Assembly: GCF_004116625.1 (NCBI RefSeq)
Contig: NZ_NXIE01000002.1
Coordinates: 62,001-126,000 of the forward strand
Source of the DNA: Halarcobacter mediterraneus
GTDB taxonomy: Bacteria > Campylobacterota > Campylobacteria > Campylobacterales > Arcobacteraceae
DNA: 64,000 bases
Direction of reading: 5' to 3'
A program made the position numbers and the translations under genes. The stretch's first letter is position 1. Each line of letters starts with the position of its first letter. The notes below the pieces were generated by a model. That model made no database searches, had not been told where the DNA came from, and worked only from the letters and a program-made list of their open reading frames with translations. This document shows, in pieces, positions 1 to 64,000 of this stretch.

Positions 1-174
1 TCATTGCAGTTTTTCAATCAAATTAATAGTAAAGGTTTTGAACTGCTGAGAATTCTTCCCAAATTGTTCAATATCAAGAAGATTAATGTCATATTTTGAT
101 GGTAATTGCCAAATTTCTTTTCGCTGTTCTTTTAAGTCTATATATGTAGATGAAATAAAAACGCTTTTTTTCAT
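1..174 (-). CDS. Short DUF4062-like N-terminal protein, probably a truncated gene
   Basis: A complete 57-residue frame with ATG at 174-172 and TGA at 3-1. It begins MKKSVFISSTYIDLKEQRKE, which matches the start of DUF4062 domains (pattern VFISST-DL--ER). That domain opens many larger signalling or defence-type proteins and resembles TIR domains. Normal DUF4062 proteins are several hundred residues long, so this is either a stand-alone remnant or a decayed gene. A good sigma70-type promoter lies upstream at 198-227. An AAGG ribosome site precedes the ATG. Function is unknown; the family assignment rests on about 20 residues. Confidence 0.5.
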   Translation of the reverse strand: MKKSVFISSTYIDLKEQRKEIWQLPSKYDINLLDIEQFGKNSQQFKTFTINLIEKLQ

Positions 175-197
175 AAATAACCTTTTTTAAGTGATAG

Positions 198-227
198 ATT
201 ATATATAAAAGTACTTTGATCTGTCAA
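198..227 (-). promoter_or_regulatory. Promoter with AAGTACTT palindrome between -35 and -10
   Basis: On the minus strand TTGACA (227-222) and TATAAT (203-198) are 18 bp apart. The 8-bp palindrome AAGTACTT (209-216) lies in the spacer. The same arrangement is found upstream of the genes at 4894-5202 and 10327-11364, which suggests a shared operator. It drives the short DUF4062-like frame. Confidence 0.6.
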
Positions 228-298
228 CATAAAATAAGTCACCAAACAATATTTATAAATTTGAATCACTAAGTAAGTATTGGAACTGATTTACCTTA

Positions 299-1039
299 TT
301 AACTAATTTTTATTTCATTCACAATGTTTCGTATAGCCATGATTACTTTATCTGGTTCTGTGATTTGAGGAAAGTGACCACTCTCATGACAGATGTATTG
401 GATAGAGTGTGATGATAAGTCCATTAATTTAGCTTGAAATTCTTTATGTACTTGAAAAGCTTCTTCTGGAACAAATGGCATTTTCTTTGTACCTGACACT
501 ACAGCAATAGGAATATTGGGGAAATGTCCGGCTGCTGAAATTTGTGCTATTGTTTCTTCAACTTGTTCATCTTCCGAATATTTATATTTGTCAAATAGCT
601 TTTCCATTGATTTGAGACCCTCATTAAAAGCATTAACAACAAATGGAGGAATATTCTTCTTCTGTTCAATCACTTCAGAGGGGTAAGGTGAGTCAACAAA
701 AACTATACCTGACACTTCATCTGGGTAAACACGAGAATACAAATTAGCAAGTAGTCCACCGAAAGAATGAGCAACCAATATATAAGGTGGTCTTAATCTC
801 AAGTTATAAAATAATGAACGCATTTCGCTAAGGATAGTATTTCCATCTTGAGATTCAGTTGCTTTCTTAGACCTACCAACACCTCTTCTATTAAATAAAA
901 ACACACTATTTTCCAATGCAAGCTCTGGGTACACTTTATCCCAACTTTTAAATGGCATTCTAAAACCATTTAAAAATACGATACTTATCGAGCCATTATC
1001 AATTCGGTGATATTCAAGATTTATATTGTTTATTGACAT
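299..1039 (-). CDS. Alpha/beta hydrolase
   Basis: A 246-residue single-domain alpha/beta hydrolase with no signal peptide, so cytoplasmic. The oxyanion region is near FLNGFR (22-27). The nucleophile elbow AHSFGG puts the serine at about 92. A probable acidic residue lies in VDSPYP (near 116), and the catalytic histidine is in ESGHFPQ (about 222). NRRGVGRS (50-57) is typical of the fold. The substrate cannot be read from the sequence; esterase, lactonase or haloperoxidase-like are all possible. AAAAGGAT precedes the ATG. A GTTAGCC sequence 19-25 bp upstream of the ATG recalls an integron core site, but no hairpin supports it. Confidence 0.85.
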   Translation of the reverse strand: MSINNINLEYHRIDNGSISIVFLNGFRMPFKSWDKVYPELALENSVFLFNRRGVGRSKKATESQDGNTILSEMRSLFYNLRLRPPYILVAHSFGGLLANLYSRVYPDEVSGIVFVDSPYPSEVIEQKKNIPPFVVNAFNEGLKSMEKLFDKYKYSEDEQVEETIAQISAAGHFPNIPIAVVSGTKKMPFVPEEAFQVHKEFQAKLMDLSSHSIQYICHESGHFPQITEPDKVIMAIRNIVNEIKIS

Positions 1040-1393
1040 CCGTATCCTTTTTTATTTGGCTAACCTTGAACTTGAAACAAGAGTATTTTTCATGAGATTG
1101 TTCAAATTTACTTTTTTTATTTTACTAAATAAAACTTCAAACTACTACAAGTATACCTTTGTTTCTTCCAAAGTTATGTTATAAGTTCATGGCTTACAGA
1201 CCTTACAAGCTCTAAATCCATTTTCAATAGCTTAAACTCTTGTATCATGAAATAGTACATTTTTTTAAGGACTTTTTTACCTTACAAAATGGTAAACAAA
1301 ATATCCCAGTTAATTTTACTATTGTATAAAATAGACTATCATATTTTGTATCTTTTTGCCCAATAATTTGATATTTTCCTTGATTTATCATTT
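1040..1393. other. 354-bp gap without a recognisable gene
   Basis: No frame with family resemblance is visible on either strand. The only notable item is GGCTAAC at 1058-1064, a near-match to an integron core box. A possible partner box is near 1165-1175 with a short matching arm (TTGTTTC / GAAACAA). This could be a worn long attC, but the pairing is too poor to call. Confidence 0.4.
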
Positions 1394-1909
1394 CTAACCC
1401 ACAAATAAATTTTGTTCTAATTTTAGCAATTTTTTTTTAAGTGCTAATCCACCACCATATCCTATAAGTTCTCCATTACTTCCAATGATACGATGACAAG
1501 GAATAATTAAGCCTATGGAGTTTGCACCATTAGCACTTGCTACGGCTCTTACTGCCTTTTCATTATCTATATTTTTTGCTAATTGTAAATATGTTGAAGT
1601 TGTACCATATGGAACTTTCATTAAAGCATCCCAAACACTCTTTTGAAAATTAGTACCAGTAGTTATAATTGGTATATCAAACTCTTTTCGTTGCATATCA
1701 AAATATTCATCAATTTGCTTTCTTGTCTCTTGTAATATATCATCATCTTGCTCTACAAACTTGGCATCAAAACCTTTTTTTAATCTATTGTCTACAGTTG
1801 TTCTCATTTTTCTATATTTAAAATCCAATAAGCAAAGTTTGTTTTCAAATGAGCCTAATATGAAATGTGCATATTTGGTTTTGTAGTATTGTATATTAAT
1901 TTTATTCAT
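1394..1909 (-). CDS. ogt: Methylated-DNA--protein-cysteine methyltransferase
   Basis: A suicide repair enzyme that removes alkyl groups from O6-alkylguanine and O4-alkylthymine in DNA. The 171-residue length is usual. The active-site motif IPCHR puts the acceptor cysteine at 138. FQKSVWDALMKVPYGTTSTY (88-107) and the RAVASANGAN segment (121-130) are the conserved DNA-binding and arginine-finger region. The start overlaps the stop of the upstream gene by one base (TAATG), so the two are translationally coupled. It probably shares an operon with the PEP-mutase-like gene and the Crp-like regulator. Confidence 0.93.
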   Translation of the reverse strand: MNKINIQYYKTKYAHFILGSFENKLCLLDFKYRKMRTTVDNRLKKGFDAKFVEQDDDILQETRKQIDEYFDMQRKEFDIPIITTGTNFQKSVWDALMKVPYGTTSTYLQLAKNIDNEKAVRAVASANGANSIGLIIPCHRIIGSNGELIGYGGGLALKKKLLKLEQNLFVG

Positions 1910-2679
1910 TAAAATAAACTTTGAAATGAGTTATCTTTAGTTATTGTTTCTAATTTATTTTCAAAATTTTCTATAAGTTTATTGTATATAAATGGTCCTT
2001 GACTTACCCTTTTTACTCCTGCATTTTCCAATACATCAAAAGAGTCTAAATCAGGCATTGTCATTACATTAAGGGGTAAATTTATATTTTGTGTAATTGT
2101 TTTAATATCTTCAATATTAACTATACAAGGTACAAAAATACCATCAACCCCTATGTCTTCATAAAGTTTAATTCTTTCTAAAGTATTTTCAAGTGGATTT
2201 TCTAAGCCCATAATAAAATTATCAGTTCGTACATTTATAAATATATCAATATTTTTTTCCTTTAGGCTATCTACAATCTCTTTTAATATTTGTGCAAATC
2301 TATCTTTATCCACAATTTCTCTTATCCCGTTTTCTACTACAGAATCTTCTATATTGATACCAACTACACCAATATCATAAAGGGAAATAATATTTTCAAT
2401 AATTTTGTTGATATCACGGCTATATCCTGCTTCAATATCAACACTAAGAGGTACATTTACTTTAGAGATGATTTGTTTTACTATTTTATATAACTCTTCA
2501 AAGCTCATCTCCTCACCATCTTCATAACCCAAGCTTTTGGCAATTGCAAAACTTGAAGTACCGATAGCTTTATAGCCTTGTTTTTCGAATATCAATGCAT
2601 TATTTAAGTCCCAAACATTACCAATATGTAAAATTTCTTTAGAAACATGTAATTCTCTAAATTGTTGTGTTTTTGTCAT
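1909..2679 (-). CDS. Isocitrate lyase / PEP mutase superfamily protein
   Basis: A 256-residue TIM-barrel protein of the isocitrate lyase/phosphoenolpyruvate mutase superfamily. Visible family marks are the SVDIEAGYS metal-binding strand (about 79-87), GINIEDS (about 107-113) and the NVRTD strand. The isocitrate-lyase KKCGH loop is absent, so it is not a glyoxylate-cycle enzyme. C-C lyases and PEP-mutase-like enzymes of unknown substrate are the closest class. AAAGGAG precedes the ATG. It lies between a Crp/Fnr-type regulator and ogt in one apparent transcript; the functional link is not evident. Confidence 0.85.
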   Translation of the reverse strand: MTKTQQFRELHVSKEILHIGNVWDLNNALIFEKQGYKAIGTSSFAIAKSLGYEDGEEMSFEELYKIVKQIISKVNVPLSVDIEAGYSRDINKIIENIISLYDIGVVGINIEDSVVENGIREIVDKDRFAQILKEIVDSLKEKNIDIFINVRTDNFIMGLENPLENTLERIKLYEDIGVDGIFVPCIVNIEDIKTITQNINLPLNVMTMPDLDSFDVLENAGVKRVSQGPFIYNKLIENFENKLETITKDNSFQSLF

Positions 2680-2736
2680 GTCATACTCCTTTATGTTATT
2701 TTAGAGTATTGTATTAAAAAATAAAATCTATTTCAT

Positions 2737-3336
2737 TCACCTAGATTCATTTTTACGAAGTTTACTTAAAGTTTGAGGAGCAACTCCTAAAAATGTGGCT
2801 ATATGGTATGACTTTACTTTTTTAAAAATATTTGGGTATTCGTCAAGTAGTCTTTTGTATCTCTCCTCAACATTTTCACTCATCAAAGATATAACTCTTT
2901 TATAGGTAGAACTAAAATAAGTATCATGTAACCAAACTCTGGCTACATGTTCCCATTTTTTATCTGCATTTTTCAAAAACTCATCCATATCTCTTAAACT
3001 AATAACATAAAATATACAGTCTTCCAAAGCTTCAAAATGTAACATAGAAGCATCATTTTCATAATAACTTACACTGTCATCCATAAAGTGGTTTAATCCA
3101 TATTTACTTTTACCTCTAAAATATATTTGCCAAGTAAAATCTTTGCCATTTATATCTGTAAAATAGGATCGTGCCAATCCTCTTTTAATAAAATAAAAAT
3201 CACTGAAAATATCTCCTGCATTTGAAATAATTGTACCTTTCTTAACTTCTACTTTTTTAAATCTTGAAGTTAATTCATCCCATTCGTTTTCAGCTATATT
3301 TATATGTTTTGTGATTAGTTTTTTTAAATATCTCAT
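2737..3336 (-). CDS. Crp/Fnr-type transcriptional regulator
   Basis: About 199 residues from the ATG at 3336. The frame is open further upstream, but that extension is simply translated attC sequence, so the inner ATG with AAGG is the better start. The N-terminal part is a cyclic-nucleotide-binding-type beta barrel (ISNAGDIFSDFYFIKRGLAR; the G-D--- and F-IK-G pattern). A C-terminal helix-turn-helix contains HIATFLGVAPQTLSKLRK. No cysteine cluster of Fnr type is present, so it does not look like an iron-sulfur oxygen sensor. It directly precedes the PEP-mutase-like and ogt genes and may regulate them. Confidence 0.85.
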   Translation of the reverse strand: MRYLKKLITKHINIAENEWDELTSRFKKVEVKKGTIISNAGDIFSDFYFIKRGLARSYFTDINGKDFTWQIYFRGKSKYGLNHFMDDSVSYYENDASMLHFEALEDCIFYVISLRDMDEFLKNADKKWEHVARVWLHDTYFSSTYKRVISLMSENVEERYKRLLDEYPNIFKKVKSYHIATFLGVAPQTLSKLRKNESR

Positions 3337-3353
3337 GAGTGCCTTTTTTGTAA

Positions 3354-3421
3354 TTATAACGATTGAATTGAGAAATAGTTTACCCTCAGGGTAATTTATT
3401 GTCTCCACTGATTTGTTATAC
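3354..3421 (-). repeat. attC integron recombination site A
   Basis: Read on the minus strand, it starts with GTATAAC (R'') and ends with GTTATAA (R'). Between them is an imperfect hairpin, GAGACAATAAATTACCC paired with GGGTAAACTATTTCTC around a TGA tip. The stop codon of the kinase gene (3416-3418) lies inside the R'' box, as is usual for cassettes. The Crp-like gene starts just after the R' box. Confidence 0.88.
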
Positions 3422-3910
3422 ATTTGCTTCAATAATTATATTAAATCCTTCGCTTTTCGATGGAGCTTCAAAATATTGTGTAACATGATTAAATACTTCT
3501 TCATTATCAAATTGTGCTCTATGAGGTTGTTGATCTCTTCGTTTAGCAATTTGGACTAAACACTGCTCATCACTTAAGTCTAGAAAGATAAGCTCATGAT
3601 TACACTTTACCTCATTACATAGTTGTTTGAACCATTGTCTTTGTTTTTTTGTATTTGCAGGGAAATCCATAACTACATTTGTACCTGTATTTAAAATCTG
3701 TTCTACATGTGACTTCACAAAAGGTTTAATCAGCATGGAGAATTTTATAAAATCATCAAAAGAGTTTATTTGATTTGGATAATGAGCTTCCAGCCAATCA
3801 TCTTCTGAAAGAAGTACTGCATTTTTCTCAAGTGATATGGTTTTTGATTTTGTAGTTTTTCCAGCTCCCATTTTTCCACAAAAAAAAGTGAGTGTTCCTT
3901 TTTGGTTCAT
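3416..3910 (-). CDS. P-loop kinase-like ATPase, integron cassette gene
   Basis: 164 residues from the ATG at 3910, chosen because AGGAAGA lies just upstream and earlier codons belong to a toxin remnant. The Walker A motif is CGKMGAGKTTKSK near the N terminus. SEDDW follows where small kinases carry the substrate-binding acidic pair. A nucleotide-monophosphate-kinase-like lid (AKRRDQQPHRAQFDNEE) is in the C-terminal half. Related short ATPases are found near zeta toxin and shikimate-kinase-like groups; the substrate is unknown. TAA is embedded in attC site A. Confidence 0.82.
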   Translation of the reverse strand: MNQKGTLTFFCGKMGAGKTTKSKTISLEKNAVLLSEDDWLEAHYPNQINSFDDFIKFSMLIKPFVKSHVEQILNTGTNVVMDFPANTKKQRQWFKQLCNEVKCNHELIFLDLSDEQCLVQIAKRRDQQPHRAQFDNEEVFNHVTQYFEAPSKSEGFNIIIEANV

Positions 3911-3926
3911 TAATTCTTCCTTTAGT

Positions 3927-3959
3927 GTATAACGTTTGTCGTGATCGTATTTGTTATAT
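3927..3959 (-). repeat. Collapsed attC-like site
   Basis: On the minus strand ATATAAC and GTTATAC boxes enclose only about 19 bases. The flanks (AACAAAT next to R'' and AAACGTTA at R') equal those of the full attC sites B and D. The central hairpin arm has been lost. It separates the toxin remnant from the kinase gene. Recombination activity is doubtful without the stem. Confidence 0.55.
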
Positions 3960-4243
3960 CTTTCTCTCTTTCCAATAGTTCGGTTATGAAGTTGCATAAC
4001 AGCTAAAATAATAATTTCATCATCTCTTTGAAAATAAATTATGCCAAATGGAAATCTGTTAGTTAAGCATCTTCTTATTTCTCCATCTAGTTTTTACCAA
4101 GCAGCAAGATATTCTAAAATTTGTTGGATTGTTTTTTGAACTTCATATGCAAATTCAACACCGAGTCCATCTTTACACTCTTGATAATAATCAACAAAAG
4201 CATTTAGTTCTAGTTCGGCATCTGGATGAAAAGAGTAAGCCAT
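3950..4243 (-). pseudogene. ParE/RelE-family toxin remnant
   Basis: The frame starts MAYSFHPDAELELNAFVDYY, a typical ParE/RelE start. An in-frame TAA stops it after about 49 codons (4096-4094), in a position where the family has a residue between AAW and KLDGEIRRCL. The frame then continues with GEIRRCLTNRFPFGIIYF and IIILAVMQLHNR, the usual second half of these mRNA-interferase or gyrase-poisoning toxins. The full length would be about 98 codons. The ATG abuts the stop of the upstream antidote remnant without spacing. The intact protein would have been a cytoplasmic toxin; with the stop it is presumably dead. Confidence 0.8.
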
Positions 4244-4477
4244 TTATGAGTTAAGTCTTTGAGAGATTTTTTTGAAAACTTCATTTCCATCAACCAACGT
4301 AACGGAATTTGACTCGATTTCTTATTTTCTTTTATTTGCTTCTTTTATCCAAAGTTAATCTATATCATTATTTAAAGGCGTAATACTAGCTAATATTTTG
4401 TCAACAATTTTAGTTTTCAAATCTATTGGTAAAATATCTATCTCATTAAAAAGTTCATCTTCTTTTAAAGCTGTCAT
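4244..4477 (-). pseudogene. Addiction-module antidote remnant (TIGR02574-like)
   Basis: The frame starts MTALKEDELFNEIDILPIDL, then KTKIVDKILASI, resembling the small antidote family paired with ParE/RelE toxins. Two in-frame TAA codons (4357-4355 and 4324-4322) interrupt it. The sequence between and after them still reads LWIKEANKRK and EIESNSVTLVDGNEVFKKI, the conserved end of this family. The ancestral length of 77 codons is normal. A 9-bp-arm inverted repeat at 4496-4528 just upstream is the likely autoregulatory operator. Confidence 0.78.
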
Positions 4478-4495
4478 AGTAAACTCCAATATTCA

Positions 4496-4528
4496 AATAT
4501 ACATTATTTTAGCAAAATGATGTATATT
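4496..4528. promoter_or_regulatory. Inverted repeat, probable antidote operator
   Basis: Perfect arms AATATACAT (4496-4504) and ATGTATATT (4520-4528) are separated by 15 bp and placed about 20 bp before the antidote ATG. Toxin-antitoxin operons are normally repressed at such palindromes. This one outlived the genes it served. Confidence 0.5.
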
Positions 4529-4567
4529 TTATCATTAAATAAAACTATTAAACAATTTTTAGTGTGA

Positions 4568-4702
4568 TTATAAAAAAGTATGTCTTTTAATTTTCTTATT
4601 ATCAAACCAGATGTAAGTTGCCGAATCATCATCAATCTCTTCAATTGTCATTATTTCAGTAGTAGCTTTTAACTGAACTGTATTTCCGCCTTTAAAACTC
4701 AT
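4568..4702 (-). CDS. Small DUF2158 (YodC-like) protein
   Basis: 44 residues, MSFKGGNTVQLKATTEIMTI then EEIDDDSATYIWFDNKK. The spacing of VQLK, MTIEEI and the W-F end match DUF2158/YodC proteins, which are usually 45-60 residues and of unknown function. AAAGGTG precedes the ATG. The next upstream element is a collapsed attC-like site (4799-4827), so it may be an old cassette gene. The family match is by eye on a short protein. Confidence 0.65.
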   Translation of the reverse strand: MSFKGGNTVQLKATTEIMTIEEIDDDSATYIWFDNKKIKRHTFL

Positions 4703-4798
4703 TTTACACCTTTATTTAAATTTACCAATTTACTTTCATAAATAGGCATATTCAAAATTGAGGGAAATATTCAGCTTTAGATATAACTATTTATTGAA

Positions 4799-4827
4799 TA
4801 TAACGGATAAAAAACTACTTGTTAGAA
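4799..4827 (-). repeat. Possible collapsed attC-like site
   Basis: On the minus strand TTCTAAC and GTTATAT enclose 15 bases with no hairpin. The sequence just beyond (ATTCAATAAATAGTTA on the minus strand) is shared with the right-hand end of the cassette array near 11395-11410. That shared block is the stronger hint that this is array-derived. Confidence 0.4.
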
Positions 4828-4840
4828 TAAGGGATAACAT

Positions 4841-4863
4841 AAAATAGTGCCTGACACCTTTTT
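4841..4863. repeat. 23-bp direct repeat, left copy
   Basis: Contains ATAGTGCCTGACACC between short A and T runs. An identical 23-bp copy lies at 5848-5870. The two bracket the YdhR-like gene, the small unknown gene and the XRE regulator. GTGCCTGACACC is nearly palindromic, recalling REP-type dispersed repeats. Confidence 0.75.
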
Positions 4864-4893
4864 TCTAAAATAAATCTTTCTTTTTTAGAATTA

Positions 4894-5202
4894 TTAACTG
4901 ATTATTTCATTTAAAATATTATCTACTATAACTGGTGTTTCAAGATAAGTAATCTCTGGTTCTGAACCATATTTTTCACGAACAAATTCTTTCCAACTTT
5001 CAGTATAAACGGCTTCTGCATCTTCACGAGACTCCCAAAGATAAATTCCACCAACAGAATGACCTTCATCAAAAATAACATAACACTTTCGAATCAATCC
5101 AGATAGTTTTTTATAATTTGGTGCCGTACTCAAAAATATATCTTTTGCCTCAGCCTGAGAAATAGGACTAGGTAACTTAAATTTAGTGATAGATGTAATC
5201 AT
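4894..5202 (-). CDS. YdhR-like putative monooxygenase
   Basis: 102 residues of ferredoxin-like fold. MITSITKFKLPSPISQAEAK, GGIYLWESREDAEAVYTESW and the PVIVDN ending follow the YdhR family of small dimeric monooxygenase-like proteins related to antibiotic-biosynthesis monooxygenases. No cofactor motif is present, as usual for the family, and no reaction is assigned. A very strong AAGGAGGAG ribosome site precedes the ATG. The promoter at 5228-5255 holds an AAGTACTT palindrome, so the gene is probably controlled by a repressor. Confidence 0.8.
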   Translation of the reverse strand: MITSITKFKLPSPISQAEAKDIFLSTAPNYKKLSGLIRKCYVIFDEGHSVGGIYLWESREDAEAVYTESWKEFVREKYGSEPEITYLETPVIVDNILNEIIS

Positions 5203-5227
5203 TCACTCCTCCTTAAGTAATTAATAT

Positions 5228-5255
5228 TTTATATAAAAAAGTACTTATGTGTCAA
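5228..5255 (-). promoter_or_regulatory. Promoter with AAGTACTT palindrome, YdhR-like gene
   Basis: Minus-strand TTGACA (5255-5250) and TATAAA (5233-5228) are 16 bp apart, with AAGTACTT (5239-5246) between them. The palindrome sits 5 bp before the -10, exactly as at 198-227. Confidence 0.6.
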
Positions 5256-5264
5256 ATACATTAA

Positions 5265-5480
5265 TCAACCATTTTTTTCAATTTTATCTATTTTTTTTTC
5301 AATAATTTTAATTGTATTTCCAATATTTTTTAAGATTTGTTCTTTTTGCTCAGTAGGAATACTTTCTGATAGTAAATATTTGATTACATTTAATGTTGTT
5401 TCAACAAGTATTAGGTCTTCTTGAAGATTATTTTTATAATTTTCAATTCTATCTATTGATATTTTTATTTTATCTTTCAT
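5265..5480 (-). CDS. Small coiled-coil protein of unknown function
   Basis: 71 residues from the ATG at 5480, which has GGGAG upstream; the longer frame from 5534 has no ribosome site and overlaps the divergent promoter region. MKDKIKISIDRIENYKNNLQ and IIEKKIDKIEKNG are charged, helical and likely to form a coiled coil. No family is recognised. It is divergent from the XRE regulator at 5577 and may be its target or partner. Confidence 0.5.
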   Translation of the reverse strand: MKDKIKISIDRIENYKNNLQEDLILVETTLNVIKYLLSESIPTEQKEQILKNIGNTIKIIEKKIDKIEKNG

Positions 5481-5576
5481 CAACACTCCCTTAATTAAAT
5501 AATTATGCTCTATAGAACATTTATAAAGAATCATATCTACTATAAACTTATAAATAAATTACCTATAGGACATATT

Positions 5577-5825
5577 ATGAATACAACTAACTTTTCAAAT
5601 GAAGAAATTGAAGTTTTTTATAAAAGAATTGGAGATAATGTAAGAAAATATCGAAAAGAAAAGAATTTTACTCAAATGCAATTAGCCTTAGCAATTGGTC
5701 ATAACTCTGTTGGGTATGTAGCAAAAGCGGAACTATACAAATATGGAAAACACTTCAATCTAGAACAACTATACAAAATATCTAAAGTGTTAGATATAAA
5801 ATTGAGTATGTTGATAGATGACTAA
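5577..5825 (+). CDS. XRE-family helix-turn-helix regulator
   Basis: 82 residues. The start at 5577 is preceded by TAGGA; the open frame begins earlier at 5505, but that part has no ribosome site. The HTH_3 domain covers about residues 14-80, KRIGDNVRKYRKEKNFTQMQ then ALAIGHN and LEQLYKISKVLDIKLSMLI. It is a DNA-binding domain only, as in phage-type or restriction-control regulators. Palindromic CCTATAGG (5562-5569) overlaps the ribosome site and CTATAG recurs near 5511-5516, which could be its operator. Confidence 0.8.
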   Translation: MNTTNFSNEEIEVFYKRIGDNVRKYRKEKNFTQMQLALAIGHNSVGYVAKAELYKYGKHFNLEQLYKISKVLDIKLSMLIDD

Positions 5826-5847
5826 TCTTTTAAATTATTAATTACTT

Positions 5848-5895
5848 AAAATAGTGCCTGACACCTTTTTAGACACCTTTTTAGACACCTTTTTA
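5848..5895. repeat. 23-bp direct repeat, right copy, plus short tandem repeats
   Basis: The first 23 bp (5848-5870) equal 4841-4863. They are followed by two further copies of the 12-mer AGACACCTTTTT. Homology to lpdA begins directly after, so this is a rearrangement junction. Confidence 0.7.
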
Positions 5896-6218
5896 TTGGT
5901 CTCAATTATGAAGTTTCATCATTCCCATGGTCTGCTTCTGGACGTGCATTAGCAGCAGATGTTGCAGATGCTGGTATGACAAAACTTATCTTCGATAAAG
6001 ATACTCACCAACTAATTGGTGGAGCAATCGTAGGAGATAACGCAGGGGAGCTATTAGGAGAAATCTCACTAGCTCTAGAGATGGATTGTGATGCAGAAGA
6101 TATAGGACTTACAATTCACGCTCACCCAACACTACACGAGTCTGTAGGTATGTGTGCAGAGATATTCCATGGGAGTATTACTGATTTACCAAATGCAAAG
6201 GCTGTTAAGAAAAAATAG
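5895..6218 (+). pseudogene. lpdA 3' fragment, copy 1 (dihydrolipoyl dehydrogenase C terminus)
   Basis: The frame is open without a start from about 5895 and ends at TAA 6218. It reads GLNYEVSSFPWSASGRALAA, GMTKLIFDK, IGGAIVGDNAGELLGEISLA, then IHAHPTLHES and ITDLPNAKAVKKK. This is the dimerisation domain of the E3 subunit of 2-oxoacid dehydrogenases, including the HAHPTLHE catalytic histidine and glutamate. The FAD and NAD domains are missing, so about three quarters of the gene is absent. An ATG at 5976 exists but would yield only 80 residues with no active enzyme. A terminator follows at 6244-6278. Confidence 0.88.
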
Positions 6219-6243
6219 TTTTAAACTGTTAAAATATTTGAAT

Positions 6244-6278
6244 AAAACCCATCTTCTTTATTTGAAGGTGGGTTTTTT
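6244..6278. terminator. Rho-independent terminator of the lpdA fragment
   Basis: AAAACCCATCTTC pairs with GAAGGTGGGTTTT around a 7-base loop, followed by T residues. One G-T pair. The 3' arm and loop recur in the second lpdA fragment at about 7246-7267. Confidence 0.85.
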
Positions 6279-6982
6279 ATACAAAAATATCTAAATTTGT
6301 TGTGTTTACAGAATCTTTATATTTCAGTGTAGAGTCATCAAGTCCTAGTGCTTTTTCCAATTGCTTAATTAATTTTGATTTATCATCTTTATATAAATAA
6401 CTTTCAATACTAGCTATAAATTTTTTTTCAAAATCTTTGTCAGTTTTTAATCTTTCATATAATTTATTAAAATCTACACTTTCTACTTCTTTTTCTAGTG
6501 TAAAATTTAATTGAAGCTCTTTTTGTATATTTACACTTTTTTCATAGTAGCTAGTATGAAAAGCAATTCTGCTAACTCTTGTTTGGCCTTCTCTTGTGTA
6601 GTTTTCATCATCATATGCTAAATGTTGTAGTATAGTCTACTTGTGCATATATATTATAATAATGTGTTCTTCCATTGCCATTATATACATCGAAGCTATC
6701 TTGAGAAGCAGATGTTATGGTAAAATCACCTGAGCCATCTTCCCCATTTTTGAAGTTTTCAATTATATCTGAAACTTTTCTTATGCCATTTACAGCATTT
6801 TTTAACCAAGGATATTCTTTTAATTGTTCTTTTGTTGGTTCATATTCTTTTCGTTGATTATCTACTTCTGCAATAGCAGAGTTTATTTTATTTACAGTTT
6901 CTTCATCAAGTTTTTGCGCCTTGGGTAAAGTTAATATCTCTTTAAAAGAATTTAATACATTATTTGAAGAATCTACTATCAT
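6277..6982 (-). pseudogene. Unknown gene, broken by a frameshift
   Basis: The first part starts at ATG 6982 (AAAGGAT upstream) and ends at TGA near 6611 after 123 residues. In another frame the sequence continues without a stop from about 6620 to TAA at 6279-6277, beginning AYDDENYTREGQTRVSRIAF and ending NTTNLDIFV. The second half has no start codon of its own and similar composition, so the ancestral protein was about 235 residues. No slippery heptamer is seen at the junction. No family is recognised. It lies between the two lpdA fragments and its end overlaps the lpdA terminator. Confidence 0.6.
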
Positions 6983-7059
6983 ATGAATCCTTTTTAAACT
7001 ACTAATAAGAATTGTATTACTTATTTTATTAATAATGGTTTAAGTTATATGCAATTTAA

Positions 7060-7264
7060 TGTTAATATTAAGGGTGCTTCTTAAAATGATACTGATGCAA
7101 AAGATATTTGATTTACAATTCATACTAATTTAATATTATATGAGTTTGTTGTAGGTATGTGTGTGGAGATATTTTACGGAAGTATTTAATGTCAAGGCTG
7201 TTAAGAATAAATATTTTTTAGGCTATTTTAAAAAAAATTAAAAACTTCTTTATTTTTTGAAGGT
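7060..7264 (+). pseudogene. lpdA 3' fragment, copy 2, heavily decayed
   Basis: Aligns by eye with about 6070-6275: GATGCAAAAGATAT, GATTTACAATTCA, GTAGGTATGTGTG, GAGATATTTTACGGAAGTAT and AAGGCTGTTAAGAA follow in the same order as copy 1. Frame stops and a small deletion show it is dead. It ends with the lpdA terminator remnant (CTTCTTTATTTTTTGAAGG) and runs straight into the R' box of attC site B. Confidence 0.8.
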
Positions 7265-7334
7265 GGGTAACGTTTGACTTGAAAAATAGTTGTACCCGCA
7301 GGGTCAACTATTTTTCTCCAATAATTTGTTATAT
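7265..7334 (-). repeat. attC integron recombination site B
   Basis: On the minus strand ATATAAC opens and GTTACCC closes the site. The hairpin arms GAGAAAAATAGTTGACCC and GGGTACAACTATTTTTC pair around a tip of TGC. It follows the monooxygenase gene and abuts the second lpdA fragment. Confidence 0.88.
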
Positions 7335-7341
7335 ACTTTTG

Positions 7342-7659
7342 TTAAAATTCATAGTCTTTTTCAACTTTTGCGATTCTAACTTTGTATTGTTTGTACCAAA
7401 TTTCCTTACCCTGTTTTTGAGCTTCTTGATGTTCTAGATTCTTTTTCCAATTTTGGATTGATTTTTCATTTTTCCAATATGAAACTGTAATTCCTAGATC
7501 TTCTCTTGCAGATTCAAATCCAAGAAATCCATCTTGCTGAGATACTAATTCAACCATTTTATCGGACATTTTACTATATCCTTTGTCTTCATCAATTTTT
7601 ATCGATGTAAATATCACTGCATAATATGGTGGTTTTGGTGTATCACTTATATTTGACAT
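7342..7659 (-). CDS. Antibiotic-biosynthesis-monooxygenase-domain protein, cassette gene
   Basis: 105 residues with an ABM ferredoxin-like fold: YAVIFTSIKIDEDKGYSKMS, DGFLGFESAREDLGITVSYW and a W-K--- helix ending IWYKQYKVRIAKVE. Such proteins act on quinone-like or heme-like substrates without metals; the substrate here is unknown. AAAGGAA precedes the ATG. Its own attC (site B) lies directly downstream. The attC of the upstream cassette (site C) lacks its R' box, so this gene and the GNAT gene may no longer separate. Confidence 0.82.
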   Translation of the reverse strand: MSNISDTPKPPYYAVIFTSIKIDEDKGYSKMSDKMVELVSQQDGFLGFESAREDLGITVSYWKNEKSIQNWKKNLEHQEAQKQGKEIWYKQYKVRIAKVEKDYEF

Positions 7660-7671
7660 TTGTCAATTTCC

Positions 7672-7732
7672 TTTTAAATGAGCCGATGAATTACCCTCAG
7701 GGTAATTTATTAGCTCCCCTGATTTGTTATAT
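7672..7732 (-). repeat. attC integron site C, R' box lost
   Basis: The R'' box ATATAAC and hairpin arms GGGGAGCTAATAAATTACCC and GGGTAATTCATCGGCTC are intact and nearly match site F. Where GTTRRRY is expected, the sequence runs CATTTAAAAGGAAATTGACA into the next gene. The GNAT stop (7727-7729) is inside R''. Confidence 0.8.
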
Positions 7733-8167
7733 TTTCTTTAATTTCATGTGTATTAAAGGAAATGGGTTACCTTCTCCATCAAGTACAGAGCGACCTGATT
7801 GAACAAATCCCATTCGCTGATAAAACCCAATTGCATCGAGATTTTGTTCGTTTACATCAACTTTTGATGCGCCAAGATTCTCAATGGCGTATTTAGTTAA
7901 CTTTCGACCGATTTTTTGACCGATATAATCTGGATCTACAAATAACATTTCAATTTTCGAATCAGCAACACCAATAAATGCCAATATCTTATCGTTAATA
8001 TCTTTAAAACAACGCAAATCAACAGCATCAAAATACTGTTCTAAAATCAGAAGTTTTAACTCTGCGATTTTTTCCTCTGATAAAAATTTATGTGTTGCTC
8101 TAACAGAAGCTTCCCAGACATTGATTAATTCCTGATAATTTTCTTTTGTAACTTTTTGAATATTCAT
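7727..8167 (-). CDS. GNAT-family N-acetyltransferase, cassette gene
   Basis: 146 residues, YjaB-like GNAT. An acyl-CoA-dependent acetyltransferase of small molecules or proteins. IEMLFVDPDYIGQKIGRKLT (about 92-111) holds the beta-4 strand and the pyrophosphate-binding Q/R-x-x-G-x-G/A loop (here IGQKIGRKL). VNEQNLDAIGFYQRMGFVQS is the usual final strand and helix. AAGGAACC precedes the ATG. The stop codon lies inside attC site C. Acetyltransferases are frequent integron cargo, but the substrate here cannot be read. Confidence 0.88.
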   Translation of the reverse strand: MNIQKVTKENYQELINVWEASVRATHKFLSEEKIAELKLLILEQYFDAVDLRCFKDINDKILAFIGVADSKIEMLFVDPDYIGQKIGRKLTKYAIENLGASKVDVNEQNLDAIGFYQRMGFVQSGRSVLDGEGNPFPLIHMKLKKI

Positions 8168-8181
8168 GGTTCCTTCTTTAA

Positions 8182-8252
8182 ATATAACGTTTATCTTGAG
8201 AAATAGTTTTGCCCGCTAGGGTAAACTATTTCTCTCCAAGGTTTTGTTAGAT
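8182..8252 (-). repeat. attC integron recombination site D
   Basis: On the minus strand ATCTAAC opens and GTTATAT closes. Arms GAGAGAAATAGTTTACCC and GGGCAAAACTATTTCTC form a long hairpin with tip TAGC. It follows the PIN-domain gene and precedes the GNAT gene. Confidence 0.9.
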
Positions 8253-8276
8253 TATTTTTTATAAATCATGTATACC

Positions 8277-9104
8277 TTAAAAAAACTTTTCCCATAATGG
8301 TTCAATTCTAGTGCCGATAATAGCTTTGCCAATATTATCTAATCCTCTAACCATTACATATAATCCAGCTAATATCTGCAATCCTTCTTTTGGACCCAAA
8401 GTGGAATAATTAAATAATGGAAAGAATACATATAATGACATAATTATACCAGCAAAGAACTCAAATACTCCATATGATAATCTAAAATTTTCTCTAAACC
8501 AAAAAAGTATAATTCCTACAATAGGTAATGCTACTAATGTTCCCCAAACTGTTATTGTTGATATGATAATATTTAAATAAAAATAAATTAAATTACCTAA
8601 TATTGACGCAAAAATTCCAAGGAAAAAACTTATAAATAATTGTTTTTTTTGAGATGATACAATTTTATTTGCAGAATTCTTAACTTCTTCATTAATTGTT
8701 TCATTATCAGACTCATCTAAAAATACTTTACCAGTGATAGTTTTTACACCATTCTTTTTTAAAACTTTTGCAAATTTCAAATCATCAGTAACAACAATAG
8801 GAACATTAGTTTTTGATTCTTCTAGTGCTATATATAAAGTGTCTATATCACTATCACTTAATTTATAATTAGATTTATCTAATTCTGATATATTTTTTGT
8901 GGGATTTTTAGGAGCATGAATAATTTTGATTCCATTATCTATAAAACTTGATACAAATTTGAAAATATCTGGCATTTTAGTTTTGGGGCCAAACATATAA
9001 AGTTCATCCATTACAGATTTAGGTATTACCATTTCTCTACTTTCTATTCTAGAAAGAATTTGTGGATATTGAATTAAAATATTTGTATCAATTATATATA
9101 TCAT
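8277..9104 (-). CDS. PIN-domain nuclease with C-terminal membrane segments, cassette gene
   Basis: 275 residues. Residues 1-130 form a PIN-type RNase domain: YIIDTN (first Asp at about 6), VMDELY (Glu near 35), LSDSDIDTLYIAL (Asp pair near 103) and VTDDLKFAK (Asp near 122), the acidic set that holds metal. From about 155 on there are four hydrophobic segments (LFISFFLGIFASILGNLIYF, ITVWGTLVALPIVGIILFWF, VFEFFAGIIMSLYVFFPLF and LQILAGLYVMV). The nuclease is therefore membrane-tethered on the cytoplasmic face. No antitoxin gene accompanies it. AAGGAAC precedes the ATG. The role could be RNA cleavage in stress or defence; this is inference. Confidence 0.8.
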   Translation of the reverse strand: MIYIIDTNILIQYPQILSRIESREMVIPKSVMDELYMFGPKTKMPDIFKFVSSFIDNGIKIIHAPKNPTKNISELDKSNYKLSDSDIDTLYIALEESKTNVPIVVTDDLKFAKVLKKNGVKTITGKVFLDESDNETINEEVKNSANKIVSSQKKQLFISFFLGIFASILGNLIYFYLNIIISTITVWGTLVALPIVGIILFWFRENFRLSYGVFEFFAGIIMSLYVFFPLFNYSTLGPKEGLQILAGLYVMVRGLDNIGKAIIGTRIEPLWEKFF

Positions 9105-9160
9105 TTTGTTCCTTAGTAAATATTATTAATATAATAGCTACTATCTATATTCTTTTTGTT

Positions 9161-9208
9161 ATCTAACGCCGCATTCAGCGGCTTGTCCGCTGCAATGCTT
9201 TGTTAGGC
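9161..9208 (-). repeat. attC integron recombination site E, GC-rich foreign type
   Basis: On the minus strand GCCTAAC opens and GTTAGAT closes. The short hairpin is GCAGCGG ACAAG CCGCTG. It is only 48 bp and much richer in GC than everything around it, unlike the other attC sites here. It resembles short gammaproteobacterial attC sites. It overlaps the 3' end of the DUF6414 gene. Confidence 0.92.
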
Positions 9209-10227
9209 GATGTGTGACGATAAACTAAAATTGGATGCACTAACACTCTTGGATATCGACAAGTTCTCACCATTGCCTCCATACCGTCAAACCCTCTAAA
9301 CATACCGCGAAAAGCACTTTCAACACTTTCAAAATCTTCTAGTTCATCTTTTTCAAATTCTTCCAACGGGGAGAAGCTTTCCTCCTCATTCAGTGGTACT
9401 GAAGTTACGATTCCAAGTATGGTAAACTCTTCTGTTGGAAAGGACCCGTATGTGAAATGGAATGCAGTTGGGTCATTAATTGTGAAGTTTTCGGAGTCTA
9501 AATGCCCAAAGATATGCTCATCGTTTTGATCTTTGAAGGGATAGACTCGAATATTAGTAATATTGGGCAAGAAAGCATCAATCCATGTTCTCATCCCATC
9601 CAGTATCCACTGAGGTACAGCATCTACCGCTGTCGATGAGGAAACTAAATTATCTAGTCCTTCTCTTAATTCTTTTGCTTTTTGTTTTGCCTTAGATTTC
9701 TTATTCCTATCACCTGTCGTATTTTCAAGCTCTTTTATCTGCTGTTCAATTGCCTGATACTCAGGATTGTCTTTTAATGAATCGGCATGACTCCTATTGA
9801 TAAGTTTCACGATATCAGGAAAGTCTTTACCAATTTTCTTCATTCTTTCATAGTCTTCAATGACTATTCGCCCTGTGCATTTGATACATAATGCATTTTT
9901 CAATGTTGCTCTTAGCTCTGGGTCTTTAAGGGTTTTGTCTCCGTCAAGACCGTCTAAGTCCAAGAGATAACCTGACGACAATAATTCTGCTTCCAATTCT
10001 TGCAGCAGTGCATGATGAGGCTTGATTGTTGTTTTGTCTTGATCTTTGTCTTGAGTGGTTCCACCTGCATCATGTTTAAACACTTTGAAATCGTAATTTC
10101 TTTTGTTGTCTGAGGTGATACTTTTCTCAGATTGAGTTTCCTTAAGCTCAACAACGCCTCCCGTGAGCTGACTGTACAATGAAATTGCTTTATCTAAATC
10201 AACATACAAATAGTCATATAAATTCAC
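9175..10227 (-). CDS. DUF6414-family protein, cassette gene
   Basis: 350 residues from a GTG at 10227 with AAGGAAG 8 bp upstream. It begins MNLYDYLYVDLDKAISLYSQ and TGGVVE, as in DUF6414 proteins, which often lie in defence-rich loci; no activity is established. A helical, lysine-rich section spans about 160-195. No membrane segment is visible. The last residues, SPNKALQRTSR, are translated attC sequence, a well-known trait of cassette-encoded proteins. Base composition is higher in GC than its neighbours, and its attC (site E) is of foreign type, so this cassette probably came from another lineage. Confidence 0.8.
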   Translation of the reverse strand: MNLYDYLYVDLDKAISLYSQLTGGVVELKETQSEKSITSDNKRNYDFKVFKHDAGGTTQDKDQDKTTIKPHHALLQELEAELLSSGYLLDLDGLDGDKTLKDPELRATLKNALCIKCTGRIVIEDYERMKKIGKDFPDIVKLINRSHADSLKDNPEYQAIEQQIKELENTTGDRNKKSKAKQKAKELREGLDNLVSSSTAVDAVPQWILDGMRTWIDAFLPNITNIRVYPFKDQNDEHIFGHLDSENFTINDPTAFHFTYGSFPTEEFTILGIVTSVPLNEEESFSPLEEFEKDELEDFESVESAFRGMFRGFDGMEAMVRTCRYPRVLVHPILVYRHTSPNKALQRTSR

Positions 10228-10251
10228 AGGACTTCCTTATTTTAATTTTTC

Positions 10252-10320
10252 GCCTAACGTTTAAAATGAGCCGATGAATTGCCCGCAGGGTAATTTATTG
10301 GCTCCGCTGATTTGTTAGGT
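10252..10320 (-). repeat. attC integron recombination site F
   Basis: On the minus strand ACCTAAC opens and GTTAGGC closes, both canonical. Arms GCGGAGCCAATAAATTACCC and GGGCAATTCATCGGCTC form the hairpin with tip TGC. It follows the RES gene and precedes the DUF6414 gene. Confidence 0.93.
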
Positions 10321-10326
10321 ATTCTT

Positions 10327-11364
10327 TTAATATTCCACTGGTCCAAAATGTACTCCGTACTCAACAGTATGTAAAACTAATCTATTTATACATTTAACAC
10401 TTATTTTTGATTCCTTAAGAGGCTTTCCAAATAATGCAAGGTTTTGAATTATTTTACTTTTTTCATACTCATGTAATTGAGGAATTAACCTATGTGACAG
10501 ACCATACGTTGTTTCAAATGGCATCCCTCCTGAACGAAGTAAACTAAAATATGATGGATAAGCAATTCCATCATATCCATTCTCCTTTGCCAACCTACTA
10601 AGGTCTCTTGATATTTCATAAGAGTGTTTACCGGCTAAAAAAAGCATATGTACAGCCATATCCAAACTTTCAAATTCAGTACAATCTTCTTTGAGTATTG
10701 CAGTAAGATCAAGAAGTTTTAATGTTCTGGTTGGTTGAAAAGTTGCTACAAAAATTTCGTCCTCTGCACTCACTCGACACTCGTGAATACAAACTTGTAA
10801 ATCCTGAGAACCATAAAGAATTGAAAAATCAGTAGAATCTAAACGACCATTGCCTGAATATTCTAGTGGAGGGCTATCATATTCAGATTCAACATGAGGT
10901 TTTTCGGGGTTAATTCGTATACGATAAAAAAGGTCATCTTTTGAAAAATCAATTGTAGGGTATTCATTTAATACTCTCTCTAATACATTTTTTCGATTTG
11001 TTTCACTAATCAATTCTTTGAGTGGTTCGATTTCACCAACCATCCATAATCTTGGACCGTAATGAAAAAAACCTATTTTTAATACTTTTTCAAAAAGATG
11101 AATATCGTTCTGAATCCAAGTTGATGAAGCTATACTTGTTTTTTGATGCTGATTAAATTGAACAATTGGAGCCGCTCCATAATCACATCTATAAAGTGTT
11201 CCCCAAACAAAGAAACGATGGGCTAATTGAATTAAACGTGCTTCATCAAGCTTCCGTCCTAGTTTACTTCCACAGTTTTCACAAAGGTTGTCATTTTCTA
11301 CACCCATTTGAAAAGCACTTAACTTTAGACCTTCATCATAAAAACATTCAGAGCATAAAACCAC
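10327..11364 (-). CDS. Zinc-ribbon RES-domain protein, cassette gene
   Basis: 345 residues from a GTG at 11364 (AAGGTGAT upstream). Residues 4-33 carry CSEC and CENCGS, a four-cysteine zinc ribbon. A central part of unknown fold follows. The RES domain starts near 145: FYRIRINP supplies the conserved arginine, GNGRLDSTDFSILYGSQDL the tyrosine and CIHECRV the glutamate, with YDGIAYPS near the end. RES domains act as NAD-degrading toxins in Xre-RES systems, but no antitoxin gene is next to this one. It is the first cassette behind the promoter at 11414-11433. A phage-defence or NAD-depleting effector is plausible but inferred. Confidence 0.82.
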   Translation of the reverse strand: MVLCSECFYDEGLKLSAFQMGVENDNLCENCGSKLGRKLDEARLIQLAHRFFVWGTLYRCDYGAAPIVQFNQHQKTSIASSTWIQNDIHLFEKVLKIGFFHYGPRLWMVGEIEPLKELISETNRKNVLERVLNEYPTIDFSKDDLFYRIRINPEKPHVESEYDSPPLEYSGNGRLDSTDFSILYGSQDLQVCIHECRVSAEDEIFVATFQPTRTLKLLDLTAILKEDCTEFESLDMAVHMLFLAGKHSYEISRDLSRLAKENGYDGIAYPSYFSLLRSGGMPFETTYGLSHRLIPQLHEYEKSKIIQNLALFGKPLKESKISVKCINRLVLHTVEYGVHFGPVEY

Positions 11365-11390
11365 GTATCACCTTTCAATTATTTGTATAT

Positions 11391-11397
11391 ACCTAAC
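11391..11397 (-). other. Right-hand integron core site (attI or old attC half-site)
   Basis: GTTAGGT on the minus strand matches GTTRRRY and sits 27 bp before the RES start codon, the point where the first cassette joins. The sequence beyond it has no attC hairpin. It could be a former attI or a half-site left by loss of the integrase end. Confidence 0.6.
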
Positions 11398-11413
11398 TAT
11401 TTATTGAATATAC

Positions 11414-11433
11414 ATTATATAAATAAAGTACTT
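11414..11433 (-). promoter_or_regulatory. Putative promoter of the cassette array
   Basis: Minus-strand TATAAT (11419-11414) is preceded by the AAGTACTT palindrome (11426-11433), 6 bp away, as in the promoters at 198-227 and 5228-5255. The -35 position (AGTGGA) is poor. It points into the RES cassette and could act like the Pc promoter of an integron. Confidence 0.5.
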
Positions 11434-11580
11434 AAATCCACTAATTTATTATATATTTAGTAAAAAAGCTTATTTCACGCATCTTTATAAATAAAGATTA
11501 CAAAATACAATATTTTTTCTATATATTTTTATTATAAGTTATAATTTTTATGTATATTTTATATCGATATTTGAAACTTT

Positions 11581-11599
11581 AATATACATAATGTATGTT
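11581..11599. promoter_or_regulatory. 19-bp near-perfect palindrome
   Basis: AATATACATAATGTATGTT differs from its reverse complement by one base pair per arm. It lies 50 bp before a mini frame at 11650. The remainder of 11434-11700 holds no gene of family resemblance. A repressor site is possible. Confidence 0.4.
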
Positions 11600-11649
11600 A
11601 AAAGTGAAAAATTTAACTTTAAATAACATTTTATAGTTTAGGAGATATT

Positions 11650-11682
11650 ATGGGCAAAGATATATATTTTATTTCAAAATAA
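11650..11682 (+). other. Mini frame with a strong ribosome site
   Basis: TAGGAG precedes ATG at 11650 and the frame reads MGKDIYFISK then TAA. Ten residues with so good a start look like the head of a gene cut off at the edge of the cassette array, or a leader peptide. The hairpin at 11703-11730 follows. Confidence 0.3.
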
Positions 11683-11702
11683 ATCAAGGTAGAGAGTTAT
11701 GA

Positions 11703-11730
11703 AGAAAGATTGCTTTTATGCAATCTTTCT
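11703..11730. terminator. Bidirectional terminator downstream of purH
   Basis: Perfect 11-bp stem AGAAAGATTGC / GCAATCTTTCT with loop TTTTAT. T-rich sequence lies on the plus-strand exit side. It lies 4 bp beyond the purH stop and separates the housekeeping chromosome from the accessory region. Confidence 0.85.
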
Positions 11731-11734
11731 ATTT

Positions 11735-13267
11735 TTAGTGTAAAAAGTGTCTTTTACCTGAGAAGTATAAAGCCATACCAAACTCATTTGCTGCTTCAAT
11801 AATCTCATCATCTCTGATACTTCCACCTGGTTCAATCACACATTTTACACCTGCTTCTTGTGCAGCATCAATTGAATCTCTAAATGGAAAGAATGCTTCA
11901 GATGCTAGAACTGAACCTGTTACATCTAGTCCTAAGTCTTCTGCTTTTCTAAGTGCTGCTTTAGCTGCATCAACTCTTGAAGTCATACCCATACCAACTG
12001 CTACCATTGCCGAGTTTTTCACGTATACAACACAATTTGATTTTGTTAAAGAAGCTACTTTATATGCTATTTCCATATCTTTTACTTCTTGTTCGCTTGC
12101 TTCTCTTTTTGATTTTAGTTCTGAGTTTCTTACTTCATCATCTTCAACTTTATCAGCATCTTGGTAAACAAATCCACCATCAACTATTTTGAAGTTAAAT
12201 GCATCATTTGCCATTTCAAGTTTTGCAGTTCCTTGTTTGAATAGTTTGATTCTTTTTTTCTTGTTTAACTCTTCTTCTGCCTCAGGAGTGAAATCAGCTG
12301 CAAATACAACTTCTAAGAAGATTTCATTCATTTTTACTGCTAAGTCTAAATCAACTACACCATTTACTGCTACAACTCCACCAAATGCAGAGATTGGGTC
12401 ACATTTAAGAGCTTCAGTATAAGATTCTAAAAGTGTATCTTTGATAGCAAATCCACAAGGGTTTCCGTGTTTTACGATACAAACTGCATTGTCATCACCA
12501 AAAGCAGATGCTATTTTTGCAGCTCCTGAGATATCTCCCATATTATTGAAACTTGCTTCACCTTTTAGTGTGATAAATTTATTTGATAAGTGTTTATCAA
12601 ACTCGTATAAAGCACCTTTTTGGTGTGGGTTCTCTCCATATCTTGTATCAAATACTTTCTCACCAACGATAAATTGTTTTTGCCCCATACCGTTGTTGAA
12701 TCTTTTGTTCATATAGTTTGCAATCATAGAGTCATATGCTGCTGTGTGCTCATATGCTTTTATCATCAAGTCTCTTCTGAACTCTTGAGTATTTGTATCA
12801 TTTTTTAGGTTGTTTAATACAACATCATAATCAGCAACATCAGTTACAATGATAACAGAGTCATGGTTTTTAGCAGCAGATCTAACCATAGCTGGACCAC
12901 CAATATCGATGTTCTCAATAATCTCTTCAAAGTCATCAGTTTTTTCAATAGTTGCTTTGAATGGGTATAAATTAACACATACTAAATCAATACCTTCAAC
13001 TCCAAGTTCTTTTGCTTGGTCTAAGTGAGATTGTTTATCACGTCTGTGTAAAATACCACCATGAATATATGGGTTTAGAGTTTTAACTCTACCTTCAAAA
13101 CACTCAGGGAATTTTGTAACTTCATTTGCTTCAATTACAGCTATTCCTGCATCTTTAAGCTTATTATATGTACCACCAGTAGAAATAATTTCATAACCTA
13201 ACTCTACAAGTTCTTTTGCAAAGTTTTCAACACCACTTTTGTCACTTACACTAATTAATGCTCTCAA
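11735..13267 (-). CDS. purH: Bifunctional AICAR formyltransferase / IMP cyclohydrolase
   Basis: 510 residues, near the usual 510-530. It catalyses the last two steps of purine synthesis: formylation of AICAR with 10-formyl-THF, then ring closure to IMP. Residues 1-140 are the MGS-like cyclohydrolase domain ([31 protein letters not shown]). The transformylase domain carries [11 protein letters not shown] (Lys-His catalytic pair, about 268) and SDAFFPF-type [12 protein letters not shown] near 470. It stands alone in this window; purL follows 4.8 kb further on in the same direction. Cytoplasmic. Confidence 0.97.
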
Positions 13268-13416
13268 TTTAAGTCCTCTTTTAAATTATTATACTTGCCA
13301 TTATACTAAAAAAGTGATTATGTGTTGCTTGTTTAAGATTGTCTATTTTATATATAACTTTTATACTAGGGATTGTTATTTTTACTGTTATAATATTTTC
13401 TTTTGAAGGGTCTTAT

Positions 13417-15231
13417 ATGAGCAATCTTGATTTATTATGGATATTACTTAGTGCTTTTTTAGTTTTCCTAATGCAATTTGGTTTTTCTTTAATTGAAACG
13501 GGTACTGTGAGAACAAAAAATACCATAAATGTAGCAATGAAAAACTTAATAGATACGGTATTTGGTATTATTTTTTTCTGGATTATTGGTTTTGGTTTAA
13601 TGTTTGGAAGTAGTAATTCAGGTTTTATTGGAATAGATAGTTTTCTAATAGATGGCAAAAATTTAGAACAAAATGCAATCTTTTTCTTTCAAGCTATGTT
13701 TGCTGCAACTGCTATTACTATTGTTTCAGGAGCAGTTGCAGAAAGAATAAGATTCAATGCTTATATTATTGTTGCAATAATTGTGGCTTCTATTATTTAT
13801 CCTATTTTTGGGCATTGGAGTTGGAACTCTCAAGGTTGGCTAAAGCAAATGGGATTTGTAGATTTTGCAGGTTCTACTGTTGTCCACTCTATAGGAGCTT
13901 GGATTGGGCTTGCAGGTACTTTAGTACTGGGAGCACGATTAGGAAAATTTAGAAAAGGGAAAGTAAACTATTTTGCACCTTCAAATCATAACTTTATAGT
14001 TTTTGGGGTATTTGTTCTTATGTTAGCTTGGTTTGGCTTTAATGCTGGAAGTTTATTTGAATTTGATATTCAAGTTACTCTTATATTATTTAATACTTTA
14101 ATTTCTGCACTATTTGGTGGTTTTGCTGCTTGGTTAATAACTTTTATCAATAAAGAAAGAACAGGTGTAGAAATTTTCAGTTTTGGAATTATTTCTGGAT
14201 TAGTTGGTATAACTGCTGGATGTCATGTATTTTCTGTTTATGAATCTGCTTTTGTAGGTTTTATGTCTGCTATTATTATGCATATTACAAATGAATATTT
14301 AACAAAAAAACTAAAAATTGATGACCCTTTGAGTGTTATTAGTATTCATGGTTTTGCCGGAGCTTGGGGAACTCTTGCTGTTGCAATTTTTACTGATTCT
14401 CAAATAGGCTTATCTACTTTTGAATTTATTCTTGTTCAAACTTTAGGACTATTAAGTGCTTTTTTATTTTCATTTGTTTTGGGCTTGATTTTATTTCTTG
14501 TTTTACAAAGATATAAATTATTAAGAGTTAGAAAAAAACATGAAGTAATTGGTCTAAATACAAGTGAACATAATGCAAAACTTCCTTGGGTAGAAACAAT
14601 TGAAAGTATTGTAACAATTATGAAAACAGGAAATATAAATAAAAAAATATATGAAGAAAGAGATACAGAAGTTGGAATTGTTGCAAAATTTTTTAACTAC
14701 TTACTTGCCATGCTTAGAGAGAAAAATGAAAATCTTAAAAAATCAAATACCTCTTTACATAAAAAAGCTTATTATGATTCTTTAACAAATATTTTAAATA
14801 GGAGAGGTTTATTAGAAAAAATCAAAAATAAACCTTTTGAGGATGAATATTCAATAATTATTGCTGATATTGATAAATTTAAAAATGTAAATGATACTTA
14901 TGGACACGATGTAGGAGATATTATTTTAAGTGAATTTGCCTCTTTAATAAGTAAAAAGATACGTTCACATGATATTTTTGCAAGATGGGGAGGAGAAGAG
15001 TTTATAATTGTTATAAATACTAGTGATTTAAATATTGTGCAAAATATTGCAGAAAAGATAAGACTTGATATTGCAAGTTCAAAATTTACTACAGTAGGAA
15101 ATGTAACTGCTTCATTTGGAGCAAGTAATTTTAAGAAAAAGAATCAAAACTTTGAGGATATATTTAAAAATGCAGATGAGGCTTTATATCAAGCTAAAAA
15201 ACTAGGAAGAAATAGAGTTTACTGTTATTAA
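13417..15231 (+). CDS. Ammonium transporter (Amt) fused to a GGDEF diguanylate cyclase
   Basis: 604 residues from the ATG at 13417. GAAGGG lies just upstream and a TATAAT near 13388, so the TTG at 13339 is unlikely. Residues 1-370 are an Amt/Mep channel with about 11 membrane segments and the twin histidines (VVHSIGAW about 157; SIHGFAGAWG about 311). A linker with a HAMP-like helix leads to a GGDEF domain (about 450-604): signature WGGEEF near 525-529 and the RxxD inhibitory site RSHD five residues before it. The domain should make c-di-GMP on the cytoplasmic side. It is probably an ammonium sensor-transducer; whether it also transports is open. No glnK neighbour is present. Confidence 0.93.
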   Translation: MSNLDLLWILLSAFLVFLMQFGFSLIETGTVRTKNTINVAMKNLIDTVFGIIFFWIIGFGLMFGSSNSGFIGIDSFLIDGKNLEQNAIFFFQAMFAATAITIVSGAVAERIRFNAYIIVAIIVASIIYPIFGHWSWNSQGWLKQMGFVDFAGSTVVHSIGAWIGLAGTLVLGARLGKFRKGKVNYFAPSNHNFIVFGVFVLMLAWFGFNAGSLFEFDIQVTLILFNTLISALFGGFAAWLITFINKERTGVEIFSFGIISGLVGITAGCHVFSVYESAFVGFMSAIIMHITNEYLTKKLKIDDPLSVISIHGFAGAWGTLAVAIFTDSQIGLSTFEFILVQTLGLLSAFLFSFVLGLILFLVLQRYKLLRVRKKHEVIGLNTSEHNAKLPWVETIESIVTIMKTGNINKKIYEERDTEVGIVAKFFNYLLAMLREKNENLKKSNTSLHKKAYYDSLTNILNRRGLLEKIKNKPFEDEYSIIIADIDKFKNVNDTYGHDVGDIILSEFASLISKKIRSHDIFARWGGEEFIIVINTSDLNIVQNIAEKIRLDIASSKFTTVGNVTASFGASNFKKKNQNFEDIFKNADEALYQAKKLGRNRVYCY

Positions 15232-15331
15232 TTTTTCTTATAATTATCTATTCTTCTATTTTTATTGATGCCAGTCAATAAATTTATTTTTTAAAATCGT
15301 TAAACTTCTATAAATAACATAAGGAATTAAA

Positions 15332-15670
15332 ATGGAAAAAATAGAAGTTCAAGGAGCAAGTGTTGATTTCTTTAAATCAATTGAAGATGGTTTAACAACT
15401 TATCATTTTGATACAAGTAAATGTGGTCCACCTGAACCAATGGTAAATGCAATGGCAGGACTTCAATTATTAGATGAAAATAGTCAGTTAATTATGATTA
15501 ATCATAAATCACCAGCAGGTTTATTTCCAAAAATAGAAGAAGAATTTACTTTTTTTGTGGAAGAATTAGAAAACGGATTAGCAAAAGTAGTATTTAGAAA
15601 AAAAGCAAATTCTAATGAAGAAACTGATTTTACACAAACTAGTTGCGGTGGAACAGGATGTAATCACTAA
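15332..15670 (+). CDS. DUF2249 protein with C-terminal cysteines
   Basis: 112 residues. VDFFKSIEDGLTTYHFDTSK, CGPPEPMVNAMAGLQLLDEN and NHKSPAGLFPKIEEEF belong to the DUF2249 family of small redox or nitrogen-oxide-associated proteins. The tail CGGTGCNH could bind a metal. AAGGAA precedes the ATG. The stop overlaps the start of the next gene (TAATG), so four genes to 17637 form one operon. Function is unknown. Confidence 0.8.
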   Translation: MEKIEVQGASVDFFKSIEDGLTTYHFDTSKCGPPEPMVNAMAGLQLLDENSQLIMINHKSPAGLFPKIEEEFTFFVEELENGLAKVVFRKKANSNEETDFTQTSCGGTGCNH

Positions 15671-16920
15671 TGAATATTTCAACTGCATTTGCACCACCTT
15701 TTAAACTTGTTGCACCTTTTTTTGTTTTAGGAGTAATGTTTTTTCTAATAAGCATTTTACTTATGTTTGGATCTAACCTTGAGACTTTGCACTACTTAAA
15801 CAGTAGTACTCTTGCTTGGGTTCATATTTTCTTACTTTCATTTGTAATGCTTATTATTTTAGGAGCAATGGCTCAACTTGTTCCTGTAGTTTTAGAAGTT
15901 GGTCATTGTGCAGTTGATTTATATTATGCTATTTATCCTTTAGTTATTGTAGGTACTACTTTAATGGCTTTTGGTTTTTATAGCTTACCTATTTTACTTC
16001 CTTTTGGAGGAACTGCTATTTTTATAGCAATGTCAATTTTCTTAATTGAAACATTTTTAACAATATTAAAAGTTAAGAAGATAAATTTCATTATAGGCAC
16101 AATTATCATCTCAAATATATTTTTACTCTTGGGACTAATTGTTGGTATAGTTTTAGCACTAAATCATTCAGGAATCATTTCTGTTGATTCATTTAAACTT
16201 TTAAAAGCTCATATTTTTTTAGTTTTCTTTGGATATGTGGGAACTACTATTATGAGTATGAGTTTAATACTACTTCCAATGTTTTGGTTAAGTCATAGCT
16301 TTTCATGGCTTTATGTGAAAAGTGCTTTTTATATTTTATGTTCAAGTATTATTTCAATGCTTATTTTTAGTTTTTTAAATATTAATATCTTTGAAATGAT
16401 ATCTTATATACTTTGTATAATCTCACTACTTTTATATTTTGTACAAATATTTGTAATATACAAAAAAAGAGTAAGAGTAGAAGTTGATATTTACTTTAAA
16501 AGTATGGTTTTTTCATACTTTAGTTTAATAATATCACTTATTTTTTTAATAACATACTTATTTTATGAAAATGACAATCTTTTAATTTCTGCATCATGGC
16601 TTATACTTGTTGGTTTTATTGGGTTTTTAATTGCAGGACATTTGTATAAAATAGTTCCTTTCTTAGTTTGGTATGAAAGATTCTCTATGTTTGTTGGGAA
16701 AAAACAAGTACCTATGTTAAATGATTTAATTCCTAAAAAAAGCTCAAATTTTCAGTTTATTATGTCTTCTATAGGAATTATAATTGTGACAATTGGATTA
16801 TTAACAAATATAAGTGAGATTTATAAAAGTGGTTTATGTTTCTTAACTATTGGTGTTATCTTTTTACTAAAAGATATTTTATATATGGCAAATATTAAGG
16901 AGGAATCATATGTATTCTAA
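15670..16920 (+). CDS. Multi-pass membrane protein, possibly heme-binding
   Basis: 416 residues with about 12 hydrophobic segments. Histidines lie in or next to membrane helices: AWVHIFLL (52), LEVGHCAV (79), KAHIFLVFFGYVG (181), LSHSFSW (209) and IAGHLYKIVPFLVWYERF (324). That pattern is reminiscent of the NnrS or heme-copper-oxidase subunit I families. I could not fix a family by reading. It is translationally coupled with the DUF2249 gene and overlaps the DUF59 gene by 11 bp. A role in nitrogen-oxide or respiratory metabolism is inference from these neighbours. Confidence 0.6.
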   Translation: MNISTAFAPPFKLVAPFFVLGVMFFLISILLMFGSNLETLHYLNSSTLAWVHIFLLSFVMLIILGAMAQLVPVVLEVGHCAVDLYYAIYPLVIVGTTLMAFGFYSLPILLPFGGTAIFIAMSIFLIETFLTILKVKKINFIIGTIIISNIFLLLGLIVGIVLALNHSGIISVDSFKLLKAHIFLVFFGYVGTTIMSMSLILLPMFWLSHSFSWLYVKSAFYILCSSIISMLIFSFLNINIFEMISYILCIISLLLYFVQIFVIYKKRVRVEVDIYFKSMVFSYFSLIISLIFLITYLFYENDNLLISASWLILVGFIGFLIAGHLYKIVPFLVWYERFSMFVGKKQVPMLNDLIPKKSSNFQFIMSSIGIIIVTIGLLTNISEIYKSGLCFLTIGVIFLLKDILYMANIKEESYVF

Positions 16921-17215
16921 AGAAGAAATTTTTAGTGCAGTTTCGACTGTTATTGACCCTGAAGTTGGATTTAATCTTGTAGAGATGGGACTTATTTATG
17001 ATGCAAGTTGTAATGAAAAAATGGAAGTTCTTGTAACTATGACCCTTAGTACAAAAGCTTGTCCTTTACATCAACTAATTATTCAATGGGTGGAAGAAGC
17101 AGTTTTAAAGGAACTTCCAGAAGTAACACTTGCAAGTGTTGATTTAGTTTGGGAACCGGTTTGGAATATTTCAATGGCACAAGATCATGTAAAACAAAAA
17201 CTTGGTGCTTTTTAA
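16910..17215 (+). CDS. DUF59 / MIP18-family iron-sulfur assembly factor
   Basis: 101 residues. TVIDPEVGFNLVEMGLIYDA (about 13-32) is the family signature DPE---N-V--GL-Y. TLSTKACPLHQLI contains the conserved cysteine of SufT/PaaD-like proteins, and VWEPVWN ends the domain. Members help insert Fe-S clusters or mature specific redox enzymes. AAGGAGGAATC, with 7-8 bp spacing, gives a strong start inside the end of the preceding gene. It probably serves the neighbouring membrane protein or its partner. Confidence 0.9.
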   Translation: MYSKEEIFSAVSTVIDPEVGFNLVEMGLIYDASCNEKMEVLVTMTLSTKACPLHQLIIQWVEEAVLKELPEVTLASVDLVWEPVWNISMAQDHVKQKLGAF

Positions 17216-17637
17216 TGACTTTTTTACTTGTAAAATTAATTCATATTTTTTCAGTATTTATATATGCAGGTTTTTTATTTACTGATAACCTTATTTTAAT
17301 GAGAATGCAAAAAACTCTAAGTGAAGAAAAATATAAAGAAGTTAGATCTTACTTTGCAAAACTAACACGTGCTATAGTTCCAAAAGCTTTAGTAATTGCA
17401 GTGATTTCTGGAATATACTTATTTCATATTAGTTTTGGAAGTTTTCCTGAAAACTATGACTTTTCATCTTTTCAAATTCTTCTTTCATTAAAAGCAATTT
17501 TAGGATTATGGCTAGGATTTAGAGGTATTTTACAAGTGTTTTTTGGAATTCAACCTTTTGTATTTAAAGGTCACAGACTTCCATTTATTTTGGTTATTTT
17601 GATTATATTTTTATCACAAATAATGTATAGCATTTAA
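17215..17637 (+). CDS. Small integral membrane protein
   Basis: 140 residues from the ATG at 17215, which overlaps the stop of the DUF59 gene (TAATG). Four hydrophobic segments: residues about 4-25 (KLIHIFSVFIYAGFLF), 55-75, 85-105 and 118-138. The opening with KLIHIFSV recalls CopD-like or DUF2269-type heme/copper membrane proteins. The family is not certain. It is last in the DUF2249 operon and shares a terminator with the convergent DUF302 gene. Confidence 0.65.
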   Translation: MTFLLVKLIHIFSVFIYAGFLFTDNLILMRMQKTLSEEKYKEVRSYFAKLTRAIVPKALVIAVISGIYLFHISFGSFPENYDFSSFQILLSLKAILGLWLGFRGILQVFFGIQPFVFKGHRLPFILVILIIFLSQIMYSI

Positions 17638-17667
17638 TAGATAAAGCTTAAATAGCTTCATCTATTA
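17635..17667. terminator. Bidirectional terminator between convergent genes
   Basis: TAATAGAT and AAGCT pair with AGCTT and ATCTATTA, with one internal mismatch and a 5-base loop. It contains the stop codons of both flanking genes. Confidence 0.8.
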
Positions 17668-18028
17668 AATTATGTAAAGTTTCTTGTGTAGTTTTTGCTA
17701 TTGATAGCATACTTTCTTCTATTGGTTTAACTAAACCTTCAATAGAATTCATAACTATACCTGTTTGTCCATCTTTACTATATACTGAAATTTTACATGG
17801 CATAATTGAAGATAAGTTTCTATTTGCAGTTAAAAACTCTTTTGCCACATTTGGATTACAAACATCAAGAATTTGACATTCATCATCAAACTCTATTCCT
17901 TTTGAATTAAGAGTTTCTTTTACATTATGAATATGTAAAACACCAAACTTATAATTTGGTGCTTTTTCACAAATAGAATTTACTACCTCTTGAACACTTT
18001 TTGAAGATTTCTTAATATATTGTTGCAT
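17648..18028 (-). CDS. DUF302-family protein
   Basis: 126 residues of one DUF302 domain: KFGVLHIHNVKETLNSKGIE, then EFDDECQILDVCNPNVAKEF and MPCKISVYSKDGQTGIVMNS. The D-CNP and LPC-type MPC motifs are typical. DUF302 proteins are small cytoplasmic or periplasmic proteins of unknown function, often near sulfur or redox genes. No signal peptide. The start lies 11 bp after the purL stop, so it is probably co-transcribed downstream of purL. Confidence 0.85.
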   Translation of the reverse strand: MQQYIKKSSKSVQEVVNSICEKAPNYKFGVLHIHNVKETLNSKGIEFDDECQILDVCNPNVAKEFLTANRNLSSIMPCKISVYSKDGQTGIVMNSIEGLVKPIEESMLSIAKTTQETLHNLIDEAI

Positions 18029-18039
18029 TTTAAAAATTC

Positions 18040-20253
18040 CTATAAATCTTGTTCAATTACTTCTTTAAATCTATTGAAGTATACATTTTTAGCATCTTCT
18101 AATTTTGTATTAATATCATTGATGGCAATTTTTTCTCCACCAACTTTTCCTAATTCTGTAGCTTTCATTCCTTTTGAAGCACATAGTTTTTCAAATGCAT
18201 CTTTATTTTCAGGTGTAACTTCAACAACAGCTCTACTTAATGTTTCAGAGAATAAATCTTTGTCAGCTTCTAATTTAATATTTGCTTCTAAACCTTTGTT
18301 TCCAACAACTGCCATTTTTGCTAATGCAATTGCTAACCCACCAACATTAACATCTTTTGCAGCTTTTAATAAACCTTGGTTATTTGCTTCAATTACTGTA
18401 TTCCATAGGTTAAGTTCTTTTGCAAAATCAACTTCTGGATGAGCTCCTGCAACTTTTCCATATAGTTTTTTAAGATATAAAGAAGCACCAAATTCTCCTT
18501 TAGTATCTCCTAAAAGATATAAAGAGTTTCCATCTTCTTGTAAGCAAGAAGGTAATACTTTATTTGCATCATCATTTACACCAACCATTGCAATTGCAGG
18601 AGTTGGAAAAACACCTACTTCATTTGTTTCATTATATAAAGATACATTTCCACCAATAACAGGAGTATTTAACTCTTTACAAGCAGATTTGATACCTTCA
18701 CAAGCTTGGGCAAACTGCCACATTACTTCTGGGTTTTGTGGGTTACCAAAATTTAGACAATCTGTAATTGCTTTTGGAGTAGCTCCTGTCATAGCAACAT
18801 TTCTTCCTGATTCCATAACAGCAGCAGCAGCTCCAAGTTCAGGGTTAACATAACATTGTCTTGTATTACAATCAGCCGACATAGCTAAAGCTTTTCCAGT
18901 CTCTTTGATTCTAATTACAGAACCATCATTTTTACCTGGTCCTTTTACAGTATTTGTTTGTACCATTGAATCATATTGGTCATAAACCCAAGATTTATCA
19001 ACTACTTCCATATCAGATAATAGTTTATCAAAGGCTTCTTGATTTGAAATATCTTTATCTAAAGAGATATTTTCAATATCACTTAAATATGCTGGTTTTG
19101 CTACTGGTCTATCTAATACTGGTGATTGTTCAGAAACTGGTTGAACTGGTACTTCAGCGCATTTTTCACCATGCCAAAATAGTTCCATATTTCCTGTATC
19201 AGTTACTTCACCAACAACAGCAACATCTAGTTCCCATTTTTCAAAGATATCAATAATCTTTTGTTCACTACCTTTTTTAGCACAAATAAGCATTCTCTCT
19301 TGTGATTCAGATAACATGAAATCATAAGGAGTCATTCCCTCTTCTCTTGCTGGGATCTTATCTAAGTGCATAATCATACCAGAGTCAGATCTTCCTGCCA
19401 TTTCAAATGAAGATGAAGTAAGTCCTGCAGCACCCATATCTTGAATACCAATAATTAAATCTTCTTTAAATAATTCTAAGCAAGCTTCTAAAAGTAATTT
19501 TTCTGTAAATGGATCTCCAACTTGTACAGTTGGTCTTTTTGATTCAGAATCTTCATCAAATGAAGCAGAACTCATAACAGCCCCACCAAGTCCATCACGT
19601 CCAGTTTTAGACCCAACATACATTACTGGGTTTCCGATACCTTCTGCTTTTCCGTAGAAGATTTCATCTGCTTTTGCAATACCTAAGTTAAATGCATTTA
19701 CAAGGTTATTTCCTGCATAACACTCTTCGAAGTTTGTTTGTCCACCAATAGTTGGAACTCCCATACAGTTACCATATCCACCAATACCAGCAACAACTCC
19801 TCTTAAAAGGTATCTATGTTTCTTAGCAATTTCACTGTCACCTTCGATTCCAGCAAATTGAATTAAGTTCATACTTGCAACAGGTCTAGCTCCCATTGTA
19901 AATACATCTCTCATAATTCCACCAACACCAGTTGCAGCACCTTGATATGGTTCTATAAATGATGGGTGATTGTGAGATTCCATTTTGAATACAGCAGCAT
20001 AACCGTCACCAATATCAATAACCCCTGCATTTTCACCTGGACCTTGAATAACCCATGGTGCTTTAGTTGGGAAACCTTTTAAATATTTTGTACTTGATTT
20101 ATACGAACAATGTTCAGACCACATTGCAGAGAAAATTCCAATCTCCACATAATTTGGTTCTCTTCCTAAAATTTCTTTAATATTTTCAAGTTCATCAAGT
20201 GTTAAAGAGTGTGCAAGTGCCATCTCTTCAAGATTCATCTCTTCTTTTTGCAT
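18040..20253 (-). CDS. purL: Phosphoribosylformylglycinamidine synthase, small PurL type
   Basis: 737 residues, the length of the PurL that works with separate PurQ and PurS. It converts FGAR to FGAM with ATP and glutamine-derived ammonia. EHCSYKSS (about 46-53), the [20 protein letters not shown] stretch (91-110) and [15 protein letters not shown] are family marks. [15 protein letters not shown] is a conserved ATP-site segment. The last helix ends in KEVIEQDL. The purQ and purS genes are not in this window. Cytoplasmic. Confidence 0.96.
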
Positions 20254-20321
20254 CTTCGCCCTTAAATTATGGTAGTTTATAAGTTAATGCGATTATACAA
20301 AAAAAGCTCTTAGTATTTGTT

Positions 20322-21281
20322 TTAACCTTCTGAAAGTATCTTTACCTTATCATCTTTTAATTCAATATATAACTCTTTTTTTCCTACAAAAGTATAATAT
20401 TTTGTTTGATAATCTTCATCCATAATAACTTTATACATTTGCTTGTTTAATGAATTTGGATAAGGAGCTATATTTATATTTGAGAATATAATCTTTTTTT
20501 CTTCTTTTTTATCAAAAATTCTCTTTTTATATTTAGAAAATTTTTCAAAAGACATTCCTCTATCATTTTTGAAAGACTCATCATAAAAGTTTAAATATTC
20601 TTCTAAATCTGATTTTTTCCAAGCATCTCGCCACTTATAAATAGCAGCTAAAATTGTACTTATTTCTTCTTTATTAGCTTTTTTTAGATCTTCATTACTA
20701 ATCAATAAAATAGATTTTTCATGGGAAATAGTCTCATCAATTTTTTCCAATTGAGCATTATCTAAAGCAATACAACCTTGTGTATATTTTTCCCTTTCTT
20801 GATTTAAAGGCATTCCATGAATCCAAATTCCATGTCCATTTTTATTTAAAGCCTTATCAAAAGTATTTGGATAAGATGTAACAAGGGCAAGAGGTCCATA
20901 AAATTGATCTAACTTTGTAAGTTTTTTTGTTAGTAAATATGCACCCTCTGGAGTTTTTAAATCCCCTTCAATTTGTTTATCACCCTCTTTTTCTCCTACA
21001 ATAATATCATCTTCTAATAATAAATCATAATCATCTTTTTCCACTTTAAATACTTTTAGTTCTTTTGTCTTTTTTTGTGCTATGATAAGATACTTTTTAG
21101 ATTCATAATATCCATATTCTACATTTTTATTGGCTAAATAATTCTGCCAGTACTCTTTTTTAAGAAGTTCTTTCTCAAGTTCTCTTTTTACTGCATCTAA
21201 ACCTTCATTTCTATAAAGGTCAACTAGGTCTGAAACTAACCATGTATACGATAAAAATAAAAGAAGAATTACTTTTTTCAT
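20322..21281 (-). CDS. csd6: L,D-carboxypeptidase of the YkuD family (Csd6/Pgp2-like)
   Basis: 319 residues with an N-terminal signal peptide (residues 1-17), so periplasmic. The YkuD catalytic part is GHGIWIHGMPLN (His 155) and TQGCIALDN (Cys 170). The C-terminal 120 residues form the NTF2-like pocket found in Helicobacter Csd6 and Campylobacter Pgp2, which trim tetrapeptides to tripeptides in peptidoglycan and set helical cell shape. It is divergent from the csd3-like gene at 21362, so two shape enzymes share one promoter region. Function is by family; the fold order fits well. Confidence 0.88.
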   Translation of the reverse strand: MKKVILLLFLSYTWLVSDLVDLYRNEGLDAVKRELEKELLKKEYWQNYLANKNVEYGYYESKKYLIIAQKKTKELKVFKVEKDDYDLLLEDDIIVGEKEGDKQIEGDLKTPEGAYLLTKKLTKLDQFYGPLALVTSYPNTFDKALNKNGHGIWIHGMPLNQEREKYTQGCIALDNAQLEKIDETISHEKSILLISNEDLKKANKEEISTILAAIYKWRDAWKKSDLEEYLNFYDESFKNDRGMSFEKFSKYKKRIFDKKEEKKIIFSNINIAPYPNSLNKQMYKVIMDEDYQTKYYTFVGKKELYIELKDDKVKILSEG

Positions 21282-21361
21282 AAAATTCCCTATTTTCTTT
21301 ATTAACTCTTTAAGTTCGGGATTGTATAATAATTTCTCTAATTTTAGTATAAAGAAGTGCC

Positions 21362-22552
21362 GTGAAGAGAATTATTTTATTATTATTTATGTTTTTAAAT
21401 TCAATTGTAGTTGCCCAAGAGGTTCAAGAGTTAAAGTGGCAAAGAGGAGAATCTTTTTTAACTTTTCTTGACCATTATAATATTCCTCAATCCCTTTATT
21501 TCGACTTAGAAAAAGAAGATAAAGAATTATGTTCAGAGATTAGAGCAGGTATAAATTATCATTTATTATTAAATGAAGACAATACTTTAAAACAAGTATT
21601 AATTCCTGTTTCAGAAGATATTCAATTACATGTATCAAAACAAAAGGATGGAAATTATAAGTTTCAAACTTTACCTATTTCATATGATGAATTTGAAGAA
21701 ACTTTAGTTATAAGTACAACAAGCTCTCCCTATCTTGATATTATGAAAAAAACAAACAATAAAAATCTTGCAAATGAACTTATCCGTGCATTTAAATCAA
21801 GTGTAGACTTTAGAAGTATGCAAAAAGGTGATTTTGTTGTAATAAACTATAAACAAAAAATAAGATTAGGTAAATATTTTGGACAACCTGAAATAGTGGC
21901 AGCAATGGTACAAGTTAATAGAGATAATCATTTTATTTTCAGACATGAAAGAGATGGTCAATATTATAACTTAGAGGGTAAAAGCTTGACAAATTTTACA
22001 TTTATGACTCCTGTAAGATATAAAAGAATTTCAAGTAAATTTCAAAAAAGAAGATATCATCCTGTTTTAAAAAGATATAGAGCTCACCTAGGAGTAGATT
22101 ACGCTGCACCAACAGGAACAAAGGTAAAAGCAGCAGCAGACGGAAGAATTACTTTTAGAGGAAGAAAAGGTGGGTATGGAAATACTGTTATTGTTCAACA
22201 TAAAAATGGATTAAGAACTTTATATGCGCACTTATATAAATTTAAAGGTGGATTAAGAGTTGGGAGTCGAGTAAAAAAAGGTCAACTAATAGCTTATGTT
22301 GGAAGTACAGGACTTAGTACAGGTCCTCATTTACACTTAGGTTTATACAGAAATGGTGTTGCAATTGATCCATTAAGAATCATAAAAGTAACAAAAAATA
22401 AACTAAAAGGAAAAGAAAAAAGAGTATTTTTGCAATATGCTAAAACGTTATCAAATAGACTGCAAAATAAGACTAAAAATATTAATGACTTAATACCTAC
22501 AAAACTCGAAGATATGATTTCAAGTACTCCTATTAAAATTAGGAATATTTAA
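21362..22552 (+). CDS. csd3: M23 peptidoglycan endopeptidase (Csd3/Pgp3-like)
   Basis: 396 residues from a GTG at 21362. It has a signal peptide (1-18) and is periplasmic. The N-terminal 200 residues correspond to the inhibitory domains of Csd3. The LytM/M23 domain has HLGVD (His 242, Asp 246), YAHL (His 290) and GPHLHLGLYR (His 323 and 325), the complete zinc site. It cleaves D-Ala-mDAP cross-links and trims pentapeptides, relaxing peptidoglycan for cell curvature. The stop overlaps the mgtE start (TAATG). Confidence 0.9.
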   Translation: MKRIILLLFMFLNSIVVAQEVQELKWQRGESFLTFLDHYNIPQSLYFDLEKEDKELCSEIRAGINYHLLLNEDNTLKQVLIPVSEDIQLHVSKQKDGNYKFQTLPISYDEFEETLVISTTSSPYLDIMKKTNNKNLANELIRAFKSSVDFRSMQKGDFVVINYKQKIRLGKYFGQPEIVAAMVQVNRDNHFIFRHERDGQYYNLEGKSLTNFTFMTPVRYKRISSKFQKRRYHPVLKRYRAHLGVDYAAPTGTKVKAAADGRITFRGRKGGYGNTVIVQHKNGLRTLYAHLYKFKGGLRVGSRVKKGQLIAYVGSTGLSTGPHLHLGLYRNGVAIDPLRIIKVTKNKLKGKEKRVFLQYAKTLSNRLQNKTKNINDLIPTKLEDMISSTPIKIRNI

Positions 22553-23904
22553 TGTTAGAAGAGCAAGTTATATCAAATGCAGAAGAACTTCTAAAAAAAA
22601 TTGAAGAGCTTCATCCTAGTGATATTGCTTACTCTTTAAAAAGAATTAATAAAGAAAATCACGAACTTTTTTTTAATACTATAAAACAAATTCCCGATGA
22701 ACTTTTAGGGGAAGTAATTTTAGAACTTCCTGATTATTTAAGGGAAGATGTATACGAAGAACTATCAATTGAAAAACTTACTGATGCAGTTGAAGAACTT
22801 GAATCAGATGATGCTACAGATATTATTCAAGAAATTGAAGAGATTGATGAAAATAAAGCAAAAGAAGTCATTGATGGTTTAGAAGAAGAAGACCAAGAAG
22901 AAATTAACTGGCTAAAAAGATATGATCAAGATGAAGCTGGTTCATATATGCAAACAGAACTTTTTTCTGCAAATTTAAAAGAGACTATTCAATTCTCAAT
23001 TAATAGACTTAGAGAAGGTAAAGAAAGTGATGAGCTAGTTAATATTCATCAAGTTTTCATTGTAAATGATGATAAAAAACTTATTGCTTCAATTTTACTT
23101 GAAGATTTGATTATTTTTGATTTTTCAAAAACTTATGAAGAGATTATCAATTCCCATGAAGAAAATAAATTTAAACCTTTTATAGTCCAAGATAATGATG
23201 ACATTGATTATGTAGCAAAACAGTTTGAAAAATATGATTTATCAGTTGTTGCAGTTACAGGATTTCAAGGTATGTTAATGGGAAGAATTACAGCTGATGA
23301 TATTTTAGATGTAATTGAAGAAAATGCAACGGAACAAATGTATCAATTAGCAGGGGTAGATGAAGAGTTTGAACAAGATGATAATTTACTTACTATTGCT
23401 AAAAAAAGAGGTTTTTGGCTATTTCTTAATTTAGGAACTGCTATTTTAGCTTCTTTAGTAATTGGACTTTTTGATGATACAATTCAATCTTATGTTGCAC
23501 TTGCAATTTTAATGCCTATTGTTGCATCAATGGGAGGAAATGCAGGAACTCAAACCTTAGCCGTAATGGTAAGGCAGTTAGCTTTAGGAGATATTGATTT
23601 TGATAATAGTAAAGATGCTATAAAAAAAGAAGTTTTTATCTCCATAGTAAATGGTTTTGTTTTTGCACTTATTATAGGTCTTATTGCTTGGGCATGGTTT
23701 GATAAAACAATGTTAGGTGTTGTTATTGCAATGTCAATGGTAATTAACCTTTTTAGTGCAGGTTTTTTTGGAGCTGTAATTCCTCTACTTCTTAAAAAGT
23801 TTGATATTGACCCAGCTATTGGAAGTACTGTTTTACTTACAACAGTGACAGATATTGTTGGTTTTTTTAGCTTTTTAATGCTAGCAAAAATAATATTACT
23901 ATAA
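22552..23904 (+). CDS. mgtE: Magnesium transporter MgtE
   Basis: 450 residues in usual MgtE order: a cytosolic N domain rich in acidic residues (1-125), two CBS domains (about 130-255) that sense Mg2+, a plug helix, then five membrane helices (about 285-450). MPIVASMGGNAGTQTLAVMV is the pore signature, with Asp in the last helices (LLTTVTDIVGFFSF). It imports Mg2+ when the cytosolic level is low. It is translationally coupled with the csd3-like gene, an arrangement without obvious functional reason. Confidence 0.95.
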   Translation: MLEEQVISNAEELLKKIEELHPSDIAYSLKRINKENHELFFNTIKQIPDELLGEVILELPDYLREDVYEELSIEKLTDAVEELESDDATDIIQEIEEIDENKAKEVIDGLEEEDQEEINWLKRYDQDEAGSYMQTELFSANLKETIQFSINRLREGKESDELVNIHQVFIVNDDKKLIASILLEDLIIFDFSKTYEEIINSHEENKFKPFIVQDNDDIDYVAKQFEKYDLSVVAVTGFQGMLMGRITADDILDVIEENATEQMYQLAGVDEEFEQDDNLLTIAKKRGFWLFLNLGTAILASLVIGLFDDTIQSYVALAILMPIVASMGGNAGTQTLAVMVRQLALGDIDFDNSKDAIKKEVFISIVNGFVFALIIGLIAWAWFDKTMLGVVIAMSMVINLFSAGFFGAVIPLLLKKFDIDPAIGSTVLLTTVTDIVGFFSFLMLAKIILL

Positions 23905-23910
23905 AAGCTA

Positions 23911-23936
23911 ATAAGTAAGCTTAAAAGCCTACTTAT
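23911..23936. terminator. Bidirectional terminator between mgtE and folE
   Basis: ATAAGTA pairs with TACTTAT around an inner GCTT / AAGC stem. It overlaps the folE stop region. Confidence 0.7.
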
Positions 23937-24501
23937 GTAAAGATTGAGCTACTATTGATAGAAACTCATCTTTTGTTGTCTTTTCTCTTTTAAATAATCC
24001 TCTAAGTGCAGAAGTAACAGTTGTTGAACAGATTTTTTCAACTCCTCTCATTTCCATACACATATGCCTTGCATCTATCATAACAGCAACACCTTTTGGA
24101 TTTAAAGCCTCATGAAGGGCATCACAAATTTGTTCAGTCATTTGCTCTTGTATTTGAAGTCTTCTAGCGAATACATCTACTATCCTTGGTATTTTACTAA
24201 GCCCTACAACTTTTCCATCTGGAATATATGCAATATGAGCTTTTCCAATAATTGGTAACATATGATGTTCACACATTGAATAAAACTCAATATCTTTTAT
24301 TACTACCATTTCATCATTTGTACTTGTGAAAAGTGCTTGATTTATAATCTCTTTTGGGTCTTGTTTATATCCTCCACACATAAACTCAAAAGCTTTTCTT
24401 ACTCTACTTGGAGTCTTTTCTAATCCTTCTCTGTTTACATCTTCCCCGATGTATTCTAAAATATTTTTAACAGAGTTTTCAAATTCTAACTCTTTACTCA
24501 T
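23929..24501 (-). CDS. folE: GTP cyclohydrolase I
   Basis: 190 residues, normal length. It makes 7,8-dihydroneopterin triphosphate from GTP, the first step to tetrahydrofolate. [20 protein letters not shown] (about 71-90) carries the zinc-binding Cys and His. [20 protein letters not shown] and [12 protein letters not shown] (second zinc Cys) complete the active site. It starts 12 bp after the GspF-like gene, so it may ride on that operon. Cytoplasmic decamer by family. Confidence 0.97.
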
Positions 24502-24513
24502 AAATTTTTCCTC

Positions 24514-25701
24514 TTATACTTTTAAAATATCGCTCATACTCCAAAGGGGAACAAAGATTGCTAAAACTATCCAAATTATTAAACCCATAATTAAAATAAA
24601 AAAGGCAGGTTCAATAAATAAAGAAAAGAATTTTACTTTTTCTGTAAATCTCTTCTTATAGATATTTTTAATATCAAAACTTACTTTAGTCAAAGAGTTA
24701 GTTTTCTCAGCTGTTTTTATGATATTTAAAACGATATCATCAAATATTTCAACCTTAGAAAAACTATAACTTATACTTTTCCCACTTTTTAGTAGATTAT
24801 CAATTTTTGTAATTCTATCTAAAAAATATTTGTTACTTATTAAAGATTTAGACTTATTCAAAGTTTCATAAAATTCATATTTACTATTTAATAAGCTATT
24901 TATGACAGTAAAATATCTATAAAATTGTTGATATCTATATATGGCACTTAAAATAGGTATTTTTAAGAATATAAACTTTTGAATAAAGTATCTTACTTTT
25001 AAATTGTTTTTATACATAATATAAATTAAAAATATAAAAAAAGAGAAAAGAACTAAAAAAATCAAAGAGTAATTTTCAAAAAAATATTTCAATTGAAATA
25101 AAACTTTTGTTGCAAAAGAAAGTGGTATATCATTTTGTGTAAACATATATTCAAACTTAGGAACTACAACTTTAAAAATTGCATATAAAGCTAGAAAAAA
25201 AGAGATTAATAAAATAAAAGGATAAGCAAAAACCTTTTTCAACTCTTTTCTAGTTTCATATTCTTCATTTAAAATTTCATATAAAATACTTATATTCTCT
25301 TTTATATTTCCATTGTCTTGAGTAATTTTAAATAAAGATTTTACTAAAAAATCAACTTTAAACTCTTTTAAGCTTTTATTTACATCTAGATAATTTGAAA
25401 AAGCAAATTTCAGTTTTCTAAAAAATTCTTTTATATTATCTTTTTTTGTATTCTCAATTAAAATTTCAAGAGCATCATCTAACAATAAATTGGCTTCTAA
25501 CATTAGATTTAATTCATATAAACTATTTATTAATTCTTTATTTGATATTCTTTTATTTTGAGTAAAAAGACTTTGATTTGTTATATTTTTCTTTTTTATT
25601 TCAATAATATTATTGGGTAAATTCTTTTTATGATACTGTTCTTCTTCTAAAACTTTTGTTTTTATTTTCCCATTTTCTTGATATTTTATATAATAAGTCA
25701 T
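24514..25701 (-). CDS. GspF/PilC-type inner-membrane platform protein
   Basis: 395 residues. Two T2SSF repeats (about 60-185 and 265-390), each with helical cytosolic parts, and three or four membrane helices (FILLISFFLALYAIFKVVV, LIFLVLFSFFIFLIYIMY and the C-terminal FILIMGLIIWIVLAIFVPLW). PLW near the end is typical for the family. It is the membrane platform of a type II secretion or type IV pilus-like machine. The start overlaps the GspE-like gene by 4 bp. Gene order F-E with two inner-membrane genes upstream resembles the Campylobacter competence (cts) cluster, so DNA uptake is a likely role. Confidence 0.88.
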   Translation of the reverse strand: MTYYIKYQENGKIKTKVLEEEQYHKKNLPNNIIEIKKKNITNQSLFTQNKRISNKELINSLYELNLMLEANLLLDDALEILIENTKKDNIKEFFRKLKFAFSNYLDVNKSLKEFKVDFLVKSLFKITQDNGNIKENISILYEILNEEYETRKELKKVFAYPFILLISFFLALYAIFKVVVPKFEYMFTQNDIPLSFATKVLFQLKYFFENYSLIFLVLFSFFIFLIYIMYKNNLKVRYFIQKFIFLKIPILSAIYRYQQFYRYFTVINSLLNSKYEFYETLNKSKSLISNKYFLDRITKIDNLLKSGKSISYSFSKVEIFDDIVLNIIKTAEKTNSLTKVSFDIKNIYKKRFTEKVKFFSLFIEPAFFILIMGLIIWIVLAIFVPLWSMSDILKV

Positions 25702-27044
25702 TGTAAGTTTACCACTTTAAAAAGTTCTTTTTCTGTACTTAGACCTAAAGATACCTTAGCTAAGCCATCATCTAAAATTGTTTTATAATTTTTATTTTCT
25801 AAGTACTCTTTTATATGAATTGTGGATTTCTTTTCTACTAATATTTTTTTAATTGCTTCATCAATCTTTAAAGATTCTGCAATATTTGTTCTTCCATAAA
25901 AGCCTTTATAGTTACACTTTTCACAAGTTGTTCCTTTACAATATTCACATAGTTTTAATATTAATCTTTGAGAAATAATATACTTTAAAGTACTAGCAAG
26001 AAGATAATTATCAGCATTTAAGTCTAAAAGTCTTGATACTGTATCAATACTTGAATTTGCATGAATTGAGGCTAAGACTAAGTGACCTGTTAAGGAAGCT
26101 TGTAATGCGATTCTTAAAGAATAAGAATCTCTTATTTCTCCTATTAAAATCACATCAGGGTCTTGCCTTAATATATTTCGTAAAATAGTTTGAAAATCCA
26201 AATTTAAAGATTCATTTACATTTACTTGTTGAACTTGCTCTATTTTATATTCAACTGGATCTTCAACTGTAATTATCTTTTTATCTTCACTATTTAACTC
26301 TTTTATTATAGAATAAAGAGTTGTACTTTTACCACTTCCTGTAGGCCCAGTAATTAAAACCAATCCTTCTTTTAAAGTTAAAATATTTTTTAAATCTTTT
26401 AATATATGAGAAGAAAAACCTAAAGATGAAAAGTCTTTTGCTACATCAAGATTATCCAAAACTCTAATAACAATTGATTCTCCATTTATCGTTGGCATTG
26501 TTGAGACTCTAAAATCCATATTGTTAAAACTAAATCTTCCATCTTGAGGATTTCTTATAATTGTCACATCAAGTTTTGAAAGCATTTTTATATAAGAACT
26601 TAAAATAGAGAAAAAGGATTTATTAAATAGATAAAAAAGTTTCAGCTCACCATCAATTCTAAATCTTATTGACATAGATTCTTTTAAAGTTTCAAAATGA
26701 ATATCACTGCTTCTAAGAACCAAAGCTTTATTTAAAAATTTTGAAAAAAACTCCTTTACTAAAATTGGATTTACATCTGCTATTTTTACCAACTCTTCAC
26801 TATAATTAAAAAAAGATATTCTAGTATCAATATCACTTAAAAAAAACTCTATTTCATTTTTTGATAAAAAAACTTCTTCAATTATTGAAGAGAAGTTCAA
26901 ATTATTCAAATTTGACTCTTCACAAGTAAAACATTTTATATAAATACCATTATTCTTTATTGGTATCACTAAATTTTCTCTTAATAAGCCAATATCAAAA
27001 GTACTTACAAAACTATAATCAATAAGATTTTCAAAAAGCTTCAT
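25698..27044 (-). CDS. GspE/PilB-type secretion ATPase
   Basis: 448 residues. Walker A is ITGPTGSGKSTT (about 231-242), the Asp box TVEDPVEY (259-266), Walker B DVILIGEIRD (297-306) and the His box TGHLVLASIHAN. Four cysteines (CEYCKGTTCEKCNYKG, about 378-393) form the zinc finger typical of GspE and PilB. The N domain is short. It powers pseudopilus or pilus assembly and works with the GspF-like protein. It overlaps both neighbours by 4-14 bp. Confidence 0.92.
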   Translation of the reverse strand: MKLFENLIDYSFVSTFDIGLLRENLVIPIKNNGIYIKCFTCEESNLNNLNFSSIIEEVFLSKNEIEFFLSDIDTRISFFNYSEELVKIADVNPILVKEFFSKFLNKALVLRSSDIHFETLKESMSIRFRIDGELKLFYLFNKSFFSILSSYIKMLSKLDVTIIRNPQDGRFSFNNMDFRVSTMPTINGESIVIRVLDNLDVAKDFSSLGFSSHILKDLKNILTLKEGLVLITGPTGSGKSTTLYSIIKELNSEDKKIITVEDPVEYKIEQVQQVNVNESLNLDFQTILRNILRQDPDVILIGEIRDSYSLRIALQASLTGHLVLASIHANSSIDTVSRLLDLNADNYLLASTLKYIISQRLILKLCEYCKGTTCEKCNYKGFYGRTNIAESLKIDEAIKKILVEKKSTIHIKEYLENKNYKTILDDGLAKVSLGLSTEKELFKVVNLQ

Positions 27045-27684
27045 TATTATAAACCTTTGATTCTATTAAAAAAGTATTTTTTTCTAAAATTACACTATTT
27101 TTTTCAATAGAAATTATTTTAAAACCATCAATAAAATCATTTAATTTTTTCCATTTTTTATTAATCAAAACATTTTCACCAACTATTGCTTGCAAAATAA
27201 ACTCATTTTTTATTTGCTCATATTGTTTGATTTTTTCTAATATAGATTTCTTATCTTCAATCTTTTTTACATAAAACTTTCTAAAGTTTAATTCTAAGGA
27301 CAAAGTACTTCCTCTTAATTGAACTAAATGTAAATGGGAGTATGAGTTGTATTTTTCTAAAAATTCTAAAAAGTTTAGTTGTTTGATAAGTGAGGTATTT
27401 ATAGCTATTTTTATAATTTGATTTTCATTTGAAAGATTATGTAAATTTATTTTATTTTTTGATAAATAGTTTTCAATATCTTTTATTATATCAATAAAAT
27501 TCTTACTCATATTTTTTTCTTTTTCTATTGAAATTCTTTTATCTTCATACTCTTTTTTGATAAAAAAACTTTTTTCAAAGTAATAAAAAAAGCCAATAAG
27601 AAGAATAGGAAGTAAAAAGATTTCTATTTTGAGTCTAAAGTTTAATTGCTCAAATTTATTTTCTAGTAATGAGAAGATTTGCAT
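27031..27684 (-). CDS. Inner-membrane assembly protein, PilO/GspM-like
   Basis: 217 residues from the ATG at 27684; an earlier ATG at 27726 lies deeper in the upstream gene. A short cytosolic lead, one membrane helix (IEIFLLPILLIGFFYYF), then a coiled-coil stretch and a periplasmic domain. This is the layout of PilO, PilN and GspM rather than a sequence match. It overlaps the upstream gene by 29 bp and the GspE-like gene by 14 bp, so translation is coupled. Confidence 0.6.
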   Translation of the reverse strand: MQIFSLLENKFEQLNFRLKIEIFLLPILLIGFFYYFEKSFFIKKEYEDKRISIEKEKNMSKNFIDIIKDIENYLSKNKINLHNLSNENQIIKIAINTSLIKQLNFLEFLEKYNSYSHLHLVQLRGSTLSLELNFRKFYVKKIEDKKSILEKIKQYEQIKNEFILQAIVGENVLINKKWKKLNDFIDGFKIISIEKNSVILEKNTFLIESKVYNNEAF

Positions 27685-28351
27685 TTGCTTTATACTCTTT
27701 TGTATTTTCATCATATATAAGTTCACTTATTTCACTATTGTAGATTTTAATAAAATCATAAATACTGTTTTTATTTTTAGAACTCAAACTTATCTGTATA
27801 TATTCATTGTCTTTTTTTAATGAATCTATTTTTATAGCCTTTTGTTTAGCTAAAAAATAGAAATCTACTAACCAGTTAGAAAAAGAAAAGAATTTATTTT
27901 TCTCTTTTACCATAGAAAACTTTTCTTTTAACTCAGAAATTCTAACTTCACTTTTTTCGATATTGTTATTAGAAAAAACAAAAAAGTAAAAAAATAAAAT
28001 GAATACTAAATAAAGAAGGAATACTTTAAAAAGATAATTTTGTTTTAAAGAAAAAAAAGTATATTTTTTTATTAACTTTTTATTTTCATTTATTTTATTT
28101 CGTACCTTTATATTATTTACTTTGAATTTATTTTTTAAGAAGTTTAATATTTGTTCTTCACTTAAAAAACTTTTTAATTCTTGAAAAAAAATTAACTTAT
28201 TATTTTTATAAAAATAATAAGAATTCTCCAAAATTAGTAATTCGTTTTCTTCTTGACAACTATGATAAAAGCATTTTGGGTAATTTTTTAAAGTAGTTAT
28301 AATAAAAACAAAATAAGTTTTATTTTGTTCGTAATAAGAAGAATAAATCAA
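27656..28351 (-). CDS. Inner-membrane assembly protein, PilN/GspL-like; start uncertain
   Basis: 231 residues if the TTG at 28351 is used. The reading frame stays open upstream to about 28487 (reading VLYEIEAQEKIANKFLKKF and so on) with no ATG, GTG or TTG, so the real start may be a rare codon, or a start codon has been lost. Layout: a cytosolic domain of about 110 residues, one membrane helix (VFLLYLVFILFFYFFVFS), a coiled coil and a small periplasmic domain ending NLLITRK. This resembles GspL or PilM/PilN assembly proteins. It heads the GspE/GspF operon. Confidence 0.6.
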   Translation of the reverse strand: MIYSSYYEQNKTYFVFIITTLKNYPKCFYHSCQEENELLILENSYYFYKNNKLIFFQELKSFLSEEQILNFLKNKFKVNNIKVRNKINENKKLIKKYTFFSLKQNYLFKVFLLYLVFILFFYFFVFSNNNIEKSEVRISELKEKFSMVKEKNKFFSFSNWLVDFYFLAKQKAIKIDSLKKDNEYIQISLSSKNKNSIYDFIKIYNSEISELIYDENTKEYKANANLLITRK

Positions 28352-28543
28352 GTCCTTATTATCTAACTTGCAATCAAGATTTTGTAAACTAGTAAGAATA
28401 AACTTTTTTAAGAATTTATTAGCAATTTTTTCTTGAGCTTCTATTTCATAAAGTACTATAATAAAACCTTTATAATAAAATATAAGTAATTTTATTATTA
28501 AAAAGTTTTAATACAGTTTAAATAAATATATTTTTTAGTTATT

Positions 28544-29428
28544 TTAGAAAGTTACATCGTAACCTAATTCTTTTAAACCTTTTTTATCTTTTGTCCAACC
28601 TTTTTTGATTGAAACAAAAAGTTCTAAATAACATTTTCTTCCAGTAAGTTTTTCTATTTTTATTCTTGCATCTTTACCAATTCTTTTAATTGCTGTTGCA
28701 CCTTTTCCTATAATCATTCCCTTTTGAGTTGATTTTTGTACAACTATTGTTGCTTTAACTACATCTAAATCTTTTTTCTCTTCAACTCTATTTATAATTA
28801 CATCCGTTTCATAAGGAATTTCATCTGAAATATTATCAAAGATAGACTCTCTAATAAACTCTTTAAAAATATCTCTTAAATGTTCTGTTGTCATAATTTC
28901 TGGATCATATAAATAAGGATGTTCAGGTAAATATTTTACTACCACATCAAGTATATCTCCATGCTTAGTTTGTTTTTTTATTGATACAGGGATAATAGCT
29001 TCATATTTTGAAGAATATTGTTCATATTCTTGCATTTTTTCAAGAACTTCTTTATTTGATACATTATCAATTTTTGTAAGAAGTAAAATATGTTTTGTAT
29101 TTTTCTTATTCTTTTCCAAAAAGTTTTCATAATGAGTTAATTTATCAGTAATAGGAGCTAGGAATAAAATCAAATCACAATCACCAATAGCTTTTAAAGC
29201 CTCATCTAGCATAAACTGATTTAATAACTTTTCTGTTTCATGGATACCTGGAGTATCTACAAATACTATTTGGTCATCTTCATGCATTACAATTATATTT
29301 GATCTTTTTCTTGTAGCATTTGCTTTATGTGAAACCATTGCAATTTTTTCACCTACAAGCCAATTTAGTAGTGAACTTTTTCCTGCATTTGGTCTTCCAA
29401 CTACAGATACATAACCACATTTTGTCAT
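28544..29428 (-). CDS. era: GTPase Era
   Basis: 294 residues. G1 GRPNAGKSS (11-19), G3 DTPGIHE, G4 TKID and the KH domain with GKGATAIKRIGKDARIKIEK (about 240-259), the RNA-binding loop. It binds the 3' end of 16S rRNA and checks small-subunit maturation; membrane-associated. Standard length. It follows comM in the same direction after a 66-bp gap. Confidence 0.97.
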   Translation of the reverse strand: MTKCGYVSVVGRPNAGKSSLLNWLVGEKIAMVSHKANATRKRSNIIVMHEDDQIVFVDTPGIHETEKLLNQFMLDEALKAIGDCDLILFLAPITDKLTHYENFLEKNKKNTKHILLLTKIDNVSNKEVLEKMQEYEQYSSKYEAIIPVSIKKQTKHGDILDVVVKYLPEHPYLYDPEIMTTEHLRDIFKEFIRESIFDNISDEIPYETDVIINRVEEKKDLDVVKATIVVQKSTQKGMIIGKGATAIKRIGKDARIKIEKLTGRKCYLELFVSIKKGWTKDKKGLKELGYDVTF

Positions 29429-29494
29429 TTGAGTCCTTATGTTTTTTTGGATTATAACATATAAAAACTGCTATTTTCTAATAAATCTATAAAT

Positions 29495-30997
29495 CTATCT
29501 TCTTCTATATCCTAAAGATTTAAGAAGATGTTCTTTTTTTATATCAGAACTTCCATCTAAATCTGCAATTGTTCTTGAAACTTTTAGAACTTTATTAATA
29601 GATCTAAAGGACATATCAAAATTTTGTGTTGCTTTTCTTAACAGCTCTTGAGATTCATTTGTTAGAATACAAAATTTTTTTATCTCTTCATCATCTAGTT
29701 TCCCATTTAAATTCTTTTGTCCTCTTAAAATTTGCATTTTAAAAGCTTCAATAACTTTATTATGTAAAGTTTTAGAATCAACTATTGATTTATCATCAAT
29801 ATTAGTTTCATTCATTACTACACAAAGGTCTATTCTATCTAAGAAAGGTTCACTTAATTTACTTTTATATCTTTTTATTTCTAGTTCGGAACATCTACAA
29901 TTTTTTGTTTTTGATAGAAGGTTACCACAAGGACAAGGGTTCATAGCAGCGACAAATAAAAATTTTGTTTCATATTTTATTTTAGAATTAGCTCTACTTA
30001 TTAACAAACAATTATCTTCTAAAGGTTCTCTTAATGATTCTAAAATGGAACCAGGGAAATGAGGTATTTCATCAAAAAAAAGTAATCCTACATTTGCTAA
30101 TGCAACTTCTCCCAAACTATTACTACTTCCCATAATTGAAGCTTTTGTAGAAGAACAATGAGGATTTCTAGAAACTCTAATTGGTCTAAAATCAGGTTCT
30201 TTTAAATCCAAAGATTGCAGTTTTGCAATTTCTAAAATTTCATCTAGACTCATTGGTGCCATTATATATGGCAACCTCTTTGCAATCATTGATTTTCCAC
30301 AACCAGGACTTCCCTCTAACAAAATATTGTGATTGCCTGCTGCTGCAATTAATGCTGCATTTATAGCATTTTCTTGTCCTTTAATATCAAGAAAATCACT
30401 TGGATATTTCTGTTCATAATAAAAATCTTTATTATTTATATTAATCTTTTCATATTCAAGATTTTCTTTTTTGTACAAAAAATCATTTTTATTTTTCTTA
30501 CTAAAAAACTCTATTGCCTCAAATAAGTTTTTAACACAATATATTTTTATATTTGGAATTTTTGATATTTTTTGAGCACTTTTCTCGCAAACTAGAACTT
30601 CTTTTACTATCTCTTGTTTAGCCAAAGATAAAATTATAGGAAAGATACTTGTACTATCTTTAATCTCACCATTTAAAGATAATTCACCAAAAATATGTAT
30701 ATTTTCAAAATTAATATTCTTTTCCTCATATAAAGCAATTAAAAGTGCAATTGGTAAATCAAAATGTGTTCCTGTTTTTTTAATTTCACTTGGAGCTAGA
30801 TTAATAGTAATTTTTTTAGGAGGAAATTTATAGTCATTTGTTAAAAGTGCAGATTTAGTTCTATCTTTTGACTCTTTTATATGATCAGAAGGTAAACCAA
30901 CTATTGTGAAACTTGGTAAACCTTTAGTAAAAGTAGATTCAACTAAAACTTCATTTGCTTCAATATTTGTAAGACTTGCAGATTTTATTATTTTCAT
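29495..30997 (-). CDS. comM: ComM/YifB-family Mg-chelatase-like AAA ATPase
   Basis: 500 residues. N-terminal Lon-type fold (MKIIKSASLTNIEANEVLVE), then AAA+ with Walker A LLEGSPGCGKSM, Walker B LLFFDEIPHF and the cysteine motif NPCPCGN with a following CRCS. The C-terminal Mg-chelatase subunit domain ends SLGYRRR. ComM is a branch-migrating helicase that promotes integration of incoming DNA in natural transformation. Its proximity to the GspE/GspF-type cluster is consistent with competence. Confidence 0.92.
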   Translation of the reverse strand: MKIIKSASLTNIEANEVLVESTFTKGLPSFTIVGLPSDHIKESKDRTKSALLTNDYKFPPKKITINLAPSEIKKTGTHFDLPIALLIALYEEKNINFENIHIFGELSLNGEIKDSTSIFPIILSLAKQEIVKEVLVCEKSAQKISKIPNIKIYCVKNLFEAIEFFSKKNKNDFLYKKENLEYEKININNKDFYYEQKYPSDFLDIKGQENAINAALIAAAGNHNILLEGSPGCGKSMIAKRLPYIMAPMSLDEILEIAKLQSLDLKEPDFRPIRVSRNPHCSSTKASIMGSSNSLGEVALANVGLLFFDEIPHFPGSILESLREPLEDNCLLISRANSKIKYETKFLFVAAMNPCPCGNLLSKTKNCRCSELEIKRYKSKLSEPFLDRIDLCVVMNETNIDDKSIVDSKTLHNKVIEAFKMQILRGQKNLNGKLDDEEIKKFCILTNESQELLRKATQNFDMSFRSINKVLKVSRTIADLDGSSDIKKEHLLKSLGYRRR

Positions 30998-31072
30998 ATA
31001 AACTCTTTATATAATTTAATTCATTATATAAAAAGGTTCATAAAAGTAAGTTTTAAAGTTATTTAAAATTAA

Positions 31073-31588
31073 TTAGTTTTTATTTTTGTGTTTTTTCTTC
31101 CACTCTTTTTCAAACTTTTTTCGCTTAGTAATCGATAAGTTTTCTATAAATAAATGTCCAGTTAAATGTTCCATCTCATGTTGCCAAGCAACTGCAAGAA
31201 AATCTTCACACTCCATAGTTAACTTTTCACCATGCCTATTATAGTACTCTACTATAATATGTTCTGCTCTTTTTACTTCTTCATTAAAACCTGGTACACT
31301 AAGGCAGCCTTCAACAAAAACTTGAACACCGTCTTTATGAGTAATTACAGGATTAATTGCTTCTATTAAATCTTCTTTATCTTGAAAATCTTCTTCATTT
31401 GGAAGATTAATAATTAAGGCATTAAGAGGGATTCCTATTTGAATTGCTGCTAAACCTACACCATTTTCGGCCATCATAGTATCATACATATCATCTAGCA
31501 ATGTATGAAGTTCTTCATCGAACTTCTCTACATCACTTGATTTTGTTCTAAGTAGTTTATTTGGATATGTTAAAACTTCTCTAATCAT
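31073..31588 (-). CDS. def: Peptide deformylase
   Basis: 171 residues. Removes the formyl group from nascent N-terminal methionine. Motif 1 GVGLAAIQIG (43-52), motif 2 EGCLSVPG (Cys 95) and motif 3 WQHEMEHLTG (His 137, Glu 138, His 141) form the complete metal site. Five bp downstream of clpP, with which it must be co-transcribed; tig, clpP and def together act at the ribosome exit and in protein turnover. Confidence 0.97.
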   Translation of the reverse strand: MIREVLTYPNKLLRTKSSDVEKFDEELHTLLDDMYDTMMAENGVGLAAIQIGIPLNALIINLPNEEDFQDKEDLIEAINPVITHKDGVQVFVEGCLSVPGFNEEVKRAEHIIVEYYNRHGEKLTMECEDFLAVAWQHEMEHLTGHLFIENLSITKRKKFEKEWKKKHKNKN

Positions 31589-31593
31589 CTTTT

Positions 31594-32178
31594 TTACTTA
31601 TGACTTGAAATTACTTCATCAATTAAACCATAATTGCAAGCTTCTGTTGCACTCATAAAATTATCTCTATCTGTATCTTTTTCAATTACTTCTAATGGTT
31701 GACCAGTTTGCTCTGATATCATTCTATTTAAATCATCTTTCATTCTTTGAATCTCTTTAGCTTGAATCTGAATATCAGTTGCTTGACCTTGAGCACCACC
31801 TAAAGGTTGGTGAATCATGATTCTAGAGTTTGGTAAAGAATATCTCTTACCTTTTACTCCTGAAGATAATAAAAATGCTCCCATTGAAGCTGCTTGTCCT
31901 ATACAAATAGTACAAACATCAGGTTTAATATAATTCATAGTATCATAAATTGACATACCACTTGTAATTACTCCACCTGGAGAGTTAATGTATAAATAGA
32001 TATCTTTATCTGGATCTTCTGCTTCTAAAAATAACAATTGTGCAACAATTGTTGATGCTACTTGATCATTAACTTCACCACTTAACATGATGATTCTATC
32101 TTTAAGAAGTCTTGAATAAATATCATAACTTCTTTCCCCTCTTCCACTTTTCTCAACTACATATGGTATATAACTCAT
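31594..32178 (-). CDS. clpP: ATP-dependent Clp protease proteolytic subunit
   Basis: 194 residues. Catalytic triad: Ser 98 in [11 protein letters not shown], His 123 in [10 protein letters not shown] and Asp 172 in [10 protein letters not shown]. Forms the two-ring barrel that degrades proteins fed by ClpA or ClpX. The N-terminal [20 protein letters not shown] is characteristic. Between tig (15 bp upstream) and def (5 bp downstream) in one operon. Confidence 0.98.
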
Positions 32179-32193
32179 CTCTTATCCTACTGA

Positions 32194-33495
32194 TTAGTTT
32201 CCTGATTTTTCATCAAAAAGTTTTGAAATAACTCTTTCTTCAATTAAAGACATTTTGATTGCTGGTAAATATCCTGCTTCTTGATATTGTTTTAAAACAT
32301 CTTGTGGGTTTTGTCCCATTTGCATTGCTTCATAATAAAGAATTTGTGTAACTTCTTGATCTGTTACATCTACATTTTCAGCTTTTGCTAAAGCATCTAC
32401 AATAAATGTAGCTTTTACTGATTTTTCAGCGTCACCTTTTAATTCTTCTCTAATTGCTTCAACTTTTGATGCATCTTCTTGAAGTTCTTTAATTTCTTCT
32501 TCTTTCATTTCTCTTACTTTATTATTTAAAGTATAGTTTATTTCTTGCTCAATTACTGAAGAAGGAAGTGCAAAATTAATATTTTCTACTAATTTATCTA
32601 AAAATACTGGTTTTAATTCATCTCTATAGTATTTAGCTTTTGCTTCACCTACAAGTTGTTCAGAAATTTTTTCTTTTAACATTTCTAATGTAGCTTCTGC
32701 TTCACCAGGTAAAACTTTTTTTGCAAAATCATCATTTAATTCTTCTGCAACTTTTTCTTGAATTTCATGTAAAGTTACTTTAAATGTAGCTTCTTTTCCT
32801 GCTAAATCTTTTTGTTGATATGTTTCTGGGAAAGTTACAACAACATCTTTTTCTTCTTCATATTTCATACCAACAACTTGATCTTCAAATCCAGGGATAA
32901 AAGAACCAGAACCAATTTCTAATGGGAATTTTTCAGCTTTTCCACCTTCAAATGCAACACCATCAACAAATCCTTCAAAATCGATAACAGCGAAGTCACC
33001 TTCTCTTACCATTCTTTTTCTTTTGATTTTTTCTAATGGTGCAGATTGTTTAGCCATTTCTTCTAATCTAGCTTCAACTTCTTTTGCATCTGCTTCTTTT
33101 TTCTCAACATCAGGAACTAATGATTTATAATCACCTAAATCAACTTGTGGCTTGCACGCAACTTTAATTTCTACTTCTACAGAACCATCTTCTTTTTTAT
33201 CATACTTTCCAAATGTAGGTTCACCAATTAAATCTTCATTTGCAATTTTTAACTCAGCTAAACCATCAGTTAGTACTTTTCTTACTGCTTCACCTTCTGC
33301 ATCTTCTCTTAACTTATCTGCATATCTTTGTTTTACAACTTTTACAGGAACTTTCCCTTTTCTAAAACCTTGAATATCCATAGTTTTTGCAGCTTGTTTA
33401 GCTACTTTGTCTAAGTTACTTTCAATTGTTTCTTTTGAGATTGTTGAAGTAATAACTGCATTAGCTTCGTCAATTCTATTTGCATTCAATTCCAT
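32194..33495 (-). CDS. tig: Trigger factor
   Basis: 433 residues in three parts: ribosome-binding domain with GFRKGKVPVKVVK (about 43-55), a FKBP-type prolyl isomerase (about 155-240, GDFAVIDFEGFVDG) and the long helical C-terminal chaperone domain. Binds next to the ribosome exit tunnel and helps nascent chains fold. First gene of the tig-clpP-def operon. Confidence 0.97.
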   Translation of the reverse strand: MELNANRIDEANAVITSTISKETIESNLDKVAKQAAKTMDIQGFRKGKVPVKVVKQRYADKLREDAEGEAVRKVLTDGLAELKIANEDLIGEPTFGKYDKKEDGSVEVEIKVACKPQVDLGDYKSLVPDVEKKEADAKEVEARLEEMAKQSAPLEKIKRKRMVREGDFAVIDFEGFVDGVAFEGGKAEKFPLEIGSGSFIPGFEDQVVGMKYEEEKDVVVTFPETYQQKDLAGKEATFKVTLHEIQEKVAEELNDDFAKKVLPGEAEATLEMLKEKISEQLVGEAKAKYYRDELKPVFLDKLVENINFALPSSVIEQEINYTLNNKVREMKEEEIKELQEDASKVEAIREELKGDAEKSVKATFIVDALAKAENVDVTDQEVTQILYYEAMQMGQNPQDVLKQYQEAGYLPAIKMSLIEERVISKLFDEKSGN

Positions 33496-33595
33496 TAAAT
33501 CTACTCCGATTATTTTAATTTTAGTCGTGATTTTATCTAAAAGTTACTTGGGATAATATAAAATATCAAAATCAAAAAAAAAGCAAGGAATTTTA

Positions 33596-35317
33596 TTGCA
33601 GTTTTTATATCCAAATGTTTTATTTTTTATGTTAATTCCAATTATTATTTTAATGTTTCTAATTTTAACAAATAAAAATAAATTTGAAAAATATTTTACA
33701 AAAGAGACTTTGTCAAAACTTTCTATAAAAAATAGCTATATGACAAAAACAACTAGAAATACTCTTCTTTTTATAGCTTTATTTTTAATGACAATAGCAT
33801 TAGCAAGACCTGTTGCAAATGAAAAAAATCAAAAGTTTGAACAAGAAGCTGTTTCAATGGCTATTGCATTAGATGTTTCAAAATCAATGCTTGCTACAGA
33901 TTTACCCCCAAATCGTTTAGTTTTTGGAAAAAGAAAGATTCTTGAAATAATTGATTATGCAAAACAAAACTCTATTGCAATTATTTTATTTGCAAAATCT
34001 TCTTTTATACTTTCACCTGTAACACAAGATTATAACTCCTTAAAAATTTTAATAGAAAATATTGACACTGGTATGAATTTTGACAATGGTTCTAATATTT
34101 TTTCAACTTTAGAAGCAAGTAATAAGCTACTAAAAGATTATGAAAGCAAAAACCTTCTTATCTTAAGTGATGGGGGAAATCAAAATGATTTTTCTAAAGA
34201 AATAGAATACGCGAATAAAAATAATATAAATATTTATACCCTAGCATTAGCAAGTGATGATTTAACTCCTATAAAACTAAATGATGGAAACTTTTTAACA
34301 GACAATAAAGGTAGTATTGTTACAGTAAAACTAAATGAAAATATAAAAAATTTAAGTCTAAATACAAATGCAGCTTTTATAAAATATTCTTTATCAAATA
34401 GTGATATCAAACAATTAATTGATGAGATAAATGCAAACTCAAAGAAAAAAACTTTGGATTCTAGAGAATTTAAAACTTATACTGAATTATTTTATTATCC
34501 TTTAGCACTTTCTATTTTTATACTTTTACTTGCATTTTCTTCTTTTCCAACTTTTTTAAAAAGATCAAATAAGATTTCACTTTTTATTTTAGCTTTTATC
34601 TTATCAAGTAATAATCACTTAAATGCTTCTGTTTTTGAGTTTAAGGATATTGAAAAAGCAAATGAGTTTTATAAAAAACAAAATTATGAAAAAGCACAAA
34701 AAGAGTTTGAGAAAGTAGCTAAAACTCCAGAAAGTTATTATAATTTAGCAAACTCTTATTACAAACAGAAAAAATATAAACAAGCTTTAGAAAACTATCA
34801 AAAAGTTATATCTTCTGATTCAAATTTAGAATATAAAAAACTTCATAATATGGGGAACTCTTTTGTTAAATTAAATGATTTACAAAATGCTAAAAGAGTT
34901 TATGAAAAAGCTTTAAAAATAAAAGATGATAAAGAAACAAAAGAAAACTTAGAAGAAGTTCTTAAAGCTTTAAAGCAAGATAATAAAAACCAAAACCAAA
35001 ATAAAGAAAATAATAAAAACAATCAAAATAAACAAGAGAATCAAAAAGACAAAAATGAATCAAAGAATAAAAATAAACAAGAAAATAATAAAGAAAAAGA
35101 ATCAAAAGATAAAAGCAAGGAAGAAAAGGAAAAACAAAAAAATAAAGAGATAAATAAAAATTTTGATAATAGCAAAATACAAAAAAATCAATTATCAGAT
35201 TTAGAAGAACAAAAATGGCTTAGAAAATTAGAAAACAATAAAAAAATGCCTGTAATGCTTAAAAAATTTGACTCCAAAGAGCAAAGTGAAGATAATAACA
35301 CTTTAACTCCTTGGTAA
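33596..35317 (+). CDS. VWA-TPR membrane protein (BatA/BatB-like)
   Basis: 573 residues from a TTG with AAGGA 8 bp upstream. An N-terminal membrane segment and a second at about 55-75 are followed by a von Willebrand A domain with MIDAS ALDVSKSMLATDL (D-x-S-x-S, near 95). A membrane helix pair lies near 300-340. TPR repeats (about 350-455: YKKQNYEKAQKEFEKVAK, YYNLANSYYKQKKYKQALEN) and a very lysine/asparagine-rich tail (about 460-540) end it. This matches Bat aerotolerance-type proteins that usually sit with MoxR; moxR is not here. A fusion of BatB- and BatC-like parts. Divergent from tig. Confidence 0.85.
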   Translation: MQFLYPNVLFFMLIPIIILMFLILTNKNKFEKYFTKETLSKLSIKNSYMTKTTRNTLLFIALFLMTIALARPVANEKNQKFEQEAVSMAIALDVSKSMLATDLPPNRLVFGKRKILEIIDYAKQNSIAIILFAKSSFILSPVTQDYNSLKILIENIDTGMNFDNGSNIFSTLEASNKLLKDYESKNLLILSDGGNQNDFSKEIEYANKNNINIYTLALASDDLTPIKLNDGNFLTDNKGSIVTVKLNENIKNLSLNTNAAFIKYSLSNSDIKQLIDEINANSKKKTLDSREFKTYTELFYYPLALSIFILLLAFSSFPTFLKRSNKISLFILAFILSSNNHLNASVFEFKDIEKANEFYKKQNYEKAQKEFEKVAKTPESYYNLANSYYKQKKYKQALENYQKVISSDSNLEYKKLHNMGNSFVKLNDLQNAKRVYEKALKIKDDKETKENLEEVLKALKQDNKNQNQNKENNKNNQNKQENQKDKNESKNKNKQENNKEKESKDKSKEEKEKQKNKEINKNFDNSKIQKNQLSDLEEQKWLRKLENNKKMPVMLKKFDSKEQSEDNNTLTPW

Positions 35318-35319
35318 TT

Positions 35320-36435
35320 TTAGTAGTTTGCTGTTTTTCTCATTTGCATTAATTCTTTTTGTACAGAAATATTTATTTTTTCATCTGCATTAAAATCTAA
35401 AGCATAATTTCTTCCATCATAATCAACAGAATTTAAAATAATCTTCATAGCCTCTAATCTTGCTTTGTGTTTATCATCACTTCTTACAATATACCAAGGT
35501 GCAGATCTTGAAGATGTTCTTCTTAACATCTCATATTTTTTTTCTGAGAACTCAGACCATAGATCTTGAGCTTGCATATCTACTTCTGAAAACTTCCATT
35601 GTCTAAGAGGATCATTTATTCTTCTATCAAATCTTCTTTTTTGTTCATCTTTAGAAACAGAAAAATATAACTTAATAAGAATCATTCCTTGTCTTACTAA
35701 ATCCTGTTCAAAGTTCACAACATCTTCCATAAAAATTTCATACTCTTCTTTTGTACAAAATCCAAAAATAGGCTCAACCATAGCTCTATTGTACCAAGAC
35801 CTATCAAATAGTACCATTTCTCCACCTGTAGGAAAATGTTGAATATATCTTTGGAAAAACCATTGGTTTTTTTGTGTTTCATTTGGTTTACCAAGTGCAA
35901 CAACTCTATAGTGTTTGTTGTTCATATATCTTGTAATTCGTCTAATAGCTCCACCTTTTCCTGAGGCATCTCTTCCTTCAAAAAGAATAATCATTCTTTT
36001 ATTTTCTGCTTCAAGATAATTTTGAAGTTTAATAAGCTCAATTTGATATCGTTTTAATTCTTCTAAATCATAAATCTTTTGAATACCATCTTTTAAAACT
36101 TCTGGATCAATATCTTTGAAGTTTCCTAATATTGCTTTTAAATTTTTATTTTCTTCTAATATTTCTTGATATTTTTTATCAAAATTTTTATCTGTTGCAA
36201 CTACTGTAGGAGTACTTTCTTCTTTTTCTACAACAATTGAGTCTTTAAACCTTTGCATTAAAGTTAAAGCTGATTTTTTTGTAAGGTTATCTTTTTTTGT
36301 ATATCCTAAAACTTTTACATATCTTTTTTTATTGTATTGAAATCTTGCAATATATTTTTTTCCAAAAGTTGGATGTGCTGTTTTTGATATATAAAGTCCA
36401 CTATAATTTGTTTTTTCAAAATCACTTAAGTTCAT
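35320..36435 (-). CDS. ppk2: Polyphosphate kinase 2 with integrase-arm-like N-terminal extension
   Basis: 371 residues. Residues 115-360 are a PPK2 kinase: Walker A FEGRDASGKGG (about 152-162), FDRSWYNRA and the lid with RRFDRRINDPLRQWKFSEVD. It phosphorylates nucleoside diphosphates (or monophosphates) with polyphosphate. Residues 10-60 (GLYISKTAHPTFGKKYIARF, then KRYVKVLGYTKKDNLTKKSA) look like the DNA-binding arm domain of tyrosine integrases, which is unusual. A second ppk2 gene lies 2 bp upstream. Convergent with the VWA-TPR gene, 2 bp apart. Confidence 0.9.
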   Translation of the reverse strand: MNLSDFEKTNYSGLYISKTAHPTFGKKYIARFQYNKKRYVKVLGYTKKDNLTKKSALTLMQRFKDSIVVEKEESTPTVVATDKNFDKKYQEILEENKNLKAILGNFKDIDPEVLKDGIQKIYDLEELKRYQIELIKLQNYLEAENKRMIILFEGRDASGKGGAIRRITRYMNNKHYRVVALGKPNETQKNQWFFQRYIQHFPTGGEMVLFDRSWYNRAMVEPIFGFCTKEEYEIFMEDVVNFEQDLVRQGMILIKLYFSVSKDEQKRRFDRRINDPLRQWKFSEVDMQAQDLWSEFSEKKYEMLRRTSSRSAPWYIVRSDDKHKARLEAMKIILNSVDYDGRNYALDFNADEKINISVQKELMQMRKTANY

Positions 36436-36437
36436 CC

Positions 36438-37361
36438 TTACGCCTTTGCAAATTTATTTTCTTGTTCCATATATTCTAACTCTTTTGTCCCACTAATCAG
36501 AATTTTTTTATCTATTTTTATTTCTGATTTATCTATTTTACTAGGATAATTAACTGTACATAAAATATGACGAATACAATTTAATCTAGCTTTTTTCTTG
36601 TTATCACTTTTGATAATTGTCCAAGGAGCATGGTCACTATTTGAAGCCATAAGCATAGAAAATTTAGCTACAGTATACTTATCCCAAAGTTTTTGAGACT
36701 CTTTATCAACAGGTGATAATTTATACTGTTTTAGTGGGTCAACTTCTCTTTTTTTAAATCTTCTTGCTTGTTCTTTTTTAGATACAGAGAAATAAAATTT
36801 AAGAAGAATAATTCCTGACTTTACAAGCATATTTTCAAATTCTGGAACTTCTCTTAAAAATTCATGGTGTTCTTCAGGAGTACAAAATCCCATTACAGGT
36901 TCTACTCCAGCTCTGTTGTACCATGATCTATCAAAAAGTACAATTTCACCAGCACTTGGTAAATGTTTTGTATACCTTTGAAAATACCATTGTGTTTTTT
37001 CTACATCACTTGGTTTTTCTAAGGCAACAACCCTTGCTCCCCTTGGATTTAAATGCTCTGTGATTCTTTTTATAGTGCCACCTTTTCCAGCAGCATCTCT
37101 TCCTTCAAAAATCATTAAAACTTTTAAACCCTTATCTTTCACATGGTTTTGAAATTTTAAAAGTTCAATTTGTAATTTGGTAAGCTCTTTTTCATACTCT
37201 AAAGTCTCTTTTTTCACCCAAATCTGGACTTTGTCACCTTTTATCTTTAACTCTTCTCTTACTCTTTGAAAATTATTTCTTTTATGTTTTTCATTTTTCT
37301 GAGTATCTATTTCCTCTTCATCCTTAAACTCTTCATTTATAATATTTCTTTCTCTTCCCAT
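36438..37361 (-). CDS. ppk2: Polyphosphate kinase 2
   Basis: 307 residues: a charged lead of about 55, then a standard PPK2 domain with Walker A FEGRDAAGKGG, VLFDRSWYNRAGVEPVMGFC and the lid RRFKKREVDPLKQYKLSPVD. No arm-like extension. It lies 2 bp from the other ppk2 gene and 16 bp from nspC. The two kinases probably differ in substrate class (NDP versus NMP, by family precedent); the sequence does not decide which is which. Confidence 0.93.
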   Translation of the reverse strand: MGRERNIINEEFKDEEEIDTQKNEKHKRNNFQRVREELKIKGDKVQIWVKKETLEYEKELTKLQIELLKFQNHVKDKGLKVLMIFEGRDAAGKGGTIKRITEHLNPRGARVVALEKPSDVEKTQWYFQRYTKHLPSAGEIVLFDRSWYNRAGVEPVMGFCTPEEHHEFLREVPEFENMLVKSGIILLKFYFSVSKKEQARRFKKREVDPLKQYKLSPVDKESQKLWDKYTVAKFSMLMASNSDHAPWTIIKSDNKKKARLNCIRHILCTVNYPSKIDKSEIKIDKKILISGTKELEYMEQENKFAKA

Positions 37362-37377
37362 TAGTTATTCCCGTCAT

Positions 37378-38517
37378 TTATAATCTAGATTTATATGCAT
37401 TATATCCAAATTTATTTACAACTTGGTAACACCCTTGTGTATTTTTTAAAACAATAGATGGTAACTTTATTCCATTAAAAGTTGTTGTTTTTACCATTGT
37501 ATAATGAATCATATCTTCTAAAATGATTTTATCCCCTACTTTTAACGGCTTATCAAAAGAGTAATCTCCGATAATATCACCTGCTAAGCAAGTGTTTCCT
37601 CCAAGACGATATGTGTATTTTTTTTCATTTGGCTTACCAGAATTTCTAATATCTGCTCGGTATGGCATAGCTAAGGTATCAGGCATATGAGCTTCTGCTG
37701 AAGTGTCTAAAATGGCTATTTGCATTTGATTTTCTACGATATCTAAAACAGTTGCCATAAGGTAACCCGTTTGCCAACCTACTGCTTCTCCTGGCTCTAG
37801 AAAAACATCCAAATGAGGATATCTATTTTTGAACTCTTTTAATAGTTTGATTAAACCTTCAACATCATAGTCAGCTCTTGTGATATGATGTCCTCCACCA
37901 AAGTTTACCCATTTCATTTGTGCTAAATATTCACCAAAGTTTTCTTCAAAATTTGATAAAGCCCCTTCTAGGGCATCTACATTTTGCTCACAAAGAGCAT
38001 GAAAATGTAGACCTTCTACTAAATCAAGTTTATCTTCTTGGAAGTTTTTCTTTGTAATTCCAAGTCTAGAAAAGGCTCCACAAGGATTGTATAAATCTAC
38101 TTCTACTGAAGAGTATTCAGGGTTTACTCTAAGTCCAATAGAAGTTTTTCCATATGCTTTTTTGCCATATCTTTCAAGTTGAGAAAATGAATTAAATACT
38201 AAGTGATTAGAAATATCTATAATCTCATCTATCTCTTCATCTTTAAAAGCAGGACTATAAGTATGAACTTCTTTTTGAAACTCTTCTTTTGCTAAAAGTG
38301 CTTCATGTAATCCACTTGCACAACAGCCGTGGAGATACTTTCTACAAAGCTCAAAACTAGACTTTAATGCAAAACCTTTTAGGGCAAGTAAAATTTTTAC
38401 ATCTGCTTCATCTTGAACTTTTTTTAGCAACTTCAAATTGTTTTCTAAAAGCTCTTCTTCACATATAAATGCTGGACTTGGTAACTCTTCTAGTGACTTA
38501 AAAGTTTGGTTTTCCAT
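37378..38517 (-). CDS. nspC: Carboxynorspermidine / carboxyspermidine decarboxylase
   Basis: 379 residues from the ATG at 38517; an in-frame TTG 27 bp upstream lies within the preceding gene. PLP-dependent alanine-racemase-fold decarboxylase. The PLP lysine is in LLALKGFAL, HFHALCEQN and GGGHHITRADYD are typical, and NTCLAGDI precedes the active cysteine-type loop. It decarboxylates carboxyspermidine or carboxynorspermidine in the alternative polyamine pathway of Campylobacter and Vibrio. The preceding gene supplies its substrate. Confidence 0.93.
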   Translation of the reverse strand: MENQTFKSLEELPSPAFICEEELLENNLKLLKKVQDEADVKILLALKGFALKSSFELCRKYLHGCCASGLHEALLAKEEFQKEVHTYSPAFKDEEIDEIIDISNHLVFNSFSQLERYGKKAYGKTSIGLRVNPEYSSVEVDLYNPCGAFSRLGITKKNFQEDKLDLVEGLHFHALCEQNVDALEGALSNFEENFGEYLAQMKWVNFGGGHHITRADYDVEGLIKLLKEFKNRYPHLDVFLEPGEAVGWQTGYLMATVLDIVENQMQIAILDTSAEAHMPDTLAMPYRADIRNSGKPNEKKYTYRLGGNTCLAGDIIGDYSFDKPLKVGDKIILEDMIHYTMVKTTTFNGIKLPSIVLKNTQGCYQVVNKFGYNAYKSRL

Positions 38518-38519
38518 AT

Positions 38520-39713
38520 CTACTCTAAATCTAATATCTTCCAAGGAAGACCTTGAGTCATTAGTTCATCCATAAATGGCTTCGCGTCAAACTCTTCAAT
38601 ATTGAACACACCTTTTCCATCCCAGATACCTTTATATAACATTTTTGTTCCAATCATCGCTGGAACTCCTGTTGTATATGAAACTGCTTGTGCTCCTGTC
38701 TCTTTGTAGCACTCTTGGTGGTCACAAACATTGTAGATATAAACTTTCTTTTTCTTTCCATCTTTGATACCTTCAATAATACAACCAATATTTGTTTTAC
38801 CAACTGTTCTTGGTCCTAATGAAGCAGGGTCTGGTAATAATGTAGTTAAAAACTCTATTGGAGTGATTTCTACACCTTTGTGCATTATTGGTTCAATACC
38901 TAACATTCCTACATTTTGTAAGCAGTTCATATGTTGGATATAAGAATCTCCAAATGTCATAAAGAATCTAATTCTTTTTAAGCCTTTGATATTTTTTGAT
39001 AATGACTCTAACTCTTCATGGTATAAAAGATATGAAGGTTTAACTCCAACTTCTGGATAATCATGGTCAACTCTGATTTCTAATGGCTTTGTTTCAATCC
39101 ACTTTCCATCTTCCCAATATCTTCCATTTGCAGATACTTCTCTTAAGTTGATTTCTGGGTTAAAGTTTGTAGCAAAAGGATATCCATGGTCACCTGCATT
39201 ACAATCCATGATATCAATATAGTTTATTTCATCAAATAGATTTTGTTGGGCATAGGCACAAAATACACCTGTAACACCTGGGTCAAAACCACTTCCAAGT
39301 AAAGCTTTTACACCTGCTTTTTCGAACTGTTCATGTCTAGCCCATTGTTCTTTGTACTCAAACTTAGCTTCATCTGGGTGCTCATAATTTGCAGTATCTA
39401 CATAATCAACACCACATTCAGTACAAGCATCCATGATTGTTAAATCTTGATAAGGTAAGGCTACATTTAAAACAACCTTTGGATTAACCTCTTTAATTAG
39501 ACTTACTAATTGAGGAATATCATCAGCATCAACTTGGGCAGTTTGAATCTCAACTCCAAGTTTCTCTTTAATATCCATTGCGATTGAATCACACTTTTTA
39601 ACCGTTCTTGACGCTAGTGTAATTTTTTCAAATGTATCAATATTCATAGCACACTTTACAGTTGCCACACGACTAACTCCACCTGCACCAATGATTAAAA
39701 TACCTTTTTTCAT
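38520..39713 (-). CDS. Carboxynorspermidine synthase (saccharopine-dehydrogenase family)
   Basis: 397 residues. Rossmann start LIIGAGGVSRVATVKCA (NADPH site, residues 5-21). SGFDPGVTGVFCAYAQQ and DHQECYKETGAQAVSYTTGV are markers of this branch. It condenses aspartate semialdehyde with putrescine or diaminopropane by reductive amination. It lies directly before nspC in the same transcript, so the alternative polyamine route is complete for these two steps. It abuts bioA without a gap. Confidence 0.93.
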   Translation of the reverse strand: MKKGILIIGAGGVSRVATVKCAMNIDTFEKITLASRTVKKCDSIAMDIKEKLGVEIQTAQVDADDIPQLVSLIKEVNPKVVLNVALPYQDLTIMDACTECGVDYVDTANYEHPDEAKFEYKEQWARHEQFEKAGVKALLGSGFDPGVTGVFCAYAQQNLFDEINYIDIMDCNAGDHGYPFATNFNPEINLREVSANGRYWEDGKWIETKPLEIRVDHDYPEVGVKPSYLLYHEELESLSKNIKGLKRIRFFMTFGDSYIQHMNCLQNVGMLGIEPIMHKGVEITPIEFLTTLLPDPASLGPRTVGKTNIGCIIEGIKDGKKKKVYIYNVCDHQECYKETGAQAVSYTTGVPAMIGTKMLYKGIWDGKGVFNIEEFDAKPFMDELMTQGLPWKILDLE

Positions 39714-40973
39714 CTATTTTTGCTCCATATTTTTAAATTGAATATTTGCTTTTTTAATTGCGTTTATCATTGCATTACATATCTTATTTAATTCTTCATT
39801 AGTAATTGTATAAGCAACGATTGAATAAATCAGTTTTCCAAATGGTCTTATCCATACACCCTCTTTTTGACACTCATCTTGTATAAACTGAGCGAAATTA
39901 GGGTCATGAAGTTCTACTACACCAATTGCACCAATTGTTCTAATATCTTTTACAATTTCTACTTCTTCCAAAGTGTTTAGTTTTTGAGTAAATATTTTAT
40001 TGATATTTGAAACTTTTTCTTGCCAGTTTGACTCTAATAGTAAATCAATACTAGCATTTGCCACACTACAAGCTAAAGGGTTTCCCATAAATGTTGGACC
40101 ATGCATAAGTACACCTATTTCAGAGTTTGAAATAGTATCACTTATGTGTTTTGTTGTGCACATTGCAGCAAGTGTCATCATACCACCTGTTAGGCACTTT
40201 CCTATTGTTATAATATCAGGTACTACATCTGCATGTTCACAAGCCCACATTTTACCAGTGTGACCAAAGCCTGTTGCTATCTCATCAGCGATGAAAATTA
40301 TATCATATTTCGTACATAATTCACGCAACTTTACTAGATAATCAGGTTTATGAATTTTCATACCACCTGCACCTTGAACTATTGGTTCTAATACTATACC
40401 CGCAACTTCATGGTGATGTTTTTCTATTGTTTTTTCAATATTTTCAATACTTGTAAAAATATTGTTTGGTAAATAGTTTCCATATAGTGAGTGCATACTA
40501 TTATTTGGGTCACACACTCCCATACAGCCTAAGGTATCTCCATGATAAGCATTTTCTAAAGATATAAACTTATCTACATTTTTACCTTTTGCTTTTTGGT
40601 ATAAAATAGCTGTTTTTAATGCAACTTCAATACTAACACTTCCACTATCTGCTAAAAATACACTAGGTAAACCTGTAAGTTTTGCTAACTTTTCACAAAG
40701 AAGAGCTGCTGGTTCATGAGTAAGTCCTCCAAACATAACATGAGGCATAATATTTGCTTGTTTTTGTAAAGCCTCTACTAGCTTTGGATTGTTATATCCA
40801 TGGATTGCACTCCACCATGAACTCATGGCATCTATAAGTTCAGTATCATCTTCTAAAACAATAGTTTGTCCAAAAGTTTTCTTTACTGGTAGTATTTTTG
40901 TTTTTGTTGGCAAAGAGTTATAAGGATGCCAAGTATGCTTTTTATCTAATTCTATATAATTCATAAGTGACAT
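39714..40973 (-). CDS. bioA: Adenosylmethionine-8-amino-7-oxononanoate aminotransferase
   Basis: 419 residues, class III PLP aminotransferase. It forms diaminopelargonate from KAPA with SAM as amino donor in biotin synthesis. HTWHPYNSLP near the start, WSAIHGYNNP, AYHGDTLGCMGV, FIADEIATGFGHTG and TIGKCLTGGM (PLP lysine) are all present. Neither the first ATG nor one three codons later has a clear ribosome site; the message may be nearly leaderless because the ssrA promoter faces away here. Confidence 0.95.
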   Translation of the reverse strand: MSLMNYIELDKKHTWHPYNSLPTKTKILPVKKTFGQTIVLEDDTELIDAMSSWWSAIHGYNNPKLVEALQKQANIMPHVMFGGLTHEPAALLCEKLAKLTGLPSVFLADSGSVSIEVALKTAILYQKAKGKNVDKFISLENAYHGDTLGCMGVCDPNNSMHSLYGNYLPNNIFTSIENIEKTIEKHHHEVAGIVLEPIVQGAGGMKIHKPDYLVKLRELCTKYDIIFIADEIATGFGHTGKMWACEHADVVPDIITIGKCLTGGMMTLAAMCTTKHISDTISNSEIGVLMHGPTFMGNPLACSVANASIDLLLESNWQEKVSNINKIFTQKLNTLEEVEIVKDIRTIGAIGVVELHDPNFAQFIQDECQKEGVWIRPFGKLIYSIVAYTITNEELNKICNAMINAIKKANIQFKNMEQK

Positions 40974-40995
40974 TATATAAAAAAAGTGCTATAAT
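40967..40995 (+). promoter_or_regulatory. ssrA promoter
   Basis: GTGACA (40967-40972) and TATAAT (40990-40995) are 17 bp apart and end 15 bp before the mature tmRNA 5' end. It overlaps the bioA start codon on the other strand. Confidence 0.7.
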
Positions 40996-41010
40996 TCCAC
41001 TTTATTTACT

Positions 41011-41412
41011 GGGGATGACTTGGTATCGATTAGAGCAGTGAGGATCAGTTGCATGTCGGCCTGAACATGCCGTTACGCGGTTCACTTTTTTTTAGACGCA
41101 AACAATACTGATTACGCTCCAGCTTACGCAAAAGCTGCGTAAGTTTTAACAAACTTATAGGACTCGCCTTAGGGCTTGAGACCTCGGAGGCTCACACTAC
41201 TGATTCTATCTAAGTAGATTTTAGTGGGTTCACCCAAGATAGATTATCATCTTAGAATTGATTTGGCTAATTTGAGACACTTTTAAATCTTAGCTTCGCA
41301 ATTGTTTTGCGGGTTGAGCTGTTGTGAAGTGAAATTTTTCAACCCTTCTAAGCATGTAGACGCTGGTAGTAGCTGTTTTAAGACTGGAGTTCGATTCTCC
41401 ACATCTCCACCA
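41011..41412 (+). ncRNA. ssrA: tmRNA (transfer-messenger RNA)
   Basis: About 402 nt. The 5' end GGGGATG pairs with CATCTCC before the terminal ACCA at 41409-41412, and GTTCGATTC is the T-loop. The tag frame starts at 41098 and encodes ANNTDYAPAYAKAA then TAA, close to the Helicobacter tag. It rescues stalled ribosomes and marks the nascent chain for proteolysis, with ClpP in this same window as a likely protease. Confidence 0.96.
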
Positions 41413-41919
41413 ATATTAATGATTATGCTCTCATACTTATTTTAATTAAAGTAATATTCTCTTTTATTTAAAAAAGAATTTAAAATATTAATTAAAAAAG
41501 CTATAAATAATTTATAGTTTTTCATATAAAAAAGTTACTAATATACACAATGCTAATTATTCCACAATCAGAACATTATCTTTTGATTTACATATAAATG
41601 AGCTAACAAAGCTTGTAGGTGTATAAAGACCCTTCAAATTTCACCCAAGCTTTTTATAAACGGTTTAGAGTAAGACCAAAAAAGCTTATAAGAAGTAGGA
41701 AATATTATTAAAATATAATATGGCGAGATGCTATCTTTTTATCATAAATGAAACCTTCATGCCATTTTTTCTAAAGACAACATTATAAATACAAATGTCA
41801 TGTGAAGTCTGACCCTTTCAATAGTACCGGAATCAGACACCCTGACAATTGGCGCAGTAGGTCCTTTATCAAATGTTTTGAAAAGTTGATAAATTAATAT
41901 CAACTTTCATATTTATACA
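41413..41919. other. 507-bp gap holding an AraC-gene remnant
   Basis: Apart from the AraC fragment described separately, no gene is visible. The stretch 41713-41919 contains TCTGACCCTTTC and TCAGACACCCTGAC, short pieces without a clear repeat partner in this window. Confidence 0.5.
41582..41711 (+). pseudogene. AraC-family regulator C-terminal remnant
   Basis: First frame: FDLHINELTKLVGV, the first helix of an AraC DNA-binding domain. In the next frame from 41622: YKDPSNFTQAFYKRFRVRPK then KLIRSRKYY and TAA, the final helix-turn-helix of the same domain. About 50 residues between LVG and YKDPS are missing with a frame change, probably through deletion between short repeats. The end RKYY equals that of the intact AraC gene at 44135, so it is a paralogue of a regulator of a TonB receptor. 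Confidence 0.8.
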
Positions 41920-44031
41920 CTAAAAACGATATTTAGCACCGATCCCTATAAATCTTCCTTTGCCGAAAGTCAAAGCATTTCCCGTAGACCAAGCAGTAGC
42001 AGTGGTTAAATAGCTTTCATCTGTCATATTATTAGCATAAGTATAAATATCCCAATCATCAAAGAGATATCCTACTTTTATATTTGCTATAGTATAAGGA
42101 TCTTCTTTCATATCATTTGCACTATCAAAATATATTTTCCCTTGATTTCTTATATCAAATCTACCGTATATTCCATTATCATTAAAATACGATACTCCTA
42201 TATTAGCGGTATGTGAAGGAGTCATCTCTATTTTGTTATCTTTATTACTATTTCCACTTTGATCAGTATACTCATCATACTTTGCTTCTATAAATCCTAA
42301 AGAGGTGCCTATACTCCAATTATCATTTATAGTATATTCTAGTTCTAATTCTAGTCCTTGAGAGTGTGCTTTCCCAGCATTTGAAGTATATCCCGTAGCC
42401 GTTGCATCATAACTATAAACATGCATATCATCTATATCCATATAAAAAAGTGCTGCTGAGAGATATAAACTATTATCCAATAAATTACCCCGAATTCCAA
42501 GTTCATAGTTTGTAGATTTTTGAGCATCAAATTTATTTTGTTCTACAGTTCCTCCACCGCTAGGAAAAAGATTATACCCTCCTGCAAGATATCCTTGTGT
42601 GATACTAAAGTAAGATGTTAGATCATTATCTATCTTGTATGAAAGAGCAAGTTTAGGTAAAAAAGTATTCCAAGTATTATCCGTATCAAAAGTATTAATA
42701 GGATTTCCCGTAGTACCAGAAGGTAAAACATAATAGTTTAAATCTATCTCTTTTTTAATTTTTTGGTATCTTCCACCTAAAGTTAGCTCATAATCCTCCC
42801 AAAAAGGGATAACAACTTGTCCAAAAGTTGCTATTGTATCACTATTTATTTCAGAAATGGCATTCATCGATACATCTATCCCTGCTCCAAAAGGATTGCC
42901 CATCATAGAAGCAGGATATGTTGCTCCGAATTTATCGTTATTTAATTTATTTTTTTCATAATATACACCTGCTATCCACTTAAATGTATCTTTTTCACCT
43001 GACAGTCTAAACTCTTGCGATAGATTTTTTGTTTCCTGTTTTGAAAATGTTGATAAATCATCCCATACAGGATCATCAGATAAATCAAGATCTATGTTTG
43101 TCTCTGTATTTGATATACTGTGAGTTGTAAGTGAACTAAAAGTGATATCATTAAAATCATAGTCCACATGTAAAGCCTGAGAATTTGTCTTTGCTTTTGT
43201 GTAGGTATCCACATCATAAGATAGTTCTTCAAAATCTTCTTTTTTATAACTACTGATATCTGAACCTAAAGGTGCTATTCCACCTTCTATACCGTATTTA
43301 TCATTTTTATCATTGTTTATAATAAATTTTATACTTAGATTATCAGTTGGGTTATATTTTAAATTTGCATTGAAAAGATACCTTTCTTGTTCATTTGCAT
43401 TTTCTTTATTCTTTGGATGATGGTTCGTAGCATAGCCGTCAGTTTGAAAATAAGTACCGTTTATTCCTAAAAATAGTTTATTGTCAATCAATGGAGTACT
43501 TATATCAAAAGCCGTGTCTTTTGTATTATCTGTGCTATATTCAGCAGAGATACTTCCCTCTACTGTGTTTGATGGCTCTTTAGTAATGATATTAATAACT
43601 CCACCCATAGAATCTCTTCCATAAATTGAGCCTTGTGGACCTCTTAGAACTTCTACTCTTAAAATATTTGATATTGTTTTATCGAAACCATACATATTAC
43701 TATAAGGTATTCCATCTATAAATATCACTATTGGATTTGTATTTGTAAAATGTGAATTATTAATCCCTCTAAAATTTACTCTATCTGAATTCATATAAGA
43801 TGTAATAAGATTTGGAATATATTTTATTAAGTCACTAACCTTATCTATCCCTTTTTCTTCAATTTCAACATCTGTCATAACCGTAATACTTTGAGGAATA
43901 TCTTTAATATTTTCTTCCATTTTATTTGCAGTTACCGTTACTTCGCCTACATTTTGAGTTTCATTTGCATTAAGAATATTAAATAATATTAATGCTGTAG
44001 AAAAAGATAATTTTACTATTCTTTGTTTCAT
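41920..44031 (-). CDS. TonB-dependent outer-membrane receptor
   Basis: 703 residues with a signal peptide (1-23). The plug domain (about 35-150) has NIKDIPQSITVMTDVEIEEK and VEVLRGPQGSIYGRDSMGGV, a highly conserved stretch; GEVTVTA is a possible TonB box. The beta barrel ends in the required aromatic residue (IGIGAKYRF). It imports a large ligand such as a ferric siderophore, using TonB energy. An AraC regulator is divergent at 44135 and a second AraC remnant lies downstream, so iron-type or ligand-induced control is likely. The ligand cannot be read. Confidence 0.93.
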   Translation of the reverse strand: MKQRIVKLSFSTALILFNILNANETQNVGEVTVTANKMEENIKDIPQSITVMTDVEIEEKGIDKVSDLIKYIPNLITSYMNSDRVNFRGINNSHFTNTNPIVIFIDGIPYSNMYGFDKTISNILRVEVLRGPQGSIYGRDSMGGVINIITKEPSNTVEGSISAEYSTDNTKDTAFDISTPLIDNKLFLGINGTYFQTDGYATNHHPKNKENANEQERYLFNANLKYNPTDNLSIKFIINNDKNDKYGIEGGIAPLGSDISSYKKEDFEELSYDVDTYTKAKTNSQALHVDYDFNDITFSSLTTHSISNTETNIDLDLSDDPVWDDLSTFSKQETKNLSQEFRLSGEKDTFKWIAGVYYEKNKLNNDKFGATYPASMMGNPFGAGIDVSMNAISEINSDTIATFGQVVIPFWEDYELTLGGRYQKIKKEIDLNYYVLPSGTTGNPINTFDTDNTWNTFLPKLALSYKIDNDLTSYFSITQGYLAGGYNLFPSGGGTVEQNKFDAQKSTNYELGIRGNLLDNSLYLSAALFYMDIDDMHVYSYDATATGYTSNAGKAHSQGLELELEYTINDNWSIGTSLGFIEAKYDEYTDQSGNSNKDNKIEMTPSHTANIGVSYFNDNGIYGRFDIRNQGKIYFDSANDMKEDPYTIANIKVGYLFDDWDIYTYANNMTDESYLTTATAWSTGNALTFGKGRFIGIGAKYRF

Positions 44032-44134
44032 TTGATGTACCTTTTATTTTTCTCATAGTATACTAATAGAGATTATCAAAATCAAATCTTTATTTATCCT
44101 ATATGTAGTATAATTAAATTTATAAGGAGTTTTT

Positions 44135-45037
44135 TTGTCATATAGAAATTTATTTAGTAATAAAAATCCATTTAAAAAAATTTCTGATAACTTATTTTTT
44201 TTAAAATCACAATATTATTTAGAAGACAATATAAGATACTCAGGTTCAATGCCAATAAGTGGCTTGGTTTTCTTCTATCATCACCAAGGCAATAGTAATT
44301 GTGATTTTGAAAGTTTATCTTTATCTACATCTTATCAAGAAAAACCATTTTCGGTACTAACTGTGAATAATAATGATAAAGGAACTATATCTATTAAAAA
44401 AGGAGATATTTCTACTTCAAGTATCACTTTAGAAAAAGAGTTTTTACTAAAAAGTCTTCCTGAGGGAAAAGTAAAAGAAAAGATCATAGAAAACCTTGAA
44501 ACAAATAAACCTTGCGAACTTTTAGCAAAAAAAGATATTAATCCTCAATCACAACTTTTACTAAATACTTTATACAACAACCCTTTTAACAGCCAACTTG
44601 ATGAACTCTATGCCCAATCAAAAATATTAGAACTTATTTATTTAGAGTTTCAAAGCCTTATAGATATAGAACCAAATAAAAACAATAAATTAAAACTAGA
44701 TGACTATGATATTGAAGCAATAAAAAAAGCAAAAGAGATTCTTGTCCAAAATATGAAAAATCCTCCTAGCATAATTGAACTTTCTCATACGATAGGAATA
44801 AATGAGTTTAAATTAAAATCTGGTTTTAAAACAGTTTTTAATGATACTCCATACAATATTCTTCTAGATTATAAATTAGAATATGCAAAAGAGTTATTAC
44901 TTGCTTCTGATATGAATGTAGGAGAGATAGCAAAGCAGACAGGATATAAATATCTACAAAGTTTTACAAAAGCTTTTGTTAAAAAATATGGTGTAAGACC
45001 TATTGATATTATGAAAAAAAGAAAATATTATTTTTAA
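44135..45037 (+). CDS. AraC-family regulator of the TonB receptor
   Basis: 300 residues from a TTG at 44135 with AAGGAG 6 bp upstream. The N-terminal 180 residues are a ligand-binding region of no clear family. The C-terminal 100 form two helix-turn-helix motifs: PSIIELSHTIGINEFKLKSG and VGEIAKQTGYKYLQSFTKAF, followed by KKYGVRPIDIMKKR. It is divergent from the receptor gene and 100 bp away; AraC proteins of this type bind the siderophore and activate the receptor. Confidence 0.88.
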   Translation: MSYRNLFSNKNPFKKISDNLFFLKSQYYLEDNIRYSGSMPISGLVFFYHHQGNSNCDFESLSLSTSYQEKPFSVLTVNNNDKGTISIKKGDISTSSITLEKEFLLKSLPEGKVKEKIIENLETNKPCELLAKKDINPQSQLLLNTLYNNPFNSQLDELYAQSKILELIYLEFQSLIDIEPNKNNKLKLDDYDIEAIKKAKEILVQNMKNPPSIIELSHTIGINEFKLKSGFKTVFNDTPYNILLDYKLEYAKELLLASDMNVGEIAKQTGYKYLQSFTKAFVKKYGVRPIDIMKKRKYYF

Positions 45038-45178
45038 AATTTTATATATTGGAGTAAAATTCTTAGATAATTAACTTTTCAGTTATTAAAAATCTCATTA
45101 TTACTATTTTTTGGTTACAATTTAAGAATAAATTAATCTTAAAAAACATATATTACATTTTAAATAGGGAGTTAGGTT

Positions 45179-46078
45179 ATGAATATAAAAAAACTTATTG
45201 ATTCTTTAGATTTAATCTATTATGAGTATAATCCAAAAACAAATATAATCAAAGTTGATAATAGTTATTCTAATTTTCATACCCAAAGAGAATTTACAAA
45301 AATAACTTTTTATTTATCAAAAAAACATATAAAATTTGATGTGTTAGGAGACAAGTCTATTTTGGTTAATTCAAAAAATTCTATACCTTGCAAAATAAAA
45401 AGAGCATATAAATCTTTTGTAGAAGATCTTAAAAATAAAAATAAAAATATTTATGTTTTAAGTAACAAAAAAGTTAAATGGGCAAAAAACATTCCTCTTT
45501 TTGAAATAAAATATATAAAAAAAGATATCTATTTAGATAATTATGATGCTTTGATTTTTACTTCAAAAAGTGCTATTAATTCTATAAATTCCTTTAACAA
45601 AGATTGGAAAAAGCTTCCATCTTATGTTATTTCATATCAAAGTGCTAAACTAGTTAAAAGTTTAAATGGAAATCTTAAATTTATTGGAAAAGAAAAACAT
45701 GGAGATAAATTTGCTTTAGAAATTGCCGAAGAATTAAAAGGTAAAAGAGTTCTTTACTTAAGAGGTGAAAAAGTTATTTCTGATTTAGTTAATATTTTAA
45801 ATTCAAAGGGTGTAACTTGTGAGGAGATTTCTATTTATGAAAATAATTATAAAAAACCTGATAAAAATATTTCACTTCCAAAAAATTCTAAAATAATTTT
45901 TTCTTCTCCATCTACAATTGAGTATTTCTTAAAAAATTTTAAATGGAAAGATACTTATCATGCAATATCTATAGGAAATACAACTGCAAAACATTTTCCA
46001 GACTATATAAAACCAATAATTGCTGATGATACTTCAATAGAGGCTTGCGTACAAAAAGCAGTAGAAATTGACTCATAA
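45179..46078 (+). CDS. hemD: Uroporphyrinogen-III synthase with an N-terminal extension
   Basis: 299 residues. Residues 90-295 show the HemD two-lobe pattern: IYVLSNKKVKWAKNIPLFEI, YDALIFTSKSAINSI, GKRVLYLRGEKVISDL and IIFSSPSTIEYFL with a final AISIGNTTAKHF. HemD closes hydroxymethylbilane to uroporphyrinogen III. The first 85 residues are not part of usual HemD and match nothing I recognise. AGGGAG precedes the ATG. The stop overlaps the next gene by 11 bp. Confidence 0.82.
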   Translation: MNIKKLIDSLDLIYYEYNPKTNIIKVDNSYSNFHTQREFTKITFYLSKKHIKFDVLGDKSILVNSKNSIPCKIKRAYKSFVEDLKNKNKNIYVLSNKKVKWAKNIPLFEIKYIKKDIYLDNYDALIFTSKSAINSINSFNKDWKKLPSYVISYQSAKLVKSLNGNLKFIGKEKHGDKFALEIAEELKGKRVLYLRGEKVISDLVNILNSKGVTCEEISIYENNYKKPDKNISLPKNSKIIFSSPSTIEYFLKNFKWKDTYHAISIGNTTAKHFPDYIKPIIADDTSIEACVQKAVEIDS

Positions 46079-46973
46079 CAATTCTATAGCTTTTGGGCAT
46101 TTTTATATTTTCTTAGCCACTGTTTTAATAGGTGGTTCTTTTATTGCTGTTGAAAATTTAGCTGGTTTAATAAATCCTTTTTCTTTAATACTACTTAGAT
46201 TTTTGATTTCTGCCATAATTTTATCTCCTTTTGTTTTATTTAGACAAAAGCTAAGAAGACAAGTCATTCCTACACTAAAAAGAGGAGCTATAATTAGTCT
46301 TTTTTATGCAGGTTTTTTTATTCTTCAATTAATCGCTTTAGAAGATACAACTGCTTTAAATACAGGGGCTTTATATACCTTAACTCCTTTATTAACTGCT
46401 TTATTTAGTATTTTCTTTTTTAAAGATAAAATCTCTATAAAACAATATTCAATATTTTTTCTAGCAGTAATTAGTACTTGTGGAGTTATTTTTAAGGGAA
46501 GTCTTGATTTATTATTAAGTTTTTCTCTAAATGAAGGGGATTTAGTATTTTTTATTAGTATGATTTTAATGGCTTTTTATTCTATTGTACTTAAACTTTT
46601 TCAAAAAAATGAAGCACCAATTGTTATGGTATTTTCTATTTTATTAGGTGGTTCTTTTTGGATGTTTTTAATTTTGATTTTATTTGATATCCCTCTTAAT
46701 TGGTCTTTTATAAAAGGAAGATATGCTTTTGATATTGGCTATTTAATCATTATGACCACTTTACTTACATTATATTTATATCAAAAAGCTACTGCTGTAT
46801 TAAATCCTAAAATTATAATGTCATATATTTATTTAAATCCAGCAATTGTTGCTATTTTAGTAGCTATATTTAATGGAATTGTTTTAGACTATATTGTTTG
46901 GATATTTATATTTATTTCTTGCATAAGTACAGTTTTACTTCAATATATTTTACATCAGGAGAAAAAAGTTTAA
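46068..46973 (+). CDS. EamA/DMT-family transporter
   Basis: 301 residues from a TTG overlapping hemD. Ten membrane helices in two EamA repeats (about 10-140 and 155-295): FYIFLATVLIGGSFIAVENL opens the first, GDLVFFISMILMAFYSIVLK the second. The first repeat holds LNTGALYTLTPLLTALFS, the second VLNPKIIMSYIYLNPAIVAI, typical of drug/metabolite exporters. Substrate unknown. Coupled with hemD and convergent with pgi. Confidence 0.88.
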   Translation: MTHNNSIAFGHFYIFLATVLIGGSFIAVENLAGLINPFSLILLRFLISAIILSPFVLFRQKLRRQVIPTLKRGAIISLFYAGFFILQLIALEDTTALNTGALYTLTPLLTALFSIFFFKDKISIKQYSIFFLAVISTCGVIFKGSLDLLLSFSLNEGDLVFFISMILMAFYSIVLKLFQKNEAPIVMVFSILLGGSFWMFLILILFDIPLNWSFIKGRYAFDIGYLIIMTTLLTLYLYQKATAVLNPKIIMSYIYLNPAIVAILVAIFNGIVLDYIVWIFIFISCISTVLLQYILHQEKKV

Positions 46974-46994
46974 AACTATTTTTTAAACTTTTTT
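46962..46994. terminator. Bidirectional terminator between EamA gene and pgi
   Basis: Perfect 13-bp arms AAAAAAGTTTAAA and TTTAAACTTTTTT with a 7-base loop. Includes both stop codons. Confidence 0.85.
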
Positions 46995-48241
46995 ACTAAC
47001 TTTTTCTTACCAAACTCAACTCCTGGTTGGTCATAGGTATTTATTTCTAACATCTGTCCTACTGCTGATGTTAGTAATTCATAATAAGATATTAAAACTC
47101 CCATATTTGAAGCTGATATTTTATCTAAAGTTATTAAATCAGCTGGAATATCATTTTCAACTATTGTTTCAAAAGTTGCATTGCACTCTTCATTTATAAG
47201 TTTACTAAAAGTTTGTCCATTTATATAATTTGTATTATCTAAAAAATCTAATTGAATATTTGGTATTTTACTTTTATTTTCAAAATCTTCTACTTTTAAA
47301 ACCGTTACAGTTTTATCTTTTGGGCCTTGAATAATTAATTGTAAAAAAGAGTGCTGATCAACTGAACCAACTAAATGAACAGGAGTTAAACCTACACTAT
47401 TTCCAAAAATATCATTTTTTCCTAATGATTCTGCCCAAAGTTGTACATACCATTGATTAAAATATGTAAAAGAAGAAGAATAGCTAAACAGTACATTTAT
47501 AGGATATCTTTTTGCAATCTTTGTATAAAAAAAAGCTTTTTCTAGAATATTATTTTGTTTTTGGTTAAAAAAAGATTCAATAAAATTCTCTGAAGCCTTT
47601 AGTAAAGACTTTACTTCAATATTCATTAAATATAAAGGTACAATTCCAACAGCTGAAAGAACAGAAAATCTTCCTCCCACATTATTTGGTATATTAAACT
47701 GTTTTATAGAGTACTTATCAGAAAATTTTGACAAAGCAGAACCTTTATCTGTGATAGTAACAAATCTTTGGGAATCTGACTTTTTATTTAAATCAAATTT
47801 ATATTTTTTTAAAATATATTTAAAAATTGAAGTTGTTTCAATTGTTGTTCCTGATTTAGAGACAACTAAAAACAGTGCTTTATTTTTATCAATTCTTTTC
47901 AAAGTTTCACTAATATATATTGGGTCAACATTTTCTAAAAAGTATAATTTTCTTTTTGTTTTAGTGTTGTGCTTCAAAAACTCAAATACTGCTTTTGTAC
48001 CTAAACTTGATCCTCCAATACCAATAACAACTACATCTCTAATCAAATCTTTTTTAAGATAATTATTTTCATTATTAAATACTTCTAAAGAGTTTACTAA
48101 TTTTGAACTATTTTTTGGTAAATTATAATAACCAATTTTATCAGAATCTCTTTCTCTTTCTAAACCTTTAAAGCTCTTTTTTATTACTTCTTTTGCTACT
48201 TTTCCAATTTTAGCTTCAAATCTATGTTCAAAATTTATCAT
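46976..48241 (-). CDS. pgi: Glucose-6-phosphate isomerase
   Basis: 421 residues, a short bacterial PGI. It interconverts glucose-6-phosphate and fructose-6-phosphate. VVIGIGGSSLGTKAVFEFL (about 72-90), FLVVSKSGTTIETTSIFKYI and GGRFSVLSAVGIVPLYLM are SIS-domain sugar-phosphate sites. VHLVGSVDQHSFLQLIIQGP carries the catalytic His/Glu region and QPGVEFGKKK the C-terminal lysine. It is the last gene of a run that makes glucosylglycerate; it can feed glucose-1-phosphate recycling. Confidence 0.95.
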   Translation of the reverse strand: MINFEHRFEAKIGKVAKEVIKKSFKGLERERDSDKIGYYNLPKNSSKLVNSLEVFNNENNYLKKDLIRDVVVIGIGGSSLGTKAVFEFLKHNTKTKRKLYFLENVDPIYISETLKRIDKNKALFLVVSKSGTTIETTSIFKYILKKYKFDLNKKSDSQRFVTITDKGSALSKFSDKYSIKQFNIPNNVGGRFSVLSAVGIVPLYLMNIEVKSLLKASENFIESFFNQKQNNILEKAFFYTKIAKRYPINVLFSYSSSFTYFNQWYVQLWAESLGKNDIFGNSVGLTPVHLVGSVDQHSFLQLIIQGPKDKTVTVLKVEDFENKSKIPNIQLDFLDNTNYINGQTFSKLINEECNATFETIVENDIPADLITLDKISASNMGVLISYYELLTSAVGQMLEINTYDQPGVEFGKKKLVKKFKK

Positions 48242-48329
48242 TTCAAATTACCTTTAAAAAATCTTGTCCAATTATAGTATTTTATACTTATAAATATTAT
48301 AAATTATAAAGGTTTCAATTAAATTACAA

Positions 48330-49163
48330 TTATTTTTTTTCTTTTTCTAAATTATAGTAATAATTTGTTGCCTCTACAAAACCATCTACACTACCACAAT
48401 CAAATCTTTTCCCTTTGAATTTATATGCTATTACCATTCCTTTTTTTGCTTGTGAACAAAGAGCATCTGTAATTTGTAGTTCACCATTCTTACCAGGTTT
48501 TGTTTTTTCAATTATTTCAAAAATATCAGGAGTAAGAACATATCTTCCTATTACAGCTAGATTTGAGGGAGCTTTATCATTATCAGGTTTTTCAACCATA
48601 TTTGAAACCATAAATACACCCTCTTCTATTTGATTTCCTTCTATTATTCCATATTTATGAACATCTTCTTTAGGAACTTCCATACAAGCTACAATACAAC
48701 ACTTATATTTTTCATAAAGTTTTACCATTTGTTTTAAGATTCCATCACCTTTTGGATTTACACAAAGGTCATCTGCTAAAACTACAGCAAAAGGATCTGT
48801 CTCTCCCACTAAAACTTTACCTTTAAATATTGCATCGCCTAAACCTTTCATTTCATTTTGTCTTGTATAAGTAAAGGTACATTTATCAATAATATTTCTA
48901 ATATCTGCAAGCATTTTTTCTTTTGATGAACCTTGAATTTGATGCTCTAATTCGTAAGATATATCAAAATGATCAGTTATAGCTCTTTTCCCTCGTCCTG
49001 TAATAATAGACATTACATCACATCCTGCTTCCATTGCTTCTTCAACTCCATATTGAATAAGTGGTTTTGTTAATATAGGTAACATTTCTTTAGGCATTGC
49101 TTTAGTTGCAGGTAAAAATCTTGTTCCATATCCTGCTGCTGGAAATAAACATTTTTTTATCAT
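48330..49163 (-). CDS. galU: UTP--glucose-1-phosphate uridylyltransferase
   Basis: 277 residues from the ATG at 49163 (GGAG upstream; overlapping the phosphorylase stop by 4 bp as ATGA). PAAGYGTRFLPATKAMPKEM (about 8-27) is the nucleotide-binding signature. EKPDNDKAPSNLAVIGRYVL and GKRFDCGSVDGFVEAT complete it. It makes UDP-glucose, the donor for the GpgS-like enzyme encoded two genes upstream. Confidence 0.96.
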   Translation of the reverse strand: MIKKCLFPAAGYGTRFLPATKAMPKEMLPILTKPLIQYGVEEAMEAGCDVMSIITGRGKRAITDHFDISYELEHQIQGSSKEKMLADIRNIIDKCTFTYTRQNEMKGLGDAIFKGKVLVGETDPFAVVLADDLCVNPKGDGILKQMVKLYEKYKCCIVACMEVPKEDVHKYGIIEGNQIEEGVFMVSNMVEKPDNDKAPSNLAVIGRYVLTPDIFEIIEKTKPGKNGELQITDALCSQAKKGMVIAYKFKGKRFDCGSVDGFVEATNYYYNLEKEKK

Positions 49164-50899
49164 TTTTTCTCCTTTTTTATATTCCCTTTTAACCAAAGCA
49201 TTTGGTAAGGTTCTAAAGTTATTTCTCTTTTTTCTTCTATTTTTACTGTTAAATTTGACGAAAGTATATCATATAAAGGTAGGCTTATTTCTTTAGGAAT
49301 TTCACATTTTACTATTTCATTAGAAAAATTATGAACTGCTAAGATACGTTCTTCACAAGCTACACATTTTTGATCAATTATAAAAAGTCTTGAATCTAAA
49401 TCTAAAAATTCAAACTGTCCAAAAGGATTAAAAGCTTTCTCATTTATTCTAATTGAAATTAATCTTTTATAACTATCAAACATTGTTTTTGCGAGTGTTC
49501 CTTGAGTTGAAAGTTCTTGTTCTAACCAATCTATATTAAGTTTCTCTCTATTTATTGTTCTATTTTGTCCACTATGTTTTACTCCATCATAATAGTTTCT
49601 TGAACCAACTAGAGAATGAAAATATATTCCAGGAACTCCGGGCATGGCTAAAACTGTCCCTTGAGTGAGAAGCATTTTTTTTAATCTTAAATGATCATCT
49701 TCCTTAGGTAAAGTTAAAGCATCAATATAAGAACAGTTTAATTCATAAGGACTTTGAGAACCATCTTCATTTGCTCTATAAGATACTAAACCTCCATTCT
49801 CTTTTATTCTTTCAACTAAGTTATCAATTTCTTCTTGCTCTAAAATATCATTTACAGGTCTAAGACCTATTCCATCATGACTTGCAGTAAAATTAAAAAA
49901 GCATACTTTATCACTTGGCAAAGACAGAGTTTTTGCCCAAGAGCTTAATTTCTTAGTGTCAGCATTATGTATTGAGTGTACCAATAAAGGTGGCAATGCA
50001 AAATTATATACCATCTGTGCTTCATCATCTCCACTTCCAAAATATGAAACATTTTCTTTGTGTGGTACATTTGTTTCTGTTATTATAATTACTTCAGGGG
50101 CAACCTCATGTAATACCTCTCTCATAAGTTGAATCAATTCATGGGTTTGAGGAAGATGAACACATGATGTTCCTATTTCTTTCCAAATAAATGCAATTGC
50201 ATCAAGTCTAATTAATGTAGCCCCTTTTTCAATATAATAAAACATACTATCAAGTACATTTCTTAAAACTCTATGACTCTTATAATTTAAATCAACTTGG
50301 TCTTTGCTAAAAGTCGTCCAAATGTGTCTTATTTTCCCACAGTCATCAGTAAACTCACTTAATAATGGTGTTGCTCTTGGTCTTACAACTTTACTTAAAT
50401 CAGTACTTGGATCTACTTCTATAAAATAGTCCTTGAAATACTCATCTGATGCTAAATATGCTCTAAACCAATCAGAAAATTGTGACACATGATTTATAAC
50501 TCCATCAACCATTAGTCTATATTCATTAGAAATTTGCTCTATTTGTTTCCAAGAACCCATATGAGGGTCAACGGCATTATAATTTACTACAGAAAAACCA
50601 TCATCTGAAGAGTATGGATAAAAAGGCAAAATATGTATTGAGTTTATTATTCCTTTTAAATGAGAGTCCATAAACTCCTTTAACGTTTGTAAAGATGGTT
50701 CACTCTCTTTATTTACTTGGTCACCATAAGTTATTAAAATAACATCTTTTTCACTAAGATGATAAGGTTTTGATTCAATTCTTGATTTATACTTAAAAAC
50801 TAAATCAATAATACTATTTACAGCTTTTTGGGCAATTTCTGGAGGATACAACTTATTGATTCTTTTATTAATTGTATGTTTGGAATTAGAAATATGCAT
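49160..50899 (-). CDS. GH13_18 phosphorylase, probably glucosylglycerate phosphorylase
   Basis: 579 residues, sucrose-phosphorylase-like GH13. Nucleophile Asp in IRLDAIAFIWKE (about 233), acid/base Glu in ITETNVPH (about 275) and the transition-state Asp in NFTASHDGIGLRPVND (about 347). LPFYPYSSDDGFSVVNY opens the barrel. Members of this subfamily with NFTASHDGIG act on glucosylglycerate, sucrose or sucrose-6-phosphate. Context decides: its neighbours gpgS, a HAD phosphatase and glycerate kinase all handle glucosylglycerate, so phosphorolysis to glucose-1-phosphate and glycerate is likely. The gene overlaps both neighbours. Confidence 0.85.
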   Translation of the reverse strand: MHISNSKHTINKRINKLYPPEIAQKAVNSIIDLVFKYKSRIESKPYHLSEKDVILITYGDQVNKESEPSLQTLKEFMDSHLKGIINSIHILPFYPYSSDDGFSVVNYNAVDPHMGSWKQIEQISNEYRLMVDGVINHVSQFSDWFRAYLASDEYFKDYFIEVDPSTDLSKVVRPRATPLLSEFTDDCGKIRHIWTTFSKDQVDLNYKSHRVLRNVLDSMFYYIEKGATLIRLDAIAFIWKEIGTSCVHLPQTHELIQLMREVLHEVAPEVIIITETNVPHKENVSYFGSGDDEAQMVYNFALPPLLVHSIHNADTKKLSSWAKTLSLPSDKVCFFNFTASHDGIGLRPVNDILEQEEIDNLVERIKENGGLVSYRANEDGSQSPYELNCSYIDALTLPKEDDHLRLKKMLLTQGTVLAMPGVPGIYFHSLVGSRNYYDGVKHSGQNRTINREKLNIDWLEQELSTQGTLAKTMFDSYKRLISIRINEKAFNPFGQFEFLDLDSRLFIIDQKCVACEERILAVHNFSNEIVKCEIPKEISLPLYDILSSNLTVKIEEKREITLEPYQMLWLKGNIKKEKK

Positions 50900-52110
50900 T
50901 ATTTATTATCCTCTTGTACTGCTTCATAAAATTTATAAGAAAAATCAGGAAGAACCGATCTAACTGTAATCCAAGGAGATAAAGAAGGTATTCCCATTGG
51001 GTCTTCATAAAATTCGTGAGCTGCTTCTTTTATAGCTTCTTGAAAGGCTTCAACTGCTTTTATCTCTTTTTCCCTATTATATGAAAGTGCATTTAATTTA
51101 CTTAAAGCATTGTATTTTGAAATTTCGAATCTTGATTCTTGAAAATATGTAGCAAGAAGGGTTTTAAAAGAGCTTTGTGAAAAAACAACTCCCTCTTGTG
51201 CCATTACACGAAAAAGTGTTTTTGCAATATCATTTGCCATTTTATATATTCCACCACCACTATCAGAACTTCCCAAATCTTGATGTTTATGTTCATAACT
51301 TTCCATAATTTCTGTTTGGCAAATTCTTTTATTTGAAGTATTTTTATAAACTTCGCTTAAAGTAGAAACTTCTAAGCCCCAAGTTGGAGAAATTGCAATT
51401 CCTCTTCCAAGAGACCTTATAAAGGAAAACTCTCCTGATAGGGAATATCTAAAACTTTCCATATATTCTAAATATCTATCATTTCCAAAAACTTTTTTTA
51501 AAGAATTAACTAAAGGAGTAAAAAGTAATCTTGTAGCTCTTCCATGAAGCTTATAAGTTACCCTTGAATAAAAGCCTTTATTAAATTCAAAATCTAATGC
51601 GGGATGAACAATTGGATAAAAAAGTCTTGCAGGAACTTCTCTTGTATAATTTACAATATCACAATCATGTAAAGCAAAAGCATAAGCATCTTTATCTGTA
51701 AGTCCATATCCTATCATTGTCCAAACATTTCTTCCTTTTCCTGGAGTTTCTAAACCAGGAAAACCTTCTTTTGTCAGTTCCTTATAAAGTTTTTGTATTG
51801 AAGGTCCATCATTCCAAAGAATATCAACTTTACAAGGTAAGACGGACATTAATTGTTTTACTTCTTCAAACTGTTCTTTTGTAGCTTTATCTAAACCTAA
51901 TATTATTTTATAAAGATATTTTACTTCTTTTAACTCTTCGATTATTTTATGCATTGCAGGAGTTTCAAACTCTGAGTATAATGCAGGTAAAAGAAGTACC
52001 ATTCTTCTTCTTTTACTAAACTCATGTAAATCTTCTTCTAAACTTTCTAAATTTCTATTCCCTAGATTTTGTAAAGTAGTGATTACTCCATTTTGAAAAA
52101 AATCTGCCAT
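50899..52110 (-). CDS. gpgS: Glucosyl-3-phosphoglycerate synthase (GT81)
   Basis: 403 residues. Transfers glucose from UDP-glucose to 3-phosphoglycerate. LLLPALYSEFETPAMHKIIE (about 39-58), GKGRNVWTMIGYG (124-136) and ALHDCDIVNYTREV (DxD-like metal site near 148) are GT81 marks. SPTWGLEVSTLSEVYK and QDLGSSDSGGGIYKM follow. It could instead be a mannosyl relative, but the partner phosphatase and galU point to glucose. ATG overlaps the stop of this run's next gene by one base. Confidence 0.88.
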   Translation of the reverse strand: MADFFQNGVITTLQNLGNRNLESLEEDLHEFSKRRRMVLLLPALYSEFETPAMHKIIEELKEVKYLYKIILGLDKATKEQFEEVKQLMSVLPCKVDILWNDGPSIQKLYKELTKEGFPGLETPGKGRNVWTMIGYGLTDKDAYAFALHDCDIVNYTREVPARLFYPIVHPALDFEFNKGFYSRVTYKLHGRATRLLFTPLVNSLKKVFGNDRYLEYMESFRYSLSGEFSFIRSLGRGIAISPTWGLEVSTLSEVYKNTSNKRICQTEIMESYEHKHQDLGSSDSGGGIYKMANDIAKTLFRVMAQEGVVFSQSSFKTLLATYFQESRFEISKYNALSKLNALSYNREKEIKAVEAFQEAIKEAAHEFYEDPMGIPSLSPWITVRSVLPDFSYKFYEAVQEDNK

Positions 52111-52111
52111 T

Positions 52112-53272
52112 TTAACTCCTTTTTATTTTTAATACAAAGATAAAATCCATTACATTTGTGCCTGTTGCTTTTATAGTAAAATCATAATTTAGTTTTTTAA
52201 AAAAAGTATTACTATCACAATTTTTTAAATACTCATTTTTATCTAGATTCATCTTTTTTATTTTTGAATAAATATCTTTATCAATAAAAGCACCCGCGGA
52301 ATTACTATTTCCATCAATACCATCACTTCCAGCACATAAGATAGAGATATTTTCACTAAATTGTGTTTCTTCTAATAATCTTAAAGCTAACTCTTGATTT
52401 CTTCCACCTATTCCATTTGCCTTAACTTTTGTGGTTGTTTCTCCAGCAAAAAAAAGTGCAAAGCTATCATAGTTGTTATCATATTTTTGAACTATTTCTT
52501 TTATATATTTAGCTGCACTTTTTGTATTTTTATTGAGTTTTGTTGTAATAATTTTTGTTTTTTCCACTTTATTTTTAATAGATTCTTTTGCTTCTTTTAG
52601 GGCTATTTTATTATTTCCAATTATATAATGAGGAACTTTTTTATCATACATTAATGCTGAACCAATTGTATTTAAATCATCTCCTATTACATCACTTAAA
52701 ACTAAAGTAAGGCATTTTGCTTTTGTATAAGAGGCTAATTTTCCACCTTTTATTTGTGAAATTGATTTTCGAACACTATTTAAAACCTTTATATCAACTC
52801 CACTTTTTAAAACTGCTGTAGAAACTTTTTCAAAATCTTTAAAAGATAAACCTTCAATTGGTTTTTCAACCATTGCTGAAGCCCCACCTGATAAGAAAAA
52901 AAGTACTAAATCTTTTTCACTTAAAGATGACATTTTTTCTATTAATAAATTTCCAGCTTTAAAACTTCTTTTTGTAACTAAGGGATGAGAAGATTTAAAA
53001 GTATCAATATACTTTAATTTCTTTTCTTCTAAACAAACTGCTAAACCACCAGTTATTTTATCTTTTAGAAGTTTTTCAACTTCCCTAGCCATTGAAAAAG
53101 AAGCTTTTCCTACAGAAAATATATATAACCCTGAATACTTAGCTAAATCATATTTTGTATCTACTAAAGTTAAAATATTATCTTTAAGTGAAATATTATT
53201 TTGTATTAAGTTTTTGGCTTTTACTTTATTTACTGCTTTAAAATAAAGCTTTTCTAGTATTTCTTTAGACAT
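52112..53272 (-). CDS. Glycerate kinase (MOFRL family)
   Basis: 386 residues. Phosphorylates glycerate to 2-phosphoglycerate (2-kinase type of the DUF4147/MOFRL family). LFFLSGGASAMVEKPIEGLS, LTLVLSDVIGDDLNTIGSAL and the MOFRL end GIGGRNQELALRLLEE with CAGSDGIDGNSNSAGAFID are present. In this place it returns the glycerate freed by the phosphorylase to glycolysis. It overlaps the HAD phosphatase gene by 19 bp and lies 1 bp before gpgS. Confidence 0.92.
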   Translation of the reverse strand: MSKEILEKLYFKAVNKVKAKNLIQNNISLKDNILTLVDTKYDLAKYSGLYIFSVGKASFSMAREVEKLLKDKITGGLAVCLEEKKLKYIDTFKSSHPLVTKRSFKAGNLLIEKMSSLSEKDLVLFFLSGGASAMVEKPIEGLSFKDFEKVSTAVLKSGVDIKVLNSVRKSISQIKGGKLASYTKAKCLTLVLSDVIGDDLNTIGSALMYDKKVPHYIIGNNKIALKEAKESIKNKVEKTKIITTKLNKNTKSAAKYIKEIVQKYDNNYDSFALFFAGETTTKVKANGIGGRNQELALRLLEETQFSENISILCAGSDGIDGNSNSAGAFIDKDIYSKIKKMNLDKNEYLKNCDSNTFFKKLNYDFTIKATGTNVMDFIFVLKIKRS

Positions 53273-54060
53273 TTTAAAATCATCTCCTTAAAACCTTTTG
53301 AACCTTTATATGTAGACTTTAAACTATTTTTGAAATCTGTTTGGACATACAAGCCTAAATGATTTTTTATAATAATTGCTAAAGCAACATTTTCAAACAT
53401 TGGAATATCATTTTTCCCATCACCTAAAGCAATGGAATATAACTTTTTTTCTTCTAACTTTTCAAAAATTTCTATACATTTTTTTACAGCTAGACCTTTA
53501 TCTTGATTTTTTCCTATCATATGGAAAAATCTTCCGCCTTTTGTAATTTTTATACTATATTTACTTGCTTCTTTCTCTATTTTTTGTAAATCTTTTTCAT
53601 TTTCTAAAATAAATGGTTCAGTAAAATCTCTTTGTTTAGACAATAAAATTTGTTCTTTTTTAAGATTTGTTAAAGAACATAAAATATCAACATTTAAAGA
53701 AGAAAAACCTTGAAGAGAAAACTCTTTTTTTATCAAATTAAAAAACTTTAATATCTCATCATAAGATAAACCAAATTTTACATAATAATATTTTTCATCA
53801 AAACTAGGTAAAAAAGAGAAATCAAAGTTTTTATATTTTTTAGGGATAAAAAGTGCAGCACCATTTTCTACAATAAATGGTTCAATAATATTAAGCTCTT
53901 TTTGTAAAAGTTCTACTTCTGCTTTAGTTTTACTTGTTGTAAATACAATTGTAATACTACTTTTTCTTATAATTTCTAAAGCTTCTTTAGATTCTTCATA
54001 CTTATAGTCATCATGATTTAAAAAAGTACCATCTAAATCAGTAAATATAATTTTTTTCAT
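53254..54060 (-). CDS. HAD phosphatase, glucosyl-3-phosphoglycerate phosphatase (MpgP-like)
   Basis: 268 residues. HAD motif I FTDLDGTFLNHD (nucleophile Asp), motif II VFTTSKTKAEV and motif IV ALGDGKNDIPMFENVALAII. The cap is of the MPGP type (GRFFHMIGKNQDKGLAVKKC). It removes the phosphate from the GpgS product to leave glucosylglycerate. First gene of the run HAD - glycerate kinase - gpgS - phosphorylase - galU - pgi, all on one strand with overlaps or tiny gaps up to galU. Confidence 0.88.
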   Translation of the reverse strand: MKKIIFTDLDGTFLNHDDYKYEESKEALEIIRKSSITIVFTTSKTKAEVELLQKELNIIEPFIVENGAALFIPKKYKNFDFSFLPSFDEKYYYVKFGLSYDEILKFFNLIKKEFSLQGFSSLNVDILCSLTNLKKEQILLSKQRDFTEPFILENEKDLQKIEKEASKYSIKITKGGRFFHMIGKNQDKGLAVKKCIEIFEKLEEKKLYSIALGDGKNDIPMFENVALAIIIKNHLGLYVQTDFKNSLKSTYKGSKGFKEMILKCLKKY

Positions 54061-54242
54061 ATTTTATTATAGCAATATTTATTCAAAAATAAATTGTTTT
54101 TTTGTATAATTCTTATTCAATGTAATTTTGTGACATTTGTGACAAAATTTAAGTTTGGAAATAATATTATTACAAATAAATATTATTACAATATTTATAC
54201 TAAAGAATTATTATAACATTTAAAATTATAACAAGGCTTAAA

Positions 54243-54659
54243 ATGAGTAAAGATTTAACAATAAAATTATCAAAAGAAATGGAAGCATACTTAAAAAAGA
54301 AAGAAATAGAAACTTCATGTAGTATGGAAAAAATTGTAGAAGATTTAATAAATGAACAAGTTAATAATAAAATTATCTTTGAGGAAGGATTCTATTATGA
54401 TAAACAAAAAAATGCTTTATTTGATAAAGATAATAAGGTAGTAGAATTTACTAAACTTCAAAATGGACTTTTTCATTTATTATTACAAAAAAAAGGTGAA
54501 ATTGTTGACTTCGATACAATTCATAAAGAAGTTTGGAAAAACAAAGGTATGTCAATTTTCACTATGCGAAATATTGTAAAAAGAATTAGAGATTTAACTT
54601 ATTATGGGCTTATTATTAACCATTCAAATAAAGGTTACACTTTAGGTGAAACTTTTTAG
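54243..54659 (+). CDS. Winged-helix regulator with a short N-terminal domain
   Basis: 138 residues. Residues 1-45 (LTIKLSKEMEAYLKKKEIET, then IVEDLINEQVNN) look like a ribbon-helix-helix or CopG-type part. Residues 55-138 form an OmpR-type winged helix (GLFHLLLQKKGEIVDFDTIH, MSIFTMRNIVKRIRDL and YGLIINHSNKGYTL). No receiver domain. It probably regulates a nearby operon, perhaps the divergent glucosylglycerate run. AAGGC precedes the ATG. Confidence 0.75.
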   Translation: MSKDLTIKLSKEMEAYLKKKEIETSCSMEKIVEDLINEQVNNKIIFEEGFYYDKQKNALFDKDNKVVEFTKLQNGLFHLLLQKKGEIVDFDTIHKEVWKNKGMSIFTMRNIVKRIRDLTYYGLIINHSNKGYTLGETF

Positions 54660-54722
54660 TTATATTATAAGTATTTAAGTAATATATACATACAATAATG
54701 TTATATTTTTTTAAGGATTTAA

Positions 54723-55022
54723 ATGGAACCTAATTACGATAAGATTATTGTACTAATAATAGTATTCACTGCATCTTTTTTAACTTGGAAAATCATAAAA
54801 GATTTCTATAAACAACGTTTTCATATGATTTTTGCCCACTTAATAGCAATTGTTACGGGTTCATTTATGTTACTTTCTACAATGTTTTTATTTATGCCTA
54901 AAAATTACCAAAGAGGTATGGGTCCAGAAGTTGAGTTAAGTTTCAATTCTATTGCAATTGTATTTGTAATGGTATTTGTAATTTACTTATTATTTAGCTA
55001 TCTTCCAAATAGAAAAAGCTAA
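54723..55022 (+). CDS. Small membrane protein of unknown function
   Basis: 99 residues with three hydrophobic helices: IIVLIIVFTASFLTWKII, FAHLIAIVTGSFMLLSTMFLF and SIAIVFVMVFVIYLLFSYL. AAGGA lies just upstream of the ATG at 54723. No family recognised. Convergent with mfd; the stop is inside the shared terminator. Confidence 0.65.
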   Translation: MEPNYDKIIVLIIVFTASFLTWKIIKDFYKQRFHMIFAHLIAIVTGSFMLLSTMFLFMPKNYQRGMGPEVELSFNSIAIVFVMVFVIYLLFSYLPNRKS

Positions 55023-55039
55023 GGTTAGCCTTACTTTTT
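55013..55039. terminator. Bidirectional terminator between the small membrane protein and mfd
   Basis: AAAAAG and TAAGG pair with CCTTA and CTTTTT, with a single bulged C and a 4-base TTAG loop. Contains both stop codons. Confidence 0.8.
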
Positions 55040-58024
55040 CTTATTTAAAAACTTTAATGTAGCATCGATAATATCATCATCATCTTTGCTTGAACTTTTT
55101 ATTGTCTCTTTTGTATCATCATTTTTTGTAAATGTTATATTCATCTCATAAGATGAGATAGTTTTAATTTGCTGCTCTAATGCAAGTATTTTTATAATGA
55201 TTAATTCTAAGAATTGCTTTGTTGGAATATCTGGTTTCCCAAATCTATCTTCCATCTCTTCTTCTATTTCATAAACCTCTTGTTTACTGTGACATTTAGA
55301 AAGTCTTCTATATAGTTCAAGTCTTACTCTATCTTCAACAATATAATCACTTGAGATAAATGCAGAAATAGCTAATTTGATATCAACAGTTTTAGCTTCT
55401 TCTTTTGTCTCTCCACTTAAACTAGCAAGAGCATCTTCTAACATCTTTAAATATAGTCCATAACCAATTTGTTTGATATGTCCACTTTGTGCTTCACCGA
55501 TGATATTTCCACCACCTCTAATTTCTAAATCTTGGTGAGCTAAAGCAGTTCCACTTCCTAAGTAAGAGTTAGATTCTAAAGCAACTAATCTTTTTATAGC
55601 ATCATTAGTAATTTGTTTTTTATCTTCAACAACGTAGTAACAGAAACCTTCTTTATCACTTCTTCCAACTCTACCTCTTAACTGGTGTAAATCAGCAATA
55701 CCAAATCTATCTGCTCCATCAATAATAATTGAGTTTGCATTTGGTAAGTGAAGTCCTGATTCTACAATTGAAGTTGCAAGTAAGATATCAAACTCTTTAT
55801 TATCAAATTTCTCGATTATTTCTTCTGCTTCTTTTGGTTTGATTTTAGAGTGAATAATCTCTATTCTTATATTAGGAACAATCTCTTCTATATCAGCTTT
55901 TTTAGCTTCAATTGAAGCAATATTATTATGTACATAGAAAAGTTGACCACCACGTCTTTTTTCCCTTAAAACAATCTCTTTTATAAGCTTGTCACTATAC
56001 TCTTTTACGTAAGTTCTTACTCCTAGTCTCTCACTTGGAGGAGTAAGAAGTGAACTCATACCTTTTAGTTTACTAAGGGCTAAATTAAGAGTTCTTGGAA
56101 TTGGTGTTGCAGACATTGAGAAAATATGAACATCATCTCTAAGCTCTTTTAACTTCTCTTTTTGTTTTACCCCAAATTTATGCTCTTCATCAATAATTAC
56201 AAGAGCTAAATCATTTGTTTTTACACTTAATAAAGAGTGAGTTCCAACTACTAAGTCTAAACTTCCATCTTCAAGAGCTTTTTTAACTTGATTTTTTTCT
56301 TTTGTAGTTGATTTTCCATCAAGTTTAGCCATTCTTATACCAAACTCTTCAAATCTTTTTTGCATACCATGGAAGTGTTGTGTTGCAAGTAAAGTAGTTG
56401 GACATACAAAGATAGCTTGGTGTCCATCTAAAACAGTTGCTAAAATTGCATTCATTGCTACTTCTGTTTTACCGAAACCAACATCACCTGAAAGAAGTCT
56501 ATCCATAACTCTTCCAGAACTTAAGTCCTCAAAGATTTCTCTTACACTTCTTGCTTGATCTTTCGTGTATTCAAAGCCTGCACTATTTTGGAAATCTTTT
56601 AATACTTGTTTGTCAGTATTTATTTTTATTCCATTAATTAGTTCTCTTGCAGCTGCAATTTTGATAATATCATTTGCAATAGCAAATAGTTTATCTTTTA
56701 CTTTCTCTTTTAGTTTTGCAAAGCTTCCCTTACCTAGTTTATCAACTACAGCATAAGAACTTCCATCACTAACATATCTATCAATTAAATCAATATTTTC
56801 TACAGGAATTAGTAACTTATCATCCCCTGCATAAGTTACAACAACAAAATCTCTTTTTGCTCCCATAACTACAACTGGGTCTATTCCTCTATATTGACCT
56901 ATTCCATGGGTTTCATGAACTACAAAATCTCCTACTTGAAGTTCATCAAGTACAAGTTTTACTTTCTTTTTTCTTCTTTTTTTAATCTCTTTATTAAGTG
57001 AAATGATTATCTCATCATTTCCAATAAGATTAATAATATAGTTTTCAAAACAAAAGTTTATATTTGAATTAGAAAGCTCTAAATCAAAAGATTTTACCTT
57101 CGCTTCAGAAGAAGAGATAATAGTTACTTTCTTATCTTCATGGAAAGTTAAAAAATCTTTTATATTTGCTGGTGATATTTCTTGATATGATTTTGAGTTA
57201 AATATCTGAGGTAGAGTTAAAAACTTATCTTTATTTATTCTTTTTTCTTCAAATACATAAACTTCTTCTAACTCATCTAAAGCTTCAAGTGTTACATATG
57301 AGTTTAATCTCTGAGGTAAATATTCACCTAGTTCACCTAAATACCAAAAACCTAAAGAGTGAATATCTTTAATAAAAGCATCACTTTCTACACTTTCTAT
57401 TTGCTCATTTATTTCATCTAATGAATCTTCATCTAAAGCTAAAAAAGCAGGAGTGATTTTAAAACTTTCAATCTCATCTTTTGATGATTTTTGATCTTCA
57501 ATATCAAACTCTCTAATACTTTCTACTTCATCATCAAAAAGTGATATTCTATATCCAATTTCACTTCCTAAAGGACAGATATCTAAAATATCTCCTCTTA
57601 TAGAAACTTCTGCTTCACTTGTAACAATATCTACAAAATAGTATCCCCAGTTATAAAGTTTTGTTTTTAACTCTTCTAAATTTAAAGTATCTGCAAAACT
57701 TATCTCAAATGAGTCAAAGCACTTATCTTTTGGTAAGGGAAATGAAGCTGTTCTAATTGGAGCAATTAATATTTTGTCTTGTTTTTTATATGAGTAATAC
57801 TCATTTAAAACTTTTGTAATATCTTGAAGTTCTGTAGAAAAAGATAATAAATCATCTCCATAGTTTGCTCTAAAATCTGCTAAACAAAAGGGTTTAAAAC
57901 CTAAAAAAGAGACAATATCACTTGCTTCTTGAGCTTGTTTATCATCATTTACAATTAAAAGTTGACACTCTTTTAATTTTTTTTCATCCTTTAGTTTTTT
58001 TAAATATTCATATATGTTTTTCAC
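55031..58024 (-). CDS. mfd: Transcription-repair coupling factor
   Basis: 997 residues, shorter than the E. coli form (1148). The UvrB-homology part is at the N terminus, the RNA-polymerase-interaction domain near 360-420 (DFVVHETHGIGQYRGIDPVV). The translocase carries Walker A RLLSGDVGFGKTEVAMNA and DEEH box LVIIDEEHKFG, plus SATPIPRTLNLALSKL and the RGRVGRSD motif VI. It pushes stalled RNA polymerase off damaged DNA and brings UvrA. The start overlaps the stop of the preceding gene by 4 bp (ATGA). Confidence 0.97.
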   Translation of the reverse strand: MKNIYEYLKKLKDEKKLKECQLLIVNDDKQAQEASDIVSFLGFKPFCLADFRANYGDDLLSFSTELQDITKVLNEYYSYKKQDKILIAPIRTASFPLPKDKCFDSFEISFADTLNLEELKTKLYNWGYYFVDIVTSEAEVSIRGDILDICPLGSEIGYRISLFDDEVESIREFDIEDQKSSKDEIESFKITPAFLALDEDSLDEINEQIESVESDAFIKDIHSLGFWYLGELGEYLPQRLNSYVTLEALDELEEVYVFEEKRINKDKFLTLPQIFNSKSYQEISPANIKDFLTFHEDKKVTIISSSEAKVKSFDLELSNSNINFCFENYIINLIGNDEIIISLNKEIKKRRKKKVKLVLDELQVGDFVVHETHGIGQYRGIDPVVVMGAKRDFVVVTYAGDDKLLIPVENIDLIDRYVSDGSSYAVVDKLGKGSFAKLKEKVKDKLFAIANDIIKIAAARELINGIKINTDKQVLKDFQNSAGFEYTKDQARSVREIFEDLSSGRVMDRLLSGDVGFGKTEVAMNAILATVLDGHQAIFVCPTTLLATQHFHGMQKRFEEFGIRMAKLDGKSTTKEKNQVKKALEDGSLDLVVGTHSLLSVKTNDLALVIIDEEHKFGVKQKEKLKELRDDVHIFSMSATPIPRTLNLALSKLKGMSSLLTPPSERLGVRTYVKEYSDKLIKEIVLREKRRGGQLFYVHNNIASIEAKKADIEEIVPNIRIEIIHSKIKPKEAEEIIEKFDNKEFDILLATSIVESGLHLPNANSIIIDGADRFGIADLHQLRGRVGRSDKEGFCYYVVEDKKQITNDAIKRLVALESNSYLGSGTALAHQDLEIRGGGNIIGEAQSGHIKQIGYGLYLKMLEDALASLSGETKEEAKTVDIKLAISAFISSDYIVEDRVRLELYRRLSKCHSKQEVYEIEEEMEDRFGKPDIPTKQFLELIIIKILALEQQIKTISSYEMNITFTKNDDTKETIKSSSKDDDDIIDATLKFLNKKK

Positions 58025-58335
58025 GAATTAACTACTTCTTCTTTTACTTCAATAAAAGCTTTCTCTTTTTTATCATAAGTATATGGATTTGAAGGTTGTT
58101 CATTTAGTAGAAACACTAAATTTGCTTCTTCAAAACCAGCTTTTTCTAAAGCTTCTTTAAAAATTTCTAAAATATAAGTTCTTGTAAAAACTAATGAAGT
58201 TGTTGAAGTTGAAGTATAAACAAACTTTTCATCCTCAACAGTTTTAAAACTTTTTTTCTTCAAAAAACTTTGCAATTCACTTTCATCTTGTAAGCCACCA
58301 ACATCTAATAAAACTAATACATCTATTGTTTCCAT
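58021..58335 (-). CDS. Small conserved-type protein ahead of mfd
   Basis: 104 residues, soluble, no signal peptide. METIDVLVLLDVGGLQDESE, then SFKTVEDEKFVYTSTST; mixed beta-alpha composition, LDVGGL near the start. No family recognised. Coupled with mfd by a 4-bp overlap and 12 bp downstream of the DUF445 gene. Confidence 0.6.
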   Translation of the reverse strand: METIDVLVLLDVGGLQDESELQSFLKKKSFKTVEDEKFVYTSTSTTSLVFTRTYILEIFKEALEKAGFEEANLVFLLNEQPSNPYTYDKKEKAFIEVKEEVVNS

Positions 58336-58347
58336 TTTTATCCTAAT

Positions 58348-59055
58348 CTATATAATAATTGTACTAACAAATCCAATTAGTCCACCAAAAACTGCACCCC
58401 AAATTACAAGCCAAGTTAAATGTTCTTTTATCATATTTTGAACTAATTCTTTAACCATTTTTGGTGTTAATTCTTCTAATCTTGCATTTACAATTTTACT
58501 TAATTTTTCATGAACATCATCACTTAAATCTTTAGAGCTTAATGCTTCATTTAAAACTGCTTGAAAAGAGTCTGTTTGAGAAATTTTTATAATTGAAGCT
58601 TTTAGTTTCTTTACAAAAGGTTCTTTTAATGGTTCTAATGCAGCTTCTCCACCAAACATTCCTAGCATTCCTCCAAAAGGTGATTCTACTACGGATTCTT
58701 TTAAAGAGTCATAAGCAGGAGTAAAGTCAGTTTTATTTAATAATTTTTCAAAATCAACTGTACTTTTTGCACTTGAAACTTCTTCTTTAAAAAATTTTGT
58801 AAGATTTTCTTTTGTAAAAAATTCATTCATAAGTAAGTTATGAATTGCTTGCTTAAAGGCTTCAAACTTTTTTTCTATAACACCACTTCCATACAAAAAT
58901 GGCACTTTTTCAAAAAGCATATGAATAGCTAAAGTATTTGTAATGGCTCCACTTAAAGCAAATAAACCTATCATAAAAATTGTATGATTATCATTTGAAT
59001 AACCAAAAGCCATAATAAGTAAAGTAACTATATTTGTAATATCAGTTTTAGTCAT
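58348..59055 (-). CDS. DUF445-family membrane protein
   Basis: 235 residues. DUF445 pattern: N-terminal membrane helices (IVTLLIMAFGYSN, IFMIGLFALSGAITNTLAIH) with TNTLAIHMLFEKVPFLYGSG, the family hallmark N-x-x-A-I-x-M-L-F. A helical cytoplasmic middle (about 75-205) and a C-terminal helix LVIWGAVFGGLIGFVSTIII. Function unknown; some members affect membrane or phosphate physiology. First of the DUF445 - small protein - mfd run. Confidence 0.85.
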   Translation of the reverse strand: MTKTDITNIVTLLIMAFGYSNDNHTIFMIGLFALSGAITNTLAIHMLFEKVPFLYGSGVIEKKFEAFKQAIHNLLMNEFFTKENLTKFFKEEVSSAKSTVDFEKLLNKTDFTPAYDSLKESVVESPFGGMLGMFGGEAALEPLKEPFVKKLKASIIKISQTDSFQAVLNEALSSKDLSDDVHEKLSKIVNARLEELTPKMVKELVQNMIKEHLTWLVIWGAVFGGLIGFVSTIII

Positions 59056-59144
59056 TTAATAAAACCCTTCTTTAATTAATAAAAAAGGATTTTACCATAA
59101 GTTTTTAAAAGATTTTTTTAATTGTATAATTCTTTTTATCCATA

Positions 59145-59172
59145 ATTAAACTTCCATAAAAGGAAGTTTAAT
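59145..59172. terminator. Terminator after the UshA-like gene
   Basis: Perfect 11-bp stem ATTAAACTTCC / GGAAGTTTAAT with a 6-base loop, 6 bp past the stop codon. Confidence 0.85.
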
Positions 59173-59177
59173 AAGTA

Positions 59178-60977
59178 TTATTCTATTCCAACAAAACTTT
59201 TTATTGGGTGGTCTTCACTTGGAAGTTTTTGAAGAGTTTCTCCATTTGCAGTTAATGTTTCCATATATTTAACAAAACTCATTGCATAATCTAAATAAGT
59301 ATCAACACCTTTTCCTCTCTCATCTTGAACAGTTTTAAATGTAAGATAACCATCTTTTCCACCTGCTGTATATGAGTTAGTTACTATTGTATACATAGTA
59401 TCATTACTAATTGTAGACCATGTTCCTGTTTCTCTATTTTTGATTTCTAAGTTAGAGATTCTATTATTTGCTGCTGCACTTAAGTCAACATCATATCTTA
59501 ATCCATAAGAATAAGGGAAAGAACCAGTTGAACCATCTTCAGCTATTGTATTTGTTAAAGCATCTTCTAATACTTGTTTAATTTCACTTCCATACATTTG
59601 AAGTTCAAATAATGTATTTGCGAAAGGAAGTAAAGTGTAAGCATCTCCCATAGTAACATCACCTGTTTCTATGGCAACTCTAACTCCACCTGCATTTTGA
59701 ATACAAGCATCTGCTAAATTACTTAAATCATAAAATGATTTTGCAACGATTGGAGCGATATCACTTCCTAAAGGTAGTGCTGCAACACCATCTTTAATAT
59801 CTCCTGGGATTCTGTTGTGTCCTAATCTTTCACTTGCTGTTCCAATTACTACAGATTTTTTTTCATCTACTAAATCAGCATATGTATTTACTACAGTTAA
59901 AGTATATTCATCTTCATTCACGATTTCTATATTTGAAGTTTCTTCTATAGTTTTTGTAATTGAAGCTTTTACTGTATCATTTACAGTTTGGTCATTGCCT
60001 TCTCCATCTTCTTGTGTAAATTCATTTCCAACTAAAAGTAATGGATTTCCACTACAAGAAAGCACTTCTCCCTTATCATTAAAAGTAACATCTAAATCAC
60101 CTAAAATATGACCATATTCCCAAGCTTGAACAACACAAACTTTCTTACCTTCTTTAGATTGTTTTACTGTAGGATATTCTTTAACTGTACTTTCTAAACC
60201 AAAAGCCGAAAAATCACCTACTAAAGTATGAGAATCTCCACCAACAATAACATCAACTCCTGTTAGGTTTTGAGCCATTGTAATATCATTTGAAAAACCT
60301 TGGTGTGTTAGTAATACAATTTTATCAACACCTAAAGAAGTTAATTCATCAATATATTTTTGTGCTGTTACAGTCTCATTAAGAAAAGTGATTTCATCAC
60401 TTGGATTAGAAGAATTTTTTGTTTTTCCTACAATATCAATTCCAATAATACCAACTTTTTCTCCATTTACTTCTTTTATCACATATGGTTGCCAATATCC
60501 TTCTAAGATATTTCCTGCTTGAGGAACTACATTTGCAGAAATTACTGAGATATCTTCATCTAACATATCTAAAAATGATTTTAAACCTTCATCTGAATCA
60601 TCAAATTCATGGTTTCCTAAAGCATATGCATCCCATGAAATAAGATTCATAACAGCAGCATCTGCTTCTCCTTTAAATAATGAATAATAAAGTGTTCCTT
60701 GAAAAACGTCTCCTGCATTTAAGATTAAAGAGTTGGGTTTATTTTCTTTTAACTCATTTAATTTCGTTACATATCTTGCATAACCTCCAACAGAAACAGA
60801 TGTTTCAACTCCATCAAACTCTAATGTCATAGACTCACCTTCTATATGTGAATGTGTATCATTAACATGAAAAATTGATAACTTATAATTATCATCACTA
60901 CTTGATGAACTTCCGCATCCAACAAATAATCCCATTACTATAAATAAAGAGATTATACTTAAATATGTTTTTTTCAT
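59178..60977 (-). CDS. UshA-like 5'-nucleotidase lipoprotein
   Basis: 599 residues. Lipoprotein signal with lipobox LFVGC (Cys 21). Metallophosphatase domain (about 33-300): FHVNDTHSHIEGE, NAGDVFQG, LGNHEFDDSD, LLTHQGF and GGDSHT supply the dinuclear metal ligands. The 5_nucleotid_C domain (about 350-560) has NAGGVRVAIETGDVTMGDAY and the substrate loop LPFANTLFELQM, with TAGGKDGYLTF at the end. It likely hydrolyses extracellular nucleotides or UDP-sugars to scavenge nucleosides and phosphate. 18 bp downstream of the PhoX-like gene, so one operon. Confidence 0.93.
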   Translation of the reverse strand: MKKTYLSIISLFIVMGLFVGCGSSSSSDDNYKLSIFHVNDTHSHIEGESMTLEFDGVETSVSVGGYARYVTKLNELKENKPNSLILNAGDVFQGTLYYSLFKGEADAAVMNLISWDAYALGNHEFDDSDEGLKSFLDMLDEDISVISANVVPQAGNILEGYWQPYVIKEVNGEKVGIIGIDIVGKTKNSSNPSDEITFLNETVTAQKYIDELTSLGVDKIVLLTHQGFSNDITMAQNLTGVDVIVGGDSHTLVGDFSAFGLESTVKEYPTVKQSKEGKKVCVVQAWEYGHILGDLDVTFNDKGEVLSCSGNPLLLVGNEFTQEDGEGNDQTVNDTVKASITKTIEETSNIEIVNEDEYTLTVVNTYADLVDEKKSVVIGTASERLGHNRIPGDIKDGVAALPLGSDIAPIVAKSFYDLSNLADACIQNAGGVRVAIETGDVTMGDAYTLLPFANTLFELQMYGSEIKQVLEDALTNTIAEDGSTGSFPYSYGLRYDVDLSAAANNRISNLEIKNRETGTWSTISNDTMYTIVTNSYTAGGKDGYLTFKTVQDERGKGVDTYLDYAMSFVKYMETLTANGETLQKLPSEDHPIKSFVGIE

Positions 60978-60995
60978 AAATTACTCCTTAATGAC

Positions 60996-63900
60996 TTATT
61001 TAATTTCATATACTGCTGTTGAACCACTAACTTCAAAAGCAACCATTAATAATGGCTTATTTGTAGGTGAATTTTCTGCTTCAACAAAGCTCATACCTTC
61101 AGGAGAAATATCTCCTTCATTTTCAGTTACTATGTATTTAACAAATTTAGCTTCAGCAGGATTTGTAATATCATATATAACAATTGCATTTTGTCTTTCT
61201 AAGCCTACAAAAGCATAGATATTTGAACCAACTTTTCCTATAGTTAAAGCTTCTGGCTCAACACCTTTGTTTCCACTTCTACCATCTTTTTCACCTTCAT
61301 CTTGATTAAATAAAGTTGGCATAAATTTTGTAGTGTATTTCGATAATTCATCTTTACTATCCCAAATTAAGTTTGCATTTTCATCCCAAATTGTGAAACT
61401 TCTTGCACCAAAAGCATATAACTTTTCATAAGTACCATCAGAATTTGTATCACCCATATCTGTAATAACTTTTAGATCATTTTCATTTTCATAAGCTGAA
61501 GCAATATCTGAAGATAAATCAAGTTTCTTAATCTTTGCCTCATCAATGAATACTGGATTATCACAATCAGGGTCTTCATCTGAACAATATTCTCTACCAT
61601 CACCTTCATTAGCTGTAACTAAATATGTTTTTCCATTTACTTCATATGAAGCAATTGAATCTGGCATATAAAGACCGTATAAACCTTTATAATTTTTAAG
61701 TAAAGTTTCACCCTCTTCTTCTATGTCTATTGTATTTTCACTTGAATAATCTTTTGCTCCAAGTGATTTTACTAATTCTATAGTTGGAGTTTCTGATGAA
61801 ATATCAACTTTTGCAATTGCATTATTTTCTTGTAAAGTTACATAAGCATATTCTCCTGAAACTGTAATATATTCAGGTTCTATATCTAAAGCTTTGTCAT
61901 TACTTGGTGTACCGCCTAATCTAACAGGAGTACCATCATTTGCATTAGTTAAGCTTGCACTACCAAAATCAACTTCTGCATATCCATTTGTATTATTTTC
62001 AGAATCTGCATTTTCTAAAGTGATAACACCAACAGAACCTACAACATCAATATAAATACCAGTCTTTGCACTTGGTTCACCTTCATTTGCAACAATTACT
62101 TTTGTTCCTTCTTCATTAAAAGTAACCATATCAGGTAAATATCCCACTTGTGTTTGAGAAATCAAAGAACCATTTGTATCAAATACAACTACTTTTCCTT
62201 TTTCTTCTACTTTATTTGAAGAACCAATAGCAACTGCAACTTTTGATTTTTTTACTGCAACACTTTGTACGCCAGCTCCATAAGGAGACAAATCAATTGA
62301 ATTTACAGTTCCTAAACTCATTTCATCATTATTATATGTTATTGGTGTAATATCTAAAGTATTATCAGCACCATTTGTAGTAAACATTTTTTTAGAATCT
62401 TTATCAAAGGCTACTATTTCAGTTCCACCTTCTTTTTGAGTTTTATATGTAGCTATTTTTGTAATAGAACTAATTGATGTTGAATCACTTACTTGCGTTA
62501 AATTTTTAAAAGGTCCCACATAACCAAAAGCTGATTCTCCACCATCAGTTGATTCAAGACTTGGATGTTGAGTTACTACTCCTAGATATCCATATCCATC
62601 TTTTAAATCTGCGTACCAAAATGGAGATGTAGTCTCTGCTCCTAATGGAGTTGTAAATGTTCTAGTTAATTCTTTTGTTTTAATATTATATGCCCATACA
62701 ACATTGTTTTTGTGACTTCCAGTATCTTCTCCTATAATCAAAGTATTTGAGTTTTCTAAAAATGAAACATTATCAGGATTAGAGATTCCATTTACATCAC
62801 AAGTATTACCTGCATAAATAGAGTCATCAGAATAAGTCATTTCTGTACCTTGTAAAATAGAATACATATTTTTTACTACATAATCAGAGTTGATATCTTT
62901 ACCCGAAGAATCAGAAGTATCAGTACTTATATCAAGTCCATAAACAGCTCCACATTTATTTGCTTCAACTCGAATATGATTAGGTCCACCTTCATCATTT
63001 GAACTGTTATCTTCCATACCTTTTCTTACTTCACTCATTGCAACATATAATGTTCCTGAGTTTTTATCAAAAGTAATTCCTTCTTCTTTTCTAAATTCTG
63101 TTGTTGCACCTTTCATTGCAGCATATCTTCTTACTTCTAGTCTTGAGGCAGCTTTTTCCATACCTTCTTTTATTTTTAAACACTCTTGCCCTATTCCATT
63201 TGCAGATATTGAAGTATAGCCTGTAGCACACTCACCATTTGTTGGAGCAACTTCATCAAAGATATCTGTAAACTTCGGTGCATCATTTGTTGCAATATTT
63301 CCATCAGGGTCTATTATATTTCTAATCTCATCATTTGTGGCATGACCTAAATTTACCCATTCAAGATCTGCTGTTCCTGTTCCCACTCCATTTTCCGATG
63401 TTTGATTCCATTTTGCTGCATAAAGTGTTCCTGCTGTTAAATCCTCTTCTTTATCAGCAACAAACATAAATAAACCAACATTTGTACCATCATCACTCAT
63501 ATAAACAGTTCTTTTATCAGGCATTACATAAGATAATTCATGGGAAAATCTTCCCATAGAATAGTGTTTACTATAAACTGGTTTACCATTTTCTATTTTA
63601 ACTTCTGGTGTCCATCCATAGTAATATGATGAAATTTTGCTTGCATCACCTTTCCAAAACTTTGTAAGAACATCATCATAATAACCATCTCCTACTAATC
63701 CAGTTTCAGGGTTTGCCCCTGCTTCTACTTGCTTAGTATCTGGTTCATACTCTTCTGAACTTAAATGAGAATTCCAAGGAGTTTTTTGTCCAGCACAATG
63801 AACCCATCCTCCAAATTCATCTTTTTGAGATACATATTGTAAAGTATTTGCTTTTGGTGTTAATTTTCCTGTTGAAGAATCTTGTTCTAACTCTAGCATA

Positions 63901-64000
63901 TAATATGAACCTAAAGCACACTCATATTGAGAAATAACATAAAGTTTTCCATCTACATTATGTAAAGAAGTAAAGTCCATTCCTGAACCTTGACCATCAT
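60996..64000 (-). CDS. PhoX-like phosphatase fused to a choice-of-anchor-I propeller, 5' end outside the window
   Basis: At least 1001 residues; the frame continues past the window edge (reading DGQGSGMDFTSL), so the signal region is missing. The N-terminal half resembles PhoX/DUF839 phosphatases: VRRYAAMKGATTEFRKEEGI-type segment (as LEVRRYAAMKGATTEFRKEE), TLYVAMSEVRKGMED and NPDNVSFLENSNTLIIGEDT. The C-terminal half (from about 510) is a choice-of-anchor-I beta propeller: VGYLPDMVTFNEEGTKVIVA, NEGEPS, ANEGDGREY and GVEPEALTIGKVG. It is probably exported and Ca/Fe-dependent. With the nucleotidase gene it suggests phosphate scavenging. Confidence 0.85.
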   Translation of the reverse strand, partial: DGQGSGMDFTSLHNVDGKLYVISQYECALGSYYMLELEQDSSTGKLTPKANTLQYVSQKDEFGGWVHCAGQKTPWNSHLSSEEYEPDTKQVEAGANPETGLVGDGYYDDVLTKFWKGDASKISSYYYGWTPEVKIENGKPVYSKHYSMGRFSHELSYVMPDKRTVYMSDDGTNVGLFMFVADKEEDLTAGTLYAAKWNQTSENGVGTGTADLEWVNLGHATNDEIRNIIDPDGNIATNDAPKFTDIFDEVAPTNGECATGYTSISANGIGQECLKIKEGMEKAASRLEVRRYAAMKGATTEFRKEEGITFDKNSGTLYVAMSEVRKGMEDNSSNDEGGPNHIRVEANKCGAVYGLDISTDTSDSSGKDINSDYVVKNMYSILQGTEMTYSDDSIYAGNTCDVNGISNPDNVSFLENSNTLIIGEDTGSHKNNVVWAYNIKTKELTRTFTTPLGAETTSPFWYADLKDGYGYLGVVTQHPSLESTDGGESAFGYVGPFKNLTQVSDSTSISSITKIATYKTQKEGGTEIVAFDKDSKKMFTTNGADNTLDITPITYNNDEMSLGTVNSIDLSPYGAGVQSVAVKKSKVAVAIGSSNKVEEKGKVVVFDTNGSLISQTQVGYLPDMVTFNEEGTKVIVANEGEPSAKTGIYIDVVGSVGVITLENADSENNTNGYAEVDFGSASLTNANDGTPVRLGGTPSNDKALDIEPEYITVSGEYAYVTLQENNAIAKVDISSETPTIELVKSLGAKDYSSENTIDIEEEGETLLKNYKGLYGLYMPDSIASYEVNGKTYLVTANEGDGREYCSDEDPDCDNPVFIDEAKIKKLDLSSDIASAYENENDLKVITDMGDTNSDGTYEKLYAFGARSFTIWDENANLIWDSKDELSKYTTKFMPTLFNQDEGEKDGRSGNKGVEPEALTIGKVGSNIYAFVGLERQNAIVIYDITNPAEAKFVKYIVTENEGDISPEGMSFVEAENSPTNKPLLMVAFEVSGSTAVYEIK

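Follow-up and report, generated by a model that had tools for sequence, protein, structure and literature searches.

Integron gene cassettes are known to be transferred over broad phylogenetic distances, and integrons have already been recorded in Campylobacterota (excerpts of PMC8618304 and PMC11089894). attC sites have served earlier to trace the sources of cassettes (excerpt of PMC8352920), and decay of the integrase gene intI has been described in Xanthomonas in an excerpt of PMC12444791, which also reports that 20% of the Vibrio cholerae cassettes with unknown function encode anti-phage defense. A literature search for integrons of the group to which our genome belongs turned up nothing specific. 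Here, we describe a cassette array in the window, by which we mean the whole stretch of 64,000 nucleotides of Halarcobacter mediterraneus DNA that was analyzed, and in which one cassette, encoding a DUF6414 protein, was very probably captured as a foreign gene together with its attC from outside the phylum, as judged by sequence comparison. Cross-phylum cassette transfer is a known type of event, and the locus is a new and unusually complete example of it, with an unexplained gene.

Table 1. Features of the cassette array in the window, and DUF6414 genes of two temperate phage groups
Feature	Coordinates	Strand	Remarks
attI and intI promoter region	11394..11658	+	intI reads on the plus strand, cassettes on the minus strand
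intI remnant	11645..11683	+	Internal scrap (WAKIYILFQNK) attached to the start codon region
First cassette, RES-domain gene 10327-11364	10258..11396	-	PF08808, E 7e-12; ends match
Native-type attC of RES cassette	10252..10320	-	78-97% identical to attCs of congeners L077, L081, L082
DUF6414 gene cassette	9167..10257	-	From TTAGGC 5' end to G of recombination point G↓TTAGAT
DUF6414 protein gene	9175..10227	-	350 aa, GTG start, final 10 codons are translated attC
Probable foreign attC	9161..9208	-	48 bp, GC-rich, TGA stop of DUF6414 gene inside
PIN-domain/membrane gene of cassette after DUF6414	8277..9104	-	PF13638, E 6.7e-7; attC about 8187-8251
GNAT cassette	7672..8188	-	97.1% over 517 bp with second copy L023:5208-5724 (contig C1)
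Native-type attC of ABM-domain cassette (gene 7342-7659)	7266..7331	-	
Native-type attC after AAA_33 kinase gene 3416-3997	3355..3420	-	
Phage DUF6414 genes, Nitratiruptor and Bordetella	L073:4501-5259, L075:4399-5298		Just downstream of repressor

IntI recombination cuts at G↓TTRRRY, so that the expected start of a cassette is a TTRRRY complementing the R'' box of that same cassette. This rule fits the ends of all four cassettes of the array in which it is testable, the pairs being GTTAGGT/ACCTAAC for the RES cassette, GTTAGGC/GCCTAAC for the DUF6414 cassette, GTTAGAT/ATCTAAC for the PIN cassette that follows it, and GTTATAT/ATATAAC for the GNAT cassette; the 5' core of the DUF6414 cassette exactly complements the R'' box of this cassette, and the 5' end of the PIN cassette pairs with that cassette's own box. 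Because the rule holds in the array, the limits of the DUF6414 cassette can be set at 9167-10257, and this interval is shown, as far as its sequence can tell, to be one complete integron cassette, second from attI in a chromosomal integron native to its Campylobacterota host, made up of the DUF6414 gene and its own 48-bp attC. The boxes of this attC (GCCTAAC...GTTAGAT, with GTTAGGC at the cassette's own 5' end) are complementary, as attC boxes are, and its predicted fold has an outer R''/R' stem separated by an unpaired spacer from an inner stem, in which one base is extrahelical. The encoded protein matches PF19952 (DUF6414) over the entire profile (positions 1-283 of 283; E 2.5e-21; 77.1 bits against a curated cut-off of 25) and ends in ...TSPNKALQRTSR, the residues before the stop being SPNKALQRTSR. 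The final codons, CCT AAC AAA GCA TTG CAG CGG ACA AGC CGC TGA, form the first part of the attC, and the tail PNKALQRTSR is translated attC. The preliminary description had placed the gene and its attC at these same positions and had read the protein end NKALQRTSR as translated attC, and both points hold, with the TGA stop lying inside the site. Such a tail alone says nothing on foreignness.

It had also been proposed that this attC is short, GC-rich, and unlike the others and that the composition of the gene departs from its neighbors. Indeed, the DUF6414 attC has 54% GC over its 48 bp, compared to 30-45% GC over 65-69 bp in five other attCs of the array, whose native type is 75-97% identical in the aligned parts to attCs of the congeners L077, L078, L079, L081, and L082. 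Composition was compared with the 33 window genes that lie beyond position 11,500 and encode 200 aa or more. The DUF6414 gene lies outside all 33, with higher GC (0.389 versus 0.277 ± 0.040) and GC3 (0.343 versus 0.134 ± 0.030, maximum 0.219) and a lower codon log-likelihood (-0.247 versus 0.567 ± 0.092, minimum 0.388), the last being the codon-usage comparison that had been suggested. The other array genes are closer to the host in GC3 (RES, 0.174; PIN, 0.127; ABM, 0.181; GNAT, 0.226). GC was rejected as a pointer to the donor, as the DUF6414 gene stays at 39-41% GC in six hosts with differing flanks; since it keeps its own GC in all of them, this composition shows evolution elsewhere without pointing to a donor.

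At the head of the array, region 11394-11658 is 94.0% identical over 265 bp and 92.1% identical over 266 bp to the attI-intI spacers of two congeners with intact intI, L078 (G428) and L077 (G391), respectively, and the attI adjoins the first cassette, as in a complete integron. No intact intI follows: the remnant is 84.6% identical over 39 bp to intI of L077 and 87.9% identical over 33 bp to that of L078, and the junction within it apparently lies across a TGGG(C/T)AAA microhomology. The genome's only other intI, at C1:774012-774996 (L023:6013-6997), consists of pieces with stops, the best of which scores 212.9 bits and falls short of the 265-bit cut-off. In the family as a whole, intI above the cut-off was found in 16 of 104 genomes, with an open frame in 13 of those. 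The array holds six attCs between 3355 and 10320, one of them without its R' side, and falls within the CALIN definition of at least two attCs without intI; with attI, the intI promoter region, and the scrap of intI at 11391-11683, the array is a decayed integron from which the integrase was deleted.

Several further observations concern the array itself. The broken intI on C1 adjoins an attI and the second GNAT copy, such that one cassette lies behind two attI sites in one genome. The attC without its R' side is that of the GNAT cassette (about 7664-7690), so that this cassette and the ABM cassette appear to be fused. A 19-mer at 4784-4802 is identical to the attI part 11394-11412; after it on the minus strand come GTTATAT and a small gene, and the site may be a third boundary resembling attI. 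Debris within the array includes a partial dimerisation domain of a pyridine nucleotide-disulphide oxidoreductase (5976-6218), its decayed copy at 69% (7093-7268), and a 30-bp repeat, 93% identical, at 4834-4863 and 5841-5870. An Rfam scan of positions 1-14000 gave no match, and because promoter scanning of 9100-11740 returned sites no commoner than in shuffled sequences, no Pc promoter is claimed.

Relatives of the window protein were sought in a single, non-exhaustive scan of 84,980 species genomes with short peptide patterns, and 11 were found. Identity to the window protein is 85% in a Desulfocapsaceae metagenome-assembled genome (MAG), where the gene-attC pair is present as a decayed copy, 82% in Saccharophagus and in a Desulfuromonas MAG, 81% in Stutzerimonas, 79% in a gammaproteobacterial MAG and in a Gallionella MAG, 75% in Vibrio, 56% in a Rhizobacter MAG, 55% in a Micavibrio MAG, and 45% in Idiomarina; the 11th relative, L021, is half a gene and was left out of all alignments and trees. 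Among these 11, none is a donor at high identity, the best reaching 85% at the amino acid level, and the hosts are mixed, as would be expected for a traveling cassette. The closest homologues (81-85%) belong to Desulfobacterota and Pseudomonadota and are not, as a refutation of the preliminary description would have it, all Campylobacterota with the same attC. Any DUF6414 gene was found in 6 of 397 Campylobacterota genomes, of which a single one, L009 (G362), encodes a protein close to that of the window (70.6%), and the window protein itself occurs in 1 of 104 genomes of its family. No attC was found at the L009 gene (1450-2508), whose product ends in ...STPNKTLQKKVTKK with the tail STPNKTLQKK; the pattern PNK.LQ may be the trace of a former attC of the DUF6414 type, the DNA of which has since worn down.

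In a 10-row tree, which omits L019, L020, and L070 for their long branches, the Stutzerimonas and Gallionella copies pair with support of 100/100. Topology tests rejected a single clade for the four rows of class Gammaproteobacteria (p-AU 7.8e-9) and for the two Desulfobacterota rows (p-AU 0.006), whereas a clade of the two Campylobacterota rows, the window and L009, was not rejected (p-AU 0.125). In the phylogeny that had been proposed as a check, the hosts are thus mixed, but one old entry into Campylobacterota is compatible with the tree alone. Intact intI (above the TIGR02249 cut-off) was present in 4 of 15 other DUF6414-bearing genomes tested, with fragments in 3 more. The window protein had no match in the plasmid or phage records searched, and with distant DUF6414 members as queries none was found in viral contigs or in plasmids; the family as such reaches Haloferax volcanii.

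The attC accompanies the gene in 4 of the 11 relatives (L012, L015, L017, and L018) with 43-45 of 46 bases identical to the window, namely 45/46 in Saccharophagus and Stutzerimonas, 44/46 in Gallionella, and 43/46 in another gammaproteobacterium. A diverged form occurs in L014 (39/46) and L020 (41/46), and other attC-like ends that switch at the R'' box in L013, L016, and L019, apparently by attC exchange on the DUF6414 gene; no attC was recognized in L022, and the half gene L021 ends early. A 42-base core of the attC, queried with at most 3 mismatches, was found in 1 of 397 Campylobacterota genomes, which is the window's own, in 0 of 198 Desulfobacterota genomes, and in 6 of the 369 genomes from the class to which Stutzerimonas belongs, the Stutzerimonas genome included; with these centers left out, the enrichment in gammaproteobacteria is modest (5/368 versus 0/396 in Campylobacterota). 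The search against gammaproteobacteria that the preliminary description called for recovered the same gene-attC pair in Saccharophagus, Stutzerimonas, and another gammaproteobacterium. Eight plasmid records carry the core, all gammaproteobacterial (Pseudoalteromonas, Methylomonas, Thiothrix, Stutzerimonas, and Salinivibrio) in a collection that is itself rich in such records; five of the eight were opened and four scanned. The attC had no match in 10 integron stretches from nine genomes of the family (of these, L036 and L080 represent a single integron in G292, and four are short, about 3.9 kb) and none in phages, and E. coli gave weak matches, with 84-87% identity in 5 of 5426 genomes.

Compared to the four relatives with the same attC, the gene body of the window is 72-75% identical at the nucleotide level, and 28-32 of 90-99 fourfold-degenerate sites agree (29-33%), which is near saturation. 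Conservation is far stronger in the attC than in the DUF6414 gene that it accompanies, which was unexpected. Its constancy would reflect either strong selection as a folded recombination substrate, in addition to its role as coding sequence, or renewal by exchange. The gene-attC pair very probably represents a long-lived mobile unit spread over Gamma- and Betaproteobacteria and Desulfobacterota, with a nearly constant attC and a diverged gene. Near-identical attCs also stand behind unrelated genes; 10 were examined, 3 of which end in ALQRTSR (L050, L057, and L084). The unrelated proteins encoded at L050:9180-10172, L057:1061-1528, and L084:1641-2528 share the tail N(K/N)ALQRTSR because each gene runs into the same type of attC, and the literature searched makes no mention of ALQRTSR-type tails.

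The preliminary description attributed this arrangement to cassette transfer from another phylum by integrase action, and this attribution is supported by the closest homologues outside Campylobacterota, the attC that travels with the gene, the IntI-type ends in 4/4 testable cassettes, and the composition, although the integrase is now broken or gone. With high confidence, a Campylobacterota host took up a cassette of a type known from Pseudomonadota integrons, and the IntI of this host would have inserted it by attI x attC recombination with the folded bottom strand cut at G↓TTRRRY. With similar confidence, the insertion came after the older, deeper native cassettes had entered. Since intI here is reduced to a remnant and the other intI is broken, the insertion most likely preceded the loss of intI; that the cassette is only one place removed from the first position at attI points to a late arrival. 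The DUF6414 cassette would now be stranded unless an integrase acts in trans.

Three other histories were weighed against this transfer. That DUF6414 is an old resident of Campylobacterota integrons which only looks foreign, its attC being one of several native types, would fit the 70.6% homologue in another genome of the phylum, the non-rejected clade of window and L009 (p-AU 0.125), and the record of integrons in Campylobacterota (excerpt of PMC8618304), but it is very unlikely given an attC core present in 1 of 397 genomes of the phylum, a gene present in 1 of 104 of the family, closest homologues in Desulfobacterota and Pseudomonadota, and codon usage that is unameliorated. Swaps of attC on a DUF6414 gene do occur, as L013, L016, and L019 with their switch at the R'' box illustrate, and a native gene might have gained a foreign attC by recombination in this way; yet the composition of the gene is foreign too, the same gene-attC pair stands in four other genomes, and L013 and L015 have cassette 5' ends similar to that of the window (GTTAGGCGAAAAA), which makes such a swap extremely improbable. 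The deleted integrase of the array, the broken second intI, and the presence of this attC type on gammaproteobacterial plasmids would agree with entry within a larger piece of DNA by homologous recombination, plasmid, or phage without IntI. However, the boundaries are exact cassette boundaries, both neighbors are native-type cassettes, and the DUF6414 gene is absent from the plasmid and phage records searched, and we regard this route as highly improbable. Whatever the route of insertion, some vehicle that brought the DUF6414 cassette into the cell is still needed.

With regard to function, we tentatively consider the DUF6414 protein a candidate single-gene phage-defense or superinfection-exclusion factor, a possible but somewhat doubtful reading, because relatives adjoin repressor genes in two temperate phages. 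The spot after a phage repressor is often home to superinfection-exclusion genes. In Nitratiruptor phage NrS-3, DUF6414 lies downstream of the repressor on the same strand with one small gene between, and in the Bordetella avium prophage IFTN8 just downstream on the same strand, while the copy of Bordetella phage IFTN1 is located elsewhere, away from the repressor; Nitratiruptor phages NrS-2 and NrS-3 share an identical DUF6414 gene with G029, a genome of the same order as that of the window. At L008, DUF6414 overlaps a gene resembling, by reading, a restriction endonuclease. Among the 10 unrelated genes ahead of this attC type, 4 reach E <= 1e-3 against PADLOC families (Mrr/type IV, LmuB of Lamassu at E 7e-68, AbiJ, and NsnA/GmrSD at E 1.9e-40), and 2 more carry HEPN and NYN domains. 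As a control, adjacent cassettes in the loci of five relatives match PADLOC in 2 of 10 cases, and at 4/10 versus 2/10 the numbers are too small to claim an enrichment of defense cargo ahead of this attC type.

PADLOC has no fitting model for the window protein itself and gave only weak partial matches, the best at E 5.4e-4 over residues 126-230, a region that is largely predicted coiled coil. In the better of two structure predictions (pLDDT 72.7, with five models in agreement), a helical insert at about 126-197 sits in a beta domain, and VIA-align returned several rows (3f1z, AsnRS, OBodies, and Mcm3) that we take to be OB folds at weak Z scores of 4.6-5.8, none above 8; Foldseek against PDB and viral models gave no match at E <= 0.001, and a sequence search against solved structures gave nothing of note. 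Conceivably, the protein binds nucleic acid via an OB-like barrel that carries a coiled-coil insert. The literature searched contained no mention of DUF6414.

The chances are about even that DUF6414 is instead a regulatory, stress, or toxin-antitoxin-like protein and no defense gene, as some genes beside CI are regulatory, no PADLOC model or fold match fits, and the family is also found in Haloferax volcanii. Its patchy presence, its place behind the repressor in temperate phages of two unrelated groups, and the restriction endonuclease-like overlap partner in L008 argue against such a role. A wider proposal that we put forward as speculative, and rather unlikely as a whole, is that DUF6414 is an unrecognized single-gene anti-phage (superinfection-exclusion) family with two vehicles, temperate phages, where it sits beside the repressor, and integron cassettes, the cassette form belonging to a near-invariant attC lineage that favors defense cargo, crosses phyla, and adds the ALQRTSR tail to unrelated proteins.

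The locus provides what is very probably a base-exact case of a cassette crossing phyla into Campylobacterota, in which gene, attC, recipient attI, and native attCs are all identifiable. An attC that outlasts its gene may allow cassette lineages to be tracked after gene identity fades, and a decayed attC seems to leave a readable trace, PNK.LQ, as in L009. DUF6414 becomes a concrete, small, and testable phage-defense candidate. Its protein matches PF19952 over the full length, 10 of 10 further relatives tested match this profile too, and the cassette clade differs from the family at large by a long coiled-coil insert and the attC-made C-terminal tail. Like known chromosomal integron cassettes, the DUF6414 cassette consists of one open reading frame and one hairpin-forming attC with R''/L''/L'/R' boxes, its ends are of the kind exchanged at G↓TTRRRY, and it lies near attI; unlike typical ones, it has a probably foreign attC among native attCs, its gene reads into the attC, and the integrase is lost. 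The array shares with CALIN elements several attCs without an intact intI alongside, but as attI and the intI promoter region persist, it is a decayed integron and not a cluster that lacked intI from the start. A close parallel is found in the chromosomal integrons of Xanthomonas, in which, according to the excerpt of PMC12444791, intI was likewise lost by deletion or frameshift and the array frozen, whereas here the host belongs to Campylobacterota and the cassette very probably came from outside the phylum, not from within a genus.
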